From assembly GCF_014396785.1 (NCBI RefSeq), contig NZ_CP060718.1, positions 1,136,501 through 1,200,500 on the forward strand: a stretch of DNA of 64,000 nucleotides, read 5' to 3'. The notes under the pieces were generated by a model, which saw nothing but the letters and a program-made list of their open reading frames with translations, was not told where the DNA came from and made no database searches. Position 1 is the first letter of the stretch. Each line of letters starts with the position of its first letter. Below are positions 1 to 64,000 of this stretch, piece by piece. This stretch comes from Sphingomonas lutea (GTDB lineage: Bacteria > Pseudomonadota > Alphaproteobacteria > Sphingomonadales > Sphingomonadaceae). The position numbers and the translations under genes are program-made.

Positions 1-46
1 CAATCAAACGCTCGACAGAATCGATAAATGAGGCTTATGGAGTCGC

Positions 47-1006
47 ATGGTTCGACGACTGCCGCCGCTCGCTGCCATCCGCGCCTTCGAAGCGGCCGCG
101 CGGACCGAGAATTTCACCGCCGCCGCGGCCGAGCTTGGTATGACCCAGGCCGCGGTGTCCTATCAGGTGAAGAGCCTCGAAGAGCGGCTGGGCGCACCTT
201 TGTTCGTGCGCGAGAAGGGGCGCGCGCGACTGACTCCACTGGGGGCGCGCCTGCTGCCGTCGCTGACCGGCGCATTCGACGCGATCGAGGCCGCCTTCGC
301 CAGCCATCGCGAGGAGGATGAGACGCTCCTGACCGTCACCACCACCCACACCTTCGCCAATACCTGGCTGGCGTGGCGGCTGGGCGGCTTCCAGATGGAA
401 CACCCCGACCTGGCGGTGCGGATGACAACCAGCAACGACGTCGTCGACCTGCGCGCGGGCGATGCCGATATCGCCATTCGCGCCGGCACCGCCGAGTGGG
501 AAGGGCTCGAACGCCACCGCCTGTTCGAATCGGGCTTTACGCCCGTCGCCAGCCCATGCTGCGTTGCGGAGGCGGAACGGCGCCTCGGCCGTCCGCTCGA
601 GCCGCGCGACATGCCGAGCCAGACGATGATCAGTCCGAGCGATAGCTGGTGGCAGCAATGGTTTACGGACAATGGCGTCGCCGTCGACGACCAAGTCCAG
701 CGCCGGCCCGGCGTCCTGCTCGATAACCAGGCGAACGAAGGCCACGCGGCGATGGGCGGGCAGGGCTTCGCGCTGCTGACGCCCCTGTTGTGGAAGGGCG
801 ACATTGCCGCGGGGCGGCTGGTCATGCCTTTCCCAGACCGCGTTTCCGCGCGGGGCTGGGCCTATTGGCTGGTCTATCCCAAGGAGCGGCGCATGGTGCC
901 CAAGGTCAAGCGCTTCCGCGAATGGCTGTTGGCCGAAATGGCCATGGCGCTGGCCGAGGACGATGGCGGCTGGCGCCATGCACATACGGCGGCGGCCGCC
1001 GAATAA
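47..1006 (+). CDS. LysR-family transcriptional regulator, GcvA-like
   Basis: A 319-residue LysR-type DNA-binding regulator. The N-terminal winged helix-turn-helix spans about residues 5-64, with the recognition segment AAELGMTQAAVSYQVKSLE. The effector-binding domain follows from about residue 90 to 295 and contains the LRAGDADIAIR type of motif seen in GcvA-like members. LysR proteins usually respond to a small metabolite and often control a neighbouring divergent gene, but that neighbour would lie left of the window, so the target is unknown. The ATG at 47 is preceded by GGAG at 39-42 and gives the standard family length. parC begins 60 bases downstream on the same strand and need not be co-regulated. 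Confidence 0.88.
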   Translation: MVRRLPPLAAIRAFEAAARTENFTAAAAELGMTQAAVSYQVKSLEERLGAPLFVREKGRARLTPLGARLLPSLTGAFDAIEAAFASHREEDETLLTVTTTHTFANTWLAWRLGGFQMEHPDLAVRMTTSNDVVDLRAGDADIAIRAGTAEWEGLERHRLFESGFTPVASPCCVAEAERRLGRPLEPRDMPSQTMISPSDSWWQQWFTDNGVAVDDQVQRRPGVLLDNQANEGHAAMGGQGFALLTPLLWKGDIAAGRLVMPFPDRVSARGWAYWLVYPKERRMVPKVKRFREWLLAEMAMALAEDDGGWRHAHTAAAAE

Positions 1007-1066
1007 TCCACGGCTTTCCGCAACCGCCCCTTGGAAGCATCGCTGCGGGGTTGCTAGTCAAGCGCC

Positions 1067-3292
1067 ATGCCTGACTCCGATATGTCCTCGGTCATCGAAA
1101 CGCCGTTCGATGCCGCGCTGTCCGAACGCTACCTTGTCTATGCGCTGTCGACGATCACCGCGCGGTCGCTGCCCGACGTCCGCGACGGGCTGAAGCCGGT
1201 CCACCGCCGCATCCTGTGGGGCATGCGGCTGCTCCGGCTCGACCCCGCCGGCGCATACAAGAAATCGGCGCGCGTGGTCGGCGACGTCATCGGCAAATAT
1301 CACCCGCACGGCGACCAATCGGTCTATGATGCGATGGTCCGCCTCGCGCAGGATTTCGCGCTCCGCTACCCGCTCGTCGACGGGCAGGGCAATTTCGGCA
1401 ACATCGACGGCGATAACGCCGCCGCCTACCGCTACACCGAAGCGCGACTGACGGCGGTGGCGATGCAGCTCATGGCCGGGCTCGACGAGGGCTCGGTCGA
1501 CTACAAGCCGACCTATAATGGCGAAGAGGAAGAGCCCGAGGTTTTCCCGGGCCTGTTCCCCAACCTCTTGGCGAACGGCGCGAGCGGCATTGCGGTGGGC
1601 ATGGCGACCAGCATCCCGCCGCACAACCTGACCGAGCTGGTCGATGCCGCGGTGCATCTGATCGACAACCCCAAGGCCGACGACCGCGAACTGCTGCAGT
1701 GGGTCAAGGGCCCGGACTTCCCGACCGGCGGAATCCTGGTCGACGACGAGGACGTCATTGCCCGCGCTTATGTCAGTGGACGCGGCGCGTTCCGCCTACG
1801 CGCGCGGATCAGTGTCGAGCGCGAAAAAGGCGGCGGCTGGCACCTGCTGGTCAGCGAGATCCCTTATGGCGTGCAAAAGGCCAAGCTCATCGAGCAGATC
1901 GCGGCGCTGATCGGCGACAAGAAGCTGCCGATCCTGGCCGACGTCAAGGACGAGAGCGACGAGCAGATCCGGCTGATCCTTGAGCCACGCGCGCGCACGG
2001 TCGATCCCGATCTGCTGATCGACAGCTTGCTGCGCCTGACCGACCTCGAAATCCGCTTCCCGCTCAACCTCAACGTGCTCGACGCCACGCGCACGCCGGG
2101 CGTGATGAGCCTGAAGGAGGCGTTGCTTGCCTGGCTGTCGTTTCAGATCGAGGTGCTGGTGCGCCGCAGCCAGGTGCGGATCGGCAAGATCGACGAGCGC
2201 GTCGAGCTGCTCGACGGCTATTTGATCGCCTTCCTCAACCTCGACCGGGTGATTGCGATCATCCGTAGCGAGGACGAGCCCAAGCCGGTGCTGATTGCCG
2301 AATTCGCGCTCAGTGACACGCAGGCCGAAGCAATCCTCAACATGCGCCTGCGCCGGTTGCGCAAGCTCGAGGAAATGGAAATCGGACGCGAGCGAACGGC
2401 GCTGGCCAAGGAGCGCGAGGACCTCGCCAAGCTGATCGAAAGCCCGGCGCGCCAGCGCACGCGGCTCAAGCGCGATCTTGCCACGCTGATCGAAAAGTTC
2501 GGCGATGCGCGGCGCACCAGCATCGAAGTCGCGGCGGCGACGCGCGAGATCGACTGGTCGGCGATGATCGAAAAGGAGCCGATCACCGTCATCCTGTCGC
2601 AGCGCGGCTGGATCCGGGCGATGAAGGGGCATTTGGCGCTCGACCAGGTCGGGGACCTCAAATGGCGCGAGGGCGATGGTCCATTCATTCACTTCCACGC
2701 CCAGACGACCGATCGGCTGGCGCTGTTTGCGTCCAACGGCCGGGTTTACACGCTGGCCGGCGACAAGCTGCCGAGCGCGCGCGGGTTCGGCGAGCCGGTG
2801 CGCTTGTTCATCGACCTCGATGCCGAGGTGGAGATCGTCCAGCTGTTGAAGCTTGCGCCGGACAGCCGCTTGCTGCTTGCGTCGAGCGACGGCAAGGGCT
2901 TCGTCGCCACGGGCGAGGCGACGCTGGCCGAAACGCGCAAGGGCAAGCAGCTGGTCAATCTGCGGCCAGGAGCGAGCGTCGCGGTGGTGCGCCCGATCCC
3001 GGACGCCGCCGATACCGTCGGGGTGATCGGCGAAAATCGCAAGATGCTGGTCTTCCCATTGTCCGAATTGCCCGAACTGGCGCGCGGGCAGGGGGTGACT
3101 CTGCAGCGCTATCGCGATGGCGGGTTGTCGGATGCCGTTGCCTTCGCACTCGCGGACGGGTTGAGCTGGCCCTTGGGCGGCGAAAGCGGACGGGTGCGGA
3201 CCGAAACGGATTTGAGCCCGTGGCGCGCGGCGCGCGGGGCCGCTGGGCGGATGCCGCCGATCGGCTTTCCGCGGAGCAATCGCTTTTCGTAA
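1067..3292 (+). CDS. parC: DNA topoisomerase IV subunit A (ParC)
   Basis: A 741-residue type IIA topoisomerase breakage-reunion subunit that pairs with ParE to decatenate daughter chromosomes. The N-terminal region (about 1-480) carries the family signatures: [15 protein letters not shown] at 36-50, the segment [17 protein letters not shown] around 76-92, and the active site [11 protein letters not shown] with catalytic Tyr at about residue 123. The C-terminal part (about 500-741) is a short beta-pinwheel DNA-wrapping domain, which favours ParC over the longer GyrA. The quinolone-resistance segment has Gln84 where E. coli ParC has Ser80. I believe Gln is usual in alphaproteobacterial ParC, but cannot check this here. 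Confidence 0.95.
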
Positions 3293-3300
3293 GCGCGCAG

Positions 3301-3338
3301 CCGGTTAACGGCCCCGTCGAGAGGAGAAAATTAACCGG
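3301..3338. repeat. Inverted repeat between parC and the GGDEF-EAL gene
   Basis: A perfect 8-bp inverted repeat: CCGGTTAA at 3301-3308 and TTAACCGG at 3331-3338, separated by 22 bases. It starts 9 bases after the parC stop and ends 20 bases before the next start codon. It could fold as a weak hairpin followed by TCTTT, or be a dimer binding site controlling the cyclic-di-GMP gene. The sequence does not decide between these. Confidence 0.4.
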
Positions 3339-3358
3339 TCTTTCGGATAAAGCGCGCC

Positions 3359-5098
3359 ATGCAGGTTGCATATTCACGTGCCGAAGAGCGCGCCGGCGCG
3401 CGCGTCGATGTGCAGCCAATCCTTGTCGCCCCATCCCACGGCGACGATCATTGCCTGCTTGATGCGCTTCCGCTCGCAGCCGGCATCTTCTGCATGAAGT
3501 CGGGCAAGCTTTGGGTTCAGGCGCTCAATAAGCAATTCTTCGACCTGGCCTACTGCCACGGCTGTCCCGAGAAATTCTCCGAACTCTTTCATCATTATTC
3601 CGATGGCCTCGGCGGTGATTTCATTCGTTCGTTCCTTGCTGATCCAGCGAACGCGGTGGATGAGCTTGAGCTGACCGAGGGAACTGGCTTGAACCGCCGG
3701 TTCCTCAAACTGAAGATTGCTGCCCTGACGCCGGCGGCGGACAGAACGCCGCGTTGCCTGTTGAGCGTGGTCGATCGCACGATCGAAATTCAGGCCGAAA
3801 ACAACCTTCGCGCCGAGATGCTGCGCGACAGCCTGACCGGCCTTCCCAACCGTCTGGCCTTCACCGAGGCCGTCGAGAAGGCCGGGGAAACTCTTAGCCG
3901 CGATCTCGGACATGCCGTGCTGGTGGTCGATATGCTGCGGTTCAGCCGCATCAACGAAAGCATGGGCGGAATTGCCGGCGATGAGTTGCTCATCACCTTC
4001 GCGCGAAGGCTCGTCCTCGCGCTGCGCGCCGGGGACATCCTTGCCCGTACAGGCGGGAACGAATTCGGCATCCTGGTTTCCTTGCGGAGGGGAATTGGCG
4101 ACGCGCTGAAGGCGGCCGAACGCATTCACAAGGTCATGGCCGCCCCATTCAAAATCTCCGAGCTGGAAATCCGCGTTGAATGCGCGATCGGCCTGGCGAT
4201 GATGCACGCGGGGCAGGACCCCGAAGAGCTATTTCGTAACGCGCAATTCGCAGTCAAGCAGGCCAAGGGCGCGGGCAAGCCGCAGGTTTATGAGCCGCAG
4301 CAGGCGACGGAAGCGCGGCGCCGCTTTTCAATCGAGACCGAGCTTCGCCGCGCGATCGAGAAGGAAGAGCTGAAGCTGTTCTATCAGCCGCTGATCAACC
4401 TCAAATCCGGCGAGGTTGCAGGTTTCGAGGCGCTGGCGCGGTGGGAGCATGAGGATCGCGGCGAGATCAGCCCGTCGGAGTTCATCCCCGTCGCAGAAGA
4501 AAGCGGCCTCATCCTTCACCTCGGCCGCTGGGCGATGGACAAGGCGGCGCACACCCTGGCGGATTGGGACCGTAAGGCAGGCAAGCCACTGCCGCTTTAC
4601 GTCGGGGTAAACCTATCCGCGATCCAGGTCGCCAGGGACGATGTTGCAGCCCTCGTTTCGAGCGCCCTCAAGTCCAGCGGGCTCGCCGGCAAACGGATCA
4701 CGGTCGAGTTGACCGAAAGCTCGATCGTCCAGGATCCAGCCCGCGCGACGCGGGTGTTCGAAGCCCTGAAAGCGCTCGATGCGACCGTCGCAATGGACGA
4801 TTTCGGTACCGGCTACTCCAGCCTGGCCTATCTCCAGCGGCTGCCGATCGACGTGCTGAAGATCGACCGCAGCTTCGTCACCGGCATGATGGTCGATCCG
4901 GACAGCGTTGCCATCGTTCGCGCGGTGCTTGGCCTTGCCGAGGCGCTTGGCATGTCGACGACGGCGGAAGGGGTCGAAACGGTCGAGCTTGCGACCACCC
5001 TCGCGGCACTTGGCTGCGCGTCGGGCCAGGGTTTCCATTTTGCAAGGCCGCTCGAGGCCGAAGCTGCGTTTGCCTATGCCGAATCCCGGCGTCAGTGA
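3359..5098 (+). CDS. PAS-like/GGDEF/EAL cyclic-di-GMP signalling protein
   Basis: A 579-residue cytoplasmic protein with no membrane segment. Residues 1-150 form a PAS-like sensory region ending in a short linker helix. Residues 155-315 are a GGDEF domain (RDSLTGLPNR opening). Residues 325-570 are an EAL domain. The cyclase signature reads GGNEF instead of GG(D/E)EF, so diguanylate cyclase activity is doubtful. The EAL domain keeps the residues expected of an active phosphodiesterase: FEALARW, VELTES, MDDFGTGYSSL, LKIDRSF and TAEGVET. The likely net activity is c-di-GMP hydrolysis, with the GGDEF domain perhaps acting as a GTP-binding allosteric module. A LOV-HTH gene lies 0.5 kb downstream on the same strand. 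Confidence 0.9.
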   Translation: MQVAYSRAEERAGARVDVQPILVAPSHGDDHCLLDALPLAAGIFCMKSGKLWVQALNKQFFDLAYCHGCPEKFSELFHHYSDGLGGDFIRSFLADPANAVDELELTEGTGLNRRFLKLKIAALTPAADRTPRCLLSVVDRTIEIQAENNLRAEMLRDSLTGLPNRLAFTEAVEKAGETLSRDLGHAVLVVDMLRFSRINESMGGIAGDELLITFARRLVLALRAGDILARTGGNEFGILVSLRRGIGDALKAAERIHKVMAAPFKISELEIRVECAIGLAMMHAGQDPEELFRNAQFAVKQAKGAGKPQVYEPQQATEARRRFSIETELRRAIEKEELKLFYQPLINLKSGEVAGFEALARWEHEDRGEISPSEFIPVAEESGLILHLGRWAMDKAAHTLADWDRKAGKPLPLYVGVNLSAIQVARDDVAALVSSALKSSGLAGKRITVELTESSIVQDPARATRVFEALKALDATVAMDDFGTGYSSLAYLQRLPIDVLKIDRSFVTGMMVDPDSVAIVRAVLGLAEALGMSTTAEGVETVELATTLAALGCASGQGFHFARPLEAEAAFAYAESRRQ

Positions 5099-5127
5099 TG
5101 CAAAAATGTCCCGCTGCGGACCAAGAA

Positions 5128-5181
5128 TTCCGGTGCCGGAACCCGCTCTGAATCCCGGAAGTTGAGCCCCTGAAACAGGGG
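5128..5181 (+). other. Two small perfect inverted repeats ahead of the exported protein gene
   Basis: The 96-base gap holds TTCCGG/CCGGAA (5128-5133 and 5136-5141, 2-base loop) and CCCCTG/CAGGGG (5167-5172 and 5176-5181, AAA loop). The second hairpin includes the G-rich ribosome-binding sequence for the start at 5195, so it could mask translation. Neither is followed by a T-tract, so they are poor intrinsic terminators. Confidence 0.35.
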
Positions 5182-5194
5182 AGAATGTCCGGCT

Positions 5195-5524
5195 ATGACG
5201 CGATGGCGGGCGACACTCAGCATCTTGGCCGTCATTGCGGTCCCGGGCGCCGGCCAAGCGCAAAGTTTCGAACGTCACGCCGCATCGGATGCAGGCTCGA
5301 GCCGCCCCAAGCTCGATTTTCGACTGGTCGAAGAACCGCGCTATTCGAGCCGGCCGATCCACAATAGCGGAATGATCGCGCAGACTTCGGTCGCACCCAA
5401 CGCGGCGATCGGCATCGGCTTGTTCAAGAGCAGCCAGCGCAAGCTGGATGCGGGGGAGTGGCGGGTGGACGGCCGTGCGAGCGGATCGCGCAAGGCCGCG
5501 GTTCGTTTCTCGCTCAAGTTCTGA
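5195..5524 (+). CDS. Small exported protein of unknown function
   Basis: A 109-residue protein that I do not recognise. Residues 1-23 look like a Sec signal peptide (basic MTRWR, hydrophobic ILAVIAV, probable cleavage after GQAQ). The mature part of about 86 residues is basic and ends in the sequence RFSLKF. A terminal Phe preceded by alternating hydrophobic residues resembles an outer-membrane beta-strand signal, but the protein is too short to form a barrel alone. The start at 5195 gives the complete signal peptide. It lies between the GGDEF-EAL gene and the LOV-HTH gene on the same strand, and a link to either is only positional. Confidence 0.6.
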   Translation: MTRWRATLSILAVIAVPGAGQAQSFERHAASDAGSSRPKLDFRLVEEPRYSSRPIHNSGMIAQTSVAPNAAIGIGLFKSSQRKLDAGEWRVDGRASGSRKAAVRFSLKF

Positions 5525-5585
5525 CCTGCGGCACGGCTTAATCTGGGAGATTGGGCGAACGCCGCTTGTGTGCGACTAATGGGTG

Positions 5586-6191
5586 ATGCCCGAGTCCTCG
5601 AGTGACGTGCTGAAATCGATCATGGCTAGCCCGCTAGCCATGGTGCTGACCAACCCGCGCAAGCCCGACAATCCGATCGAAGTCGCCAATCGCGCGTTCC
5701 TCGACCTGACGGGTTATGCCGCGTCCGAAGTCGTCGGGCGCAACTGCCGCTTCCTTGCCGGCGAGAAGACCGAGCCGTGGATCAGCGCGCAGATCCGCAA
5801 CGCGGTGGGAAATCAACGCCCGGTGTTGGTCGACATTCTCAACTACCGCCGCGACGGATCGCCCTTTCGAAACGGGGTCATGGTCGCGCCGCTGTTCGGC
5901 GAGGACGGGACGCTAAGTTACTTCCTGGGTTCGCAAGTCGATTTGGGGATGGACGAGCCGATGGCGCTGTCGGCGCTTCACGCGCGCGCGGCCGAGCGCG
6001 TCAAGGCGCTTCCGCCACGCCAGCGGCAGGTCCTGAAGGGCATGGCGTCCGGCCTCCTCAACAAGCAGATCGCCTATCAGCTTGGGATCGCCGAAAAGAC
6101 CGTGAAGATGCACCGCGCAATGATGCTCGATCGCCTTGGCGTCGGAACCAGTGCCGAGGCGGTACGGATCGCAGTCGAAGCTGGGATCTGA
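5586..6191 (+). CDS. LOV-HTH blue-light-responsive transcription factor, EL222-like
   Basis: A 201-residue protein with an N-terminal LOV (PAS) domain (about 8-122) and a C-terminal LuxR-type helix-turn-helix (about 138-198). The LOV signature GRNCRFLAG carries the flavin-adduct cysteine at residue 54. The Asn and Gln residues expected to contact FMN are present in DILNYRRDG, FRNGV and GSQVD. The HTH part reads LPPRQRQVLKGMASGLLNKQ. This is the architecture of EL222 from Erythrobacter litoralis, in which blue light forms a Cys-FMN adduct that frees the HTH to dimerise and bind DNA. Canonical LOV proteins have Gln where the last Ala of CRFLA stands. A GTG at 5583 immediately before the ATG is an alternative start. 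Targets are unknown; the nearby c-di-GMP gene is a candidate. Confidence 0.9.
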   Translation: MPESSSDVLKSIMASPLAMVLTNPRKPDNPIEVANRAFLDLTGYAASEVVGRNCRFLAGEKTEPWISAQIRNAVGNQRPVLVDILNYRRDGSPFRNGVMVAPLFGEDGTLSYFLGSQVDLGMDEPMALSALHARAAERVKALPPRQRQVLKGMASGLLNKQIAYQLGIAEKTVKMHRAMMLDRLGVGTSAEAVRIAVEAGI

Positions 6192-6193
6192 CT

Positions 6194-7387
6194 TTAAGGC
6201 TTGGACAGCGCCGCAGCGACTTCCGAATCGACGATTTCCGCGAACAGCGCGCCGGTCGGGAATCCGGCCTCGATCCACCGTTCCTCAATCTGCTTCAGCG
6301 TCGTCGCCACCAGCGGACCTTCGCGAAGGCCGCGCGCGATCAACGCGCCTCCGCTGGTCGGCAGCCGCGGCGCCTTCCAGCCGGCCAGCGACGCTGCTGC
6401 GGCACTATCGCCTGCAAGCAGCAACCGGTCGATCGCGCAATCGCTGCCCACTCGGTACGCCAGCACGCGCGGCGCGGAGCCGAGGTCGCGCTCGGCGGCG
6501 CAAACGAGGCGCTTTCGCGCCTTGTTGGACAGTCGCAGCCGGCCGCCGATCTTGTCGGCCAAGCCAGGATCGCGCGGCAGCAACGCCGCGAGCCGGCGAA
6601 GCGCATCGGGTACGACCGCAGCCGATTGCTCGGCCGCGATCAGCGCCCGCAGATCGGCAATGCGCGCGGGGTCGATCTCGGGCAGCACCGGGCGCAGGAT
6701 CGCGCGGTCGAGCATGATTGCAAGCGTTGGCGCGGGATTGGGCAATCCCAGCAATTTCATGAGTTCGTCGGCGATCCGTTCCCGTGACAGCGCCATCAGA
6801 TCGTTGGCGCGCGCGGTGCAGGCGTCGAGCGCGGGGCCGTCGGGCTCGGTCGCGCCAAAGCGGGCATGGAAGCGAAAGAAGCGCAGGATTCGCAAATGAT
6901 CCTCGGCAATGCGCTGCAAGGGATCGCCGATGAAGCGGATGCGGCGCGCCTTGAGATCGTCGAGCCCACCGAAATAATCGTGGATCTGGCCCGTCAGCGG
7001 ATCGGCCGAGAGCGCGTTGATGGTGAAGTCGCGCCGCGCCGCGTCCTCCTTCCAATCGTCGGTGAAGGCGACCGTCGCGCGGCGGCCGTCGGTGGAAACG
7101 TCGCGGCGCAGCGTGGTGATCTCGACCGGGTGCCCGTCGCTGACGGCGGTAACGGTGCCGTGGGCGATGCCGGTCGGCACGGCCTTGATGCGCGCCGCCT
7201 CGAGCCGGGCCACGACCTCCTCGGGCTTTAGGCGCGTGGCGAGATCGACATCGCTGACCGGCAGGCCGAGCAGGTCGTCCCGCACCGCGCCGCCAACGAA
7301 GCGCGTCAGCCCCTCATCGGCCCCGAGCGCGTCGAACAGGCGCTGCATGCCGCGGCGCTTGCGCCATTTGGCGGCGTCGAGCGTCAT
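6194..7387 (-). CDS. cca: CCA tRNA nucleotidyltransferase / poly(A) polymerase family protein
   Basis: A 397-residue class II nucleotidyltransferase predicted to add or repair the 3'-terminal CCA of tRNAs in the cytoplasm. The N-terminal palm shows FVGGAVRDDLLG followed by VSDVDLAT, where the two aspartates bind the catalytic metals. Later motifs include RRDFTINALS (about 130-140) and the RNA- and head-binding region LKARRIRFIGDP. The C-terminal all-helical part is less conserved. The gene is last in a minus-strand run after the DUF1285 and Nudix genes. Its stop lies 2 bases from the convergent LOV-HTH stop. The family also includes poly(A) polymerases, but length and motifs fit the single CCA enzyme of alphaproteobacteria. 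Confidence 0.92.
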   Translation of the reverse strand: MTLDAAKWRKRRGMQRLFDALGADEGLTRFVGGAVRDDLLGLPVSDVDLATRLKPEEVVARLEAARIKAVPTGIAHGTVTAVSDGHPVEITTLRRDVSTDGRRATVAFTDDWKEDAARRDFTINALSADPLTGQIHDYFGGLDDLKARRIRFIGDPLQRIAEDHLRILRFFRFHARFGATEPDGPALDACTARANDLMALSRERIADELMKLLGLPNPAPTLAIMLDRAILRPVLPEIDPARIADLRALIAAEQSAAVVPDALRRLAALLPRDPGLADKIGGRLRLSNKARKRLVCAAERDLGSAPRVLAYRVGSDCAIDRLLLAGDSAAAASLAGWKAPRLPTSGGALIARGLREGPLVATTLKQIEERWIEAGFPTGALFAEIVDSEVAAALSKP

Positions 7388-7422
7388 GAGGCGTGGAGCC
7401 GCCGCGCAAGGTTGATGGTCAT
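7384..7422 (-). CDS. Possible 12-codon linker ORF between the Nudix and cca genes
   Basis: A minimal reading frame encoding MTINLARRLHAS. Its ATG overlaps the Nudix stop as ATGA, and its TGA overlaps the cca ATG as ATGA. This would allow termination-reinitiation coupling across the 31-base gap. It could instead be the true cca N-terminus put out of frame by one missing base, as seen elsewhere in this window. No ribosome-binding site can be assigned. Confidence 0.25.
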   Translation of the reverse strand: MTINLARRLHAS

Positions 7423-7964
7423 TGCAGCCGTCGCCCCCAGATCCTGCGGCCGTTCCAGTCGATTTCGTAATAGTGGCGCTCCTGGCCTTGGAACAAGGCG
7501 CTGCGCCGCTGGTGGTTCGCGGGATCGAGCAGGAAGGCGAGCGGCGCTTCGAACCAGTCGGCGACCTCGGCCTCTTGCGCTTGCAGCGGAAGGTCCGGCG
7601 CCATGACTCCGATGACGGGCGTCACGGCATATCCGGTAACGGTGCGGTACGGCGCAAGATCGCCGATGACGTCGACGCGCGCCGGGTCGAGCGCAAGCTC
7701 CTCCTCGGCTTCGCGCAATGCTGCCTCGATGGCGGATTCGCCGGGGTCTATCCGTCCGCCGGGAAAGGCGATCTGCCCGGCATGCGTGCGCATGTGGTCG
7801 CGGCGGACGGTGAGGATGACGCCTGGGTCGCTGCGGTCGGTGACGGCGATGAGGACGGCGGCGGGGATGGCGGGTTCGAACCGTTCGCCGGGAAGATCGC
7901 TTTCCAGCAGGCGATTGGCGCCCGGAGCGGCGAGCGCCCGGCGAAGCTGGTCGTGGATGTTCAT
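7419..7964 (-). CDS. Nudix hydrolase, CoA pyrophosphatase-like
   Basis: A 181-residue Nudix hydrolase. The segment RTHAGQIAFPGG matches the extra signature of the coenzyme A pyrophosphatase group (NudL/YeaB type), next to the Nudix box starting GGRIDPGESAIEAALREAEEE, which supplies the Mg-binding glutamates. The final Gly of the canonical box is replaced, a variation found in this group. The expected reaction is hydrolysis of CoA or CoA derivatives to 3',5'-ADP and phosphopantetheine. Its start overlaps the DUF1285 stop by 4 bases (ATGA), so the two are translationally coupled. cca follows. Confidence 0.85.
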   Translation of the reverse strand: MNIHDQLRRALAAPGANRLLESDLPGERFEPAIPAAVLIAVTDRSDPGVILTVRRDHMRTHAGQIAFPGGRIDPGESAIEAALREAEEELALDPARVDVIGDLAPYRTVTGYAVTPVIGVMAPDLPLQAQEAEVADWFEAPLAFLLDPANHQRRSALFQGQERHYYEIDWNGRRIWGRRLQ

Positions 7965-8533
7965 GCGCCGGGCATCAGCGTGAAGAAGGTCCCGTCGCTC
8001 CAGACTCCGGGCGGATCATTGCCTTCGGCCAGGGCGATTTCGGCCAGCTCGTAGTAGATCGCGCGGCTCAACTCGGCCTCGAGCCCGTGGCGCACGAGCA
8101 CGCGCGGGGAGGGGCCGCCAGCCCCGTCCTCCGCAATCCGCAGCGGATGATCCGCGCCCAGGATGAGCGCGTCGCCACTGTCCAGGGTCAGGCCGATCTT
8201 GCGGTCGCGGCGCGTTCCCTCGCTCTGCATCTCGACCGCACGAAATGCCGTCGCCTCGACCTCGACGGTCAGCTTCTCCACGGGGGTGACGAGCACGTGT
8301 GACCCATCCGGCTCGCGCCGAAGGATGGTCGAAAACAAGCGCACCATTGCCGAACGGCTGATGGGCGCGCCGTCGTGATACCAGGTGCCGTCGCGCGCTA
8401 TGCGCATCCGGGAATCGCCGCAGTGCGTCGGATTCCACCTGTCGACCGGCGGCAGGCGACGCATGTCGATCGCCGCTTGCAGCTCGGCCAGGCTGATTCC
8501 CTGCAGTTCGATCGGTGGTTGGCGCTCAGGCAT
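7961..8533 (-). CDS. DUF1285 family protein
   Basis: A 190-residue protein matching the DUF1285 family, whose biochemical role is not established. It has the family features PPVDRWNPTHCGDSRMRI near residues 30-47 and a beta-rich remainder with DGTWYHDGAPI. There is no signal peptide or membrane segment. I chose the ATG at 8533 (MPERQPP) because frames further upstream run into the divergent gene and do not resemble the family. It is the first gene of the operon with the Nudix and cca genes, an arrangement often kept in alphaproteobacteria. It is divergent from the folM-like gene, with a 51-base shared promoter region. Confidence 0.85.
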   Translation of the reverse strand: MPERQPPIELQGISLAELQAAIDMRRLPPVDRWNPTHCGDSRMRIARDGTWYHDGAPISRSAMVRLFSTILRREPDGSHVLVTPVEKLTVEVEATAFRAVEMQSEGTRRDRKIGLTLDSGDALILGADHPLRIAEDGAGGPSPRVLVRHGLEAELSRAIYYELAEIALAEGNDPPGVWSDGTFFTLMPGA

Positions 8534-8584
8534 TGGGGCGTCCTTGGATTGCTTCGCGCTGCGGCTCAAGGCAGGAGCCTCCCG

Positions 8585-9319
8585 ATGCAACCCGAACAAG
8601 ACCGTACGGCAATCGTCACCGGCGCCGCGAAAAGAGTCGGCGCGGAGATTGCCGGGGCTCTCCAGGCCGACGGCTGGACGGTGATCGCGCACGTCCGCGA
8701 TCCAGGCGACACCGTGCCGGCGGGCATGCACAAGGTCGTCGCGGATCTAAGCCAGCCCGATTGCGCAGAGAGAATCTTCGCTGCGGCAGCGGGGCTTCCG
8801 ACGGTTCGGCTGCTGGTCAACAATGCCGCGCGTTTCGCCGAGGATTCGATCGGCGCATTCAACCCGACCGAATTTGATGCGCACATGGCAGTCAACGCGC
8901 GCGCCCCGGCCTTGCTCATCGATCGGCTGGCGCGAGCGCACGACGGCGGCGACGCCCTTGTCGTAAACATTCTCGACTCCAAGCTGCTTGCGCCTAACCC
9001 CGATTTCGCAAGTTATACCGTGTCGAAGCAGGCGCTTGCAGGACTGACCGGGATCGCCGCGCGCGCATTGGCGGGGCGCGGCATCCGGGTGAACGGCATC
9101 GCTCCGGCGCTAATGCTGCGTTCCAGCGGCCAGTCGGCGGAAAATTTTGCGGAAATGCACCGCCGCAACCCGCTTCGCCGCGGCGTCGAGCCGAAGGATG
9201 TCGTCGACGCACTGCGCTATTTTATCGATTCCCGCTGCGTCACCGGCCAGACGATTACCATCGATTCGGGCCAGCATTTCCTGAACCTCGAGCGCGACGT
9301 GCAATTCCTGGAGACGTGA
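8585..9319 (+). CDS. Short-chain dehydrogenase, FolM-like pteridine reductase
   Basis: A 244-residue SDR enzyme. The nucleotide-binding motif is TGAAKRVG, the TGxxxRxG form typical of pteridine reductases (PTR1, FolM) rather than the usual TGxxxGxG. It is followed by NNAARF and the catalytic YTVSK motif. The expected reaction is NADPH-dependent reduction of dihydromonapterin or dihydrofolate. Context supports this: the stop overlaps the folB start by one base, so both belong to one pterin operon. I chose the ATG at 8585 because the upstream extension to 8375 is antisense to DUF1285 and lacks homology. The exact substrate cannot be told from sequence. Confidence 0.8.
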   Translation: MQPEQDRTAIVTGAAKRVGAEIAGALQADGWTVIAHVRDPGDTVPAGMHKVVADLSQPDCAERIFAAAAGLPTVRLLVNNAARFAEDSIGAFNPTEFDAHMAVNARAPALLIDRLARAHDGGDALVVNILDSKLLAPNPDFASYTVSKQALAGLTGIAARALAGRGIRVNGIAPALMLRSSGQSAENFAEMHRRNPLRRGVEPKDVVDALRYFIDSRCVTGQTITIDSGQHFLNLERDVQFLET

Positions 9320-9744
9320 TGGCTGACGACGACGCTCGCTTGTCCGGGATGGTGCCCGACCATCTCCAAGTCCGCTCGGCGCGGATCATTCTCGATTCGC
9401 TCGCTCTCGACGCCGATATCGGCTTTCACGATTTCGAGATTGGAAATCCGCAGCGCCTTCTCGCGACGGTGGAGATCTGGCTCGACGACGCGACGGCGCC
9501 TGCCAATGACGATCCCGCCGGCGCATGGGACTATGATTTCGTTCGCTCGCAAGTGCGCGAAATCGCGATGTTGCGACGGTACAATCTGCAGGAAACGCTC
9601 GCCCATGCCATCTTCGATCGGCTTGCAGCCCTGCATGGCATCCGGGATTTGCGGGTTCGTTTGTCTAAGCCGGATATCTATTCCGATGCGCGAGGGGTCG
9701 GCGTTGAGATTGCATCGTTTCACGCAGCTTGGCCGAACCGCTAG
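9319..9744 (+). CDS. folB: Dihydroneopterin aldolase family protein (FolB)
   Basis: A 141-residue protein of the FolB/FolX family, which converts 7,8-dihydroneopterin to 6-hydroxymethyl-dihydropterin in folate synthesis or epimerises the triphosphate. Family features are DADIGFHDFE near residue 33, DYDFVRSQVREIA in the middle, and LQETLAHAIFDRL, which supplies the conserved Glu. The C-terminal RVRLSKPD is the expected pterin-binding strand. It starts on the last base of the SDR stop (TGATG), so the two are co-translated. A GTG at 9316 is an alternative start. Confidence 0.88.
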   Translation: MADDDARLSGMVPDHLQVRSARIILDSLALDADIGFHDFEIGNPQRLLATVEIWLDDATAPANDDPAGAWDYDFVRSQVREIAMLRRYNLQETLAHAIFDRLAALHGIRDLRVRLSKPDIYSDARGVGVEIASFHAAWPNR

Positions 9745-9814
9745 CAGCCTTCCGCCTGTGGAACAAAATTCGTTGCACGGCCTTTGAGCGAGGGATAAGG
9801 AAGCGCGCTTGTGG

Positions 9815-9837
9815 CCGATGATATGTTGATACATCGG
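9815..9837 (+). promoter_or_regulatory. Inverted repeat upstream of the TonB operon
   Basis: CCGATG at 9815-9820 and CATCGG at 9832-9837 flank an 11-base AT-rich centre, in the 176-base gap before tonB. This spacing suits a dimeric repressor or activator. It does not look like a Fur box. The remaining gap contains no gene that I can support. Confidence 0.3.
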
Positions 9838-9920
9838 TAGCAGGAATCACGAGACGGGGCGTCTGGGTCGCCCGGTCTGCGCCGTGGCCCCCACGGCTCG
9901 TCGAGGAGAATTGCGGGTTA

Positions 9921-10586
9921 ATGTCTTACGCCCAACGCAAAGAGATCAGCGGCAACCGGACCCTGGCGATCATCCTGGTTCTCGTCCTTCAGGGCGCGCT
10001 TGGATATGCGATCGTTACCGGCCTTGCGTATAATGTCGTCAAGCAGGCCGTCGAAGATTTGAAGACCTTCGATGTGGAGGAAGAGCCGCCGCCACCCGAG
10101 GAACCGCCGCCACCGCCGGAAGACATGCCGGATGTTCCGCCTCCGCCGGTGACACCGCCGCCGTTGGTTCGGATGCAGGCGCCGGAACCGCCGATCGCCG
10201 TTGTGGAGACCCCGGCGCCGCCGCCCGTCATCCCGCCGGTCGTTCAGCGTCCGCCGCCTCCGCCGCCTCCGCCGCCGCCGCCGCGCAAGGTTGAATCAGC
10301 GCGTTCGCGCGGTAGCTTGGTGGGCCTTTTCAGTGCGGATGATTATCCGTCGTCGGCCGCTTCGGCGGGTGCAGAAGGTACGGTCCGCGCGTCGATTTCG
10401 GTCGGTCCCGATGGGCGGGTGACCGGTTGCAACGTCACGCAATCCAGCGGCAACAGCGCGCTTGATGCCGCGACGTGCAACATCATCCGCCGTCGAGCCA
10501 AGTTCACGCCGGCTCGTGACAGCAACGGCCAGCCCACTTCGGACACTGTTACGTCGCCGCCGATTACCTGGCGGTTAGAAGGTTAA
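9921..10586 (+). CDS. tonB: Energy transducer TonB
   Basis: A 221-residue TonB protein that transmits proton-motive force from ExbB/ExbD to outer-membrane receptors. It has a single N-terminal membrane anchor (about 15-40, LAIILVLVLQGALGYAIV), then a periplasm-spanning proline-rich stretch (about 52-125, with long Pro-Glu and Pro-Pro runs). The C-terminal TonB domain spans about 135-221 (GTVRASISVGPDGRVTGC, then CNIIRRRAKFTPA). The GC-rich proline codons form a low-complexity DNA stretch at about 10080-10290. It is followed by exbB and two exbD genes, the gapped but co-directed arrangement usual in sphingomonads and Caulobacter. Confidence 0.93.
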   Translation: MSYAQRKEISGNRTLAIILVLVLQGALGYAIVTGLAYNVVKQAVEDLKTFDVEEEPPPPEEPPPPPEDMPDVPPPPVTPPPLVRMQAPEPPIAVVETPAPPPVIPPVVQRPPPPPPPPPPPRKVESARSRGSLVGLFSADDYPSSAASAGAEGTVRASISVGPDGRVTGCNVTQSSGNSALDAATCNIIRRRAKFTPARDSNGQPTSDTVTSPPITWRLEG

Positions 10587-10630
10587 AGCCACTTCATTCG
10601 GTTCAGGACTTCAAAAAGGAAAGCACAGTT

Positions 10631-11449
10631 ATGCAAGCTCATGGCGGAGAAAACCCATACGGCCTGATCCCGGCACTTCAGCAGGGCGGTATCATCGCGT
10701 GGTCGGTGTTCGTCATCCTCGTCGGAATGTCGGTCATCTCCTTCTACATTCTCTTCACCAAGCTGATGCAGCAGCAGAAGATCATCAATCAGGGTCGGAA
10801 GGTCCGCTCCAGTTTCTGGAACTCGCCGAACCTTCGTGAAGCGGCGACCAAGCTCGAGGCGAAGAGCGCCTATCGCGCCATCGTGGATGACGCGCTCGTC
10901 GCGCAGGAACAGCACGGCAAGCTGACCGACCCGATCGACCAGCATGACTGGATGACCAATAGCCTGGCACGCAGCCAGGGCGCGATCGGCGCCCGGCTCG
11001 GCGAAGGTCTTGCCTTCCTTGCCACCGTCGGTTCGACGGCGCCGTTCATCGGCCTGTTCGGTACCGTCGTCGGCATCTACCGCGCGTTGATCAAGATCGG
11101 CTCGGCCGGTCAGGCGTCGATCGACGCCGTCGCCGGTCCGGTCGGTGAAGCTCTCATCATGACCGCGCTCGGCCTGGTCGTCGCGGTTCCGGCGGTGTTG
11201 GCCTACAACTGGCTGATCCGTCGCAACAAGTCGATCATGGAAGATCTGGCGGCGTTCACGAACGACCTTCACGGCTATCTGATGTCGAACGGTGCGGTGA
11301 AGCCGAACCTCGGCGGGACCACCGGTCCGGCGGTGCGCAACACGGCGCAGACCCGCACGGGTGCAGCGCCGACGCAGCCGGGCAGCGAGCCGGTTCGCCC
11401 CGGCCTGACGCCGACGGGTGCCCAGGCGACGCCGACGACCGCGAAGTAA
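10631..11449 (+). CDS. exbB: MotA/TolQ/ExbB proton channel family protein (ExbB)
   Basis: A 272-residue inner-membrane protein with three membrane helices: about 20-43, 135-160 (FLATVGSTAPFIGLFGTVVG) and 180-205 (LIMTALGLVVAVPAVLAYNW). The GLFGTVVGIYRAL motif and the following GPVGEALIMTALGL segment are diagnostic of ExbB/TolQ. With ExbD it forms the proton-driven motor for TonB. A polar, Thr/Pro/Gly-rich tail of about 45 residues after residue 225 is longer than in E. coli ExbB. The gene follows tonB by 44 bases and precedes two exbD genes, so ExbB is preferred to TolQ. Confidence 0.93.
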   Translation: MQAHGGENPYGLIPALQQGGIIAWSVFVILVGMSVISFYILFTKLMQQQKIINQGRKVRSSFWNSPNLREAATKLEAKSAYRAIVDDALVAQEQHGKLTDPIDQHDWMTNSLARSQGAIGARLGEGLAFLATVGSTAPFIGLFGTVVGIYRALIKIGSAGQASIDAVAGPVGEALIMTALGLVVAVPAVLAYNWLIRRNKSIMEDLAAFTNDLHGYLMSNGAVKPNLGGTTGPAVRNTAQTRTGAAPTQPGSEPVRPGLTPTGAQATPTTAK

Positions 11450-11458
11450 TCATCGAAC

Positions 11459-11484
11459 CCGGGCCGGCGTTCGTGCCGGCCCGG
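11459..11484 (+). other. Intercistronic hairpin between exbB and the first exbD
   Basis: A perfect 10-bp GC-rich stem: CCGGGCCGGC at 11459-11468 and GCCGGCCCGG at 11475-11484 with a 6-base loop. There is no T-tract, so it is unlikely to stop transcription. It may protect the upstream tonB-exbB transcript from 3' decay or tune the relative ExbB and ExbD levels. Confidence 0.55.
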
Positions 11485-11518
11485 TGTCGAGCCTGACGCA
11501 AGCGAAAGATTTGTCCCC

Positions 11519-12007
11519 ATGGGAATGAGTGTAGGCCCCGCAGACGGTGACGACGACGTCGCCATCTCCGACATCAACGTCATCCCGCTCGCCGATACCA
11601 TGTTGGTGATGCTGATCATCTTCCTGGTCACCGTTCCGGTCATCATCCAGACGGTGCCGGTGAAGCTGCCCAACGTGCGCTTCGAAGCGACCACGACCAA
11701 GCCGGAAAACGTCTCACTGACGGTCCGAAACGGGCCGGGCGGGTCCTGCGAGGTGTATTGGAACATGACCAAGGTCTCGCAGAAAGAGCTGCTCGACCGT
11801 GCGGTGAACAAGCTCGAGACGCTGGTCAAAGATGTTGGCGGCGTCGAGAACGTCACAGAAGAGAACATGCCCGAAGCGCACATCCGCGGCGACGTCGATA
11901 CGCGGTACAAGTGCATCGGCGCGGCGATCATCACGATGCAGCAGGCGGGCTTCCAGCGCGTCGGCTTCATTTCCGAGCCCCCGCCGTTGGCCGGTGTGCG
12001 GTCTTAA
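11519..12007 (+). CDS. exbD: Biopolymer transporter ExbD (first copy)
   Basis: A 162-residue ExbD/TolR protein with a short cytoplasmic N-terminus, one membrane helix at about 22-47 (VIPLADTMLVMLIIFLV) and a periplasmic domain. The proton-carrying Asp of the helix is present at residue 26. Compared with the second copy it has a longer periplasmic domain containing two cysteines (SCEVYW and YKCIG), which could form a disulfide. Two non-identical ExbD proteins per operon are known in Xanthomonas and sphingomonads, where one copy can be needed only for some substrates. It starts 35 bases after the exbB-exbD hairpin and 16 bases before the second copy. Confidence 0.9.
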   Translation: MGMSVGPADGDDDVAISDINVIPLADTMLVMLIIFLVTVPVIIQTVPVKLPNVRFEATTTKPENVSLTVRNGPGGSCEVYWNMTKVSQKELLDRAVNKLETLVKDVGGVENVTEENMPEAHIRGDVDTRYKCIGAAIITMQQAGFQRVGFISEPPPLAGVRS

Positions 12008-12023
12008 GTAGGAGTATCTCGCC

Positions 12024-12461
12024 ATGGCTATGCAAATGACGGGTGACAACACCCAGGGCGAGCCGATGATGGACATGAACGTCGTCCCTCTCATCGACGT
12101 GCTCCTTGTGCTTCTCATCATGTTCATCATCACCATTCCCGTGCAGTCGCACGCGGTGAAGCTGGATCTTCCGGTCAACGACCCCAACCAGGTGCAGCCG
12201 CCGCCGATCGACCCGGTCAAGAACAAGGTCGTCGTGAGTGCGGCTGGCCAGGTGCTGTGGAACGGTTCGCCGGTGAACCTTCAGCAGCTGCGCAGCTACC
12301 TTGACGTGACGCAGCAGATGAATCCGATCCCGGAGCTTCACATGCAGCCCGACGCTACGGCGCGCTACGAACTTGTCGACCAGGTTCTTGCCGTGACGAA
12401 GCAGGCCCGGGTTCAGAAGATGGGCTTCGTCGGCAACGAATATTATACGAACGTCTTCTAG
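12024..12461 (+). CDS. exbD: Biopolymer transporter ExbD (second copy)
   Basis: A 145-residue ExbD/TolR protein. The membrane helix at about 20-43 (NVVPLIDVLLVLLIMFIITI) contains the conserved Asp at residue 25, and the periplasmic domain ends KMGFVGNEYYTNVF. This copy is nearer to the canonical ExbD sequence than the first. It follows the first exbD by 16 bases and ends the operon, since a strong intrinsic terminator lies 24 bases downstream. Confidence 0.92.
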   Translation: MAMQMTGDNTQGEPMMDMNVVPLIDVLLVLLIMFIITIPVQSHAVKLDLPVNDPNQVQPPPIDPVKNKVVVSAAGQVLWNGSPVNLQQLRSYLDVTQQMNPIPELHMQPDATARYELVDQVLAVTKQARVQKMGFVGNEYYTNVF

Positions 12462-12484
12462 AACGTTTGGTATTGATCCGAAGG

Positions 12485-12513
12485 AGGGCGGTCCTGCTTG
12501 GGCCGCCCTTTTT
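12485..12513 (+). terminator. Rho-independent terminator of the tonB-exbBDD operon
   Basis: The stem GGGCGGTCC (12486-12494) pairs with GGGCCGCCC (12500-12508) around the loop TGCTT, with one G-T wobble, followed by TTTTT at 12509-12513. It lies directly after the second exbD and before glmU. Confidence 0.85.
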
Positions 12514-12560
12514 CATGCGAGGCTGGCGCAGGGACGGACCCCATGCCATTGCGAGAAAAC

Positions 12561-13915
12561 ATGACCGCTTCACGGAATTTCGCCGTCGTCATCCTGGCCG
12601 CGGGCAGGGCACGCGCATGCGATCCGATACGCATAAGGTTCTGCACCCGATTGCCAGCCGGCCCTTGCTGCTGCACCTGCTCGACCGCGTCGACGGTTTG
12701 GGTGCGGACAGGAAGATTGTCGTCGTCGGGAAGGGGCGCGAGCAGGTCGAAGCGGCGATCGCCGGCCACGGGGCGGAGATTGCCGTGCAAGCCGAGCAGC
12801 GAGGCACAGGCCACGCGGTTCAACAGGCGGCCAGTGCCCTTAAGGCTTACGAGGGTCCCGTCGTCATCCTTTATGGCGACACGCCGTTCGTGAAGGCGCA
12901 AACGCTGACGCGGATGCTCGATCGCCTCGACCAGGATGACCGGCCAGGTGTCGTCGTCCTGGCGTCGACTCCGCCCGATCCCCTGAAATACGGCCGGATC
13001 ATCCTCGGCGCAGGGGATCGCATCGCGAAGATGGTCGAGTTCAAGGATGCCAGCGAAGCCGAACGTGCGGTCCGCTTGTGCAATTCGGGCATGATGGCGG
13101 TACGCGGCGCGGACCTCTTCCGGTGGCTTGACCAAGTGGGGAACGACAATGCCGCGGGCGAATATTATCTGCCCGACATCGTCAATATCGCGGGGGACGA
13201 GGGGCACGCCGCCGTGGTCATCGAAGGCGATCCCTATGAGACCGCTGGCGTAAACAGCCGCGCCGAGCTCGCCCATCTCGAGCTCGAATGGCAGCGCCGC
13301 CGCCGCGAGCAGGTGCTCGAGGAAGGCGCGACACTGATCGATCCCGAAAGCGTCTGGTTTGCTTATGACACCAAGCTCGGCCGCGACGTGACGGTTGAAC
13401 CGCATGTCGTATTCGGGCCGGGCGTGAAGGTTGCCGACGGCGCGACGATCCACGCCTTCAGCCATATCGACGGCGCGTCGATCGGCGCGGGCGCAAGCAT
13501 TGGCCCGTTCGCCCGGATCCGCCCTGGAACGCGCCTCGCCGCGCGCACCAAGGTCGGCAATTTCGTCGAGCTTAAGAAGGCCAGCGTGGGCGAAGGCGCC
13601 AAGGTCAATCATTTGTCTTACGTCGGCGACGCCGAAGTGGGCGCAAAGGCCAACATCGGCGCGGGCACGATCACCTGCAATTACGACGGCTTCGGCAAGC
13701 ACCGCACCGTGATCGGCGCGGGCGCCTTCATCGGCTCCAACACTGCGCTGGTGGCGCCGGTCAACGTCGGCGACGGCGCGATCGTCGGGGCGGGATCGGT
13801 GATCACCGAAGATGTTGCCGCAGACAGCCTGGCGGTCGAACGCGCCGAACAGCGCGGCGTCGCCGGCTGGGCGAAGCGTTTTCGGGAGCGAATGACACGA
13901 AAGGCCACGCAATAG
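12561..13915 (+). CDS. glmU: Bifunctional UDP-N-acetylglucosamine pyrophosphorylase / GlcN-1-P acetyltransferase (GlmU), apparent frameshift near the start
   Basis: GlmU makes UDP-GlcNAc for peptidoglycan and lipid A. The N-terminal uridylyltransferase (about 1-225) begins at the ATG at 12561 (MTASRNFAVVILAAG), but the frame breaks at about 12606. The expected LAAGKGTRMRSDTHKVLHP is obtained only if one A is restored (GGCAGGGCACG to GGCAAGGGCACG). The rest, in the second frame, is intact: the GDTPFVK and VEFKDASEAE regions, then the left-handed beta-helix acetyltransferase (about 250-440) with NFVELKKA and NYDGFGKHRT. The reading frame is otherwise normal in length. As GlmU is normally essential, a missing base in the sequence is more likely than a dead gene. 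glmS follows after a toxin-antitoxin pair. Confidence 0.88.
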
Positions 13916-13916
13916 C

Positions 13917-13944
13917 TTGACGCGATATCATGATATGATATCGG
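13917..13944 (+). promoter_or_regulatory. Putative promoter of the toxin-antitoxin pair, possibly leaderless
   Basis: TTGACG at 13917-13922 (5 of 6 to the consensus -35) and TATCGG at 13939-13944 (a weak -10) are 16 bases apart. A start about 7 bases downstream would fall on the A of the antitoxin ATG at 13951, giving a leaderless transcript, and no ribosome-binding sequence is visible. The -35 box abuts the glmU stop codon. Confidence 0.35.
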
Positions 13945-13953
13945 TATATCATG
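13925..13953 (+). promoter_or_regulatory. Palindromic operator overlapping the antitoxin start
   Basis: ATATCATGATAT at 13925-13936 is a perfect 12-bp palindrome. The half-site ATATCATG at 13925-13932 recurs at 13946-13953, exactly 21 bases (two helical turns) away and covering the ATG. Repeated palindromic sites in this position are typical of autorepression by ribbon-helix-helix antitoxins and their toxin complexes. Confidence 0.65.
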
Positions 13954-14313
13954 ACTCGCATTCTCGTGGATTTGCCAGACGACGATATCGAATGGCTTGA
14001 TCGACTCGCGGCGGAGCAGGCAAAATCTCGGGCGTCGGTGCTGCGGGAGGCGGTTTCGGCTTACCGCGCCGACGCGCCCAAGGATTGGATCGACGCCGGC
14101 TTCGGCTTGTGGGCCCGGCACGGAATATCGATCGATCCTGCGACGTACGACCGGCAGCGTCGCGCGGAATGGACCCGGCCTTGGGACGACGATTATGAGG
14201 AAGTTCGCGCCGAATCCCCCGAAATGTTCACGGCGGAAGATGACCGCGAACGCGCGCATTATCTTGCCCTTGCCGCCAAGGCGGCCGGGCGGCGCAAGAA
14301 GTCCGCGGGATGA
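13951..14313 (+). CDS. Ribbon-helix-helix (CopG-like) antitoxin
   Basis: A 120-residue protein. Residues 2-45 match a ribbon-helix-helix DNA-binding fold: beta-strand TRILVDLP, then two helices DIEWLDRLAAEQ and SRASVLREAVSAY. Residues 46-120 are acidic then basic, with no family I recognise, and presumably neutralise the toxin. Its stop overlaps the start of the PIN gene by 4 bases, the classic antitoxin-first order. Both half-sites of a palindrome lie in its promoter and start codon, pointing to autoregulation. The pair sits between glmU and glmS, so it looks like an inserted module. Confidence 0.8.
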   Translation: MTRILVDLPDDDIEWLDRLAAEQAKSRASVLREAVSAYRADAPKDWIDAGFGLWARHGISIDPATYDRQRRAEWTRPWDDDYEEVRAESPEMFTAEDDRERAHYLALAAKAAGRRKKSAG

Positions 14314-14690
14314 GCGGATATAGCTTCGACGCCAACATCCTGATCGATGCGCTGATGGATCACCGTCCGGCGCATACCGAGATTCGCCGCGCGACGGAGA
14401 GCGGCGCCCAGGTGTGGTTGAGCCGAATGGCATGGATCGAGGTCATGTCGAAGGGCACGGATGACATGCTGCGGGAGGCGCTGCGTTTCCTCGGCCGCTT
14501 CGGGATCGATGAGATCGACGAGGAGACGTCTCAGCGCGCCGCAGCTTTGCGCCGCGAGCGGCCGCGCCTGAAAGCGCCTGACGCGCTCATTCTGGCGTCG
14601 GCGCAGGTGCGCGGACGTGTCCTAATCACTCGAAACGTACGCGACTTCCCAGCCGTGATGCCGGGAATTCGCGTTCCCTACACCCTCTAG
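14310..14690 (+). CDS. VapC-like PIN-domain toxin
   Basis: A 126-residue PIN-domain protein, the typical VapC length. The acidic residues of the metal site are visible: Asp7 in SFDANILIDAL, Glu44 in WIEVMSKG and Asp91 in KAPDALILASA. The late motif reads LITRNVRDF where many VapCs have an Asp before the last segment, which is a tolerated variation. VapC toxins are Mg-dependent RNases that cleave initiator tRNA, other tRNAs or rRNA. The upstream gene overlaps by 4 bases and would encode the antitoxin. glmS starts 14 bases after this stop, so its transcription may pass through this module. Confidence 0.85.
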   Translation: MSGYSFDANILIDALMDHRPAHTEIRRATESGAQVWLSRMAWIEVMSKGTDDMLREALRFLGRFGIDEIDEETSQRAAALRRERPRLKAPDALILASAQVRGRVLITRNVRDFPAVMPGIRVPYTL

Positions 14691-14704
14691 CAGGCGCTCT
14701 TGTC

Positions 14705-16524
<1,820 letters not shown>

Positions 16525-16528
<4 letters not shown>

Positions 16529-17249
16529 AGCATATCGGCATCCTCGCCCACAGCTTCGAGGGTGCGGGCCTGTGTTTCCGCACCGCGTGCCTGGCGGGTG
16601 TCGAGCGCCTGGGCGCGCACATGCACCCCGAGATCAGCATGACCTGCAGTCCGATGGCGCTGGCGATGCCGGCGTGGGAAAGCGGGGATCACGCGCCGTT
16701 GCGGACGATGTTCGGCAGCGAAGCGGCCAAGCTTGCGGCGGCGGGCGCCGACTTCTTCGTCTGTCCCGACAATACGGCGCATATCGCGCTGGAGCAGGAC
16801 GGCGCGCCGTTCGCCATTCCCGCACTGCATATTGGCGAAGTCGTTGCCGAGGAGGCGCGGCGGCAGGGCTTCGCCAAGGTCGGGATCCTGGGCACCAAAT
16901 ATACGATGACCGGCCCGGTCTATCCCGCTGCCTTGGCGCGGCGCGGGATTGGCTACGCCGTGCCGTCGGGGGTGACCGAACCTTGGTCAACGACATCATC
17001 TTCGACGAATTGTGTCTTGGCCAATTCACCGACGAGGCGCGCAGCACCTATTGCGACATCATCGGCAAGTTGGCGGAGGAAGGGTGCGACTCGGTCGCGC
17101 TGGTGTGCACCGAAATCCCGCTGTTGATCACGCCCGACGTGTCGCCGCTGCCAACGCTCGATTCGACGCGGCTGCTCGCCCGCGCGGCGGTCGATGTGGC
17201 CCTGGGCGATGCGACCATGCCGATGTGGCGCGGAGGCCTGCCGAGCTAG
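16525..17249 (+). CDS. Aspartate/glutamate racemase family protein, apparent frameshift
   Basis: An Asp/Glu racemase-family protein starting at the ATG at 16525 (MKHIGILAHSFEG), overlapping glmS by 4 bases. The first catalytic cysteine region (FFVCPDNTAH) lies in the first frame. After GVTE at about 16980 the frame is lost, and homology resumes in another frame as LVNDIIFDELCLGQF. The second catalytic cysteine region (LVCTEIPLLI) lies there, ending at 17249. One extra base, for example CCC instead of CC at 16981, would join them into about 241 residues. As written, the two catalytic cysteines are on separate pieces. The protein could supply D-amino acids for the wall, but the substrate is unknown. 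Confidence 0.8.
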
Positions 17250-18157
17250 GCCGCGGCGGCAGTTCGCGTCGCCTCAAGCTGCTGCACATGGCGGCTGAGG
17301 CGTTCGTAGAGGAAATCGATCACTGTGCGCACGCGTGGCGTGTGACGCACGCGTTCATGGGTGAAGAGCCACAGGACTCGCTCGTGATCGTGGCGCGGCG
17401 CCATGCAACGGATCAGGTCGGGATCGGCATCGGCGACGACGCAGGGCAGGACGGCGATGCCGAAGCCTGCGCGGACACCCGACAGCAGCCCGCCGGACGT
17501 CGCGTGATGCATCGCCACCTGCTGCTCCAGCCCCAACGCCTGGAGCCAGGCCTGGTAGTGGATCCACAAATTGCCGCCGCCGCCACCGATAAAGGAGTGC
17601 GATCGCAACTCCTCGATCGTCGTCGGCACGCCGTGGCGCTCGCCATAAGCGCGACTGCAATAAAGCGCCCAATCGTCGATGCACAGCCGCCGCCCGACCA
17701 GTCCGGCCGGTTGCGCCATCGCGGTGCTGCGGAGCGAAACGTCCGCTTCGCCGGCACCAAGATCGCGGACCTTCTGCGACGTGTCGAGTTCGATCACGAT
17801 GTCGGGGAAGCGTTGGTGCAATTCGGTCAGCAGCGGCGTAAGCAAAGTGATGGCGTAAATTTCCTCGGTCGTGATCTTGACCGTGCCGCGCACTGCGCGC
17901 GCCTGCCCCGAGGCCGCGCCGGCAAAGTCGTCGATGGCCTGTTCGACCGCCCCCGCCTTGGCCAGCAATTCCTCGCCCGCGGGGGTCAGCGCGTAGCCCG
18001 CCTGCCGCTTCTCGAAGAGAGGGAAGCCGAGCGCCTGTTCGAGCGCGGCGATGCGCCGCGCCACGGTCGTCTGGCTGGTGCGCAGCGCCCGGCCCGCGCG
18101 CAGGGTACTGCCTTCACGCGCGACCGCGAGGAAGTAGCGGAGGTCGTCCCAATCCAT
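17246..18157 (-). CDS. LysR-family transcriptional regulator
   Basis: A 303-residue LysR regulator. The helix-turn-helix spans about 1-60 (MDWDDLRYFLAVAREGS, then RALRTSQTTVARRIAALEQ) and the effector domain about 90-295. The HTH variant with MDWDDLRYFL is typical of a LysR subgroup common in sphingomonads. I chose the ATG at 18157, which has AAGG 6-9 bases upstream; 18178 (MELGQGL) is an alternative. A perfect 22-bp palindrome just upstream is a probable autoregulatory site. The neighbouring divergent gene encodes a UrcA-family protein, a possible target. Its 3' end overlaps the end of the racemase gene by 4 bases. Confidence 0.88.
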   Translation of the reverse strand: MDWDDLRYFLAVAREGSTLRAGRALRTSQTTVARRIAALEQALGFPLFEKRQAGYALTPAGEELLAKAGAVEQAIDDFAGAASGQARAVRGTVKITTEEIYAITLLTPLLTELHQRFPDIVIELDTSQKVRDLGAGEADVSLRSTAMAQPAGLVGRRLCIDDWALYCSRAYGERHGVPTTIEELRSHSFIGGGGGNLWIHYQAWLQALGLEQQVAMHHATSGGLLSGVRAGFGIAVLPCVVADADPDLIRCMAPRHDHERVLWLFTHERVRHTPRVRTVIDFLYERLSRHVQQLEATRTAAAA

Positions 18158-18190
18158 CAGGCCTTGCCCTAGCTCCATTTTGCCGGTGCA

Positions 18191-18212
18191 GGTTCTGCAA
18201 ATTTGCAGAACC
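18191..18212. promoter_or_regulatory. Perfect 22-bp palindrome, probable LysR operator
   Basis: The half-site GGTTCTGCAAA and its exact reverse complement form an uninterrupted 22-bp palindrome, 34 bases upstream of the LysR start and 79 upstream of UrcA. It contains the T-N11-A dyad expected of LysR sites. A second, smaller perfect palindrome, CTTACGTAAG, is at 18230-18239. Confidence 0.7.
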
Positions 18213-18290
18213 ATAGCACGACATCGTGGCTTACGTAAGTTGCATTTCAGGACTAATTGGACGGTCGCACTCGGAACAGGGAGACGCGAC

Positions 18291-18626
18291 ATGAAGGCCA
18301 TTCACATCATCATCGCTTCGGCGCTCATTACGGCGACCGCACTCAAGGCCGTCCCGGCTTTGGCCGACCCCGTTGCCGACGATGTCGCGGTCAGCTTCGT
18401 GCGGACTGCTGACCTCGACCTCAACAGCCCGGTGGGGCAGCGCCAGCTCGACCGCCGCCTGGTCACTGCCGCGCGGGAGGTTTGCGGAAGCGTGTCGTCC
18501 GCCGACCTCGAAGGCCGCAACGCGGTGCGGTCCTGCGTCGATACGGCGCTTGCCAAGGCGCGCAGCGATGGCGCGCAAATGGCGTCGGCGCAGCGCGACA
18601 TCATCGCCGTCACCGCCGCGCGCTAG
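18291..18626 (+). CDS. UrcA family exported protein
   Basis: A 111-residue protein of the UrcA family, whose function is unknown. Residues 1-25 are a signal peptide (MKAIHIIIASALITATAL, cleavage near ALA-DP). The mature domain shows the family pattern VSFVRTADLDLNSPVGQRQL followed by AAREVCGSVSS and RSCVDTALAKA, with two conserved cysteines that could form a disulfide. It is probably periplasmic. A GGGAG ribosome-binding sequence precedes the ATG. It is divergent from a LysR gene with a palindromic operator, and a stem-loop follows its stop. Confidence 0.83.
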   Translation: MKAIHIIIASALITATALKAVPALADPVADDVAVSFVRTADLDLNSPVGQRQLDRRLVTAAREVCGSVSSADLEGRNAVRSCVDTALAKARSDGAQMASAQRDIIAVTAAR

Positions 18627-18644
18627 ACGTTACGATCTCTCCCA

Positions 18645-18676
18645 GAAGGGCGTCGTCAGCGGTGACGGCGCCCTTC
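18645..18676 (+). terminator. Hairpin terminator after the UrcA gene
   Basis: A 14-bp stem from GAAGGGCGTCGTCA (18645-18658) and TGACGGCGCCCTTC (18663-18676), with one wobble and the loop GCGG. Only a short T-containing tail (GCTTG) follows, so termination may be inefficient. Confidence 0.55.
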
Positions 18677-18713
18677 GCTTGTGCGCGTCGCGGCGCTTGA
18701 TTAGGCCAAGGCG

Positions 18714-19088
18714 ATGGAAGTCACCGGCGGCTGTCATTGCGGTGCGGTCCGCTTCACGGCGACCCTGCCGGAGGCGCCGGTTCCTGCGTTGGACTGCAAT
18801 TGTTCGGTGTGCCGGATGACGGGCTTCCTGCACATTGTCGTACCGCATGAGGACTTCGAGCTCCTGACCGGACGTGACTCGCTCGCCAGCTATCGCTTCG
18901 GCAGCGGTACTGCCGAGCATCTGTTCTGCCGTATTTGCGGAGTGAAGAGCTTCTACCAGCCGCGCAGCCACCCTGATGCCTGGAGCGTGAATGCGCATTG
19001 TCTGGACGCGCCGCCGGCCCTGGCGATCGAACCGTTCGACGGGCGCAATTGGGAAGCGGCAAAGGCCAACCTCGACGCACAGGACTAG
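18714..19088 (+). CDS. GFA family protein (glutathione-dependent formaldehyde-activating fold)
   Basis: A 124-residue single-domain protein of the GFA/CENP-V zinc fold. The zinc-binding cysteines are visible in GGCHCGAVRF (residues 5-14), DCNCSVCRMTG (about 36-46) and HLFCRICGVKSF. Members include Gfa, which binds glutathione and formaldehyde, but most small homologues have no proven role, so a detoxification function is only suggested. It starts 38 bases after the UrcA hairpin and ends 20 bases before alr on the same strand. Confidence 0.86.
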   Translation: MEVTGGCHCGAVRFTATLPEAPVPALDCNCSVCRMTGFLHIVVPHEDFELLTGRDSLASYRFGSGTAEHLFCRICGVKSFYQPRSHPDAWSVNAHCLDAPPALAIEPFDGRNWEAAKANLDAQD

Positions 19089-19108
19089 CGCGGTTACGGC
19101 AGTCGCCG

Positions 19109-20137
19109 ATGCACCATAATCTGCGCCTGACCGTCGACCGATCGGCACTGACCGCCAATTACCGCTGGCTCGCCGAGCGCGCGGGCGTTCCTGCTGGCGC
19201 GGCGATCAAGGCCAACGGCTATGGCCTCGGCGCGCGCGAGGCCGCGCAGACGCTGTACAAAGCCGGTTGCCGCGACTTCTTCGTCTCGACCTGGGCAGAA
19301 GCCGAGGCACTTGGCCCGTTCCCGATCGGCAGCAGCCTGGTGGTCCTTCACGGCGTCGGGCCGAAGGACATGAAAGCGGCGCTGGCGTCGACCGCGCGGC
19401 CCGTGCTCAACACCGCCGAACAGGTCGCCCGCTGGAAGGACAGCGCGCGCGACCGGCCGTGCGACGTGATGGTCGACACCGGCATGAACCGCCTCGGGCT
19501 GAGGCCGGACGAACTGGCGTCGCTCGACGGCCTGACGATCGAGACGCTGCATAGCCATCTTGCCTGCGGCGACGAGGATCATGCGATGAACCGGGCGCAG
19601 CTCGACCGCTTCCGTGGCATTGCGGCGGAGGTGCCTGCGAAGCGCTACAGCCTCGCCAATTCGGCCGGGATCTGCCTTGGCCGCGACTTCAGCTTCGACC
19701 TCGTTCGCCCCGGGCTCGCGCTCTACGGCGGCGTGCCGCGCGAGGAGGCGGAGGGAAATATCCGCAGCGTCATCCGCGTCGATGCAGAGATCGTGCAGCG
19801 GCGCACGATCCGCGCGGGTGAAAGCTGCGGCTATGGCGCGACCTTCGTTGCGCCGGCCGACACCGAGGCGGCGATCGTGAACATCGGTTATGCCGACGGC
19901 TATTTGCGCGGCTTCTCGTCGCGCGGATCGGCGTTTGCGAAGGAATTCGCGCTGCCGGTCATCGGCCGCGTGTCGATGGATCTGATCGCCGTGGATTGCG
20001 ATGCGGTGCCGTCGCTCAAGGAAGGCGACTGGCTGGAGATCGACTACGACTTGCCGAGCGCGTCACGCCAGTCCGGGCTTTCGCAATACGAGCTTTTGAC
20101 GGCGCTGGGCGCGCGCTTCGAGCGGCTTTGGGTCTAG
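19109..20137 (+). CDS. alr: Alanine racemase
   Basis: A 342-residue PLP enzyme interconverting L- and D-alanine for peptidoglycan. The PLP lysine is at residue 34 in AAIKANGYGLG. The active-site tyrosine is in CGYGATF, and the C-terminal beta-domain includes GRVSMDLIAVD. The ATG at 19109 (MHHNLRL) gives the usual length; the longer frame to 18998 overlaps the GFA gene and lacks homology. The stop at 20135-20137 lies inside the convergent nth reading frame, which runs 122 bases into alr as written. Confidence 0.94.
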   Translation: MHHNLRLTVDRSALTANYRWLAERAGVPAGAAIKANGYGLGAREAAQTLYKAGCRDFFVSTWAEAEALGPFPIGSSLVVLHGVGPKDMKAALASTARPVLNTAEQVARWKDSARDRPCDVMVDTGMNRLGLRPDELASLDGLTIETLHSHLACGDEDHAMNRAQLDRFRGIAAEVPAKRYSLANSAGICLGRDFSFDLVRPGLALYGGVPREEAEGNIRSVIRVDAEIVQRRTIRAGESCGYGATFVAPADTEAAIVNIGYADGYLRGFSSRGSAFAKEFALPVIGRVSMDLIAVDCDAVPSLKEGDWLEIDYDLPSASRQSGLSQYELLTALGARFERLWV

Positions 20138-20777
20138 CCTCGGGCGCCCGGGTCTTGGGCTGGTAACGGCACAGGTCCGCGACCGGGCAGCGCCAGCATT
20201 CTGGCAGCCGCGCCTTGCATGTGTAGCGGCCGTGCAGGATCAGCCAGTGATGCGCGTCGCGGCGGAACGGCTGGGGCACGATCTTCTCGAGCCTGGCCTC
20301 GACCGCTTCGACGGTCTTGCCGGGCGCGAGGCCGGTGCGGTTCGACACGCGAAAAACGTGCGTATCAACCGCGAACGTTTCCTCCCCAAAGGCGGTGTTG
20401 AGCACGACATTGGCGGTCTTGCGCCCGACGCCGGGCAGCGCCTGCAGTTCGTCGCGGGTCCGCGGAACCGCGCTGCCGTGGTCGCGGATCAGCGCCTGCG
20501 ACAAAGCGATGACGTTCTTGGCCTTGGTGTTGAACAGGCCGATCGTCTTGATCGCCTCGCGCAGGTTCTCCTCGCCAAGTTCCACCATCTGCTCGGGCGT
20601 GTGGATGCGGGCGAAGAGCGGGCGGGTTGCGATGTTGACGCCGGCATCGGTCGCTTGCGCCGACATCACCACGGCGACGAGCAATTGGTACGGATTGTTC
20701 GATTCAAGCTCGGTCTGCGGCGACGGGTTTGCCTCGGCCAGCCGCCGGAAGAATTCGAAAATCTGGTCGCGGGTCAC
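20016..20777 (-). CDS. nth: Endonuclease III
   Basis: A 253-residue base-excision repair glycosylase/AP lyase acting on oxidised pyrimidines. It shows the helix-hairpin-helix LPGVGRKTANVVLN with the catalytic Lys, the catalytic Asp in FAVDTHVFRVSNR, and the [4Fe-4S] cluster as C-x6-C-x2-C-x5-C (CKARLPECWRCPVADLC). Homology ends near residue 215. The following basic, Arg/Ala/Ser-rich stretch of about 40 residues overlaps the convergent alr gene. One extra G near 20140 would put a TAG in frame at 20134-20136 and remove the tail, so it may be an artefact. The GTG start overlaps the dapB stop by 4 bases. Confidence 0.9.
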   Translation of the reverse strand: MTRDQIFEFFRRLAEANPSPQTELESNNPYQLLVAVVMSAQATDAGVNIATRPLFARIHTPEQMVELGEENLREAIKTIGLFNTKAKNVIALSQALIRDHGSAVPRTRDELQALPGVGRKTANVVLNTAFGEETFAVDTHVFRVSNRTGLAPGKTVEAVEARLEKIVPQPFRRDAHHWLILHGRYTCKARLPECWRCPVADLCRYQPKTRAPEARPKAARSARPAPSKARIAKARTGVTRSASRSRSPASRLP

Positions 20778-21484
20778 AGCGCCGACACGACATCCCGCAT
20801 GGAATAGAGCCCGGCCGGCTTGCTCGCGAGGAAGCGTGCCGCGGCCAGCGCGCCGCGCGCGAAGATCATGCGACTTTCGGCGCGGTGCGACAGGATGATC
20901 CGCTCTTCCGGGCCGAGGAACAGTACGTCGTGATCGCCCGCAACGGTGCCCCCGCGCAGCGCGGCATAGCCGATCGCGCCGACTGCCCGCTCGAGTCCGG
21001 TCCCGTCGCGGCCGCGTTCGGCCTTGACCTGACCGCCACGCCCGCGCGCTGCCGCATCGCCGAGCAGGAGCGCGGTGCCCGATGGGGCGTCGGCCTTGTG
21101 ACGATGGTGCGTCTCGGCGATCTCGATATCCCAGTCGGGTCCAAGGACTCGGGCGGCGCGCTCGACCAGATCGGCGAGCAGCGCAACGCCGAGCGAGGTG
21201 TTGGACGCGCGCAGCACCGCCACGCTCTTGGCCGCTTCCGCGAGCTGGGCGTCCGCGTCTGGGCCAAGGCCCGTGGTGCCGACGAGGATCGGGACGCCTG
21301 CAGACGTTGCCCGATCGAGGCTGTCCTGAAGTGCATTCGGCACCGAAAAATCGATCAGCACGTCGCCGCTGTCGCTGCTGAGCGCGAACCCGGTATCGTC
21401 GGCAATGGCGGCGGCGATCGCCTTCCCCATGCGGCCGTCGGGCGCGAACAGGGTGATGCGGATCGGCTGATCGGCGGTGCGCAT
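20774..21484 (-). CDS. dapB: 4-hydroxy-tetrahydrodipicolinate reductase
   Basis: A 236-residue NAD(P)H-dependent reductase of lysine and diaminopimelate synthesis. The N-terminal Rossmann motif is shortened to FAPDGRMGKAIA, the substrate loop is HHRHKADAPSGTALLLG, and VGTTGLGPDA plus SNTSLGVALLADL match the family. The start at 21484 (MRTADQPIRIT) is 11 bases from the DUF72 stop; the longer frame to 21595 overlaps that gene. Products feed peptidoglycan (meso-DAP). Co-directed with nth and translationally coupled to it by a 4-base overlap. Confidence 0.93.
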   Translation of the reverse strand: MRTADQPIRITLFAPDGRMGKAIAAAIADDTGFALSSDSGDVLIDFSVPNALQDSLDRATSAGVPILVGTTGLGPDADAQLAEAAKSVAVLRASNTSLGVALLADLVERAARVLGPDWDIEIAETHHRHKADAPSGTALLLGDAAARGRGGQVKAERGRDGTGLERAVGAIGYAALRGGTVAGDHDVLFLGPEERIILSHRAESRMIFARGALAAARFLASKPAGLYSMRDVVSAL

Positions 21485-21495
21485 AGGCAAGCGGC

Positions 21496-22242
21496 TTAGC
21501 GAAGCCGTTCCTGCAGGGCCAGCGCTGCGGCGGGCGCCCGCACCTTGGCGCCGTTGATGAAAAAGACGTAGGCGTCGCGGCCGGCGGCCTGCCACGCCCG
21601 CGCCTGCTCGGCGAAGCCGTCGAGCGCGGCATCATCGTACCCCGTGACGACTTCCTCGCGCATGCGCTGGAGGCGGGCGTAGCGGAAGCTCGCGGTGTCG
21701 ACGTCGATCGTCGGATAGACGTCCGAATCCTCGAGCACGACCGCGATGTCGCGCGCGCGGCAGAGATCGAAGAATGCCTCGTCGTCGAAGCTGGCGTGGC
21801 GCGGCTCGAACGCGTGGCGCAGTTTGAGATCGCCGATCTGGTCGGGGATCAGGTCGATGAACGCGGCAATGTCGTCGCGGTCGAAGGTCTTGCGCGGCCC
21901 AAACTGCCACAGGATGGGGCCGAGCTTGGGCCCAAGCACCTCGAACCCCTGGCCCAAGAAATTGGCGATGCTTTCGCCGCCCTCGGCAAGTTTGGAGCGG
22001 CTGACGCAGTAGCGCGAGGCCTTGATCGCGAACTGGAAGCCGTCGGGCGCGGCATTGCCCCATTTCTCCCAGCTTTTCGCGCTTTGCCGCCCGTAGAAGG
22101 TGGCGTTGATCTCGATCGCGCCAAGGTGGCTTACGGCATAATCAAGCTCCTTCGCCTGCGGATGCTTGTCGGGATAGAAGACGCCGCGCCAGGGCGGGAA
22201 GGTCCAGCCGCCGATCCCGGCGCGAATGGTTGCGTCGCTCAT
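21496..22242 (-). CDS. DUF72 domain-containing protein
   Basis: A 248-residue protein of the DUF72 (YecE) family, which has a TIM-barrel-like fold and no established activity. Family motifs are GIGGWTFPPWRGVFYP near the start, then EINATFYGRQSAKSW and KASRY. Further on, RHAFEPRHASF and the C-terminal YVFFINGAKVRAP match the pattern. No signal peptide is present. Start chosen at 22242 (MSDATIRAG), 24 bases from the divergent cobB. It heads the DUF72-dapB-nth run. Confidence 0.86.
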   Translation of the reverse strand: MSDATIRAGIGGWTFPPWRGVFYPDKHPQAKELDYAVSHLGAIEINATFYGRQSAKSWEKWGNAAPDGFQFAIKASRYCVSRSKLAEGGESIANFLGQGFEVLGPKLGPILWQFGPRKTFDRDDIAAFIDLIPDQIGDLKLRHAFEPRHASFDDEAFFDLCRARDIAVVLEDSDVYPTIDVDTASFRYARLQRMREEVVTGYDDAALDGFAEQARAWQAAGRDAYVFFINGAKVRAPAAALALQERLR

Positions 22243-22266
22243 GCCTTGCGGCTCTATGCTGTCGTC

Positions 22267-22998
22267 ATGGAGGTGCGCAACATTGTCATCCTGACGGGCG
22301 CCGGCGTGTCCGCCGAAAGCGGGCTTGCCACCTTCCGCGGGCCCGACGGCCTGTGGGAGGGGCATCGCGTCGAGGATGTGTGCACGCCCGAGGCGTTCGC
22401 CCGCGATCCGGCGCTGGTGCATCAATTCTACGACGCCCGCCGCGCGCGGCTAGCGGAGGTGGAGCCCAACTCCGCCCATCACGCGCTCGCACGCCTCGAC
22501 GCCGAATGGCCGGGCGAGCTTCTGCTGGTCACGCAGAATGTCGACGACCTCCACGAGCGCGCGGGATCGGCGCGGCTGATTCACATGCATGGCGAGCTGA
22601 CGAGCGGCTGGTGCCTAGCGTGCAACAATCGCTTCCCGTGGGCCGGAGAGATGAACGCAAGCTCGTCCTGCCCGACCTGCACCGCGCCGGGCATGGTTCG
22701 GCCCGACATCGTCTGGTTCGGCGAGATGCCCTACGCGATGGAACGGATCGAAGAGGCGCTGCAGCGCTGCGACCTGTTCGTGTCGATCGGAACGTCAGGC
22801 GCGGTTTACCCCGCCGCGGGCTTCGTCCAGACCGCGCGCTACCGCGGTGCGCGGACGCTGGAGATGAACCTGGAGCCGAGCCAGGGCAGCTACTTTTTTC
22901 ACGAAAGCCGGATCGGCCGCGCGGGCATCCTCGTGCCCGCATGGGTCGACGAGATGCTCGCCGCTCAGTCTGCCCAATCGAGGCCGATGCCCTCGTAG
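22267..22998 (+). CDS. cobB: NAD-dependent protein deacylase of the SIR2 family (CobB)
   Basis: A 243-residue sirtuin that removes acyl groups from protein lysines using NAD+. It has the NAD-binding GAGVSAESGLATFRG, TQNVDDLHERAG, and the catalytic His in HMHGEL. A zinc ribbon with four cysteines follows (CLACNN and SCPTC), and SIGTSGAVYPAAGF closes the site. The residues Tyr/Arg that mark desuccinylases appear in the FYDARRARL segment, so class III (CobB-type, desuccinylase/deacetylase) is likely. The stop lies 34 bases inside the convergent era gene. Confidence 0.92.
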   Translation: MEVRNIVILTGAGVSAESGLATFRGPDGLWEGHRVEDVCTPEAFARDPALVHQFYDARRARLAEVEPNSAHHALARLDAEWPGELLLVTQNVDDLHERAGSARLIHMHGELTSGWCLACNNRFPWAGEMNASSSCPTCTAPGMVRPDIVWFGEMPYAMERIEEALQRCDLFVSIGTSGAVYPAAGFVQTARYRGARTLEMNLEPSQGSYFFHESRIGRAGILVPAWVDEMLAAQSAQSRPMPS

Positions 22999-23866
22999 AG
23001 TCCACGGTCCTCGCTCCAGCGGGGGGCGACCTTGACGTGGAGGTAGAGGTGCACCGGATGCCCGAGGTGCGCGGCGATTTCCCCGCGCGCGGCTTCGCCG
23101 ATCGCCTTGAGCCGCGATCCGCCCTTGCCGATGACGATGCCTTTCTGGCTGTCGCGCTCGATCAGCACCTGCGCCATGATCTCGGTCGATCCGTCGGACC
23201 GTTCGCTCCATTTTTCGATCTCGACCGCGGAGGCGTACGGCAGCTCCTGATGAAGCTGGAGGAAGATTTGCTCACGCACCAGCTCGGCCGCGACCATGCG
23301 GTCGGTCGCGTTGGACACTTCGTCTTCGGGATAGAGCCACGGACCTTCAGGCACGGCCGCGGCAAGTGCCGTCTTGACGTCATCGACCCCGTCGCCGGTC
23401 AGCGCGCTGATCATGAACAGCTGCTGGGGGCAATGGCGTCGGTAATCTGTTGCGCTAGGCCGAGCAGCTTGCCCTTGTCCGCGCGATCCACCTTGTTGAG
23501 CGCGACCATGACGGGCGACTTGCGCCCCTGCAGCCCGTCCACGATCCGCTCGACGCCGGCGCGCATGCCCGCCTCGGCGTCGATCACGAGAAGGGTCAGT
23601 TCGGCGTCCTCGGCCCCGGTCCAGGCGGCGGCGACCATCGCCCGGTCGAGCCGTCGCTTCGGCTCGAAGATGCCGGGCGTGTCGACCAGCAGGATCTGCG
23701 CGCGGTCGTGGATGGCAATCCCCATCAGCCGCGCGCGCGTGGTCTGCGCCTTGGGGCTGACGATCGCGACCTTCTGCCCGACCAGCGCATTGACCAGTGT
23801 CGACTTGCCGGCGTTGGGCGCACCGATCACGGCCACGAAGCCGGCGCGGGTGCCGTCTTCGCTCAT
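22965..23866 (-). CDS. era: GTPase Era, apparent frameshift between G and KH domains
   Basis: Era binds 16S rRNA and is needed for 30S ribosome assembly. The G domain is intact in the first frame: GAPNAGKST (G1), DTPGIF (G3) and NKVD (G4), residues 1-145. At a run of five G on the plus strand (23426-23430) the frame shifts. A sixth base restores ITDAIAPQQLFMISALTGDG and joins the KH RNA-binding domain (IVIGKGGSRLKAIGE), giving about 300 residues like E. coli Era. Because Era is normally essential, a homopolymer miscall is the best explanation. The start overlaps the rnc stop by 4 bases. Confidence 0.9.
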
Positions 23867-24528
23867 TGCAACTGCGCCAGCAGTGCGGTGGCGGCTTCCT
23901 TTTCGGCTTCCTGCTTGCTTGCACCTTGCGCACTCGCTTCACCCAGGCCGGGGACGCGGACCTGGACGGTGAACAACGGCGCGTGGTGCGGGCCGGTGCG
24001 CGACACGAGCGCATATTCGGGCGGCTTGCACCCGCGCGCGGCGGCCAGTTCCTGAAGGCCTGACTTGGGATGTTGCGGCGCGCGGCCCTGGCCGGCGAGC
24101 AGTTCGCCCCACGCGTCGAGAATGAAGGCCTGCGCCACGTCGAGCCCGCCGTCTAGCCATAGCGCGCCGATCAAAGCCTCGACCACGTCGCCGATGACAT
24201 TGTCGCTGCGGTTGGCATGGTCTTCGCGCGCCTGACGGCCGAGCCGGATGAGCGGCGGAAGCCCGATCGCGCGGCCAACTTCGGCGCAGGTTTCGCGCGC
24301 GACGAGGGCGTTGTAGCGGCGCGACAGCTTGCCTTCCGGCTCGTCGGGATAGCGCTCGTACAAGGCGCGGGCGATGACCACGCCGAGCACCCGATCGCCG
24401 AGGAATTCAAGGCGTTCGTAGCTTTCACCGCCCACGCTCGAATGGGTCAGCGCCATGTCGAACAAATGTTTGTCGCGCGGCTGGTGGCCGAGCGCGTCGC
24501 GAATGAACCCGGCTACATCGTCCTTCAT
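23863..24528 (-). CDS. rnc: Ribonuclease III
   Basis: A 221-residue dsRNA endonuclease that processes rRNA precursors and structured mRNAs. The catalytic signature ERLEFLGDRVLGVVIA is at about 40-55, the second acidic pair lies in GDVVEALIGALWLDGG (about 115-130), and a dsRNA-binding domain occupies about 150-221. Length is typical. It lies between lepB and era, with 4-base overlaps on both sides, the conserved lepB-rnc-era order of proteobacteria. Confidence 0.95.
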   Translation of the reverse strand: MKDDVAGFIRDALGHQPRDKHLFDMALTHSSVGGESYERLEFLGDRVLGVVIARALYERYPDEPEGKLSRRYNALVARETCAEVGRAIGLPPLIRLGRQAREDHANRSDNVIGDVVEALIGALWLDGGLDVAQAFILDAWGELLAGQGRAPQHPKSGLQELAAARGCKPPEYALVSRTGPHHAPLFTVQVRVPGLGEASAQGASKQEAEKEAATALLAQLQ

Positions 24529-25376
24529 TGCCGGCCGTCCACATAACCATTGCCGATGCGGTCCCAGCGGAGCGCAGTGAACCAAGTCCACGGCAGGACA
24601 TAGGAGGCGCTGCCGTCGGTCGACCAGAACGTCACCATCGCCCGGCCGATCAGATGATCGAGGGGGACCAGGGCAATCCCGCCCTCGGCGCTCGAAAAGC
24701 GACTGTCGAGGCTGTCGTCGCGATTGTCGCCCATCAGGAACACATGGCCCGCGGGGACGGTGACGGGCCCGAAGTCGTCGGCAGGGCCGCCGCTCACCTG
24801 GTCGAGCACCGTATAGGACGGTCCGCCCGGCAATGTTTCGCGGTAGGCGCGATAGCTGCACATGATCTGGTCGCCAGCCTGGGCGAGTTGGGGCGCAGCC
24901 GGCGGGACGGTTTTGCACGGGGTGTTGGGGCTGACGGGCATGCGCGCGGGCGCGATCGGCACTTGGGCGAGGGCACGACCGTTCAGAATAGCGCGGCCGC
25001 CGCTCACTGCGATCGTGTCGCCGGGTACGGCGATGACTCGCTTGATGAGGTCGGCGGGATCGGTCGGGTGGCGGAAGACCACGACGTCGCCGCGCTTCGG
25101 CGTGCCTTCGAGAACGCGCCCATCGAAGCTCGGAATGCCGAACGGGAAGCTGACGCTGGCATAGCCGTAGGGCCATTTCGCGACCATCAGATAGTCGCCG
25201 ATGTAGAGCGTCGGCAGCATCGACCCCGACGGGATGCTGAATGGCGCGAAGAGGAAGCTGCGCACCGCCCAGGCGAGCAGTGCGAGCCCCAGGACGAAGC
25301 GTACGGTGCCCCAGGTTCCGCCGTCATCCCCGCTCGAGGTGTCAGGCTTGGAGCGGCGGGTGAAGGCCTTAAGCAT
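24525..25376 (-). CDS. lepB: Signal peptidase I
   Basis: A 283-residue inner-membrane peptidase that removes signal peptides from exported proteins. One membrane helix (about 25-45) precedes the catalytic Ser in FSIPSGSMLPTLYIGDYL. The catalytic Lys is in ADLIKRVIAVPGD, and GDNRDDSLDSR is the third family box. An insertion of about 50 residues between boxes D and E (NTPCKTVPPAAP, IMCSYRAYRE) contains two cysteines, common in alphaproteobacterial enzymes. I chose the ATG at 25376 (MLKAFTRRSKP); the longer frame adds residues with no homology. First gene of the lepB-rnc-era run. Confidence 0.94.
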   Translation of the reverse strand: MLKAFTRRSKPDTSSGDDGGTWGTVRFVLGLALLAWAVRSFLFAPFSIPSGSMLPTLYIGDYLMVAKWPYGYASVSFPFGIPSFDGRVLEGTPKRGDVVVFRHPTDPADLIKRVIAVPGDTIAVSGGRAILNGRALAQVPIAPARMPVSPNTPCKTVPPAAPQLAQAGDQIMCSYRAYRETLPGGPSYTVLDQVSGGPADDFGPVTVPAGHVFLMGDNRDDSLDSRFSSAEGGIALVPLDHLIGRAMVTFWSTDGSASYVLPWTWFTALRWDRIGNGYVDGRQ

Positions 25377-25458
25377 GTGCGCGCGCTTCTTCTCGCCCGC
25401 TCGCCTCAGGTCAAGCCGGGGTGGCATTTGCCGGGGCGCCGTTTATGTGGCTGGCGCA

Positions 25459-26946
25459 ATGGATGAGCATCGGCAGCAAGGCGGCACGCAAAGGCTCGAC
25501 GAGCTGTTCAGGGCCGAGCCTGACCGGCTGAGCCGCCTGACGTTCGAAGTTGCCGGCGTCTATTTCGACTGGTCGAAAACGCACCTCGACCGAGCGACGA
25601 TTGAGCGCTTCGAGGACCGCGCCGAAGCTGCGGGCGTCGCGAAGGCGCGCGATGCTTTGTTTGCCGGGGACATCGTCAATCCCAGCGAGGGCCGCGCCGC
25701 GACTCATGTCGCCGAGCGTGGAAGCGGCGCGGCGGGCGATAATGCCGAGGCCGCCGCGCGGCGAGGGCGTGTGCGCGCGCTGGTCGACGCGATCGAGGGC
25801 GGCGCATTCGGCGATATCACCGGAGTGCTGCACATCGGTATTGGTGGATCGGTCCTCGGGCCCGCGTTGCTCACCGACGCGCTGGGCCGGAGCCGCTCGC
25901 GGATCGATGTCAGCTTTCTTTCCAACATTGACGGCGGCGCCTTTGAAGAAGCTACCGACATGCTCGACCCGGTGACGACCCTGATCGTCGTGGCGTCGAA
26001 GACGATGACCACGGCGGAGACGCTGGCCAACTATGGCGCGGCGCTCGACTGGCTGCGTGACGCCGGCGTCGAGGACCCGCACGGACGGGTGATCGCGGTC
26101 ACCGCCAAGCCCGAAGCTGCGGTTGCAGCCGGGATCGACGAAACCCGCGTGCTCGTCTTCGGGGAGGGCGTCGGCGGCCGCTACTCGCTGTGGAGCGCGG
26201 TCGGCGTATCGGCTGCGCTGGCGCTGGGTTGGGATGCGTTCGAAGAGCTTCTCGAAGGCGCGGCTGAGATGGACCGGCACTTTCGCTTCGCCGCCCCGGC
26301 GGAAAACGTGCCCCTGATCGCCGCCTTCGCCGACCGGCTTTATGCCGAGGAGTATGGTTGCGGGACGCGCGCCGTCTTTCCCTATGACGAGCGTTTGCGG
26401 CTGCTGCCCTTCTACCTTCAGCAACTCGAGATGGAATCGAACGGCAAGTCGGTGCGGATCGACGGGTCGGCGGTGACCGCGCCGAGCGCGCCGGTCACGT
26501 GGGGCGGGACGGGGACCGATGCGCAGCATGCAGTGTTCCAGTTGCTCCATCAGGGCACGGCGATCGTGCCGGTTGAATTTGTAACGGTTCGCGAGGGCGA
26601 GGACAGCCAGAGCCCCGAGCACCGCCGCGCGCTTCTCCTCAACGCCATCGGCCAGGCGGCGGCCTTGATGCACGGCAAGGCGAGCGACGATCCGCAGCGG
26701 GCCTATGCCGGCAACCGGCCCAGTGCGACCATCCTGCTGTCCCAGCTCGACCCGCGTTCGCTGGGGGCGCTGCTGGCCTTCTACGAGCACCGCACCTTCG
26801 CCAATGCCGCGCTGCTCGGAATTAACCCGTTCGATCAATGGGGCGTGGAATTGGGCAAGCAGATCGCGGGCAAGCTGGCCGATGGCACGAGCGAAGAGAA
26901 GCTTGACGCCTCCACGCTCGCACTCATGGAACGAGCGGGGCTCTGA
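25459..26946 (+). CDS. pgi: Glucose-6-phosphate isomerase
   Basis: A 495-residue enzyme interconverting glucose-6-P and fructose-6-P. Both family signatures are present: GEGVGGRYSLWSAVG (about 235) and GINPFDQWGVELGKQ (about 455), with the active-site Glu and His/Lys regions in between. SIS-type sugar-binding folds cover the chain. The ATG at 25459 (MDEHRQQGG) was chosen because the frame upstream is antisense to lepB. Its stop overlaps the gor start by one base. Sphingomonads use the Entner-Doudoroff pathway, where Pgi recycles fructose-6-P. Confidence 0.95.
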   Translation: MDEHRQQGGTQRLDELFRAEPDRLSRLTFEVAGVYFDWSKTHLDRATIERFEDRAEAAGVAKARDALFAGDIVNPSEGRAATHVAERGSGAAGDNAEAAARRGRVRALVDAIEGGAFGDITGVLHIGIGGSVLGPALLTDALGRSRSRIDVSFLSNIDGGAFEEATDMLDPVTTLIVVASKTMTTAETLANYGAALDWLRDAGVEDPHGRVIAVTAKPEAAVAAGIDETRVLVFGEGVGGRYSLWSAVGVSAALALGWDAFEELLEGAAEMDRHFRFAAPAENVPLIAAFADRLYAEEYGCGTRAVFPYDERLRLLPFYLQQLEMESNGKSVRIDGSAVTAPSAPVTWGGTGTDAQHAVFQLLHQGTAIVPVEFVTVREGEDSQSPEHRRALLLNAIGQAAALMHGKASDDPQRAYAGNRPSATILLSQLDPRSLGALLAFYEHRTFANAALLGINPFDQWGVELGKQIAGKLADGTSEEKLDASTLALMERAGL

Positions 26947-28286
26947 TGGCGGATTTCGACCTGTTCGTGATTGGCGCCGGGTCGGGCGGCGTCCGCGCGT
27001 CGCGCGTGTCCGCCGCTTATGGCGCGCGCGTCGGCATCGCCGAGGAGCATAAGATCGGCGGCACCTGCGTCATCCGCGGCTGCGTGCCCAAGAAGTTGCT
27101 CGTCTACGGGGCGCACTTTGCCGAGGATTTGAACGACGCGGCGATGTTTGGCTGGGACATTCCCAACTGCCGCTTCGACTGGCCCGTCCTGCGCGACAAT
27201 GTCCTGGCCGAGGTCGGGCGGCTCGAGGGCGCCTATGCCGACACGCTGACCAACCATAAGGTCGAAATCTTCCGCGAACGCGCGGTGCTGACCGGGCCCA
27301 ATTCGGTCCAGCTCGCCGGTGGGCGGACGATCACCGCAGACAAGATCCTCATCGCCACCGGCGCGCGCCCGCTGATGCCCGATATTGAGGGCATCGAGCA
27401 TGCGATCAGTTCGAACGAGGTCTTCCACCTTGACAAGCTGCCCGAGCGAATCGTGATCGTCGGCGGTGGCTACATCGCCAATGAATTCGCCGGCATCTTC
27501 CTCGAATTCGGAACGCAGGTCACGTTGGTCAACCGCACCGACGTGCTGCTGCGCCATTACGACCAGCAGATCGTCGACCGTCTGATTCAGATCTCCGTGA
27601 AAAAGGGCATCAGCTTCGAATTCAACACCCGCATCGACCGAATCGCGCGGCTCGACAGCGGGCGTCTGCAGATATCGATGACCGGCTGCGACGACATGGA
27701 AGCGGATCAATTGCTGTTCGCGGTCGGGCGCCGGCCCAATATCGAGGGCATTGGGCTCGACGCGGCGGGCGTCGAGCTGGGTGAGAACGGCCAGATCAAG
27801 GTCGACGACGACAATCGCACCAACGTCGGGTCGATCTTCGCCGTCGGCGACGTCACCGATCGCGTCCAGCTCACCCCCGTCGCGATCCGCGAAGGCCAAG
27901 CCTTCGCCGACACCTTCTTCGGCAAGAAGCCGTGCCGGGTCGATTACGGTTGCATCCCCTCGGCAGTGTTCAGCCATCCGCCGCTCGCCGCGGTGGGCAT
28001 GACCGAGGGCGAAGCGCGCAACCGGCTGGGCAGCGTCAAGACCTACGTCTCGGACTTTCGCCCGATGAAGAACGTGCTGGCGGGGCGCAACGAGCGCTCG
28101 CTGTACAAGATGGTGGTCGACGAAAGCACCGACGAGGTGGTCGGCATGCACATGATCGGTCCCGATGCGCCCGAAATTTTGCAAGCGGCGGCGGTGGCGG
28201 TGAAGGCCAAGCTCAAGAAGGCCGACTTCGACGCGACCGTGGCGCTTCATCCGACGATGGCCGAAGAATTGGTTTTGATGCGATAA
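26946..28286 (+). CDS. gor: Glutathione-disulfide reductase
   Basis: A 446-residue FAD flavoenzyme reducing GSSG with NADPH. FAD-binding GAGSGG is at 10-15. The redox-active disulfide is GGTCVIRGCVPKK (Cys41 and Cys46). The NADPH Rossmann motif IVGGGYIANEFAG is at about 170, and the catalytic His is in ALHPTMAEELV near the C-terminus. The gene overlaps pgi by one base, so the two are co-translated. A link between NADPH metabolism and redox defence is plausible. gshB at 44.3 kb supplies the glutathione. Confidence 0.94.
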   Translation: MADFDLFVIGAGSGGVRASRVSAAYGARVGIAEEHKIGGTCVIRGCVPKKLLVYGAHFAEDLNDAAMFGWDIPNCRFDWPVLRDNVLAEVGRLEGAYADTLTNHKVEIFRERAVLTGPNSVQLAGGRTITADKILIATGARPLMPDIEGIEHAISSNEVFHLDKLPERIVIVGGGYIANEFAGIFLEFGTQVTLVNRTDVLLRHYDQQIVDRLIQISVKKGISFEFNTRIDRIARLDSGRLQISMTGCDDMEADQLLFAVGRRPNIEGIGLDAAGVELGENGQIKVDDDNRTNVGSIFAVGDVTDRVQLTPVAIREGQAFADTFFGKKPCRVDYGCIPSAVFSHPPLAAVGMTEGEARNRLGSVKTYVSDFRPMKNVLAGRNERSLYKMVVDESTDEVVGMHMIGPDAPEILQAAAVAVKAKLKKADFDATVALHPTMAEELVLMR

Positions 28287-28328
28287 TCCCGTCCGCTCGA
28301 CACGAACGGTGAGGGAATCAGCAAGCTA

Positions 28329-29921
28329 GTGGGGACGTACTTGCACGACGCGGTGATCATTGGCGCCGGCCACAACGGCCTGACCTGCGCTTATTACCTT
28401 GCGCGCAAGGGTCTTAAGGTCGCCATCCTCGAAGCGGGGCCGGTCGTCGGCGGCGCGGCGGTTACGGACGAATTCCTGCCGGGTTTTCGCAATAGCGCGG
28501 CGAGCTACACGGTCAGCCTGCTCAACCCCAAGGTCATTGCCGACATGCAGCTCGAACGGCACGGGCTGAAGGTCGTGCTGCGCAAGACCGACAACTTCCT
28601 GCCGGGCCACGGCGATTATCTTTTGTCCGGGCGTGGCGGCCTGACGCGCAAGGAGATTGCGCGCCATTCGAAGGCCGATGCCGCGGGATATGACCGCTAC
28701 ATCGCCGATCTCGATGTCGTCGTCCGACTGCTCAAGAAGTGGCTACTCCAGGCGCCGCCCAATGTCGGCACGAAGCTAAGCGCGCTGCCAAAGTTGCTCG
28801 GCCTTGGGCGCGACATGGCCGGGCTGTCGCTCGAAGAGACGCGAATCGTGCACGATTTCGCGCTGCGCAGCGCGTCCGAATTGCTCGACCGCTATTTCGA
28901 AAGCGACATCGTCAAGGCACTGTTCGCGTTCGACGGGATCGTCGGCAACTTCGCCTCGCCCCATTCGTCCGGAACGGCCTACGTCCTGCTCCACCATCTG
29001 TTCGGGGAGGCGGCGGGGGTGCCGGGTGCATGGGGCCATGCGATCGGCGGCATGGGGTCGATCACTCAGGCCATGGCCAAGGCGTGCCGCGAGGCGGGCG
29101 TCGACATCCTGCTCAACACGCCGGTCGAAGAGGTGATCGTCACCAACGGCCGCGCCGCGGGCGTCGTTGCCGACGGCAAGGCGTGGCGCGCCACGTCGGT
29201 GGTGGCGGGCGTCAATCCGCGCCTGTTGTTCGATCGGCTCGTGCCCGGCGGGGCGGTCGATGCCAAGGTCGCGGCGCGCATGGCGGGGTGGAAATGCGAA
29301 AGCGCGACCTTCCGCATGAATGTCGCCTTGTCCGAACTGCCGCGCTTCACCGTCCTGCCCAAGCGCGGCAATCACCTGACCGCGGGCATCATCATGGCGC
29401 CGAGCATGGCCTACATGCACCGCGCCTACCTCGACGCGGAAACTCACGGCTGGTCGAAGCAGCCGGTGATCGAGATGCTCATCCCCTCGACGCTCGACCC
29501 AAGCCTCGCCCCCAAGGGCAAGCATGTCGCGAGCCTGTTCTGCCAGCATTTCCGCTACGACTTAGGTCCGGGGCGAAGCTGGGATGATGAGCGCGAAAAA
29601 GCCGCCGACACTGTCATCGCCACGGTCGAAGCGCACGCGCCGGGCTTCGCCAAGTCGGTGATCGGGCGGCAGATCCATTCGCCGCTCGACCTCGAACGGC
29701 GTTTCGGGCTGATCGGGGGCGACATCTTCCACGGCAAGATGGGGCTCGACCAATTGTTCAGCGCGCGGCCGATGCTCGGCGCCGCCGACTATCGGATGCC
29801 GCTCAAGGGATTGTACCTGTGCGGGTCGGGCGCGCATCCCGGTGGCGGTGTGACCGGCGCGCCAGGACATAATGCGGCGCGCGCGGTGCTTGCCGACCGC
29901 CGTTTCTGGAAACGCCGATGA
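28329..29921 (+). CDS. FAD-dependent oxidoreductase, PYROXD2/phytoene desaturase-like
   Basis: A 530-residue flavoprotein of the amine-oxidase/phytoene-desaturase superfamily. The dinucleotide-binding motif IIGAGHNGLTCAYYLARKG is at 8-26, followed by GGAAVTDEFLPGF. The C-terminal FAD motif is GLYLCGSGAHPGGGVTGAPG. Similarity is closest to the PYROXD2 group rather than CrtI. Substrates are not established, and a carotenoid role should not be assumed, since no other crt gene is in the window. The GTG at 28329 is the likely start; a TTG 12 bases later is an alternative. It overlaps the CoA-transferase start by 4 bases. Confidence 0.82.
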   Translation: MGTYLHDAVIIGAGHNGLTCAYYLARKGLKVAILEAGPVVGGAAVTDEFLPGFRNSAASYTVSLLNPKVIADMQLERHGLKVVLRKTDNFLPGHGDYLLSGRGGLTRKEIARHSKADAAGYDRYIADLDVVVRLLKKWLLQAPPNVGTKLSALPKLLGLGRDMAGLSLEETRIVHDFALRSASELLDRYFESDIVKALFAFDGIVGNFASPHSSGTAYVLLHHLFGEAAGVPGAWGHAIGGMGSITQAMAKACREAGVDILLNTPVEEVIVTNGRAAGVVADGKAWRATSVVAGVNPRLLFDRLVPGGAVDAKVAARMAGWKCESATFRMNVALSELPRFTVLPKRGNHLTAGIIMAPSMAYMHRAYLDAETHGWSKQPVIEMLIPSTLDPSLAPKGKHVASLFCQHFRYDLGPGRSWDDEREKAADTVIATVEAHAPGFAKSVIGRQIHSPLDLERRFGLIGGDIFHGKMGLDQLFSARPMLGAADYRMPLKGLYLCGSGAHPGGGVTGAPGHNAARAVLADRRFWKRR

Positions 29922-31116
29922 AGGCGCCGCTCGCTGGCATCAAGGTGCTCGACCTCAGCCGCGTGCTCGCCGGGCCGTGGTGCACCCAATTGCTCGCCGA
30001 CCTCGGTGCCGATGTGATCAAGATCGAGCGGCCGGGGGCGGGGGACGACACGCGTCACTGGGGCCCGCCATGGCATGGGCAGGGCGACCGGCGCGTCGCG
30101 GCCTATTTCCTCAGCGCCAACCGCGGCAAGAGATCGGCGGCGATCGATTTCGCCCAACCCCAGGGCGCGGCGCTGGTGCGGCAGCTTGCGGCGCAGTGCG
30201 ATGTCGTGGTCGAGAATTTCCGCGTCGGCGGACTCGCAAAGTTCGGCCTCGATGCCACGAGCTTACGCGGCGGCCACCCACGGCTGATCTACGCCTCGAT
30301 CACCGGCTTCGGCCAGGACGGGCCTTATGCCGACCGCGCGGGCTACGACTTCATCATCCAGGGCATGGGCGGGATGATGAGCGTAACTGGGCTTCCCGAC
30401 GATGCGCCGGGGGGCGGGCCGCTACGCGCCGGGGTCGCGATCGCCGATCTGTTCACCGGCATGTACACGTGCACCGCGATCCTTGCCGCGCTCTACAGGC
30501 GGGAGAAGAGCGGGGAAGGCGCTACGATCGACATGGCGTTGTTCGACACGCAGATCGCGGTCATGGCCAACCAGGCATCGAACGCGCTCGTGTCGGGCAA
30601 GGACCCGCCGCGCCAGGGCAACACCCACCCCAATATCGTGCCCTATCAACCGTTCGACGCCGCCGATCAGCCGATCATCATCGCCGTCGGCAACGACCGG
30701 CAGTTTGCGCGGCTGGCCGACATTTGCGGCCATCCCGAATGGACCGCCGATGCGCGCTTCGCGAGCAACGCTGCGCGCGTTGCCAATCGCAACGTGATCG
30801 TGGCGCTGGTCAGCGAGGTGATTGCGCAAAAGTCCGCGGCGGAGTGGCTCGATCAGCTTAAGCGTGCGGGCATTCCTGCAGGCCCGATCAACCGCATCGG
30901 CCAGGCCCTGACCGACGTCCAGGCACAGCACCGCGCCATGGTGCGCACAATCGCGGGGATGCCGCTGGTCGGCTCACCGGTGCGCATGGACGGCGTGCGC
31001 GCCGACGCGGAACTTCCGCCCCCGCGCTTGGCGAGCATAGCGACGAGATCCTTGCGGCGATGGGGATCGCGCCGGGCGACATAGCGCGGCTGCGATCCAC
31101 CGGGATCGTTGGCTAG
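29918..31116 (+). CDS. CaiB/BaiF class III CoA-transferase family protein, apparent C-terminal frameshift
   Basis: A class III CoA-transferase, about 399 residues when read through. It begins MKAPLAGIKVLDLSRVLAG, has GADVIKIERPGAGDDTR, NRGKRSAAIDF and ENFRVGGLAKFG, and the DMALFDTQIAVM region with the catalytic Asp. Near the end the frame at 31028-31031 (CTTGGC) diverges, giving the ending SLRRWGSRRAT and a stop at 31084. One extra G gives RLGEHSDEILAAMGIAPGD and a stop at 31116, the normal family end. Class III enzymes transfer CoA between organic acids; the acid is unknown. Co-directed and overlapping with the flavoprotein. Confidence 0.87.
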
Positions 31117-31119
31117 CGC

Positions 31120-31803
31120 CTACTTCGGGCCCTTGCTCGCGCTCTCGACGAGCAGCTCGAGCTGGTTCTGGCAGCCCTTTTCAATCAGCACCTGCGCGGC
31201 GCCGACCATGTCGGCGGGCGCGTTGGTGACGGTGATGAACTGCACTGAGCTCTTCTCACCCGACGAAGGCCATTCGATCTGATATTCGGCATCCGCCAGC
31301 GGCATTGCCGCGGGCCAGGCGATCGCGGTCTTGCCCGGGGCGAAGTCGACGGCCTGCACCTTGCCATCCGCCGAACGGATGTTGAGCTTCGCCGCCGCCT
31401 GCGCATCGGGGCGCCACAGGTTGAGCTTGCCGCCCTTGGTCACGCACATCTTGCCGCTCTGGGTCACGTCGAGGTCCCAGATGCTCGGGTTGCGCACGAC
31501 ATCGGCGGTACGTAGCGCGCCGAAGCGGCCGCGCTTGCCGGCGGCGGAAGCCAGCGTCACCGACTTGGCGTTGAAATTGCCGGGTCCGCGCAGGGTCTGC
31601 GCGCTGCTCGGCCCGAGCAGCGTGACGACGTCGCCGCCCTTCAAGGAAATGCTGGCGCTCTCCGGCAGGGTCTTGCCCGGCGGATAGGCCTTGGCCGACG
31701 GCCCGAGCGAGCGAACCACGACGACGCTGGCCATGGCCGCCGTCGAACTCAATGCCACCGCCGCGGCGGTGCCCACCAGCCAAAGCTTCGATCGCATTTG
31801 CAT
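31120..31803 (-). CDS. Exported protein of unknown function (envelope cluster)
   Basis: A 227-residue protein I do not recognise. Residues 1-26 are a signal peptide (MQMRSKLWLVGTAAAVALSS, cleavage near AMA). The mature chain begins VVVVRSLGPSAKAYPPGK, with beta-rich segments SISLKGGDVVTLLGPSSAQ and LRTADVVRNPSIWDLDVT. It contains two cysteines (KMCVTKGG, KGCQNQLE) that could pair. Probably periplasmic. It is last in a run of co-directed genes from telA at 37923, and lies 6 bases after the ClpP-like gene stop. Confidence 0.7.
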   Translation of the reverse strand: MQMRSKLWLVGTAAAVALSSTAAMASVVVVRSLGPSAKAYPPGKTLPESASISLKGGDVVTLLGPSSAQTLRGPGNFNAKSVTLASAAGKRGRFGALRTADVVRNPSIWDLDVTQSGKMCVTKGGKLNLWRPDAQAAAKLNIRSADGKVQAVDFAPGKTAIAWPAAMPLADAEYQIEWPSSGEKSSVQFITVTNAPADMVGAAQVLIEKGCQNQLELLVESASKGPK

Positions 31804-31809
31804 TACTCC

Positions 31810-32514
31810 CTACTGCGCGTTCGCTACGTTATATTTCACAGTCTCCGCCGCGGTCAGGCAGCGGCGCGTCGATTGGTCTTCGGCGCCCTCGGCAACCGCT
31901 TTCTGCTGGTACATCACTTCGGTCAGCAGCTTGCGCGAGACGCCCATTCGAATCAGGAAGTCATTATCCTCACTCGCGAGTAAAGCCGAGTCCTGCTCGA
32001 CTTCGCCGATCAGGCCGAGGGCATTGTCATGGCCCTTGGCAAGTTCGGAGCGCACCGCGTCCTTGTCGCCAAGGTGGGTGAACATATGCACCACGAAGTG
32101 ACCCGCGGGATCGACGTAGCGCACGGCGCCGCCCATGAACATGAAGTTGCAGGCCGAAAAGCAGGCCCAGCCCGCGGGGATGCGCGTGGGAATGCCCGTC
32201 TGCCGAATGATCTTGCCCGCTTCGTTGCCGGCACGCGCAGCGCCACCGGGGGAGCGCAGCCAAATCTCGTCAATCGGATCGTTGGCCTGCAGCGCCTCGC
32301 TCAAGCGCGCCGGCATGTCCTCGTCGATCATTCCCTCAGCGCGCAGCACGCGTTGCCCGTTCGACTGATCGAGCGTGAAGCGCATCTGCCGATAGGTCGA
32401 CCAGTTAAGCTGGTCAGGGCAGGTAGGGTTCCTGGGATCGGTCGCCGCCACCGCGTTGCTGCCGATCAGCATCAGGCAGGCAACGAGTGCCGCTCTGGTG
32501 GCGCCTGCGGTCAT
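31810..32514 (-). CDS. Exported ClpP/crotonase-fold protein (possible serine protease)
   Basis: A 234-residue protein with a signal peptide (1-23, MTAGATRAALVACLMLIGS). The central part resembles the ClpP/SppA fold: oxyanion-type SPGGAARAGNEAGK (88-101), a candidate nucleophile Ser120 in ACFSACNFMFMGG, and a candidate His143 in GHFVVHMFTH. No Lys dyad is obvious, so a Ser-His catalytic pair is inferred, not shown. It would act in the periplasm. I chose the ATG at 32514, because the longer frame overlaps the upstream gene stop at 32517. Neighbours are two other exported proteins. Confidence 0.72.
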   Translation of the reverse strand: MTAGATRAALVACLMLIGSNAVAATDPRNPTCPDQLNWSTYRQMRFTLDQSNGQRVLRAEGMIDEDMPARLSEALQANDPIDEIWLRSPGGAARAGNEAGKIIRQTGIPTRIPAGWACFSACNFMFMGGAVRYVDPAGHFVVHMFTHLGDKDAVRSELAKGHDNALGLIGEVEQDSALLASEDNDFLIRMGVSRKLLTEVMYQQKAVAEGAEDQSTRRCLTAAETVKYNVANAQ

Positions 32515-32516
32515 GC

Positions 32517-33035
32517 CTAGACCTTCGCGAAGCCCTTCGCGCCGCGCGCCTTGCACATCCGCTTGGGCACGGTCGTCTCCTCACCGTCGACGATCACGAC
32601 ATCGGTGACGGTCAGGCACTGCCCGCCGTCGGCAAGTTGCTGCGACGCGGTCACGGTCGACTTGCCGGTGACGTTGGGCCGGCTCTCGCTCTTCCACGCG
32701 ACTTCGGTGCCGACTCCGCCGCGCATCGCCTGGTCGGTCGCCTGCGCCGCCTGCACCTGCTCCTTGCAGTCGAGGACACGAAGCAGCTCCTCGCCCAGGT
32801 AGGACGCCGCGGGCATGGCCAGCGAGGCGACCGTGCCAGCGGTCCCGCCCATGCTTCCGAGCAAGCTTCCACCGATGCTTCCAAGCATGCTTCCGAACAT
32901 CGACCGGCGCGCCTTTTTCTGCGAATTGTCCTCGCACTTTTGCCCGGCGCCCTGCGCGAAAACGGGATCGGCATGAAGAACGGTTGCGACCGGCGCGACG
33001 GCCAGCAGCCCGGCCAAAACCAAGGCACGTGACAT
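32517..33035 (-). CDS. Exported glycine-zipper protein of unknown function
   Basis: A 172-residue protein with a signal peptide (1-28, MSRALVLAGLLAVAPVATV, cleavage near VFA-QG). The segment FGSMLGSIGGSLLGSMGG (about 46-64) is a glycine-zipper-like pattern, and the following region TVASLAMPAASYLGEELL is amphipathic. A third part, around VTDVVIVDGEETTVPKRMC, is beta-like and contains a pair of cysteines. Glycine-zipper proteins can associate with the outer membrane, but no family is certain. It shares its run with the ClpP-like and PDZ/multi-TM genes. Confidence 0.65.
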   Translation of the reverse strand: MSRALVLAGLLAVAPVATVLHADPVFAQGAGQKCEDNSQKKARRSMFGSMLGSIGGSLLGSMGGTAGTVASLAMPAASYLGEELLRVLDCKEQVQAAQATDQAMRGGVGTEVAWKSESRPNVTGKSTVTASQQLADGGQCLTVTDVVIVDGEETTVPKRMCKARGAKGFAKV

Positions 33036-33120
33036 TGATGAACCCCCAAGTCCGCTATTGCCGCGTAAATTATGCTTTGATTTGAAGCACGTCAATGAAA
33101 TCGGCGATAACCATGACGGC

Positions 33121-35046
33121 TCACGCCGGACCGGGTGCTTGCTTCAGCGTCGGCGACGAGCGCCCGGCGAGCAGGGCTTCCAGCGCCTCAATCCTGCGCG
33201 CGTTTGCCTCGATCCGGTCCATCACCAGCCGCTCGCGGGCCTCGCGCTTGATGACGTTGCGGATGCCGCGCGCGATCGATTCGGAAATCTCGTTGAGCGC
33301 GTTCTGCTCGTCTTTGCTGGCGATCGTCCCGTCGGGCCGCGGGCCGACCAGGATGTAGCCGATCGGCGCGACATCGTCCGAGCTGGGGACGAGCGGCAGG
33401 CGCACCGGAAACAGCCGGTCCTTGGATTCGGCGCTGTCTTCCTCAAGCGACTGGCCCTCGCGGCTTTGCCGCCATTCCTCGACCTCCTCGGCGGAAACGC
33501 CGCGCGTGCTGACCACCTTGCCGTTGACGATCGCTGCGCTGCGCACGGCGCGCACGCCGCGCTCGATCCGCAAGAGCACTTCCTCGATCAGTTCGTTGGT
33601 CGTCGCCGTCTCGCGCAGGTCGCGCACGCATTCCGGCAAGTCGTCGCGCAGCAGGAACAGGTTGCGCTGGAACTTCTTGGCCGACCAGGTCTGGATCTTG
33701 TCGTACAGCGGCGTCACCGCGACGGTCGCAACGGCGGCGGCGAAAATGCCCGGGGAATTGCCGGCGTCGGGCCCATAGAGCCCCTGGACGAACACCTTCA
33801 CGCCCTCGTTCGCCGCGGCAAAGATGCCGCCGATCAGGACCGTGATGAGCGCGAAATTGGCTGACCGGCTGATGACGACCTCGGCGTCGTACAGGCGATA
33901 GCGCAAGAGCGCGATCAGCAGGCCGAGCTGCAGGACGAGGACGCCGGCGGCGAAGGACAGGCCGGCGACAACCTCGACCAGCATTTGCGTGGCGAACGTC
34001 TCGGTCCACCACTTCATCGAATCCGCGAGGATCGAGACGCCGCGCAGCAAGGCATAGCCGCTGAAGCCGAGCAGCGCCCAGCGGATCTGCTGGCGCAGGT
34101 CGCTCGAGGGTGTCTGCCGCAGGCACCGCAGGAGCAGCAGCACGGCGATGATCATGAAGCCGATGAACACCGACTGGTAAAGCTGCCCGTGAAGGAACAG
34201 CAGCACCGGCAGGAAGGCGAGCAGGACCGCCAGCCGGACCGACAATCGGCCGTGCGGGAACAGGAGGATGCCGGCGAGCAGGCAGATGTTGCCAAGGTCG
34301 AACAAGCCGACGTTGACCACGCGCGGCACGCCGATCGCCGCCAGGAAGAAGGATGACGGCTGCTCCGCGCTGATCGTCAGCAGCACTGCCAGCGACAGGA
34401 TCGAACTGACCGCGTCGCGCGCGTTGCGGCGGTGAAGGATCCACGCCGCCCACAGCAGGAAGGGATAGAAAAGCACGTGAAGGATATCGATGAAGCTCAA
34501 CAGCTTCGGGCCCAGCCCAACCGATCGGGCGGCGGAATCGATATGCTGCTCGCCCGTGACGACCACGACCTCGCGCGTGCGGCCATCGGTTCCGCGTACG
34601 GTCAGCGGCACCTCCGATGAGCTGTCGGTGCCGTAGAGCAAATTGCCCATCGCGATGTAGGCGGGGTCTTCGGCATTGTCCGCCAGCGCCTGTTCGGACA
34701 CCGGCATGACAGCAGGCAGCGGGAGCCCGTAAATCGCGATGATGTCGTCGCCGGGGCGGATACCGCTCCGGCGCGCTTCGGGGCCGACGGCGAAACGGAT
34801 CTTGGTCGCATCGCCAGGCGCCACGCCGAAGCCGGCGCGGCTGCCGAGCACGAGCTGCGAATTATTGTCCGCCGCCGCATAGCGATAATAGATGCCCATC
34901 GCCGGCCCGACGATCGCCAGCAGCAAGGCGGTCATCCAGATCAGGGTGAAGATGCGGTACGTGCGCGTGCTGAACGGCGGCACCGCAGGCGGCAAGCGAA
35001 AGCGCCCGCGTTTCTCCTGCGCAGCACTGGCGAGGGCAAGCTGCAT
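33121..35046 (-). CDS. PDZ-containing multi-pass membrane sensor-like protein without a kinase domain
   Basis: A 641-residue protein. One membrane helix (about 33-55) is followed by a PDZ-like periplasmic part (about 60-165, with ARRSGIRPGDDIIAIYGLPL). About seven further hydrophobic helices lie between 180 and 430, then a cytoplasmic GAF-like region (about 440-610, EEVLLRIERGVRAVRSAAIV) and a coiled end. The TM-PDZ-polytopic layout, including LRYRLYDAEVVISRS before the last helix, resembles sensor kinases such as Bacillus ComP. However, no HisKA, HATPase or other catalytic domain follows, so it may be a kinase-like receptor that signals through a partner. It is co-directed between the channel and the three exported proteins. 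Confidence 0.72.
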   Translation of the reverse strand: MQLALASAAQEKRGRFRLPPAVPPFSTRTYRIFTLIWMTALLLAIVGPAMGIYYRYAAADNNSQLVLGSRAGFGVAPGDATKIRFAVGPEARRSGIRPGDDIIAIYGLPLPAVMPVSEQALADNAEDPAYIAMGNLLYGTDSSSEVPLTVRGTDGRTREVVVVTGEQHIDSAARSVGLGPKLLSFIDILHVLFYPFLLWAAWILHRRNARDAVSSILSLAVLLTISAEQPSSFFLAAIGVPRVVNVGLFDLGNICLLAGILLFPHGRLSVRLAVLLAFLPVLLFLHGQLYQSVFIGFMIIAVLLLLRCLRQTPSSDLRQQIRWALLGFSGYALLRGVSILADSMKWWTETFATQMLVEVVAGLSFAAGVLVLQLGLLIALLRYRLYDAEVVISRSANFALITVLIGGIFAAANEGVKVFVQGLYGPDAGNSPGIFAAAVATVAVTPLYDKIQTWSAKKFQRNLFLLRDDLPECVRDLRETATTNELIEEVLLRIERGVRAVRSAAIVNGKVVSTRGVSAEEVEEWRQSREGQSLEEDSAESKDRLFPVRLPLVPSSDDVAPIGYILVGPRPDGTIASKDEQNALNEISESIARGIRNVIKREARERLVMDRIEANARRIEALEALLAGRSSPTLKQAPGPA

Positions 35047-35125
35047 CCGCGTCAGCTCCGGCGGGTCCTACTGGCGCGTATCATGGGCCGCGCGGCGCGA
35101 CAGGGCAATGTGCGCCGAGTCCCCA

Positions 35126-35917
35126 TCAAGCGGCGCCATCCGTGTCGCCGTTCGCCTTCTGCCGGCGGCGATCCATTGCGTCGGAGAAGGACGCGGCGAA
35201 AATGCCGGTGGGGAGCGCAATGACGGTTACGCCGGTGATGGCGATGAGCCCGGCAAGGACGCGTCCTAGCACGGTGACCGGATAGGCATCGCCATAGCCG
35301 ACGGTGGTCAGGGTTACGATCGCCCACCACAGCGCCCGTGGGATACTCCCAAACTTGTCGGGCTGCGCTTCGGCCTCGGCGACGTAAAGCAGCGAGCCCG
35401 ACACCAGGATCGTGAGCATGAGCAGCCCGAGGATCAGCCCAAACTCGTGGCGCCGCTCGTAGATAGATTCCCGAATGTCGTGCCACGCGTCGGAGGTACG
35501 GCCGAGCTTCGCCAGCCGCAGCATGCGCAGCACGCGGAAGAAGCGCAGTGCCAGGCTCGGCGCGCCGCCGAACGCGAAGAAGGTGGGGATGACGGCGAGC
35601 AGGTCGATGATCGCAAGCGGGCTGACCATGTAGCGCAGGCGTGGATAACGCGCCTTTGCGAAGCGCGGATTATCGACCGCCACCCACACCCGTGCGAGAT
35701 ATTCGACCAGGAAAACCACGCCAAGGCCAAGCTCGAGGTATTTGAAGAAATCGTCGTTGCCCGAAGCGATCATTGGCTCCGTTTCAAGGACGGCCGAGAT
35801 AACGGCGATGACGATCAGGACGACAAGAAACAGATTGACCGGCGACAGGCCCTTCTTCGGCCATGCCGACGGCTCAAGTTGCCGATATGCCGCCTTTCGC
35901 AGTGCGTGCGCCGCCAT
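35126..35917 (-). CDS. Voltage-gated-type potassium channel (Kv-like)
   Basis: A 263-residue ion channel with six membrane segments. The S4-like helix RFFRVLRMLRLAKLGR (126-141) has regularly spaced arginines and follows an LAIIDLLAVIPTFFAFGG segment. The selectivity filter TTVGYGDA is at 204-211, between the pore helix and the last segment LAGLIAITGVTVIALPTGIF. It is therefore K+-selective by motif. The short cytoplasmic tail lacks a ligand-binding domain such as RCK. It sits between the xpaC-like gene and the sensor-like gene, all on the minus strand. Confidence 0.9.
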   Translation of the reverse strand: MAAHALRKAAYRQLEPSAWPKKGLSPVNLFLVVLIVIAVISAVLETEPMIASGNDDFFKYLELGLGVVFLVEYLARVWVAVDNPRFAKARYPRLRYMVSPLAIIDLLAVIPTFFAFGGAPSLALRFFRVLRMLRLAKLGRTSDAWHDIRESIYERRHEFGLILGLLMLTILVSGSLLYVAEAEAQPDKFGSIPRALWWAIVTLTTVGYGDAYPVTVLGRVLAGLIAITGVTVIALPTGIFAASFSDAMDRRRQKANGDTDGAA

Positions 35918-35986
35918 GACCGCCCCCAGTCGTTCTTTGGCCAGAAGGTGCCGTGCCGCGCGCCGCTCCGCAATGGCCTTGCGGTG

Positions 35987-36721
35987 TTAGCGGTCGATCG
36001 CCGATTCGCCGTAACGCGAAGTGATGAAGCGGCCCTGCGTTTCGAATGCCGCCATGTCGGCCTTGGCCAGCCGCTGCGAAATCTCGCCCAGCGCGGCGCG
36101 GCTTGCAGCCAGCCCTTCAACCAGCCGCTGATCGACGGTCTTGCCTTCGCCATCGATTTCGCCGCGATAGGCCGGGGGGACTTTCTGGTAACGGTCGATC
36201 AGGCCGGGCAGATGGATCGACATCAGGCGTCGCGCATCCTGCGCAGACGGGTCGAGCGTTTCGACGCGCGCAATCGTTTCGCGCAAGGCGGGCAATGCGG
36301 CGCTGAGCGCGTCGATCTCGGCTTGCGCGGGCGCGGGCAGCGCGCGGCGGGCACGGAACAAATAGGAATCGAATTGCTGCACCATCTCACCATTGGGCAA
36401 GTCGGCCGATGGCGCGGGGAGGGCGCCGCCGCCGCGCGCGGGCATGAAGCCGAGCAGGCCGGCCGCGCCGACCGCCAGGCCGACCGCCGCCAGAAACCCG
36501 AACATGCCGATGGGCATGATCAGTCCGATGATGATCGTCACCAGGCTGATCAGGCCGACTGCGACCGCGACGCGGGCAAAGCGGCGACCGAGGTCGGCAT
36601 TGAGCCGCTGGCGCTCCCGCCGCGCGGCATCGCGCACCGGCCCCTTGCGCTCGTCCAGCTGGCGTGTGACTCGCTCGAACCGCGCGACCGCGCGCTCAAC
36701 CTTGTCGTTGACGTTGGTCAT
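35987..36721 (-). CDS. XpaC-like protein (5-bromo-4-chloroindolyl phosphate hydrolysis family)
   Basis: A 244-residue protein of the XpaC/Halogen_Hydrol family, with a membrane segment pair at about 45-95 (VAVGLISLVTIIIGLIMPIG, then FLAAVGLAVGAAGLLGF) and a helical rest. The family is named for an indirect phenotype, and its molecular role is unclear. XpaC commonly accompanies TelA, as here: the start overlaps the telA stop by 4 bases (ATGA), so the two are coupled. The start at 36721 (MTNVNDKVERA) is supported by that overlap. Confidence 0.8.
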   Translation of the reverse strand: MTNVNDKVERAVARFERVTRQLDERKGPVRDAARRERQRLNADLGRRFARVAVAVGLISLVTIIIGLIMPIGMFGFLAAVGLAVGAAGLLGFMPARGGGALPAPSADLPNGEMVQQFDSYLFRARRALPAPAQAEIDALSAALPALRETIARVETLDPSAQDARRLMSIHLPGLIDRYQKVPPAYRGEIDGEGKTVDQRLVEGLAASRAALGEISQRLAKADMAAFETQGRFITSRYGESAIDR

Positions 36722-37923
36722 TTGCTCTCAATGGGCGCGAACGGGGAGGCGGTGTTCTCCAGCTTGGCCTGGTTCACGCCTTCCGCCCGCGCAATGTAGC
36801 CGCGCGATTTCTCGACTTCCTTGCCGAGCGTGTCGACGGTCTGCTTCATATTGCCGAGCGCCTGCAGCTTGAACTGATCGATCTGGTCCATCGTGTCGTA
36901 GATGTTCTGGAAGGCGCGCTGCAGCGTTTCGAGAGGGATGGTCGAGCTCGCGGCTTGCTCGTGGATTGCACCCGTCTGAGTCCGCAGCATCTCGCCGGTC
37001 GAATCGATCATGCCCGCAGTCGTGGTGTTGAGCGCGCTGATTTGCTGAAGCACCAGTTTCTGGTTGGTCATCGCCTGGGCGACGGTCACCGCAGTGCGCA
37101 GCGCCGCGACCGTGGTAGTCGACGCGCGGTCGACGCCCTTCACCAACTCGACATTGTTCTTCTTGACCAGGTCGAGGGCGAGATAGCCCTGGACCGTCAC
37201 CGCCATCTGGGTCAGCAAATCGGTAGTGCGCTGGCGCGTATAGAATAACGCCGTCTCGCGGATCGCCTTGGCCTTGGCCGGATCGGTCGCGTCGAGCTCA
37301 TTGGCTTTGTCCTCGAGCTTGCGGTCGAGCGAGCGGGAGATGTGCACCATCTGCTCGAGCTTGTGCATCGTCTTCCACAGGCCCGCGCGCTCGGTGTCGA
37401 TCGCGGCATTGTCCATGAGCAACTCGTCCTTGCCATTGGCGAGGCTGCCGAGGATCTTAGAAATGTGCGTCTGCGAGCTGCGATACTTGTCGAAATATTT
37501 GTCGACGCGATTGCCGAACGGGATGATGCCAAGCAGCTTCCGCGTCTTGGTCGCTTCCTTGGGGTCGAGCGATTCGACCGTCCGGCGAAGCTCGGTCAGG
37601 TCGGCGCCGATGCCGGTGTCCTTGTCGATCGCCTTCACCGGGCGGTCGAGGAAGCGGTTGGACGCCCCCGCCGCCTCGGCAATCTCCTTGCGGCCCATGG
37701 CGGTCAGCTGATCGACCTTCTTGCCGAAATCGGGACTGTTGGAATCGAGCGCGGCGAGTTCATCGACAAACTGGCCGACGCGCTTGTCGAGCTCGGTCGT
37801 TTCTTCGGACTTGAGCGGGACCAGGCCGGCGGCTTCCGCGGGCGCGATCGGCTGCAGTACCTCGGGCGGGTCCAGCTTCAGCTTCGTCGCGGTCTTGGTG
37901 TCGCTCGCGGGTTCGGTCGCCAT
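36718..37923 (-). CDS. telA: Toxic anion resistance protein TelA
   Basis: A 401-residue, largely helical cytoplasmic protein of the TelA/YceH family. Matching segments include LRRTVESLDPKEATKTRK, KYFDKYRSSQTHISKIL, LVKGVDRASTTTVAAL and the C-terminal DQIDQFKLQALGNMKQTV. Homologues affect resistance to tellurite, bacteriocins and cell-wall agents, by an unknown mechanism, and often partner with XpaC. I chose the ATG at 37923 because AAAGGA lies 6 bases before it; the ATG at 37929 abuts that sequence. A good promoter lies upstream. It is first in a run of seven co-directed genes to 31120. Confidence 0.85.
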   Translation of the reverse strand: MATEPASDTKTATKLKLDPPEVLQPIAPAEAAGLVPLKSEETTELDKRVGQFVDELAALDSNSPDFGKKVDQLTAMGRKEIAEAAGASNRFLDRPVKAIDKDTGIGADLTELRRTVESLDPKEATKTRKLLGIIPFGNRVDKYFDKYRSSQTHISKILGSLANGKDELLMDNAAIDTERAGLWKTMHKLEQMVHISRSLDRKLEDKANELDATDPAKAKAIRETALFYTRQRTTDLLTQMAVTVQGYLALDLVKKNNVELVKGVDRASTTTVAALRTAVTVAQAMTNQKLVLQQISALNTTTAGMIDSTGEMLRTQTGAIHEQAASSTIPLETLQRAFQNIYDTMDQIDQFKLQALGNMKQTVDTLGKEVEKSRGYIARAEGVNQAKLENTASPFAPIESK

Positions 37924-38006
37924 CGTCATTCCTTTCGCTGCGCTGCGCAACGTTCCGCCGCCAACGGTGAACGGCCACGGCACGCTGTGCAAGAGCCTTG
38001 CCGTGT

Positions 38007-38034
38007 ATTATAGGTGTAAGACACAGTTTCGCAA
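38007..38034 (-). promoter_or_regulatory. Sigma-70-type promoter of the telA run
   Basis: On the minus strand, TTGCGA (38034-38029) and a perfect TATAAT (38012-38007) are 16 bases apart. Transcription would start near 38000, leaving about a 76-base leader before telA at 37923. This is the clearest promoter in the window. Confidence 0.55.
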
Positions 38035-38146
38035 GGGAACCTCCCGCGGATTCATGGTCAACGGCGATTAACCACAGGCCTCAACGGTTCGCTCACCACA
38101 GTCAGGCTAAGTCGCTGCCGAAGCGCACAAAATGTGTGGGGATCCG

Positions 38147-39418
38147 ATGACCTTCTGGAAACGGCTAATCAAGGACAAGCGCGGCAATGCCTTGGTCCTC
38201 GCGGGCGCGGCACTGCCGCTGGTGATCGGCTCGGCCGGTCTCGCCAGCGACACCATCCAATGGGCGTTGTGGAAGCGGCAGCTCCAGCGCGCGGCCGACT
38301 CCGCGGCACTCGCCGGCACCTACGCGCGCGTCCAGAACAACGCCGGCCAGACCGCCGCCCAGGCGGTGGCGAATGACCTGACGCGAAACAATCACGTCGG
38401 CTTCGCCCTGCTCAATCCGCAGGAAGTCACGTTCCCGACCAGCGGCAGCTGGACGAATGGCGTGCGGGTCGAGCTCGAAATCCAGAAAAGGTTGAGCTTC
38501 TCATCGCTGTTTCTTCCCAATCCGCCGATCATCCGGGCGGCGGGGACGGCGGCAACGATCGCGACCGGCGTCTATTGCGTCGTCAGTCTGATCGATAGCG
38601 GAGTGACGGGGATCACGTCGACCGGCAACAGCACGCTGAACCTGGGCTGCGGCATGATCACCAATTCCAATTCGCTGAGCGCCGCGATTGCGACAGGCTC
38701 GTCGCAGGTTCATGCGACCCCCGTCGCGGCGGTGGGCAACGTTCCGCCGAGCTCGCACTGGAATGGGGCGGAACTGCTTCCCTACACGGTCAAGCAGGAA
38801 GATCCGTATGCGACGAAGGAGCCGCCCAAACCGTTCGGCCCTTGCCAGGGCAGCGCGAGCCGTCTGCGCAATAATCCGGGGAACACGATCGACCGTACGG
38901 CCGACCCCGCGGGAAGCGTACAATGCGTTAGTGAGATCGACATCAAGGGGACGCTCAACCTAGGCAGTGCGACCTACGTTATCGACGGCGGCAACTTCAG
39001 CGCCGGAGGTCAGGCCAAGATCAGCTGCACCGGCTGTACGATCATCCTGTCCAACAGCAGCGGCGGTTCCACGGCGAATATCGGCACGGTCGACATCAAT
39101 GCCGGAGCCGAGATCAAAATGACCGCACCGACAAGCGGAACCTACAAGGAAATCCTGTTTTTCCAGGATCGGCGAGCGCCGCAGTCGACGACGATCACCA
39201 ACAAGATCAACGGCAATTCCAATTCGGTGATGAGCGGCGCCTTTTATTTTCCGAATCAGGCACTGGACATCAACGGTACCGCCAACCTCAACTTCACGTG
39301 CGCCAAATTCGTGTCCTACATCGTGTCCTTCTCCGGCAACGGCAGCATCAACAACACCTGCACCGGGGGTTATGGCGGGGGCGCGATCATGGGCAAGCAC
39401 GTCCGGCTGGTGGCATGA
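38147..39418 (+). CDS. Tad-type pilus assembly protein (TadG-like)
   Basis: A 423-residue protein. The N-terminal region (MTFWKRLIKDKRGNALVLAG, then an approximately 20-residue membrane helix) matches the class of Tad pseudopilin/TadG proteins with the Flp processing-type sequence. A long extracytoplasmic part (about 80-420) is rich in Gly, Asn, Ser and Thr and predicted to be beta-rich, with repeats such as GNSTLNLGCG and NGTANLNFTC that resemble a beta-helix. Cysteines are frequent. The ATG at 38147 fits this N-terminus; 38132 (MCGDP) is an alternative. Its stop overlaps the next start, so it is coupled to two TadE-like genes. Confidence 0.8.
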   Translation: MTFWKRLIKDKRGNALVLAGAALPLVIGSAGLASDTIQWALWKRQLQRAADSAALAGTYARVQNNAGQTAAQAVANDLTRNNHVGFALLNPQEVTFPTSGSWTNGVRVELEIQKRLSFSSLFLPNPPIIRAAGTAATIATGVYCVVSLIDSGVTGITSTGNSTLNLGCGMITNSNSLSAAIATGSSQVHATPVAAVGNVPPSSHWNGAELLPYTVKQEDPYATKEPPKPFGPCQGSASRLRNNPGNTIDRTADPAGSVQCVSEIDIKGTLNLGSATYVIDGGNFSAGGQAKISCTGCTIILSNSSGGSTANIGTVDINAGAEIKMTAPTSGTYKEILFFQDRRAPQSTTITNKINGNSNSVMSGAFYFPNQALDINGTANLNFTCAKFVSYIVSFSGNGSINNTCTGGYGGGAIMGKHVRLVA

Positions 39419-39906
39419 TGCGCGCGCCCTCCTGCATCGGCCGCGACGAGCGCGGCGCATCCGTCATCGAGCTGGCGCTGACCGCGCCCTTCCTGGCCGC
39501 GATGGTCATCGGCATGGTCGACATCAGCCGCGGCTACAATGCCAAGCTCGAGCTTGAGCAGGTGGCTCAGCGCGCGATCGAAAAGGCCATGCAAGGGATG
39601 CAGGGCGACGAGTCCCAAAGTATCTTCCAGGGGTTGCGGGCTGAAACCGCCGCTGCCGCCGGCGTCCCGACGAACGCGGTGCAGGTGCGATACTGGCTGG
39701 AGTGCAACGGCGTTCGCCAGAACAACAATGTCGCCACCCAAGCGGCAGACTATGAGAAGGTCTGCCAAAACGGGCAGGTTTACTCACGTCACCTGAACGT
39801 CCGCATCGAAAAAGCCTACGTGCCGATGTTCGAAACGCGCTTCCTGGGGTCGAACGCCGACGGGTCCTTCACCCTGGTGGGCGAAGCGGGGCTGCGAGTC
39901 CAATGA
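39415..39906 (+). CDS. TadE-like pseudopilin (first)
   Basis: A 163-residue TadE/TadG-type protein. The N-terminus RDERGASVIELALTAPFLA, followed by VIGMVDISRG, matches the pseudopilin class, with a prepilin-type Gly-Ala junction and one membrane helix. The following part carries a pair of cysteines (YWLECNG and YEKVCQNG). Tandem ATG codons at 39415 and 39418 leave the exact start open. It overlaps the TadG-like gene by 4 bases and the next gene by 4 bases, so the three are coupled. Confidence 0.83.
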   Translation: MMRAPSCIGRDERGASVIELALTAPFLAAMVIGMVDISRGYNAKLELEQVAQRAIEKAMQGMQGDESQSIFQGLRAETAAAAGVPTNAVQVRYWLECNGVRQNNNVATQAADYEKVCQNGQVYSRHLNVRIEKAYVPMFETRFLGSNADGSFTLVGEAGLRVQ

Positions 39907-40328
39907 CCGTCTTGAAGCACTTGCGGCGCGATGAGCGCGGCGCAGCGATCATCGAAATGGCGATCGCGATGCCGACCTTGCTGCTGTTTCTTTACGGCAT
40001 TTTCCAGGTCGGCGTCGCGTTCCAGGCCAAGGCCGGCATGCAGCATGCGCTCGGTGAAGGGGCGCGTTACGCCACGCTCTGCTACAACCCGACGATTGCC
40101 AACGGGTGCACGGTTCCGACCAACGATCAGATCAAGACGCGCATCAACGAACGCGTATTCGGAACGAAGGTCGGTACCTATAGCGACCCCGTCGTGACCA
40201 ACGGCCCGGCCAACAGCGGGTACCGGACGCTCAGCGTCACCTTCACCATGACGCCCAACTACTTGTTCTTCAACGGGCCGCCGGTCAACATCACGGAGAC
40301 CAAGCGGGTCTATATCGCCGGCACCTAA
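39903..40328 (+). CDS. TadE-like pseudopilin (second)
   Basis: A 141-residue TadE-type protein. The N-terminus LRRDERGAAIIEMAIAMPTL, then LLFLYGIFQVGV, gives one membrane helix with a conserved Glu in the pilin-like part. Two cysteines (TLCYNP, NGCTVP) lie in the extracytoplasmic part. It is coupled to the preceding gene by a 4-base overlap. The convergent enoyl-CoA hydratase overlaps its end by 4 bases. No tadA, tadB, tadC or cpaC gene is in the window, so the pilus machinery must be encoded elsewhere. Confidence 0.83.
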   Translation: MTVLKHLRRDERGAAIIEMAIAMPTLLLFLYGIFQVGVAFQAKAGMQHALGEGARYATLCYNPTIANGCTVPTNDQIKTRINERVFGTKVGTYSDPVVTNGPANSGYRTLSVTFTMTPNYLFFNGPPVNITETKRVYIAGT

Positions 40329-41086
40329 GCTTTTGCCCGCGCCGCGAAGAAGGCGGCGATGGCCTGCTTGACCTCGTCCGATTGAAGCCGCTCGGCGAAG
40401 TGGCCGTTCTCCAGCTCCATGCGGTCGAGCACCGCGGCCCGGTCGACCCGGCGCAGCAAGGCTTGCGTCTGGCGCATCGCCTCGGCCGGCTTGGCGAGAA
40501 CAGTGGCGACCAGGCGATCGCGAAGCGCGCGCGCCTCGCCTCTCTCGGCCACATGGCTGGCCAGCCCCATCGTCAGCGCCTCCTCGGCCCCGAACGGCTC
40601 GGCCAGCAGCAGATGCCGCGCGGCGCGCCGGCGCCCGGCGAAGTCCGGCATGATCAGACTGCTCGCAGCCTCCGGCACCAGCCCCAGGTCGACGAAGGGC
40701 AGATGAAAGCGGCACCCGCGCTCGGCGACGACAAGGTCGCAATGCATCAGCATCGTCGTGCCGATGCCCACCGCATTGCCCTGCACGCAGGCGAGGATCG
40801 GCACAGCGTTGTCGGCTAGCGCGCGCAGATAACGCCAGACGGGCAGGTCGCCCACCCCAGGGTCGGGCCGCGCGGAAAGGAAATCGGCGAGGTCGTTGCC
40901 GGCGGTGAAGTCCTCCCCGTCGCCCTCCAGCGTAATCAGGCGGACGGTCGGATCGTTCGCGGCGGATTCGACCGCGTCGGCCAGCGCGGCGTACATCGCG
41001 ACGGTGATCGCGTTGCGCCGCTCAGGCCGGGCGAGGGTGATGGCGAGCACCGCGCCGGCCCGCTCCACCTTCACATGGTCGGTCAT
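40325..41086 (-). CDS. Enoyl-CoA hydratase/isomerase family protein
   Basis: A 253-residue crotonase-fold enzyme. Family motifs are ERRNAITVAMYAALADAV near 21-38, oxyanion-type EDFTAGNDLADF (about 58-70), and CVQGNAVGIGTTMLMHCDLV (about 102-121), followed by the FVDLGLVPEAASSLIM region. The second catalytic Glu of true hydratases appears in FVDLGLVPE, so a hydratase or isomerase of an acyl-CoA is likely. The chain length of the substrate cannot be told. It is isolated: convergent to Tad genes, divergent from transaldolase. Confidence 0.87.
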   Translation of the reverse strand: MTDHVKVERAGAVLAITLARPERRNAITVAMYAALADAVESAANDPTVRLITLEGDGEDFTAGNDLADFLSARPDPGVGDLPVWRYLRALADNAVPILACVQGNAVGIGTTMLMHCDLVVAERGCRFHLPFVDLGLVPEAASSLIMPDFAGRRRAARHLLLAEPFGAEEALTMGLASHVAERGEARALRDRLVATVLAKPAEAMRQTQALLRRVDRAAVLDRMELENGHFAERLQSDEVKQAIAAFFAARAKA

Positions 41087-41170
41087 CGCACTCTCCTTCG
41101 CGAATCACCATGACGGCCTCGCAGGCCGCCGCTATTGGCCCTCTCAGCACGATCACCTCGGGGACCGCAA

Positions 41171-41821
41171 ATGAAGTTCTTCGCCGATACCGCCGAAATC
41201 TCCGAAATCCGCGATCTGGCCGCGACCGGCCTGCTCGACGGGGTGACGACCAACCCCAGCCTGATCCACAAGGCGGGGCGCAATTTCCTCGAAGTGGTGC
41301 GGGAAATCGCCGATGTCGTCGAAGGGCCGATCTCGGCCGAGGTCGTCGCGCTCGATTATGACGGCATGATGCGCGAGGCCGAGGTGCTGCGGAAGATCGC
41401 CAAGCATATCGCGATCAAGGTCCCGTTGACGCCCGATGGCCTCAAGGCGTGCCGTGCGCTGACCTCGGACGGCACGATGGTCAACGTCACCCTGTGCTTT
41501 TCGGCGGCGCAGGCGCTGCTTGCGGCCAAGGCCGGCGCGACCTTCATCTCGCCCTTCGTCGGCCGCCACGACGATGTCGCGTTCGACGGGATGCAGCTGA
41601 TCGCCGACATTCGCCTGATCTACGACCATTACGAATTTGATACGCAAATCCTGGTCGCTTCGGTGCGTCACCCGATGCATGTGGTCGAAGCCGCCAAGAT
41701 CGGCGCCGACGTAATGACCGCGCCGCCCAAGATCATCTGGCAACTATTCAAGCACCCGCTGACCGACGCGGGCATTGCCAGCTTCCTCAAGGACTGGGAA
41801 TCGACCGGGCAGAAGATCTGA
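41171..41821 (+). CDS. Transaldolase, short (fructose-6-phosphate aldolase-like) type
   Basis: A 216-residue TIM-barrel enzyme of the short transaldolase family (about 215 residues), with the opening [16 protein letters not shown] and [15 protein letters not shown]. The Schiff-base lysine is in [12 protein letters not shown] (about 85), followed by [15 protein letters not shown]. Family members are transaldolases or fructose-6-P aldolases; without a test of the active-site Tyr/Phe position I cannot say which. Gene name is therefore omitted. Start at 41171. It is divergent from the enoyl-CoA hydratase and followed by the flp pilin gene. Confidence 0.92.
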
Positions 41822-41923
41822 TCGCGGCCAACCGCGCTTAACCTCTCGGAAACCCTTGGAAGTAACGCTTTCTCAACGGCTCACGGCCTAATTTCGTCGC
41901 ATCCTGCGAAGTGGACTGCAGGT

Positions 41924-41940
41924 GAGGCGGCAAGCGCCTC
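41924..41940 (+). other. Small hairpin in the flp leader
   Basis: GAGGCG at 41924-41929 pairs with CGCCTC at 41935-41940 around a 5-base loop. It lies 24 bases before the flp start codon and just upstream of AAGGAG (41951-41956), the ribosome-binding sequence. It may stabilise the pilin mRNA. Confidence 0.3.
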
Positions 41941-41964
41941 TCTTGGAACCAAGGAGCGAAGACC

Positions 41965-42123
41965 ATGAGCAAGTTTCTCAAGCTGATCAAAAATTCGAAG
42001 GGTGCGACCGCCATTGAATACGGCCTGATCGCGGCCCTGATCGCCGTTGCTGCCATCGCTGCGATGCAGAACATCGGCACGAAGCTCGGCACGACGTTCA
42101 ATAACGTTTCGAACGAGCTGTAA
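41965..42123 (+). CDS. flp: Flp family type IVb pilin
   Basis: A 52-residue major pilin of the Flp/Tad system, short enough to be missed by length cut-offs. The prepilin sequence runs MSKFLKLIKNSKGATAIEYG, with cleavage after SKG and the conserved Glu5 and Tyr6 of the mature protein (ATAIEYGLIAALIAV), then a hydrophobic helix and the end NNVSNEL. AAGGAG is 8 bases before the ATG. The prepilin peptidase (CpaA type) and the assembly genes are outside the window. It shares a 1.6-kb neighbourhood with the three Tad pseudopilin genes. Confidence 0.92.
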   Translation: MSKFLKLIKNSKGATAIEYGLIAALIAVAAIAAMQNIGTKLGTTFNNVSNEL

Positions 42124-42153
42124 GACTTCGCTGCTTCGGCAGCGAGACGGGGG

Positions 42154-42183
42154 GCGGCGGTGCCGAAAGGCGCCGCCGCTTTT
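42154..42183 (+). terminator. Rho-independent terminator of flp
   Basis: GCGGCGGTGCC (42154-42164) pairs with GGCGCCGCCGC (42169-42179) with one wobble, around the stable GAAA tetraloop, followed by TTTT at 42180-42183. It starts 30 bases after the flp stop and suits an abundant short transcript. Confidence 0.88.
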
Positions 42184-42235
42184 CGTTTGTCTGCCTCAGT
42201 AGGAAATTAACTGCTTCGGGCGTATCCAAGGGCAA

Positions 42236-42805
42236 ATGGGGCAGGTGATCCAATTCGAAGAGCGCGCGTTGGCGAGCCTGCAGGCGCGGCTTGGCGCCGC
42301 CCAGGAAGCCAATGAGGATTTGATCGCTTTTGCCCGCGGTCATTCTGGCGCGGTAAGCTCGATCCACGCCGCGGTCCTTGCCGCGATCGACGCGGACGGA
42401 ATGGAGCGCCTGTTCCACGTCGTTGCGCAGGAATGGCCGCTGATCCTGGGCATCGACGCGGTCGCGCTGTCGTTGGTTGTGGGTGAGCAGGGCTTCCGCG
42501 CCGACGGCTCCGGCGTGCAGCCGGTCGATCCCAAGATCCTTCTTCGCGCCATCCGTCAGGTCAACGGCGTCGAAATGCGCAGCGTGGCGCGCGGCCACCC
42601 CTTGTTCGGCCCGGCGAGCGGATTGATCCGCGCGGAGGCCCTGGTCCGCATCGATTGCGAGCCGCCGCTGCCGTGCGGGCTGCTGGTCCTTGGCCAGCGC
42701 GATTCGCTCAGCCTTGACGCGCGGCATGGTTCGGAATTGTTGATGTTCCTTGGCCACAGCCTCGCGTCTATGATCCGACGGTGGCTGATCGACCCGCAGA
42801 GCTAG
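42236..42805 (+). CDS. DUF484 family protein
   Basis: A 189-residue DUF484 protein with a coiled N-terminus (IQFEERALASLQARLGAAQEA) and a GAF-like core (about 40-185, IHAAVLAAIDADGMERLF, then GLLVLGQRDSLSLDARHGSE). DUF484 genes are very often next to xerC; the function is unknown. The xerC start lies 25 bases inside this gene, so the two are coupled. Confidence 0.86.
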   Translation: MGQVIQFEERALASLQARLGAAQEANEDLIAFARGHSGAVSSIHAAVLAAIDADGMERLFHVVAQEWPLILGIDAVALSLVVGEQGFRADGSGVQPVDPKILLRAIRQVNGVEMRSVARGHPLFGPASGLIRAEALVRIDCEPPLPCGLLVLGQRDSLSLDARHGSELLMFLGHSLASMIRRWLIDPQS

Positions 42806-43713
42806 GCGTAGACGAACCCCGCGGCCTCGCGGCCCGATGGGGCGGGCATTTGCAGCATGACCGGCGACGCTCCTTGCACACGGTGCGCGCTTACGTCGCG
42901 ACCGCGCATCGGCTGATCGATTTCCTCCAGGCGCATCGCGGCGGGCCGGTTTCCACCGCCGATCTTGGCACTTTGGCCGCGGTTGATCTGCGCGCTTTTC
43001 TGGCGCACCGGCGCGGCGAGGGGCTTGGCCCTGCCTCGGCCGCGCGCGAGTTGTCGGGGGTGCGCGCCTTCCTGAAATATGTCGCGGAGCAGGACGGTCG
43101 GGTCGCGCAGCTGCCGCGAACGCGCGCGCCGCGTCGCCCACGCACCCTCCCGCGGCCTGCATCGCCCGAAGATGCGATGGGCTTGGCCGAGGATGCGGCG
43201 GGCGCGGCCAGTCAGGCGTGGATCGGTGCGCGCGACCTTGCCATCCTGCTGCTGCTTTACGGCGCCGGCTTGCGGGTTGCCGAAGCCCTGTCGTTGACTG
43301 CCCGCGCGCTGCCGCTGGGCGCGACTCTCCGGGTCACGGGCAAAAGATCAAAGACGCGGATCGTGCCCATCGTCCCCGCGATCCGCGAGGCGATCGACGA
43401 TTATGTGCGCCAGTGCCCATATCCGCTCAGCGGTGACGCACCCCTGTTCGTCGGCGCGCGCGGCGGGCCGCTGAACCCGGACCTGGTGCGGCGCGCGGTC
43501 GCCGCGGCGCGGAAGCGCTTGGGGCTTCCCGACAGCCTGACTCCTCACGCACTGCGCCACAGTTTTGCTACCCATTTGCTCGCGCGCGGCGCGGACCTGC
43601 GTGCACTGCAGGAATTGCTCGGCCACGCCAGCCTCTCCTCGACGCAGATCTACACGGCGGTGGACGCGGCGCGCCTGCTCGACGTGTATCGCCACGCGCA
43701 TCCGCGCGCGTGA
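42781..43713 (+). CDS. xerC: Tyrosine recombinase XerC
   Basis: A 310-residue tyrosine recombinase that, with XerD, resolves chromosome dimers at dif. Core-binding domain: about 20-110. Catalytic domain: about 130-305, with the catalytic residues visible: Arg in GAGLRVAEALSL, Lys in TGKRSKTRIVPI, His-x-x-Arg in HALRHSFATHLL, His in LGHASLSS and Tyr in STQIYT. The GTG at 42781 gives the full N-terminal domain and overlaps DUF484 by 25 bases. The DUF484-xerC pairing supports XerC over other integrases. No dif site is seen here. Confidence 0.92.
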   Translation: MADRPAELGVDEPRGLAARWGGHLQHDRRRSLHTVRAYVATAHRLIDFLQAHRGGPVSTADLGTLAAVDLRAFLAHRRGEGLGPASAARELSGVRAFLKYVAEQDGRVAQLPRTRAPRRPRTLPRPASPEDAMGLAEDAAGAASQAWIGARDLAILLLLYGAGLRVAEALSLTARALPLGATLRVTGKRSKTRIVPIVPAIREAIDDYVRQCPYPLSGDAPLFVGARGGPLNPDLVRRAVAAARKRLGLPDSLTPHALRHSFATHLLARGADLRALQELLGHASLSSTQIYTAVDAARLLDVYRHAHPRA

Positions 43714-44316
43714 TTAGTCGAGATCGACTTTGTGCAGGATCAGCCGGAGCAGGTAGCCGCCGACCAGCAACACCAGCACGATGTTCGACACCGGCGTGAT
43801 CCACTGGTCGATGTCGGCATAATTTTCGCGCAGCTTGTAGCCTGCGACAGCTAGCAGGGTCGTCCAGATCGCGGTGCCGATGGTCGATGCGATGACGAAG
43901 TTGCGGAAACGCATGTCGAGCAGACCGGCGGGAACCGAGATGAGCGAGCGGATGGTCGGCATGACGCGCCCGACGAGGACGATCCACACGCCGTAGCGGT
44001 CGAACCAGCGATGCGCTTTCTCGACATCCTTCCAGTTGACCGTCAGCCACTTCCCGTGGCGCTTGACGAAGGGCTTGAGGCGGTCGTGGCCGAGAGCGCG
44101 GGCGGCAAGGTACCACAGGATGTTGCCGAGCATCGCCCCGGCGGTCCCCGCGGCAATGGCGAAGGGCAGATAGATGCGGCCCTGCGCCGCGGCGATGCCG
44201 GTCAGCGACATGATCACTTCAGACGGGATCGGCGGGAAAACGGTTTCCAGAAACATCAGGAAACCAACGCCAAGGTAGCCCGACTGCTCGATCAGGCCGA
44301 GAATCCAGTCGCTCAT
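43714..44316 (-). CDS. DedA family membrane protein
   Basis: A 200-residue DedA/VTT-fold membrane protein with the family signatures FLETVFPPIPSEVIM (about 22-36) and GRVMPTIRSLISVPAG (about 118-133). Hydrophobic segments are at about 12-35, 50-75, 140-165 and 175-195. The family includes undecaprenyl-phosphate and phosphatidylethanolamine flippases, so a lipid-carrier transport role is likely. The stop is directly adjacent to the convergent xerC stop. Its start overlaps gshB by 4 bases. Confidence 0.9.
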   Translation of the reverse strand: MSDWILGLIEQSGYLGVGFLMFLETVFPPIPSEVIMSLTGIAAAQGRIYLPFAIAAGTAGAMLGNILWYLAARALGHDRLKPFVKRHGKWLTVNWKDVEKAHRWFDRYGVWIVLVGRVMPTIRSLISVPAGLLDMRFRNFVIASTIGTAIWTTLLAVAGYKLRENYADIDQWITPVSNIVLVLLVGGYLLRLILHKVDLD

Positions 44317-45275
44317 GCGGCGGCGCCGGCATCTACGCGCCGTTCGATCGCGTCCCAGATCATCCCGGCAGTGTCGGTCCCGTTGAACTGGTCGATTGAC
44401 ACGATGCCGGTGGGCGAGGTGACGTTGATTTCGGTCAGCCAGCGGCCGCCGATCACGTCGATGCCGACGAACAGCAGGCCACGGCGCTTGAGCTCGGGCG
44501 CAAGCGCGGCGCAAATCTCGCGCTCGCCGTCGGTCAGCTCGGTGCTTTCGGCGGTGCCGCCGGCGGCGAGGTTGGAGCGGATGTCGCCCTTGGCCGGGCG
44601 GCGGTTGATCGCGCCGGCGACCTCGCCATCGACAAGGACGATGCGCTTGTCGCCGTCGGACACCTCGGGAAGGAAAGCTTGGAGGACGTGCGGTTCGCGA
44701 TAGGCGGCGTTGAACAGCTCCAGTAGCGGCGCGAGGTTGGCGCCGTCGCGGCCGATCTTGAACACCGCTTTTCCCGCATTGCCATGCAGGGGCTTCAACA
44801 CCGCTTCGCCATGCTGGGCGAGAAACTCCCGAGCTACGCCGAGGGAGCGCGTGATCGCGGTCGGCGGCATGAAGCGCGCGTAATCGAGCACCCAGATTTT
44901 CTCAGGCGCATTGCGGACGGCAGCAGGGTCGTTGACGACCAAAGTGTCGCCCTGGATTCGTTCGAGCAGGTGCGTCGCGGTGATGTAGCCAAGGTCGAAC
45001 GGCGGATCCTGGCGCATCAGGACGACGTCGACGTCCTTGCCCAGATCGAGGATTTCGAATGCGCCCAGGCGGAAATGGTCCGCCGCGTCGCGCTTCACGC
45101 TAACGGAATGCGCGCCGGCGAAGACGCGGCCGTCCTGATAGGTCAGCGCATCGGCCAAATAATGATGAAGCCGATAACCGCGCTCCTGCGCCGACAGCAT
45201 CAGTGCAAAGGTCGAATCCCCGGAAATATTGATGCCCTCGAGCGGGTCCATCTGCACGGCGACGCGAAGCGGCAT
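44313..45275 (-). CDS. gshB: Glutathione synthetase
   Basis: A 320-residue ATP-grasp enzyme joining gamma-glutamylcysteine and glycine. It starts MPLRVAVQMDPLEGI, with DVVLMRQDPPFDLGYI (about 82-98), ATP-grasp KPLHGNAGKAVFKI, and the metal and glycine loop EINVTSPTGI near 280. Length is typical. The ATG at 45275 was chosen; the longer frame crosses the yraN gene end. It is coupled to dedA by a 4-base overlap. gor at 27 kb recycles the product. Confidence 0.94.
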   Translation of the reverse strand: MPLRVAVQMDPLEGINISGDSTFALMLSAQERGYRLHHYLADALTYQDGRVFAGAHSVSVKRDAADHFRLGAFEILDLGKDVDVVLMRQDPPFDLGYITATHLLERIQGDTLVVNDPAAVRNAPEKIWVLDYARFMPPTAITRSLGVAREFLAQHGEAVLKPLHGNAGKAVFKIGRDGANLAPLLELFNAAYREPHVLQAFLPEVSDGDKRIVLVDGEVAGAINRRPAKGDIRSNLAAGGTAESTELTDGEREICAALAPELKRRGLLFVGIDVIGGRWLTEINVTSPTGIVSIDQFNGTDTAGMIWDAIERRVDAGAAA

Positions 45276-45307
45276 GGACGGGCGCCTAGGCGAGCGATTT
45301 TCCTTTG

Positions 45308-45658
45308 TCACCCTTGCCACACGTCCTTGAGATGCGTCGGCAAGCGGCCCGGGACCATGAACATGGCGTCGATGCGCACATCGTCGTCGGGGCGCATGAA
45401 GCGCGGCGCGATCCGCTCGGCGGCGACGGCGACCCGCCGCAAGCGCCAGTCATCGAGCGCGAATTCGGCATCGTTTGATGTGGCGCGCGCTTTCACTTCG
45501 ACGAAGGCCAGCGTCTTGCCGCGGCGGGCGACGATGTCGACTTCGCCACCCGGAACGCGGGCGCGGCGGGCGAGGATCCGCCAGCCGCGCAGCCGCAGGT
45601 ACCAGCAGGCAAACGTCTCGGCGCGCCGCCCGCGCTGCTCTGCTGCCTTTCGAGTCAT
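45308..45658 (-). CDS. YraN family protein (UPF0102)
   Basis: A 116-residue member of UPF0102, a restriction-endonuclease-like fold. Conserved acidic and Lys residues are visible in GEVDIVARR and FVEVKAR, but activity and substrate are not established. It is located directly after rsmI with a 4-base overlap, the common order rsmI-yraN in proteobacteria, and before gshB. Confidence 0.88.
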   Translation of the reverse strand: MTRKAAEQRGRRAETFACWYLRLRGWRILARRARVPGGEVDIVARRGKTLAFVEVKARATSNDAEFALDDWRLRRVAVAAERIAPRFMRPDDDVRIDAMFMVPGRLPTHLKDVWQG

Positions 45659-46488
45659 TTGGCGCGTTCGAGCGCGCGAGCGTAGGCGCGTTTGCGGGGG
45701 ATGTTGAGCAGTTCGGCGACCTCGGCCGCCGCGCGCGACGGGGACAGCCGCGCCAGCGCCTCATCGAGCGCGGCATCGAGCGCGTCGTCGCTGGCTTCGG
45801 ACGCTGCCGCAGGCGGGGCAACGACGATGACGATCTCACCCTTCGGCGCGGTCGAATCATAACGCGCTGCAAGGTCGGCAAGGGTACCGGTGACGCATTC
45901 TTCGTGCAGCTTGGTCAGTTCGCGCGCGACCACTGCTTCGCGCTCGCCCAGGCCATCCGACATTGCGGCGAGGCTTTCGCCCAAGCGCGGGCCGCTTTCG
46001 TAGAACACCAATGTCGCGCGAACGCCGGCAAGTTCGGCAATCGCGTCGGCGCGGGCCTTGGCCTTGGCGGGAAGGAAACCGGCGAACAGGAAGCGGTCGC
46101 TGGGCAGGCCGGCGATGCTGAGCGCCGCGATCGCTGCACTTGGGCCGGGAACGGCGAAGACCTTGTGACCCGCGGCGCGGGCATCGCGAACCAGCTTATA
46201 GCCGGGGTCGGAGATCAGCGGCGTTCCCGCGTCGCTGACCAGTGCCACCGCCTTGCTGCCGAGCCGCGCGACGATCGCTTCGCGACCACGCGCTTCGGCA
46301 TGATCGTCGTAACGCTGGAGCGGGCGCTTGGCACCGGCATGGGCGAGCAGCTTGCCGGTGACGCGCGTGTCTTCGGCCAGGATCAATTCGGCGCGGCGCA
46401 GCACGTCGGCAGCGCGTGGGCTGAGGTCGCCGAGATTGCCGATTGGCGTCGCGACGACATAAAGGCCGGGGGCGAGTTCGCCGGTCAT
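45655..46488 (-). CDS. rsmI: 16S rRNA (cytidine(1402)-2'-O)-methyltransferase
   Basis: A 277-residue SAM-dependent methyltransferase of the tetrapyrrole-methylase fold, methylating 16S rRNA C1402 for decoding fidelity. The start MTGELAPGLYVVATPIGNLGD shows the family ATPIGNL motif. Then come DTRVTGKLL, LVSDAGTPLISDPGY (about 90-105), VPGPSAAIAAL and FLFAGFLPAK. The ATG at 46488 was preferred to the TTG at 46515. It overlaps yraN by 4 bases. Confidence 0.94.
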   Translation of the reverse strand: MTGELAPGLYVVATPIGNLGDLSPRAADVLRRAELILAEDTRVTGKLLAHAGAKRPLQRYDDHAEARGREAIVARLGSKAVALVSDAGTPLISDPGYKLVRDARAAGHKVFAVPGPSAAIAALSIAGLPSDRFLFAGFLPAKAKARADAIAELAGVRATLVFYESGPRLGESLAAMSDGLGEREAVVARELTKLHEECVTGTLADLAARYDSTAPKGEIVIVVAPPAAASEASDDALDAALDEALARLSPSRAAAEVAELLNIPRKRAYARALERAK

Positions 46489-46573
46489 TCGGGCGGCACG
46501 GATAAGCCCTTCCAAAGACGCGAAAAAGGAGTCATCGTGCCGACTCTGTAGTCAACGCCTGGGGAGAGGTGCA

Positions 46574-46963
46574 GTGATTGCAATTTTGGGCGCGTCCGCG
46601 CTTGCGCTGGTGGGGCTTCAGGCGGGGATTGCGGCGCCGACCGATGCCTTCCGCGGCTGCCTGCGCGAAGCGAGCGCGAAAGCCAGCAACGAGAAGATCG
46701 GGGCGGACGCGATCGAAGGATATTTGCGGACAAATTGCAGCGTGCAGATGGACGCGCTCAAGGCCGCAGTCGTGGCCTTCCGGGTCAAGAACGGAATGGC
46801 CAAGAAGGCGGCGGCCGAAGACGCGACAATGACGGTTGACGATTATGTCGCGACCCCGGTCGAGAAGTATAAGTTCATGGCCGAGCAGCTTACCGCAAAA
46901 CCGCAAGGCGTTGCGATGACTCCGGCTGCGCAGCCCGCGGCGGCGGAGCCGAAGAAGCAATAG
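46574..46963 (+). CDS. Small exported protein of unknown function
   Basis: A 129-residue protein I do not recognise, translated from a GTG at 46574. Residues 1-20 form a short signal peptide (MIAILGASALALVGLQAG). The mature part is mostly helical, with two cysteines (RGCLREA and TNCSVQ) that could pair, and a C-terminal Ala/Pro/Lys tail. A GGGAG ribosome-binding sequence precedes the start. Its last 74 bases overlap the end of the convergent hemW frame. It is divergent from rsmI. Confidence 0.65.
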   Translation: MIAILGASALALVGLQAGIAAPTDAFRGCLREASAKASNEKIGADAIEGYLRTNCSVQMDALKAAVVAFRVKNGMAKKAAAEDATMTVDDYVATPVEKYKFMAEQLTAKPQGVAMTPAAQPAAAEPKKQ

Positions 46964-48134
46964 GCGCGGCCAACGCGATCTCGCCAAGGATCGCGTCGAG
47001 AAGCAAGCGCCCGGCGCCGGTGAGGCGGATGTGCGAGCCCTGCCGTTCAAGATGGCCGGAGGCGGCGAGGCGATCGACCCGCGCCCAGTCGACGATTCCC
47101 GCGAAGCCGAAGCGCGCGGCGAGCGCGTCAGCGTCGATCCCCTCGCGCAGGCGCAGCCCCATCACCAGGGCCTCGTCGGCGCTTTCCCCAGGCGATAGCC
47201 GTTCTTCCTCGACGATGCCGTGGCCGTTGCGGGCGACGGCGGAGAGGAAATTTTCTGGCTTGCGATGGCGCACCGTGCGCAGGCCGAGCCGGCGGCCGTG
47301 CGCGCCGGGGCCGACCCCGACATAATCGCCGTAGCGCCAGTAAGTGAGGTTGTGACGGCTCTCGTGTCCGGGGCGGGCGTGATTGCTGATCTCATAAGCC
47401 GGCACGCCCGCGGCCGATGTCATGGCGTCGGTTAGTTCGAACAATGCGGCGGCGGGGTCGGTGTCGAGGGGTAGGAAATCGCCCTTGCCGACCATCGTCG
47501 CGAAGCGCGTACCGGGCTCGATCGTCAATTGATAAAGCGAGAGATGCGACGTCCCGAGCGCCAGCGCGCGTTTGAGCGTCGCCGCCCACGCCGCCTCACT
47601 GTCACCCGGCAAGGCGTAAATCAGGTCGAAGCTGACCCGGTCGAAATTGCGCTGGGCGATGTCGAGCGCACGCAGCCCTTCGGCCGCCGAATGGGCGCGG
47701 CCAAGGAAGGCGAGGGCGGCATCGTCGAAACTCTGCAGGCCGAGCGAGAGGCGGTTGACCCCCGCGGCGGCGAGATCGGCGAAGCGCGCTGCTTCCACCG
47801 AATTGGGATTGGCTTCGAGCGTGATCTCGATGTCGGCGGCGGCGGGCCAATGCGCCTGTGCCGCCGCGATCACTGCGGCGACCGTATCGGGCGGCATCAG
47901 CGAGGGCGTGCCGCCGCCGAAGAAGATCGAGACCAGCCGCCGCCCGGGCAGCAAGCGCGCTTCGTGAGCAAGGTCCGCGAGGAGCGCATCGCGCCACGAA
48001 AGCTGGTCGATTCCGCCCCGAACATGGCTGTTGAAGTCGCAATATGGGCACTTACTGACGCAAAACGGCCAGTGGACGTAGAGCGCGAACGGCGCTGCGC
48101 CCTCTGTGGATCGGTCTAACGTCACTGAAGTCAT
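46890..48134 (-). CDS. hemW: HemW-like radical SAM heme chaperone
   Basis: A 414-residue radical SAM protein related to coproporphyrinogen III oxidase. The cluster motif is CVSKCPYCDF (Cys-x3-Cys-x2-Cys, about residues 26-35), followed by FFGGGTPSLMP and SLGLQSFDD. HemW proteins bind heme and insert it into respiratory enzymes and lack the oxidase activity of HemN; the length and the absence of the N-terminal HemN extension fit HemW. The last 25 residues are Ala/Pro-rich and overlap the convergent small gene. Confidence 0.9.
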   Translation of the reverse strand: MTSVTLDRSTEGAAPFALYVHWPFCVSKCPYCDFNSHVRGGIDQLSWRDALLADLAHEARLLPGRRLVSIFFGGGTPSLMPPDTVAAVIAAAQAHWPAAADIEITLEANPNSVEAARFADLAAAGVNRLSLGLQSFDDAALAFLGRAHSAAEGLRALDIAQRNFDRVSFDLIYALPGDSEAAWAATLKRALALGTSHLSLYQLTIEPGTRFATMVGKGDFLPLDTDPAAALFELTDAMTSAAGVPAYEISNHARPGHESRHNLTYWRYGDYVGVGPGAHGRRLGLRTVRHRKPENFLSAVARNGHGIVEEERLSPGESADEALVMGLRLREGIDADALAARFGFAGIVDWARVDRLAASGHLERQGSHIRLTGAGRLLLDAILGEIALAAPIASSAPPPRAAQPESSQRLAVLR

Positions 48135-48236
48135 GGTGTGCAGCGCTTTTGGCGTGACTTTAAGCCTGGACGCGCGGGTTCGTTTAAGCGTCGAATTCGA
48201 CCGCGGGCCATGGACGCGAACGTCGCAGATGAAATC

Positions 48237-48863
48237 CTATTTTTGAAGAGGATCTTCCCGCAACGCGGCAAGGAATTTGCCGAAGGCGTCGGCGCGGTGG
48301 CTCATCGCATGCTTCACCTCGGGATCGAGCTCGCCGAACGTCTGGTCGTGGCCGACGGGGATGAACATGGGGTCGTAGCCGAAACCGCGGTCGCCGCGCG
48401 GCGGCCAGACGAGCGTGCCGTCGACGCGGCCCTCGAAGGTCTCGGCCTGACCATCGTTGGGCCAGGCGATCGCCAGCGCGCAGACGAAATGCGCGGCGGG
48501 CGCGGCATCGGGCTCGGTCGCTTCGGCTTCGGTCCACACGCGCTCCATCGCGCGCATCCAGTCGCGATTTCCATCCGCGTCCTCGGCCCAGCGGGCAGAA
48601 AAGATGCCAGGCCGGCCGTGGAGGGCGTCGACGCACAGGCCGCTGTCGTCGGCCAGCGCGGGCAAGCCGCTGAGGTCGGCCGCCGAGCGCGCCTTCAAGT
48701 CGGCATTGTCGGCGAAGCTGTTCCCGATCTCCTCGGGTTCGGGAAGGGCAAGCTCCTCGGCGCCGACGGCTTCGACCCCGAGTGGCGCGACCAACGCGGC
48801 AATCTCGCGCAGCTTGCCCGGATTATGGGTGGCGATGACGAGCTTTCCGCCAATCGGCCTCAT
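48237..48863 (-). CDS. rdgB: RdgB/HAM1 family non-canonical purine NTP pyrophosphatase
   Basis: A 208-residue enzyme hydrolysing ITP, dITP and XTP to monophosphates, preventing their incorporation. Family motifs are [13 protein letters not shown] (8-20), [13 protein letters not shown] (about 68-80), [10 protein letters not shown] and [10 protein letters not shown]. The start overlaps the rph stop by 4 bases. The order rph-rdgB is conserved in many proteobacteria, and hemW follows. Confidence 0.95.
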
Positions 48864-49576
48864 TTGCCGGTCGCCTTCAGTTGCGCCTGGAAGATCTCCG
48901 AGCAGCCGATGCGGGCGAGGCGAAGCAGGCGGAGCAGCCCTTCCTCATCGTAGCATTCGCCTTCTGCCGTGACCTGCGCCTCGACGATCGATCCGTCGGC
49001 GGTGAGCACGAAATTGCCGTCGCATCCCGCAGCGCTGTCTTCGATATAATCGAGGTCGAGCACAGCCGTGCCGTTGTGGATGCCGCAACTGACCGCGCCG
49101 ACCTGCGTGCGGATGGGGTCGCTGGGAAGCGACTTGGCCTCGATCAATTTGTCGACCGCAATCCGCAGCGCGCACCAGGCGCCCGAGATCGCGGCGGTGC
49201 GGGTGCCGCCGTCGGCCTGGAGCACGTCGCAGTCGACGACGATCTGGCGTTCGCCCAGCGCCTTCAGGTCGACCACCGCGCGCAGCGAACGGCCGATCAG
49301 CCGCTGGATTTCCTGCGTGCGGCCCGATTGCTTGCCCTTGGCTGCCTCTCGATTGCCGCGGGTATGGGTAGCGCGGGGGAGCATGCCATATTCGGCTGTG
49401 ACCCAGCCCTGGCCCTTGCCGCGCAGGAAGGGCGGCACTTTCTCCTCGACCGAGGCGGTGCACAGGACGCGCGTGTCGCCGAACGAGACGAGGACCGAGC
49501 CTTCGGCGTGACGGGTGAAACCGGGTTCGATTCGGATTTCGCGCATCTGGTCGGGTGCGCGGCCGGAAGGTCGCAT
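48860..49576 (-). CDS. rph: Ribonuclease PH
   Basis: A 238-residue phosphorolytic 3'-5' exoribonuclease that trims tRNA precursors. It has [19 protein letters not shown] (about 32-50), the phosphate-binding [15 protein letters not shown], and the catalytic Asp region [16 protein letters not shown] (about 115-130). Length matches the family and the C-terminus is complete. Coupled to rdgB by a 4-base overlap. It is divergent from hrcA across a 179-base gap that holds a palindromic repeat. Confidence 0.95.
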
Positions 49577-49634
49577 GGGGTCTCCTGATACTGGTGTGCG
49601 CGCCTCCTAGACCGGCGTGCCTATCTGCACAAAC

Positions 49635-49717
49635 CCGCTCATGCTGAGTAGCGGCGTATCCGCGTATTGAAGCACGGACCTTCGATACGGGCCTTTGGCC
49701 CTACTCAGGATAAGCGG
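49635..49717. repeat. Imperfect palindromic intergenic repeat (REP-like), copy A
   Basis: Arms CCGCTCATGCTGAGTAG (49635-49651) and CTACTCAGGATAAGCGG (49701-49717) match at 15 of 17 positions as inverted repeats. An inner pair, CGTATTGAAG (49663-49672) and CTTCGATACG (49680-49689), extends the dyad. The core CTGAG...TCGAAG is shared with copy B near fabF. It is in the rph-hrcA divergent gap. No CIRCE element was found there. Confidence 0.7.
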
Positions 49718-49755
49718 TGTTCTATTAGCGACCCTAAGCCACTAGGTTCCTCGCA

Positions 49756-50802
49756 ATGACGGACCGCATGACCCAACCCATCGGCGAGCTTAGCGACCGG
49801 ATGCGCGAAATCTTCGGGCTGGTGGTCGATGCCTATCTGGCGCGTGGGCTGCCGGTGGGGTCGAAGGCGCTGGCGGGGAGCATCAGCCTGTCGCCTGCGT
49901 CAATCCGCGGCGTGATGTCGGAACTCGAGGAGCGCGGGTTGCTGACCCATCCGCACACCTCGGCGGGCCGCGTGCCGACCGAGAGCGGACTCCGCCTGTT
50001 CGTCGACGGGATAATGCAGGCATCGGCCCCCGATCCGCGCGAGCGCGCGGAGATCGAGCGGCGGATCGTGCGAGACCAGCCGATCGAGGACGCCCTTGCG
50101 GCGGCTTCGGCGGCCTTGTCGGGTCTGTCGCAGGCGGCGGGTGTCGTGCTCGCGCCCAAGCATGAGATGCGATTGAAGCAGCTGTCGTTCGTGCTGCTGA
50201 GCACGACGCGCGCGCTGGCGGTGCTGGTCGGGTCCGACGGCAGCGTCGAGAACCGCATCGTCTCGCTCGACGCCGGGATGGCGGCGGGCGCGCTGGCCGA
50301 GGTCAGCAATTTCATCAATGCGCGGCTGGCCGGACTGACGCTGGCCGAAGCGGGCGAGCGGCTGCGCGCCGAAATCCGCGAGCGCAAGGAAGCAATCGAT
50401 TCGGCCGCGGCCGAGCTGATCGCTTCGGGGCTTGCCGACTGGAGCCAGGACCAGGCGCGCCGCCCGGTGCTGATCGTGCGCGGCCAGGCAAATCTGATCG
50501 ACGACCATGCCGCGGAGGACCTTGACCGCGTCCGCCGGCTGCTCGACGAACTCGAGGACAGGCAGGAGATCGCGCGCGTCCTCGACGGTGCGCGCGACGC
50601 GCCGGGATGCCGGATCTTCATCGGCTCCGAAAACCGGATGTTCGCGCTGTCGGGCTCTTCGGTGATCGCCGCGCCCTATCGCGGGAGCCAGGGCGAGGTG
50701 GTCGGCGTTGTCGGCGTCATTGGGCCAACGCGGTTGAACTACGCGCGCGTGGTGCCCATGGTGGATTTCACTGCGAAAGCCCTGACGAGATTGATGGCAT
50801 GA
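49756..50802 (+). CDS. hrcA: Heat-inducible transcription repressor HrcA
   Basis: A 348-residue repressor. The N-terminal winged helix (about 12-80) includes LVVDAYLARGLPVGSKALAG, then SPASIRGVMSELEERGLL. A middle part and a GAF-like domain follow. HrcA binds CIRCE inverted repeats before groESL and often its own operon, and is chaperone-responsive. The upstream gap lacks a CIRCE match, so its own transcription may depend on another factor. It overlaps the grpE start by 4 bases. Confidence 0.94.
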   Translation: MTDRMTQPIGELSDRMREIFGLVVDAYLARGLPVGSKALAGSISLSPASIRGVMSELEERGLLTHPHTSAGRVPTESGLRLFVDGIMQASAPDPRERAEIERRIVRDQPIEDALAAASAALSGLSQAAGVVLAPKHEMRLKQLSFVLLSTTRALAVLVGSDGSVENRIVSLDAGMAAGALAEVSNFINARLAGLTLAEAGERLRAEIRERKEAIDSAAAELIASGLADWSQDQARRPVLIVRGQANLIDDHAAEDLDRVRRLLDELEDRQEIARVLDGARDAPGCRIFIGSENRMFALSGSSVIAAPYRGSQGEVVGVVGVIGPTRLNYARVVPMVDFTAKALTRLMA

Positions 50803-51359
50803 TCGAGACGACCAAGGACGAACAGGAACTGCATGACGAGGCGGAGGCACTCCGCCAGGAGACGGCCGAGAATTCGCCCGAGCTGCAGGAGCATGACCAG
50901 CTGGCCGAGCTCCAGCGCCAGCTCGAGGAGGCCAACAGCAAGGCGCTCTATGCGGCGGCCGAGGTGCAAAATGTGCGCCGCCGGCTGGAGGCGGAGAAGA
51001 GCCAAGCGTCGACCTATGCCGCGGCGCAGTTTGCGCGCGACATGCTGGCGATCAAGGACAATCTCGACCGCGCGTTGGCCGCGGTGACGGCGGAGTTGCG
51101 CGAGGACAAGGTTGCGAGCCAATTCCTGGCGGGCATCGAAGCGACTTCGCGCGAGCTCGACGCGGTGTTCGCGCGCAACGGCGTGACTCGGATCGAGGCC
51201 AAGGGCGAAATGCTGGACCCGCATCGCCACCAGGCGATGATGGAAATGCCGAGCGACGCCGAGCCGGGCACGATCGTCGAGGAAATGCAGCCGGGCTACA
51301 TGCTCAAGGACCGCCTGCTGCGGCCGGCATTGGTCGGCGTTGCAAAGAAGCCGGACTAA
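50799..51359 (+). CDS. grpE: Nucleotide exchange factor GrpE
   Basis: A 186-residue cochaperone of DnaK. An N-terminal acidic region and a long coiled coil (about 20-100, EHDQLAELQRQLEEANSKAL) are followed by the C-terminal beta-domain with MLDPHRHQAMMEMPS and GYMLKDRLLRPALVGVAK, the family signature. The ATG at 50799 overlaps the hrcA stop by 4 bases. No dnaK or dnaJ follows. The stop overlaps the convergent oxidase gene by 4 bases. Confidence 0.95.
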   Translation: MIETTKDEQELHDEAEALRQETAENSPELQEHDQLAELQRQLEEANSKALYAAAEVQNVRRRLEAEKSQASTYAAAQFARDMLAIKDNLDRALAAVTAELREDKVASQFLAGIEATSRELDAVFARNGVTRIEAKGEMLDPHRHQAMMEMPSDAEPGTIVEEMQPGYMLKDRLLRPALVGVAKKPD

Positions 51360-52516
51360 TGAACCTCGCGCTGGTGGGTCTCGCTCTTGGTGGCGAGGCT
51401 GAAGCGCGGCTCGGGGTCGGCTGACCCAAACAGCCGCGCGGCCGCGTAACGGCCGACCTCCGGCCCGTGCTTGAAGCCGTGGCCCGATCCGCCGCCCACC
51501 AGCAGGACATTGTCCCAACGCGGGTGCAGGTCGATCAGGAAATCGCCGTTCGAGCTGTTTTCATACTGGCAAACCTCGGCGCCAATTAGGGGTGCGCCGC
51601 GTAGTTCGGGGAAGCGGCGGTCGCGGAAAGAGATGACCTCGGCCAGGGCAGAGTCGCTCGGGCGGCGGTCCTGCGTGTCGGGGTCGACTGGCGGCCCGTG
51701 CGCATCATGCGCGAACTTGACGCCGCGCCCTTCGATATCGGGCGTGCCGTAGAACAGGTCGCCGGTGCTGAAGTCCGCCCAGCCGGGCAGGGCGGCGGGG
51801 CTGAAGTCATTCTCGCCTGCGCGCGCTGCGAAATAGAACACCTCCTGCCGGGTCGGGCGGATGCGCGCGCCGATGACGTCCGGGAAGAGCTTGGGCAGCC
51901 ACGGGCCGGCGGCAAAGACGAAGCGGTCACCGCTGATTCGCTCGCCGCCGGCGAGGCGAATGGTGTCGAGGCGATCACCGGCAGGGGGTTCGACCGCGCC
52001 TTCGAGAAAGGTCCCGCCATCGCGGACGAAGCGCTCGACGAGGGCCTGCACCGCGCGGCGGGCCATAAGGACGCCGAAGCCGGGTTCGTGCAGGCCAACC
52101 GCGACCCCGTCGAAATCGATCATCGGGAAACGCCGCTGCAGCTCGGCGCGGCCCAGCTCCTCGATCGGCAGGCCGAGCTCGCGATGCACCTCGACCGCGC
52201 CGTCGAAATAGTCGTCGCGGACGTTCGAAAAGAAGAGGACGCCGCCGGGAATGAAGATCGGCAGGCCGGCCTGATCACTCAGCGCCTTCCACTGCGGCAG
52301 ACTGTCCCAGGCCATGCGGGTGTAGATGGCGTCGCGGCCGTAGCCAGCGCGGATCAGGCGGGATTCACCGCCGGACGAAGCGCGGCTGTGCGCCGGCGAA
52401 TGCGCTTCCACCAGCGCGACCCGGTGGCCGCGCTGGTGGAGATGGTGGGCCGTCCACGCGCCGAACGCCCCGGCGCCGACGACGACGATGCGTTCGGCGT
52501 TACCGACCGCGCTCAC
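51356..52516 (-). CDS. FAD-dependent oxidoreductase, sarcosine/N-methyl amino acid oxidase family
   Basis: A 386-residue flavoprotein of the DAO family (SolA or monomeric sarcosine oxidase type). The FAD motif is VVVGAGAFGAWTAHHLHQRG (about 10-29), and SSGGESRLIRAGYG follows. The Gly-rich end VGGGSGHGFKHGPEVG is the family signature before the C-terminus, where covalent flavin-binding Cys can occur; in this protein the Cys of the usual position is not obvious. The GTG at 52516 overlaps the TonB-receptor stop by 17 bases. Its amine substrate is unknown. Confidence 0.84.
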   Translation of the reverse strand: MSAVGNAERIVVVGAGAFGAWTAHHLHQRGHRVALVEAHSPAHSRASSGGESRLIRAGYGRDAIYTRMAWDSLPQWKALSDQAGLPIFIPGGVLFFSNVRDDYFDGAVEVHRELGLPIEELGRAELQRRFPMIDFDGVAVGLHEPGFGVLMARRAVQALVERFVRDGGTFLEGAVEPPAGDRLDTIRLAGGERISGDRFVFAAGPWLPKLFPDVIGARIRPTRQEVFYFAARAGENDFSPAALPGWADFSTGDLFYGTPDIEGRGVKFAHDAHGPPVDPDTQDRRPSDSALAEVISFRDRRFPELRGAPLIGAEVCQYENSSNGDFLIDLHPRWDNVLLVGGGSGHGFKHGPEVGRYAAARLFGSADPEPRFSLATKSETHQREVH

Positions 52517-55127
52517 CGCTTGAGGGCGGCGGGGGTGGCGGAGGCGGCGGCGGCGGCGCCGGCTCCATCGCGGGCGGCGGAGGCGGGGGCGGAAGTACCG
52601 GCGCGGGCGGCGGCGGAGCGGCCGGCTCGGCACCGAACTTCTTGCGCACGGTCAGCCCGATCGTGCGCGGCTGTCCAACCAGATAGCCGAAGCGGGCGCG
52701 CTTGCCGCGTTCGCGGTCGATCGCCAGCTTGGGATTCACGTCGAACAGATTCTTGACGTAAAGTTGCACCTCGAGGCCGTTGTCCCAGTATACGCCGCCC
52801 GTCAGATTTGTGACCGTGTAGGACGGCAAACGCAGCGAACCGAAGTCGAGATCGGTCGTGCCGAAAATGCCTGTGGCCGGATCGTAAAAGATCGCCGGGT
52901 TGCCGCCAGCGGCAGACAGGGAGCCGGCGCCAGCGACCTGATCCGCAGGCTCGCCAAACCGGTTTCCGATATGCTGCACGCTACCGGTCACGGACCATTC
53001 CGCGCTGTCGTTGAGACGCTGACCATAGGTCGCGTTGGCCGAAAGCTGGAACTTGGGCACGGTGGGAAGGCGATTCCCCTCCTCGATGCCCCCGAGGACA
53101 TCGCCCGCGCCGGTCAGAACGGTGGAGTCGAACTTGGCGCTCTGGATGTTGGCCGCGATCGACAAGTCGAGACCCGGCATCGGACGCGCCGAGAATTCAG
53201 CTTCGATGCCGGTCGAGTGCGCCTTGGGGACGTTGAAGACGATCCGCGACGAGCAGCTGCCCGCCGTCTGTGTGACCTGCAGATTCTTGATCTTGTTGTG
53301 GAAGACGGCCGAATTGAACGTGATCCCGCCGCGGCTGTATTTGACCCCGGCTTCGTAGTTCCACAGCGTCTCGTCCTTATACGCGCCCTGGCCGCCGAAC
53401 ACGTCGAGATCTTCCGGCGTGCACAATGGAACGTTGAGCGGGTCGTTGGTGCCGCCGAGACGGAAGCCCTTCGCCGCCTGGACGTTCACGCTGAGATTGC
53501 GGTTCGGTTCCCACGTGGCGATGACCCGCGGGCTGAAACCATTGGACTTTGCGCGGTCGCCGAGGCTGACGACGAGCCCCGAAAAGAAGCCGCCCGAGAT
53601 GAAATCACGCTCTTCCTTGAAGCTGTAATAGCGGCCGCCCGCAGTGATCTTGAACTGACCGAAGTCGTAGCTGCCCTCACCGAAGATCGCTCGCTGCCGG
53701 ATGTCGTAGGGCAGTTCGGCATTATAGGGCGAATTAGCCGCAAAGCCCTGCGACACCTGCGCTTCGGTCTTGGGCACGCCAGGCGACTGGCAGAAGGTCG
53801 GATCGCCGGCGATGATGCACAGGCCGTTGATCGCTTGCTGCGAGAATGTGCCTTCGACTCCCGGCGTCGGCAGGGTCTGCGAATAGTCGCGTTTGATGTT
53901 CGTCAGGAACCCGCCGACGACCCACTGGAAGGGTCCATTGCCGGTCGAGGCGAGCCGGAGTTCTTGCGTGAATTGCTTGAGCTTAGTGGTGTCCAACAGT
54001 TCAGAGTCGAGGTCGATCGCCGCAGGAGAGACGCCAAGTCCGTTGAACGACACGAAGATCGAGTCGGTCAGTGCCGAGGCGTCCCGGCTAACCAGAATGT
54101 CGCGATTGAGATAGCTGCTGACACTGGTCAATTCGACCGGGCCAAAGTCATAGCTGGCGACCAGATCGGCGAGCCACGTCTTGTCGCGAAACTTCTCCCG
54201 GAACTGGAGATATTGCTCGCGCTCGTCGAGGGTATCGCCGCCGGTCACGAATGCGTTGTTGGAGAGGATGTATTCGTCCTGACGGTTGAACCCGCCGGTA
54301 TCGACCTTCTGATAGACGATGCGCGGCGTGATTTTGAACTCGGGCGTTGGCTGGAACAGCAGCGCCGCGCGGACGCCGTAGCGATCGCCGTCGTTGACGT
54401 TGTTCTTGTCGTACGGCCCGATCGAATCGATGAAGCCGGGGAAATGCGTCCCGTAGGCGACAACGCGCACGGCCGCGGCCGGGCCCATCGGCAAGTTGAT
54501 CGCGCCTTTTAGCGAGCCGCCGACGCCGCCATCCTTCACCGTATTGATGTCGGCTTCGACCATGCCCTCAAGGCGCTCGACGTTGGGCTGGTTGGTGATG
54601 TAGCGGACGGTGCCGCCGACGCTACCCGACCCGAACAGCGTGCCCTGCGGGCCGCGCAGCGTTTCGACGCGGTTGAGGTCGAACAGGTCGAAGTCGGGCG
54701 TGAAGAGCGACATCGAGGTCACCGTCTCGTCGAGATAGACGCCGACCTGTTCCTTCACCCCCGGCTGGTCGCGCGCGATCTGGCCGGCGGACACGCCGCG
54801 TACAGAAACCTGGCTTTGGCCGGGACCGAGGTTCTGGACGGTGAGGCCGGCGACGTTGCGGCTGATGTCCTCGATCGTCTGGGCATTGGCGCGCTGGAGG
54901 TCTTCCTCGGACTGCGCGTTTATCGAAAAGGGAACGTCCTGGACGCGACTTGCGCGCTTGGTCGCGGTGACGATGATTTCGTCTTCCGCAAAGACGTCGG
55001 GGGCGGGCTGGGCAGCTTCGGGCGGTTGGGCGGTTTGTGCGATGTCCTCCTGGCCGGTCTGCGCGGCCGCGGGAATCGCGAACGCCAGAACAGAAGTGCC
55101 GATGAGCAAGGCTGCCGAAATGCGCAT
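52500..55127 (-). CDS. TonB-dependent receptor with a proline-rich C-terminal extension
   Basis: An 875-residue outer-membrane receptor. A signal peptide (1-23), a TonB box-like EIIVTATKRASRVQDVPFSI (about 50-69), a plug domain with LRGPQGTLFGSGSVGGTVRY, and a 22-strand barrel are present. The barrel ends with RTIGLTVRKKF, the normal terminal strand with its final Phe at about 831. A further 44 residues, mainly Pro, follow, which is unusual because the terminal strand is the assembly signal. The ligand is not evident. It is coupled to the downstream oxidase by a 17-base overlap, so amine or peptide uptake is possible. A perfect inverted repeat lies upstream. Confidence 0.9.
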   Translation of the reverse strand: MRISAALLIGTSVLAFAIPAAAQTGQEDIAQTAQPPEAAQPAPDVFAEDEIIVTATKRASRVQDVPFSINAQSEEDLQRANAQTIEDISRNVAGLTVQNLGPGQSQVSVRGVSAGQIARDQPGVKEQVGVYLDETVTSMSLFTPDFDLFDLNRVETLRGPQGTLFGSGSVGGTVRYITNQPNVERLEGMVEADINTVKDGGVGGSLKGAINLPMGPAAAVRVVAYGTHFPGFIDSIGPYDKNNVNDGDRYGVRAALLFQPTPEFKITPRIVYQKVDTGGFNRQDEYILSNNAFVTGGDTLDEREQYLQFREKFRDKTWLADLVASYDFGPVELTSVSSYLNRDILVSRDASALTDSIFVSFNGLGVSPAAIDLDSELLDTTKLKQFTQELRLASTGNGPFQWVVGGFLTNIKRDYSQTLPTPGVEGTFSQQAINGLCIIAGDPTFCQSPGVPKTEAQVSQGFAANSPYNAELPYDIRQRAIFGEGSYDFGQFKITAGGRYYSFKEERDFISGGFFSGLVVSLGDRAKSNGFSPRVIATWEPNRNLSVNVQAAKGFRLGGTNDPLNVPLCTPEDLDVFGGQGAYKDETLWNYEAGVKYSRGGITFNSAVFHNKIKNLQVTQTAGSCSSRIVFNVPKAHSTGIEAEFSARPMPGLDLSIAANIQSAKFDSTVLTGAGDVLGGIEEGNRLPTVPKFQLSANATYGQRLNDSAEWSVTGSVQHIGNRFGEPADQVAGAGSLSAAGGNPAIFYDPATGIFGTTDLDFGSLRLPSYTVTNLTGGVYWDNGLEVQLYVKNLFDVNPKLAIDRERGKRARFGYLVGQPRTIGLTVRKKFGAEPAAPPPPAPVLPPPPPPPAMEPAPPPPPPPPPPPSSGERGR

Positions 55128-55161
55128 GAGTTCCCCCTTATGTCGTCTGCGCGACTTATGC

Positions 55162-55217
55162 CCGAAACGATCGGCCGTCAGAAGGGAGAGCGGGGCGTCC
55201 GAGCCAGTTCGTTTCGG
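55162..55217. repeat. Perfect inverted repeat upstream of the TonB receptor
   Basis: CCGAAACGA (55162-55170) and TCGTTTCGG (55209-55217) are a perfect 9-bp inverted pair, 38 bases apart, 35 bases before the receptor start codon. This could be a pair of sites for a dimeric regulator (47 bases centre to centre) or a large loop. No ligand-specific regulator is adjacent. Confidence 0.35.
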
Positions 55218-55263
55218 CTGTGTTGCAAGTTGGTTACAGGGGCGTGGCGTACCCCCAAAGGGC

Positions 55264-55947
55264 TCAGCGCCGGTCGAACAGCTGCCGCGCGATGACGGCG
55301 CCAAACGCGGCACCGAGCAGTTGCGACGCCACGAACATCGGGACATCCGCCAGCGCGATGCCCGCGAAGGTATCCGACAAACTGCGAGCGACAGTGATTG
55401 CTGGGTTGGCGAAGCTGGTCGACGAAGTGAACCAATAGCCCGCGGTGATATAGAGCGCGACCGATGCCGGGACCCATGCCGGCCGGTGCCGAACAGTGCC
55501 CAAAACGGTCAGCACGAGGCCGAAGGTGGCAACGAACTCGCCCGCCCACTGCCCCACGCCCGTGCGGGTCTTTGCGGACAGTTGGAGGAGCGGGAGATCG
55601 AGCATCAGGTGCGCGGCCCACACGCCGAGAATGCCAAAGATGAGCTGGGCCCCAATGTAGGCGGCGGCGTCGCCCCACGGCAATTCACCGCGAGACGCCG
55701 CCACAAGGCTCACCGCCGGGTTCATATGCGCGCCCGAAATGGGGCCGAGCATGGTGATCAGCACGAACAGGATTGCGCCGGTGGCAAGCGTGTTGCCGAG
55801 AAGCGCAATGGCAACGTTCCCGCCCGCCAGACCCTCCGCCATGATCCCGGAGCCGACCACGGTGGCGAAGAGAAAGAAGGCACCGAGCGCTTCGGCTGTG
55901 AGGCGCTGCGACAGTGGCGGTTGATGGGGCAGGTGAGATCTCGTCAT
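55264..55947 (-). CDS. MIP/aquaporin family channel
   Basis: A 227-residue major-intrinsic-protein channel with six membrane helices and both half-helix loops, HMNPAVSL (about 74) and FANPAITV (about 183), each with NPA. The region GVWAAHLMLDLP between them is typical of the alphaproteobacterial AqpS-like group. The selectivity residues cannot be read from motifs alone, so water, glycerol or metalloid transport is open; no arsenic-resistance gene is nearby. The start at 55947 overlaps the next gene stop by 4 bases. Confidence 0.9.
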   Translation of the reverse strand: MTRSHLPHQPPLSQRLTAEALGAFFLFATVVGSGIMAEGLAGGNVAIALLGNTLATGAILFVLITMLGPISGAHMNPAVSLVAASRGELPWGDAAAYIGAQLIFGILGVWAAHLMLDLPLLQLSAKTRTGVGQWAGEFVATFGLVLTVLGTVRHRPAWVPASVALYITAGYWFTSSTSFANPAITVARSLSDTFAGIALADVPMFVASQLLGAAFGAVIARQLFDRR

Positions 55948-56408
55948 GCGCAATTACCCACATCGAAGGGAAGCAAGGTGCGCGGTGGGAAAAGCGGGGG
56001 GCGGCCGCCGTTGTGAGCGAGGAAAGCGTGACGGACGATCTCGGCCTGCTGCTCGAGGCCGTAACGGTAGAAGGGGCGGTCGGGGACGAGGTTGTAGCGG
56101 TAGCGGCAGAAGGGGTGGCGCATCAGCGGCAGATAGAAGCGGCCGCGCGTCTGCGCCTGCCAGACATGGGTCAGCTCATGGATGAACAGGCCCTGCCGGT
56201 GCAGCGGCTCGGCAGCGAAGTCCTCCGACCACAGGTCGTCATGCGGGTGGAAGTGGACGTTGCCGGTGGGCGCCATCACCGTGTTGCGGGGCTGAAACGG
56301 CCACCATTTGCGCCGCAGCATTCGGACTCCGGAATAGTCGATCGCGTCGCCGAACACGGTTCGGGCAAGCGCGATTTCGCCGGGCGTCAGGGGGCGGTCG
56401 ACCGTCAT
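55944..56408 (-). CDS. Putative metallopeptidase-like protein (vgr-related, HELTH motif)
   Basis: A 154-residue protein called 'vgr-related' in sphingomonad annotations, with no known activity. It contains HELTHVWQ (residues about 86-93), the HExxH zinc motif of metallopeptidases, and an aromatic- and Arg-rich C-terminus. No signal peptide is seen. The start codon at 56408 lies in a GTCATTGCG repeat copy, so the true start may be elsewhere. It overlaps the aquaporin start by 4 bases. Confidence 0.7.
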
Positions 56409-56476
56409 TGCGGGGACCCGGAGGCGGTGGAGCAAGTCATTGCGACGCTGGATTGCTTCGCTGCGCCCGCAATGAC
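56404..56476. repeat. GTCATTGCG repeat cluster between the metallopeptidase gene and acpP
   Basis: GTCATTGCG occurs at 56404-56412 and again at 56436-56444. Its inverse, CGCAATGAC, is at 56468-56476. The three copies are spaced exactly 32 bases apart. The last two form a 9-bp stem with the inner segment GGATTGCTTCGCTGCG, which matches a widespread intergenic palindrome type. The first copy overlaps the vgr-related start codon. Confidence 0.7.
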
Positions 56477-56488
56477 AAGTCGGGCCAC

Positions 56489-56517
56489 TTGCCGGGTCAA
56501 ATCCGCATCGCTAGGGC
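56489..56517 (+). promoter_or_regulatory. Possible promoter of acpP
   Basis: TTGCCG (56489-56494) and TAGGGC (56512-56517) are 17 bases apart and lie 31 bases before the acpP ATG. The -10 match is weak. AACGGAGGAAA at 56532-56542 is a strong ribosome-binding sequence. Confidence 0.3.
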
Positions 56518-56548
56518 ATCGCCAAAGCAAAAACGGAGGAAACGTCAC

Positions 56549-56785
56549 ATGAGCGAGACTGCCGATCGGGTGAAGAAGATCGTCGTCGAACATCTCGGCG
56601 TCGAAGCGGACAAGGTGACCGAGGACGCGAGCTTCATCGACGATCTTGGCGCCGACAGCCTCGACATCGTCGAACTGGTCATGGCTTTCGAGGAAGAATT
56701 CGGGGTCGAGATCCCGGACGACGCTGCGGAGAAGATCACCACCGTTCGCGATGCGATCGAATATATCGACCAGAACAAGGGCTGA
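56549..56785 (+). CDS. acpP: Acyl carrier protein
   Basis: A 78-residue acidic carrier of fatty-acid intermediates. The phosphopantetheine Ser is Ser37 in [12 protein letters not shown], and the surrounding helices match AcpP ([21 protein letters not shown]). It has a strong ribosome-binding sequence and is followed by fabF after a palindromic repeat. High expression is expected. Confidence 0.97.
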
Positions 56786-56796
56786 GCGGTCCCCGA

Positions 56797-56884
56797 CCGT
56801 TCGTCCTGAGCTCGTCGAAGGACTGCCCTTGATCCGGCGTCACTTTACGGCAAAGCAAGGCTTCGACAGGCTCAGCCCGCACGG
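56797..56884. repeat. Imperfect palindromic intergenic repeat (REP-like), copy B
   Basis: The left arm at 56797-56825 (begins CCGTTCGTCCTGAG) and the right arm at 56856-56884 (ends CTCAGCCCGCACGG) are inverted relative to each other at about 22 of 29 positions, with cores CTGAGC and GTCGAAG. This matches copy A. It occupies most of the acpP-fabF gap and may act as an intercistronic structure. Confidence 0.7.
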
Positions 56885-56914
56885 GTCTGGGCCTGTTGAT
56901 TTATGGAGAGCAGG

Positions 56915-58174
56915 ATGCGGCGTGTCGTTGTAACCGGACTGGGCCTCGTCACCCCGCTGGGTGCCGACGTCGAAACCACGTGGAAGAACATCCTGGCGTC
57001 CAAGTCCGGCGCGGGGCCGATCACCCGGTTCGACGCGAGCGACCAGAAGTGCCGCATCGCCTGCGAGGTGAAGCCCGCCGACCATGAATATGGCTTCGAT
57101 CCGGGCAAGCGCGTCGATCACAAGATCCAGCGCCAGGTCGATCCGTTCATCGTCTACGGCATCGATGTCGCAGGCCAGGCGATCGAGGATGCCGGGCTGG
57201 AGGACATGCCGGAAGCGATGCGGCTGCGCGCCGGCTGCTCGATCGGGTCGGGCATCGGTGGATTGCCGGGAATCGAATCCGAAAGCCGGGTGCTCGCCGA
57301 AAAGGGGCCGGGCCGCGTCTCGCCGCACTTCGTCCACGGGCGGCTAATCAACCTCGTCTCGGGCCAGGTATCGATCAAATACGGGCTGATGGGCCCCAAT
57401 CATGCGGTCGTCACCGCGTGCTCGACCGGCGCGCATTCGATCGGCGATGCAGCCCGGATGATCAAGGATGACGACGCCGACATCATGCTCGCGGGGGGCG
57501 CCGAAGCGACCATCTGCCCGATCGGCATTGCCGGCTTTGCCCAGGCACGCGCGCTCAGCACGGCGTTCAACGACCAGCCCGAAAAGGCAAGCCGCCCGTA
57601 CGACAAGGACCGCGACGGCTTCGTCATGGGCGAGGGCGCGGGCGTGGTGGTGCTCGAGGAATATGAGCACGCGAAGAAACGCGGCGCGAAAATCTACGCC
57701 GAGGTCGTCGGCTATGGCTTGTCGGGCGACGCCTATCACGTGACCGCGCCGCATCCCGAAGGGTCGGGTGCATACCGGTCGATGGAAATGGCGCTCAAGA
57801 AGTCCGGGCTGCAGCCCAGCGACATCGATTATATCAACGCCCACGGCACCTCGACCCCGCTCGGCGACGAGCTTGAGCTGGGCGCGGTGCGCAAATTGTT
57901 CGGCAATGCCATCGGATCCCTATCCATGAGCTCGACCAAGTCGGCGATCGGCCATTTGCTCGGCGGTGCCGGCGCGGTCGAGAGCATCTTCTGCATCCTG
58001 GCCATCCGCGACCAGATCGTGCCGCCGACGCTCAATCTCGACAATCCGAGCGAGGGGACGGCGGGCGTCGACCTCGTCCCGCACAAGGCCAAGGAACGGC
58101 CGGTGCGCGCGGTCCTCAATAACAGCTTCGGCTTCGGCGGCACAAACGCCAGCCTGATCATGAAGGCGGTGTGA
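56915..58174 (+). CDS. fabF: Beta-ketoacyl-ACP synthase II
   Basis: A 419-residue condensing enzyme elongating fatty acyl-ACP. The catalytic Cys is in [13 protein letters not shown], and the two His are in [11 protein letters not shown] and [15 protein letters not shown]. The ATG at 56915 follows GGAG by 5 bases; 56903 is a possible alternative. It is coupled to mltG by a 4-base overlap. The acpP-fabF order is standard. Confidence 0.95.
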
Positions 58175-59136
58175 GGAAGCTGCTGCTGATCGGCGGCGCG
58201 GGGCTGGTCCTTGCAGCGCTCGCCGCGCTGTACCTGTTCTGGTGGGCGCCGGGCCCCAAGCCCGGGCCGCACACCATCGTCGTCGAGGAAGGCGCGACGA
58301 TGACCAGCGTTGCCCGCCAGCTTGAAGGGCAAGGCGCGATCCCCGGGTCGGCGCGCAGCTTCTCGCTGATCGCGCGCGTGCTCGGCTCGGGCGATCCAGT
58401 GCAGGCGGGTGAGTTCGAGATCCCGAAAGGCATGAGTGGCGCGAAGGTGCTCGACCTGTTGCAGCATGGCCGCCCGGTGCAGCGCCTGATCACCGTGACC
58501 GAGGGGATGCCGTCGATCATCGTCGCGGAAAAGATTGCGGGGGTTCCCTATCTCACGGGCGCGGTGCCGCCGATCGCCGAAGGATCGGTCCTGCCCGACA
58601 GCTACGGCTATAAGCGCGGCGAGACGCGCGCGGCGGTGGTCGCGCGGATGCAGGCAGCGATGACGCGGACGCTCGACGCATTATGGGTCAAGCGGACGCA
58701 GGATTGCCCGGTGTTGAGCAAGGCGGAAGCGGTCACCCTGGCCTCGATCGTCGAAAAGGAGACGGGCAAGCCCGCCGAACGGCCGACGATTGCCGGCGTT
58801 TACTGCAACCGGCTGAAGATCGGCATGAAACTAGATGCCGATCCGACGGTCATTTACCCGATCACCAAGGGCAAGCCGCTGGGCCGCCGAATCCGCCGGT
58901 CGGAGCTGATGGACGATAACGGCTACAACACCTACCGCCGTCCCGGCCTGCCGCCGGGACCGATCGCCAATCCGGGGCGCGAGAGCATTGCCGCGGTGCT
59001 GAGGCCCGCATCGACCAAGGCGATCTATTTCGTCGCCGACGGGACCGGCGGTCATGTCTTTGCCGAGACCTTCGCACAGCACCAGGCCAACGTCGCGAAA
59101 TGGTATGCGCTGCGCCGCCAGCGGGGTGAGATGTGA
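58171..59136 (+). CDS. mltG: Endolytic transglycosylase MltG
   Basis: A 321-residue inner-membrane lytic transglycosylase (YceG fold) that cuts nascent glycan strands and sets their length. One membrane helix (about 5-24) precedes a LysM-like part (VVEEGATMTSVARQLEGQG) and the catalytic region with Glu in LASIVEKETG, then GLPPGPIANPG and VADGTGGHVFAETFAQH. The GTG at 58171 overlaps fabF by 4 bases. The acpP-fabF-mltG order is common in alphaproteobacteria. Confidence 0.93.
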   Translation: MRKLLLIGGAGLVLAALAALYLFWWAPGPKPGPHTIVVEEGATMTSVARQLEGQGAIPGSARSFSLIARVLGSGDPVQAGEFEIPKGMSGAKVLDLLQHGRPVQRLITVTEGMPSIIVAEKIAGVPYLTGAVPPIAEGSVLPDSYGYKRGETRAAVVARMQAAMTRTLDALWVKRTQDCPVLSKAEAVTLASIVEKETGKPAERPTIAGVYCNRLKIGMKLDADPTVIYPITKGKPLGRRIRRSELMDDNGYNTYRRPGLPPGPIANPGRESIAAVLRPASTKAIYFVADGTGGHVFAETFAQHQANVAKWYALRRQRGEM

Positions 59137-59465
59137 GTAACCGGGGAATCACGCGCGGCCGGATGTTCGTCGGGGCCTTGGTCCTGCTGACCGCAATCAT
59201 CACCTGGGCTATCGCGACATGGCTCAACCCCTATGGCGAATCGAGCGAAGCCGGCACCGAATATGTGAAATCGACCGTCGCCATCGTCATGCGCAATGGC
59301 GCGATCGCGACATTGGGCCTGTGCGCGCTTGCCGCTTATTTGCTGTTCCCGACGCGTCGGCCGCAATGGCCCGCGCGCGACTGGGCAATCCTCGGCATCC
59401 TCGCGCTGCTCGTGGTGAGCAGCCTGTATCGCCTGGTGTGGCTCCAGACGTCAGTGATGAATTAG
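59133..59465 (+). CDS. Small membrane protein of unknown function
   Basis: A 110-residue protein I do not recognise, from a GTG start overlapping mltG by 4 bases. Three hydrophobic helices are predicted: about 11-30 (MFVGALVLLTAIITWAIATW), 55-72 (GAIATLGLCALAAYLLF) and 84-103. It may be an accessory of MltG or the membrane, but nothing in it shows this. Confidence 0.65.
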   Translation: MSNRGITRGRMFVGALVLLTAIITWAIATWLNPYGESSEAGTEYVKSTVAIVMRNGAIATLGLCALAAYLLFPTRRPQWPARDWAILGILALLVVSSLYRLVWLQTSVMN

Positions 59466-59473
59466 CGTCGCCC

Positions 59474-59887
59474 CTAGCCGTCCAGCGCGATGCTGGGGAC
59501 GTAGCCGACGCGGCGGTCGATACCCGCATAGCCCCACGCCCAGCCCAACGTATCGTCGAGCAGGTCGAACGGCTCGCCAGGGGCGAGGTCGCGAATCGCG
59601 TCACCCCCGTCGCTCGGCGTGGCTCGCAAGGTGGCGGCGCTGCGCACGGTGCGGTTAACCGGCTCGGCGTAATGGGATGCGATCACTCGGCCGGCGAGCG
59701 CGGAGTCGGCGAGATCCTTGCGATAGGCGTGGGTCGTGGGGTCGGGTGGGTCCGATCGGCCGCCCAGCGCGAAATCGATGTCAGCGTTGGTGCGCGAAGG
59801 CCGGCGCTTGCCCGATGATCGGCCGGTGCGCGGCGGGGGCGGGGTGTCCGTCGCCGCCTTCGCGGAGGTTGCGCTTGAAGCCTTCAA
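59474..59887 (-). CDS. SH3-like domain protein, start uncertain
   Basis: The C-terminal 100 residues are convincing: FALGGRSDPPDPTTHAYRKD, then a bacterial SH3-like fold (TVRSAATLRATPSDGGD, APGEPFDLLDDTLGWAWGYA, VGYVPSIALDG). Homologues accompany NlpC/P60 peptidases, but no peptidase domain follows here, so it may only bind the cell wall. No good start codon exists in frame: the region upstream lies inside marR in another frame. A TTG at 59887 is the least poor choice. One missing or extra base may have damaged the true start. Confidence 0.5.
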   Translation of the reverse strand: MKASSATSAKAATDTPPPPRTGRSSGKRRPSRTNADIDFALGGRSDPPDPTTHAYRKDLADSALAGRVIASHYAEPVNRTVRSAATLRATPSDGGDAIRDLAPGEPFDLLDDTLGWAWGYAGIDRRVGYVPSIALDG

Positions 59888-60170
59888 GGAAATCTGCCCC
59901 AGTGCTGGTGCGGACGACAAAAACGTTTCGCCGATCGTCCTGATCGCGTTCGCGGCGCAGATAGCCCAGCGCGCCAAGCGTATTCAAGGCGCGGGTCACG
60001 ACGGGCTTTGACACGCCAAGAACACGCGCCAGACCTCGAACCGTATGCGGACCAGGCGTAAGATAGACGAGCATGAGCAAGGCCATCTGGCGATTGGTCA
60101 AATCGGGCTCGCCAGAGCGGACGTAGGCGATCAAGGCCTTCATCCAGCCGGAAAGCGAAACCTCGGCCAT
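59781..60170 (-). CDS. MarR-family transcriptional regulator
   Basis: A 129-residue MarR-type winged helix protein (dimeric, ligand-responsive). The HTH and wing are at about 25-95: TNRQMALLMLVYLTPG, then VRGLARVLGVSKPVVTRAL and the wing RRERDQDDRRNVFVV. The C-terminal 25 residues after EGFKRNL are Gly/His/Pro-rich and overlap the SH3 frame. Start at 60170. Targets could be the M17 peptidase or SH3 neighbours. Confidence 0.82.
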   Translation of the reverse strand: MAEVSLSGWMKALIAYVRSGEPDLTNRQMALLMLVYLTPGPHTVRGLARVLGVSKPVVTRALNTLGALGYLRRERDQDDRRNVFVVRTSTGADFLEGFKRNLREGGDGHPAPAAHRPIIGQAPAFAHQR

Positions 60171-60273
60171 GCCTTAACTCCGTTTATTGTCGCGGTGTGC
60201 GATCTAAACCGGCAAGGCGCGAAATTGTTGCACCGCAGTGACGAGTTTTGCCCGATTTTTCGGGCGTTTCGCA

Positions 60274-61665
60274 CTATTGGCGGGGATAAGTCCGCTCGAG
60301 ATGACGGAAGACGGCACGGAGGCCAAGCGCGTCGCCCCCCTTGGGACGGCCGGGCTTGGCCGAGTCACGCCAGGCGAATGTGTCGAAATGCGCCCAGCGC
60401 ACCGAATCGGGGACGAAGCGCTTCAGGAACATGGCTGCAGTGATGCTTCCCGCCATCGGCGAGCCCGAGGCGTTGGCGAGGTCGGCCAGGTCGCTTTTCA
60501 ACATGTCGTCATACGGATCCCACAGCGGCATGCGCCACAGCGGATCCTCAGTTTCCTCCGACGCCTGGCGAAGACTTTCGGCGAGCGCATCGTCGTTGGC
60601 GAACATGGCCGGAAGATCGGGGCCAAGCGCGATGCGCGCGGCGCCGGTCAGCGTGGCGAAATCGACGATCAGCTCCGGCTTGCCCTCCGCTGCATGGTCG
60701 AGCGCGTCGGCGAGGATGAGGCGGCCTTCGGCGTCGGTATTGTCGATCTCGACGAACAGGCCCTTGCGTGAGCGCACCACGTCGCCGGGGCGGAATGCGT
60801 CCGCAGAAACCGAATTTTCAACTGCGGGGATGAGCAGGTGAAGCCGCACCGGCAGGCGCGCCGCCATCACCAGGCGGGCGAGGGCGAGGGCGTGCGCCGC
60901 GCCGCCCATGTCCTTCTTCATCAGGCGCATGCCCGAGGCGGGCTTTAGATCGAGGCCGCCGGTGTCGAAGCACACGCCCTTGCCGACGATGGCGATGCGC
61001 GGATGGTCCGGCTTGCCCCATTCGAGCTCGATCAGGCGCGGTTCGCGGCCCGGCGCGGCGGCGCGGCCGACGGCGGCGATCAACGGGCAATCGCGCGTGA
61101 GATGTGCGCCGGAGGTGACCCGCACCTCCGCTCCGTTGCCGGCATCGCGCACCGCCTGCTCGATCTCGGCCGGGCCGAGATCGCCGGCGGGCGTATCGAC
61201 GAGGTCGCGGACGAGCGCAGTCGCCTCGGCCAGCTGGACATGCCGCGCGATCCGCGCCGCTTCCCCGGTCACCAGCACCCTCGGCCCGACAGGATCGTCC
61301 TTGGGCTTGGCGCGGAAGCGGTCGAACCGGTGCTGGGCGAGAAGCCAGCCGAGCGCTGCCTTGCCGGGGTCGCCCTGCGCCAGCCTGTAGGTGCCCTCGG
61401 GCAGGCTCGCGGCGAGCTTGGCCAGGCACCAGGGCGACAGCGCCGCCACGTCCTTGACCGCGCCGACCACTTCGAAGTCGTTGCCGCGCGGCAGGATGGC
61501 AAAGGCGCAGCCGGTCTTGCCGTCGAACCGGTGGGCTTCGAGCAAGGCGCGGTCTTCGGCCGGGCGGCGCTTCGCCCAATCGGCGAAACCGTCCTTGTCG
61601 ACGAGGTGGATCGGCCGGGCGCCCTGGCCACGGTCGGCGACGATCAGCGAGGCGAAATCGGTCAT
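60274..61665 (-). CDS. Leucyl aminopeptidase family protein (M17)
   Basis: A 463-residue zinc aminopeptidase of the M17 family. The catalytic domain has KGVCFDTGGLDLKPA (about 230-244), KDMGGAAHALALARL, and the signature NTDAEGRLILADAL (about 305-318). The N-terminal part is a small adapter domain. It cleaves N-terminal residues from peptides in the cytoplasm. Start chosen at 61665 (MTDFASLIV). It ends 104 bases from the marR start. Confidence 0.93.
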   Translation of the reverse strand: MTDFASLIVADRGQGARPIHLVDKDGFADWAKRRPAEDRALLEAHRFDGKTGCAFAILPRGNDFEVVGAVKDVAALSPWCLAKLAASLPEGTYRLAQGDPGKAALGWLLAQHRFDRFRAKPKDDPVGPRVLVTGEAARIARHVQLAEATALVRDLVDTPAGDLGPAEIEQAVRDAGNGAEVRVTSGAHLTRDCPLIAAVGRAAAPGREPRLIELEWGKPDHPRIAIVGKGVCFDTGGLDLKPASGMRLMKKDMGGAAHALALARLVMAARLPVRLHLLIPAVENSVSADAFRPGDVVRSRKGLFVEIDNTDAEGRLILADALDHAAEGKPELIVDFATLTGAARIALGPDLPAMFANDDALAESLRQASEETEDPLWRMPLWDPYDDMLKSDLADLANASGSPMAGSITAAMFLKRFVPDSVRWAHFDTFAWRDSAKPGRPKGGDALGLRAVFRHLERTYPRQ

Positions 61666-61734
61666 TGCCACCGACTAGCGGAGCGAATGCGCGGGCGACA
61701 GCCCGGGATCGGCTGACAGACGTGTTACAGGGCC

Positions 61735-61763
61735 TTGGCAGCCTTCCAAGTGGCCGCTATCAG
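61735..61763 (+). promoter_or_regulatory. Possible sigma-70 promoter of petABC
   Basis: TTGGCA (61735-61740, 5 of 6) and TATCAG (61758-61763, 4 of 6) are 17 bases apart, about 90 bases before petA. The rest of the 188-base gap contains nothing that I can name. Confidence 0.35.
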
Positions 61764-61853
61764 GCCCGCCAATCGCACCGGGTCCGCCCGGCGCGCCGTC
61801 GCTTAGGACCCTTATTTCCGGGTTCGTGCACAGCAGTGTCAAAAAGGGTGAAC

Positions 61854-62441
61854 ATGGCCACGCAGGCACCGTCCGCTGAGGGTTCTCAAGTCACAGGCAC
61901 AGGTGCGGGCGGTGAAGGCGAAGGCGTTCGTCGCCGCGACTTTCTGAACGTCGCCGCGGTCAGTTTCGCCGGCGTCGGCGCCGTTGCCGCAGTCGCGCCG
62001 CTCGTGGTGCAGATGGCGCCGCCGGCCGACGTGCTCGCGCTGTCGACGACCGAAGTGGACATCTCCAAGATTCAGCCGGGACAGGCGATCAAGACCAGCT
62101 GGCGCAAACAGCCGGTCTTCATCCGCAACCTCACGCCGGCCGAGATCCAGCAGGCCAATGCGACGCCGCTGGGCGAGCTTCGCGATCCGCAGTCGCTGGC
62201 CGACCGGACCAAGCCCGGCCGGCAAAATTGGTTGGTGACGTTGGGCGTGTGCACCCACCTCGGCTGCGTCCCGCTGGGCGTCGGCGAGGGTGAAAACCGC
62301 GGGCCGTACGGCGGGTACTTCTGCCCGTGCCACGGTTCCGCCTATGACACCGCCGGCCGCATCCGCACCGGCCCGGCGCCGCTCAACCTGGCGGTTCCGG
62401 AATATGCATTCAAATCACCGACTGTCGTTCAGATCGGCTGA
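61854..62441 (+). CDS. petA: Ubiquinol-cytochrome c reductase iron-sulfur subunit (Rieske)
   Basis: A 195-residue Rieske protein of the cytochrome bc1 complex. A twin-arginine signal (RRRDFLN, residues 26-32) precedes the membrane anchor (about 35-60). The [2Fe-2S] ligands are in [10 protein letters not shown] and CPCHGSAYD. It ends [19 protein letters not shown]. The gene is first in petABC. Confidence 0.95.
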
Positions 62442-62455
62442 GGGGGCAGAGCAGA

Positions 62456-63772
62456 ATGAGCTTTTCCTGGGCAAAGCCGTACGAACCCAAGACGGGACTG
62501 GGCCGCTGGTTCGACGAGCGCCTGCCGCTGCCGCGGCTGGTCTATGGCGCCATCGGCGGCGGGTATCCGGTGCCGCGAAACCTTAATTATTTCTGGAACT
62601 TCGGCGTCCTTGCCGGTGCCTTCCTGATGATCCAGATCGTCACCGGCATCGTGCTTGCGATGTGGTATTATTCCAGTGTCGACGGCGCCTTCAATTCAGT
62701 CGAGCACATCATGCGCGACGTCAATGCGGGGTGGATGATCCGCTACCTGCACATGAACGGCGCCAGCTTCTTCTTCATCGTTACTTATATCCACATCTTC
62801 CGCGGCCTTTATTACGGGTCGTACAAGGCGCCGCGCGAACTGGTGTGGATGCTCGGCCTCGTCATCTACCTGCTGATGATGGCCACGGCCTTCATGGGCT
62901 ATGTGCTGCCGTGGGGCCAGATGAGCTATTGGGGCGCGCAGGTCATCACCGGCTTCTTTTCCGCCTTTCCGGTAGTGGGTGAACCGCTTCGCGTCTTCCT
63001 GCTCGGCGGCTTCGCGCCGGACCAGGCAGCGCTGACGCGCTTTTTCTCGCTCCACTATTTGTTGCCGTTCGTGATCGCAGCCGTCGTGATCCTGCACATC
63101 TGGGCACTGCACATTCCGGGGTCGAGCAACCCGACCGGGGTCGACGTGAAGACCGAAAAGGACACGTTGCCCTTCCACCCCTTCTACACCGCCAAGGATG
63201 GCTGGTTCGCCGCCGCCTTCCTCGCGCTGTTCGCGCTCGTCACCTTCTTCGCGCCGAACATGCTTGGCCACCCGGACAATTACATCCCGGCCGACCCGCT
63301 GGCGACGCCGGCGCACATCGTGCCCGAATGGTATTTCTGGCCGTTTTACGCGATCCTGCGCGCCTTCACGGTCGATTTCATCCTGCCGGCCAAGCTATGG
63401 GGCGTGCTTGCGATGTTCGCCGCGATCCTGCTGCTGTTCTTCCTTCCGTGGCTCGACAAGTCGCCGGTGCGGTCGGGCAGCTATCGCCCGGTGTTCAAGC
63501 GCTTCTTCTGGATCCTGGTCGTCGACGTCATCATCCTTGGGATCTGCGGCGTAAAGCCGGTCGAGCAGCCGTGGATCGCCATCAGCCAGGTCGCGACCAT
63601 GTACTATTTCCTGCACTTCCTCGTGATCTTGCCGCTGATCGCGAAGTTTGAAACGCCCTTGCCGCTGCCGAATTCGATTACCGAAAGCGTCCTTCACGGC
63701 GAGGCGGCGGAGGCAGCCCCCGCCGGGCAATCACCACGGCCGGGATCGGTCGCTACGGCAACGGCCGAATAA
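62456..63772 (+). CDS. petB: Cytochrome b (ubiquinol-cytochrome c reductase)
   Basis: A 438-residue quinol-oxidising membrane subunit with eight predicted helices. Heme histidines are within [18 protein letters not shown] and [20 protein letters not shown]. The Qo-site PEWY motif is in [16 protein letters not shown]-terminal polar tail of about 30 residues is rich in Ala. It follows petA by 14 bases and precedes petC by 15 bases. Confidence 0.96.
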
Positions 63773-63787
63773 GGGGACAGACGGGTC

Positions 63788-64000
63788 ATGGTCCGGTTCA
63801 TCGGTTTCATCGTCGGCCTCGGTCTGGCCGGCATCCTTCTGATCTCGCTCTTCGTCGGCGCGGCGGACTATTTTTCCACCCCGCATGAGGAGACGGCCCA
63901 GCACGCGCTGCACGAGCATGCCAAGCCGCTCAAGCTGGCGAGCGACGGCCCCTTCGGCCATTTCGATAACCAGCAACTGCAGCGCGGCTTCCAGGTGTAC
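63788..64000 (+). CDS. petC: Cytochrome c1, partial (3' end beyond the window)
   Basis: The first 71 residues of cytochrome c1: an N-terminal hydrophobic segment (IGFIVGLGLAGILLISLFVG, 5-24) followed by HEETAQHALHEHAKPLKLA and DNQQLQRGFQVY. The heme-binding CxxCH motif expected just after this point is cut off. Position after petA and petB and the sequence RGFQVY support the call. Confidence 0.85.
   Translation, partial: MVRFIGFIVGLGLAGILLISLFVGAADYFSTPHEETAQHALHEHAKPLKLASDGPFGHFDNQQLQRGFQVY

Follow-up and report, generated by a model that had tools for sequence, protein, structure and literature searches.

The reading frame of five genes in the window (the whole 64 kb stretch of DNA that was analysed) is interrupted by the apparent loss of one base in each gene. 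It is very probable, at roughly 95% as judged from sequence comparisons, that these breaks are consensus errors, in which single bases were lost by the assembler or the polisher, often at runs of G or C. The pattern is a known signature of long-read consensus error. The genome is a single contig, is 98.8% complete and has a GC content of about 65%. Its GlmU has its nearest named relatives mostly in Sphingomonas or among unnamed Pseudomonadota, and some proteins near those of the window carry the label Sphingomicrobium. No sign of a pathogen was noticed. The positions of the features are collected in Table 1.

Table 1. Analysed stretch, interrupted genes (positions within the window) and further frame breaks (positions on the contig).
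Feature	Position	Strand	Frame break and remarks
Analysed stretch	contig bases 1,136,501-1,200,500		one contig of 2,417,654 bases, sphingomonad genome
NUDIX CoA pyrophosphatase	7388..7964 (end approximate)	-	-1 at about 7433, near the C-terminus, adjoining a C5 run
glmU	12561..13915	+	-1 at about 12600-12605, adjoining a G3 run
Asp/Glu/hydantoin racemase family gene	16525..17249	+	-1 within about 16965-16982, adjoining a G5 run
era	22965..23866	-	-1 at about 23425-23431, adjoining a G5 run (+ strand letters)
Family III CoA-transferase	29918..31116	+	-1 at about 31021-31025, adjoining a C5 run
Further breaks, same contig	about 1476797, 2186875, 2190276, 2195456, 2196612 and (weak) 2300663		basis: G022 alone

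The genes of the window were aligned, with frame changes allowed, to those of four relatives with conserved synteny (G022, G007, G015 and G023). A fifth, G004, was fetched and left out, as only four of its genes matched the window. All four relatives alike call a -1 change at 7433, 12600, 23425-31 and 31025, that is, in the NUDIX, glmU, era and CoA-transferase genes. The sequence-only reading had placed single-base deletions at about 12606 in glmU, at 23426-23430 in era and at about 31030 in the CoA-transferase gene, and each of these is found as a -1 break on which the four relatives concur. Comparison with the assemblies of close relatives, which that reading had proposed as a check, finds the orthologues unbroken and places the -1 in this genome. 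The NUDIX break is of the same type as the others and lies outside the section 12561..31116. In glmU, the first 15 codons share the frame of the start ATG at 12561, whereas the last 437 residues are encoded in a different one. The GTPase domain and the KH domain of Era are encoded in two different frames, while the last 31 residues of the CoA-transferase are shifted into a second frame that stops at 31116.

It is important to compare these genes with nearly identical proteins from other contigs. The protein database holds intact Era, GlmU and CoA-transferase, each on two contigs, of which the longest has 2,416,785 bases (2,417,654 here); the same database also lists the broken GlmU and CoA-transferase of the present contig. 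Every residue of the three intact proteins is found exactly in the window, the prefix in one frame and the suffix in another: Era P0005 (300 residues) as 147 + 154, GlmU P0126 (451 residues) as 15 + 437 and CoA-transferase P0245 (399 residues) as 369 + 31, where each sum equals the length of the protein plus one residue counted twice. Since all residues are matched across the two frames, the versions differ, at the protein level, by the break alone. The match with P0005 narrows the era break to 23426-23429, and the matches with P0126 and P0245 put the glmU break at 12602-12605 and the CoA-transferase break at 31021-31024. For three of the five window genes (era, glmU and the CoA-transferase gene) the break is thus absent from the near-identical contigs. 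The near-identical contigs are probably other assemblies of the same organism, as their identity and closeness in base count suggest, although their whole genes may not be independent evidence if the same reads and a protein-guided correction of frames lie behind them. The present contig exceeds two sister contigs by 869 and 1,057 bases, although its breaks are losses. An overlap of the contig ends was sought as the source of the extra bases, and the ends do not overlap; the assemblies must therefore differ in further ways. On a third near-identical contig (2,416,597 bases) a GlmU of 416 residues, P0127, has a later start, equivalent to 12668 in the window; this points to a distinct fault close to that 5' end.

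Both era and glmU are normally essential. A search of 71 genomes of the genus, this one included, gave 70 genomes with a match to era and 69 with a match to glmU. The era gene is unsplit in 68 of the 70 and split only in this genome and G010, and glmU is unsplit in 65 of the 69 and split in this genome, G010, G060 and G081. Within the genome itself a second copy was sought for both genes, and only the broken one was found (at E 1e-25 for era and E 1e-20 for glmU). The CoA-transferase gene is split in G064 too.

The racemase gene was assessed in a somewhat different way. A relative of it was not found in the syntenic 80-kb regions of G022, G007, G015 and G023, while a search of the 71 genomes of the genus gave strong relatives (E below 1e-40) in 15 besides this one. 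The Pfam profile Asp_Glu_race is matched at positions 55-139 in one frame and at positions 150-211 in another. The gene is continuous in one frame in 10 of the 11 relatives' loci fetched through the genus search, and the deletion of the sequence-only reading, at about 16981, corresponds to this -1 break. The racemase gene of G010 at first resembled the same break and is actually broken about ten codons away.

The comparison was extended to the rest of the genome with G022, using 134 genes, of which 53 belong to the window and the other 81 to 20 stretches sampled elsewhere. Alignments spanning less than three quarters of the query, five in number, were kept. Breaks were filtered by a flank of at least 8 codons and a flank identity of 0.40. 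A frame change was found in 11 of the 134 genes. One of them, a -1 change in the gene of signal peptidase I at about 25306, passed the flank filter with G022 alone, while G015 and G023 gave no event, and it was left uncounted. The ten breaks kept include two graded as weak: the one at 31025, with a flank identity of 0.38 against 0.40, was retained owing to the residue match with intact P0245, and the one at 2300663, with seven codons of flank where eight are needed, was retained with reservation. Four of the ten fall in 49 kb of the window and six in 82 kb elsewhere (130.8 kb compared in all). The rates show no difference between the window and the rest of the genome, and the window is therefore not special. 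The breaks had been described from the sequence as being of a shared type and spread along the contig, and this extends beyond the window: the six outside breaks, which affect among others a PBP1A-family gene and an M48-like protease, are distributed over the assembly, with four of them clustered within about 10 kb. The reverse comparison, in which 126 of this genome's genes were aligned to G022, showed 11 frame changes on the G022 side; four of these mirror breaks in this genome, and the remainder are taken as start-site, gene-end or paired shifts.

The ten kept breaks and the racemase break give 11 sites, ten of which are -1 and one of which is -2, equivalent in frame to +1. A run of at least 5 lies within 6 nt of 5 of the 11 sites as compared with 2.2% of random sites, and a run of at least 4 within 6 nt of 7 of the 11 as compared with 12%, for a control of 20,000 sites in the sampled genome and a run test picked after the sites were known. 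Four of the five window sites adjoin G5 or C5 runs. At the other end, 4 of the 11 sites adjoin runs of only 2 to 3, among them glmU, where the longest run up to 6 nt away is G3. The earlier statement that the losses lie mostly in short homopolymers is in agreement with G5 in the racemase gene, G5 in era and C5 in the CoA-transferase gene, and with just G3 in glmU. In a census of runs against the relatives, G/C runs of at least 5 are not clearly depleted in this assembly.

The signs of gene decay were considered as well. Across the 134 genes, 43,616 aligned codons contain not one in-frame stop; this count leaves out the first and last three aligned codons and comes from an alignment that penalises stops. 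All 32 segments of the four genes that have orthologues give a dN/dS of 0.10-0.65; they were taken from both sides of the break in sixteen gene-relative pairs. Relaxed selection over whole genes had been named beforehand as evidence that would speak against error, and the values below 1 on both sides of the four breaks do not show it. However, dN/dS in the CoA-transferase gene is higher behind the break than before it with all four relatives (0.26 as compared with 0.12 for G022), and in the NUDIX gene with two of four, in tails of only 13-29 codons where the values are noisy and dS is high. This weaker constraint leans the other way, against the reading as error; the ends of genes are often less constrained. 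Apart from this caveat for the CoA-transferase tail, neither relaxed selection over the gene, nor nonsense mutations, nor an additional copy of either essential gene was seen.

The sequenced strain might carry the losses as true recent frameshift mutations, i.e. as young pseudogenes. The pieces of the genes are otherwise well preserved, as such mutations would leave them, and short G/C runs, which slip naturally, are sites of natural slippage too. This explanation is nevertheless very unlikely, as it would place losses in two usually essential genes for which a second copy was not found, while near-identical proteins are whole on other contigs. A decaying genome would also not be expected to show about ten breaks in 131 kb of compared sequence and not a single in-frame stop.

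That the database has these proteins in both an intact and a broken form could be accounted for by a mixed population, in which core genes often slip at their short G/C runs, whole and broken alleles coexist and the consensus took the slipped allele. Phase-variable tracts are usually longer than the runs of 3 to 5 seen here; cells that lost a base in an essential gene would not survive, and the affected sites are many. A mixed population is thus more improbable still. Programmed -1 ribosomal frameshifting or transcriptional slippage, by which the proteins would be restored, could be considered from the fact that every break in the window is -1 and that runs of 5 adjoin four of the five. But each of these proteins occupies a single frame in the relatives, so that the frame change is not conserved, the near-identical contigs carry three of the genes in one frame, and five unrelated genes are hit in 64 kb. 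This explanation is hardly credible.

Consensus error is favored by the lack of the breaks in the near-identical contigs, by the bias to losses and to G/C runs and by the occurrence across the contig. The effect on essential genes for which a second copy was not found, the lack of nonsense mutations and the selection that is still visible argue for it as well. The preference for base-calling or assembly error over gene decay, expressed in the sequence-only reading, is supported by the intact near-identical proteins, the like breaks elsewhere, the lack of in-frame stops and the failure to find a second era or glmU. Three observations fit the error reading poorly: the contig is longer than its sisters, long runs are not clearly depleted, and at 4 of the 11 sites the longest run is no more than 3. 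In the proposed course of events, an otherwise good single-contig assembly was very probably made from long reads with too little polishing, presumably on a platform of the homopolymer-limited long-read type. The breaks in the racemase and NUDIX genes would share the cause of the other three, the reads would be expected not to support the breaks, and all five interrupted genes of the window are most likely whole in the organism itself.

Similar faults are described in available excerpts of earlier reports. Nanopore consensus sequences retain homopolymer indels that lead to frameshifts (PMC9262707). Bacterial and metagenome assemblies from long reads of the nanopore type, as they appear in the excerpts (PMC9262707, PMC12007338), resemble the present one in single-base losses that are often at G/C runs, in a highly contiguous assembly and in gene calls that are broken into still recognisable pieces. 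A difference from the homopolymer errors described in those excerpts is that the runs at 4 of the 11 sites here are just 2 to 3 bases long. In the excerpted account of the Pseudomonas veronii Pvy nanopore genome (PMC8022969), interrupted ORFs are likewise ascribed to sequencing indels, many of them in homopolymers; 2562 potentially interrupted ORFs are given there after polishing, whereas the sequence compared here has a break about every 13 kb.

The breaks are thus very probably an artefact and not a real feature, with low biological interest, and their significance is one of data quality only. By extrapolation from ten breaks in 130.8 kb, the whole genome may hold about 185 of them. Counts of pseudogenes and claims of gene absence in the genus need checking for such breaks. 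Split genes of a like kind were seen in G007, G010, G060, G064 and G081.

The number of window genes with a frame change is 7 of 42 against G007, 1 of 35 against G015 and 2 of 33 against G023. Window events at 25490, 29049, 43546 and 57500 were seen with G007 only and none was counted; the last three mirror breaks in G007 itself, and 25490 is close to a gene start. The assembly of G007 appears to have the same problem. Among five of its sites inspected (loci L105-L108), three adjoin G5 or C5 runs and two adjoin runs of 2 or 3. A fifth case had also been suspected in nth (20016-20777, minus strand; HhH-GPD), which proved to be unbroken: its long C-terminal tail ends in the same residues in G022.
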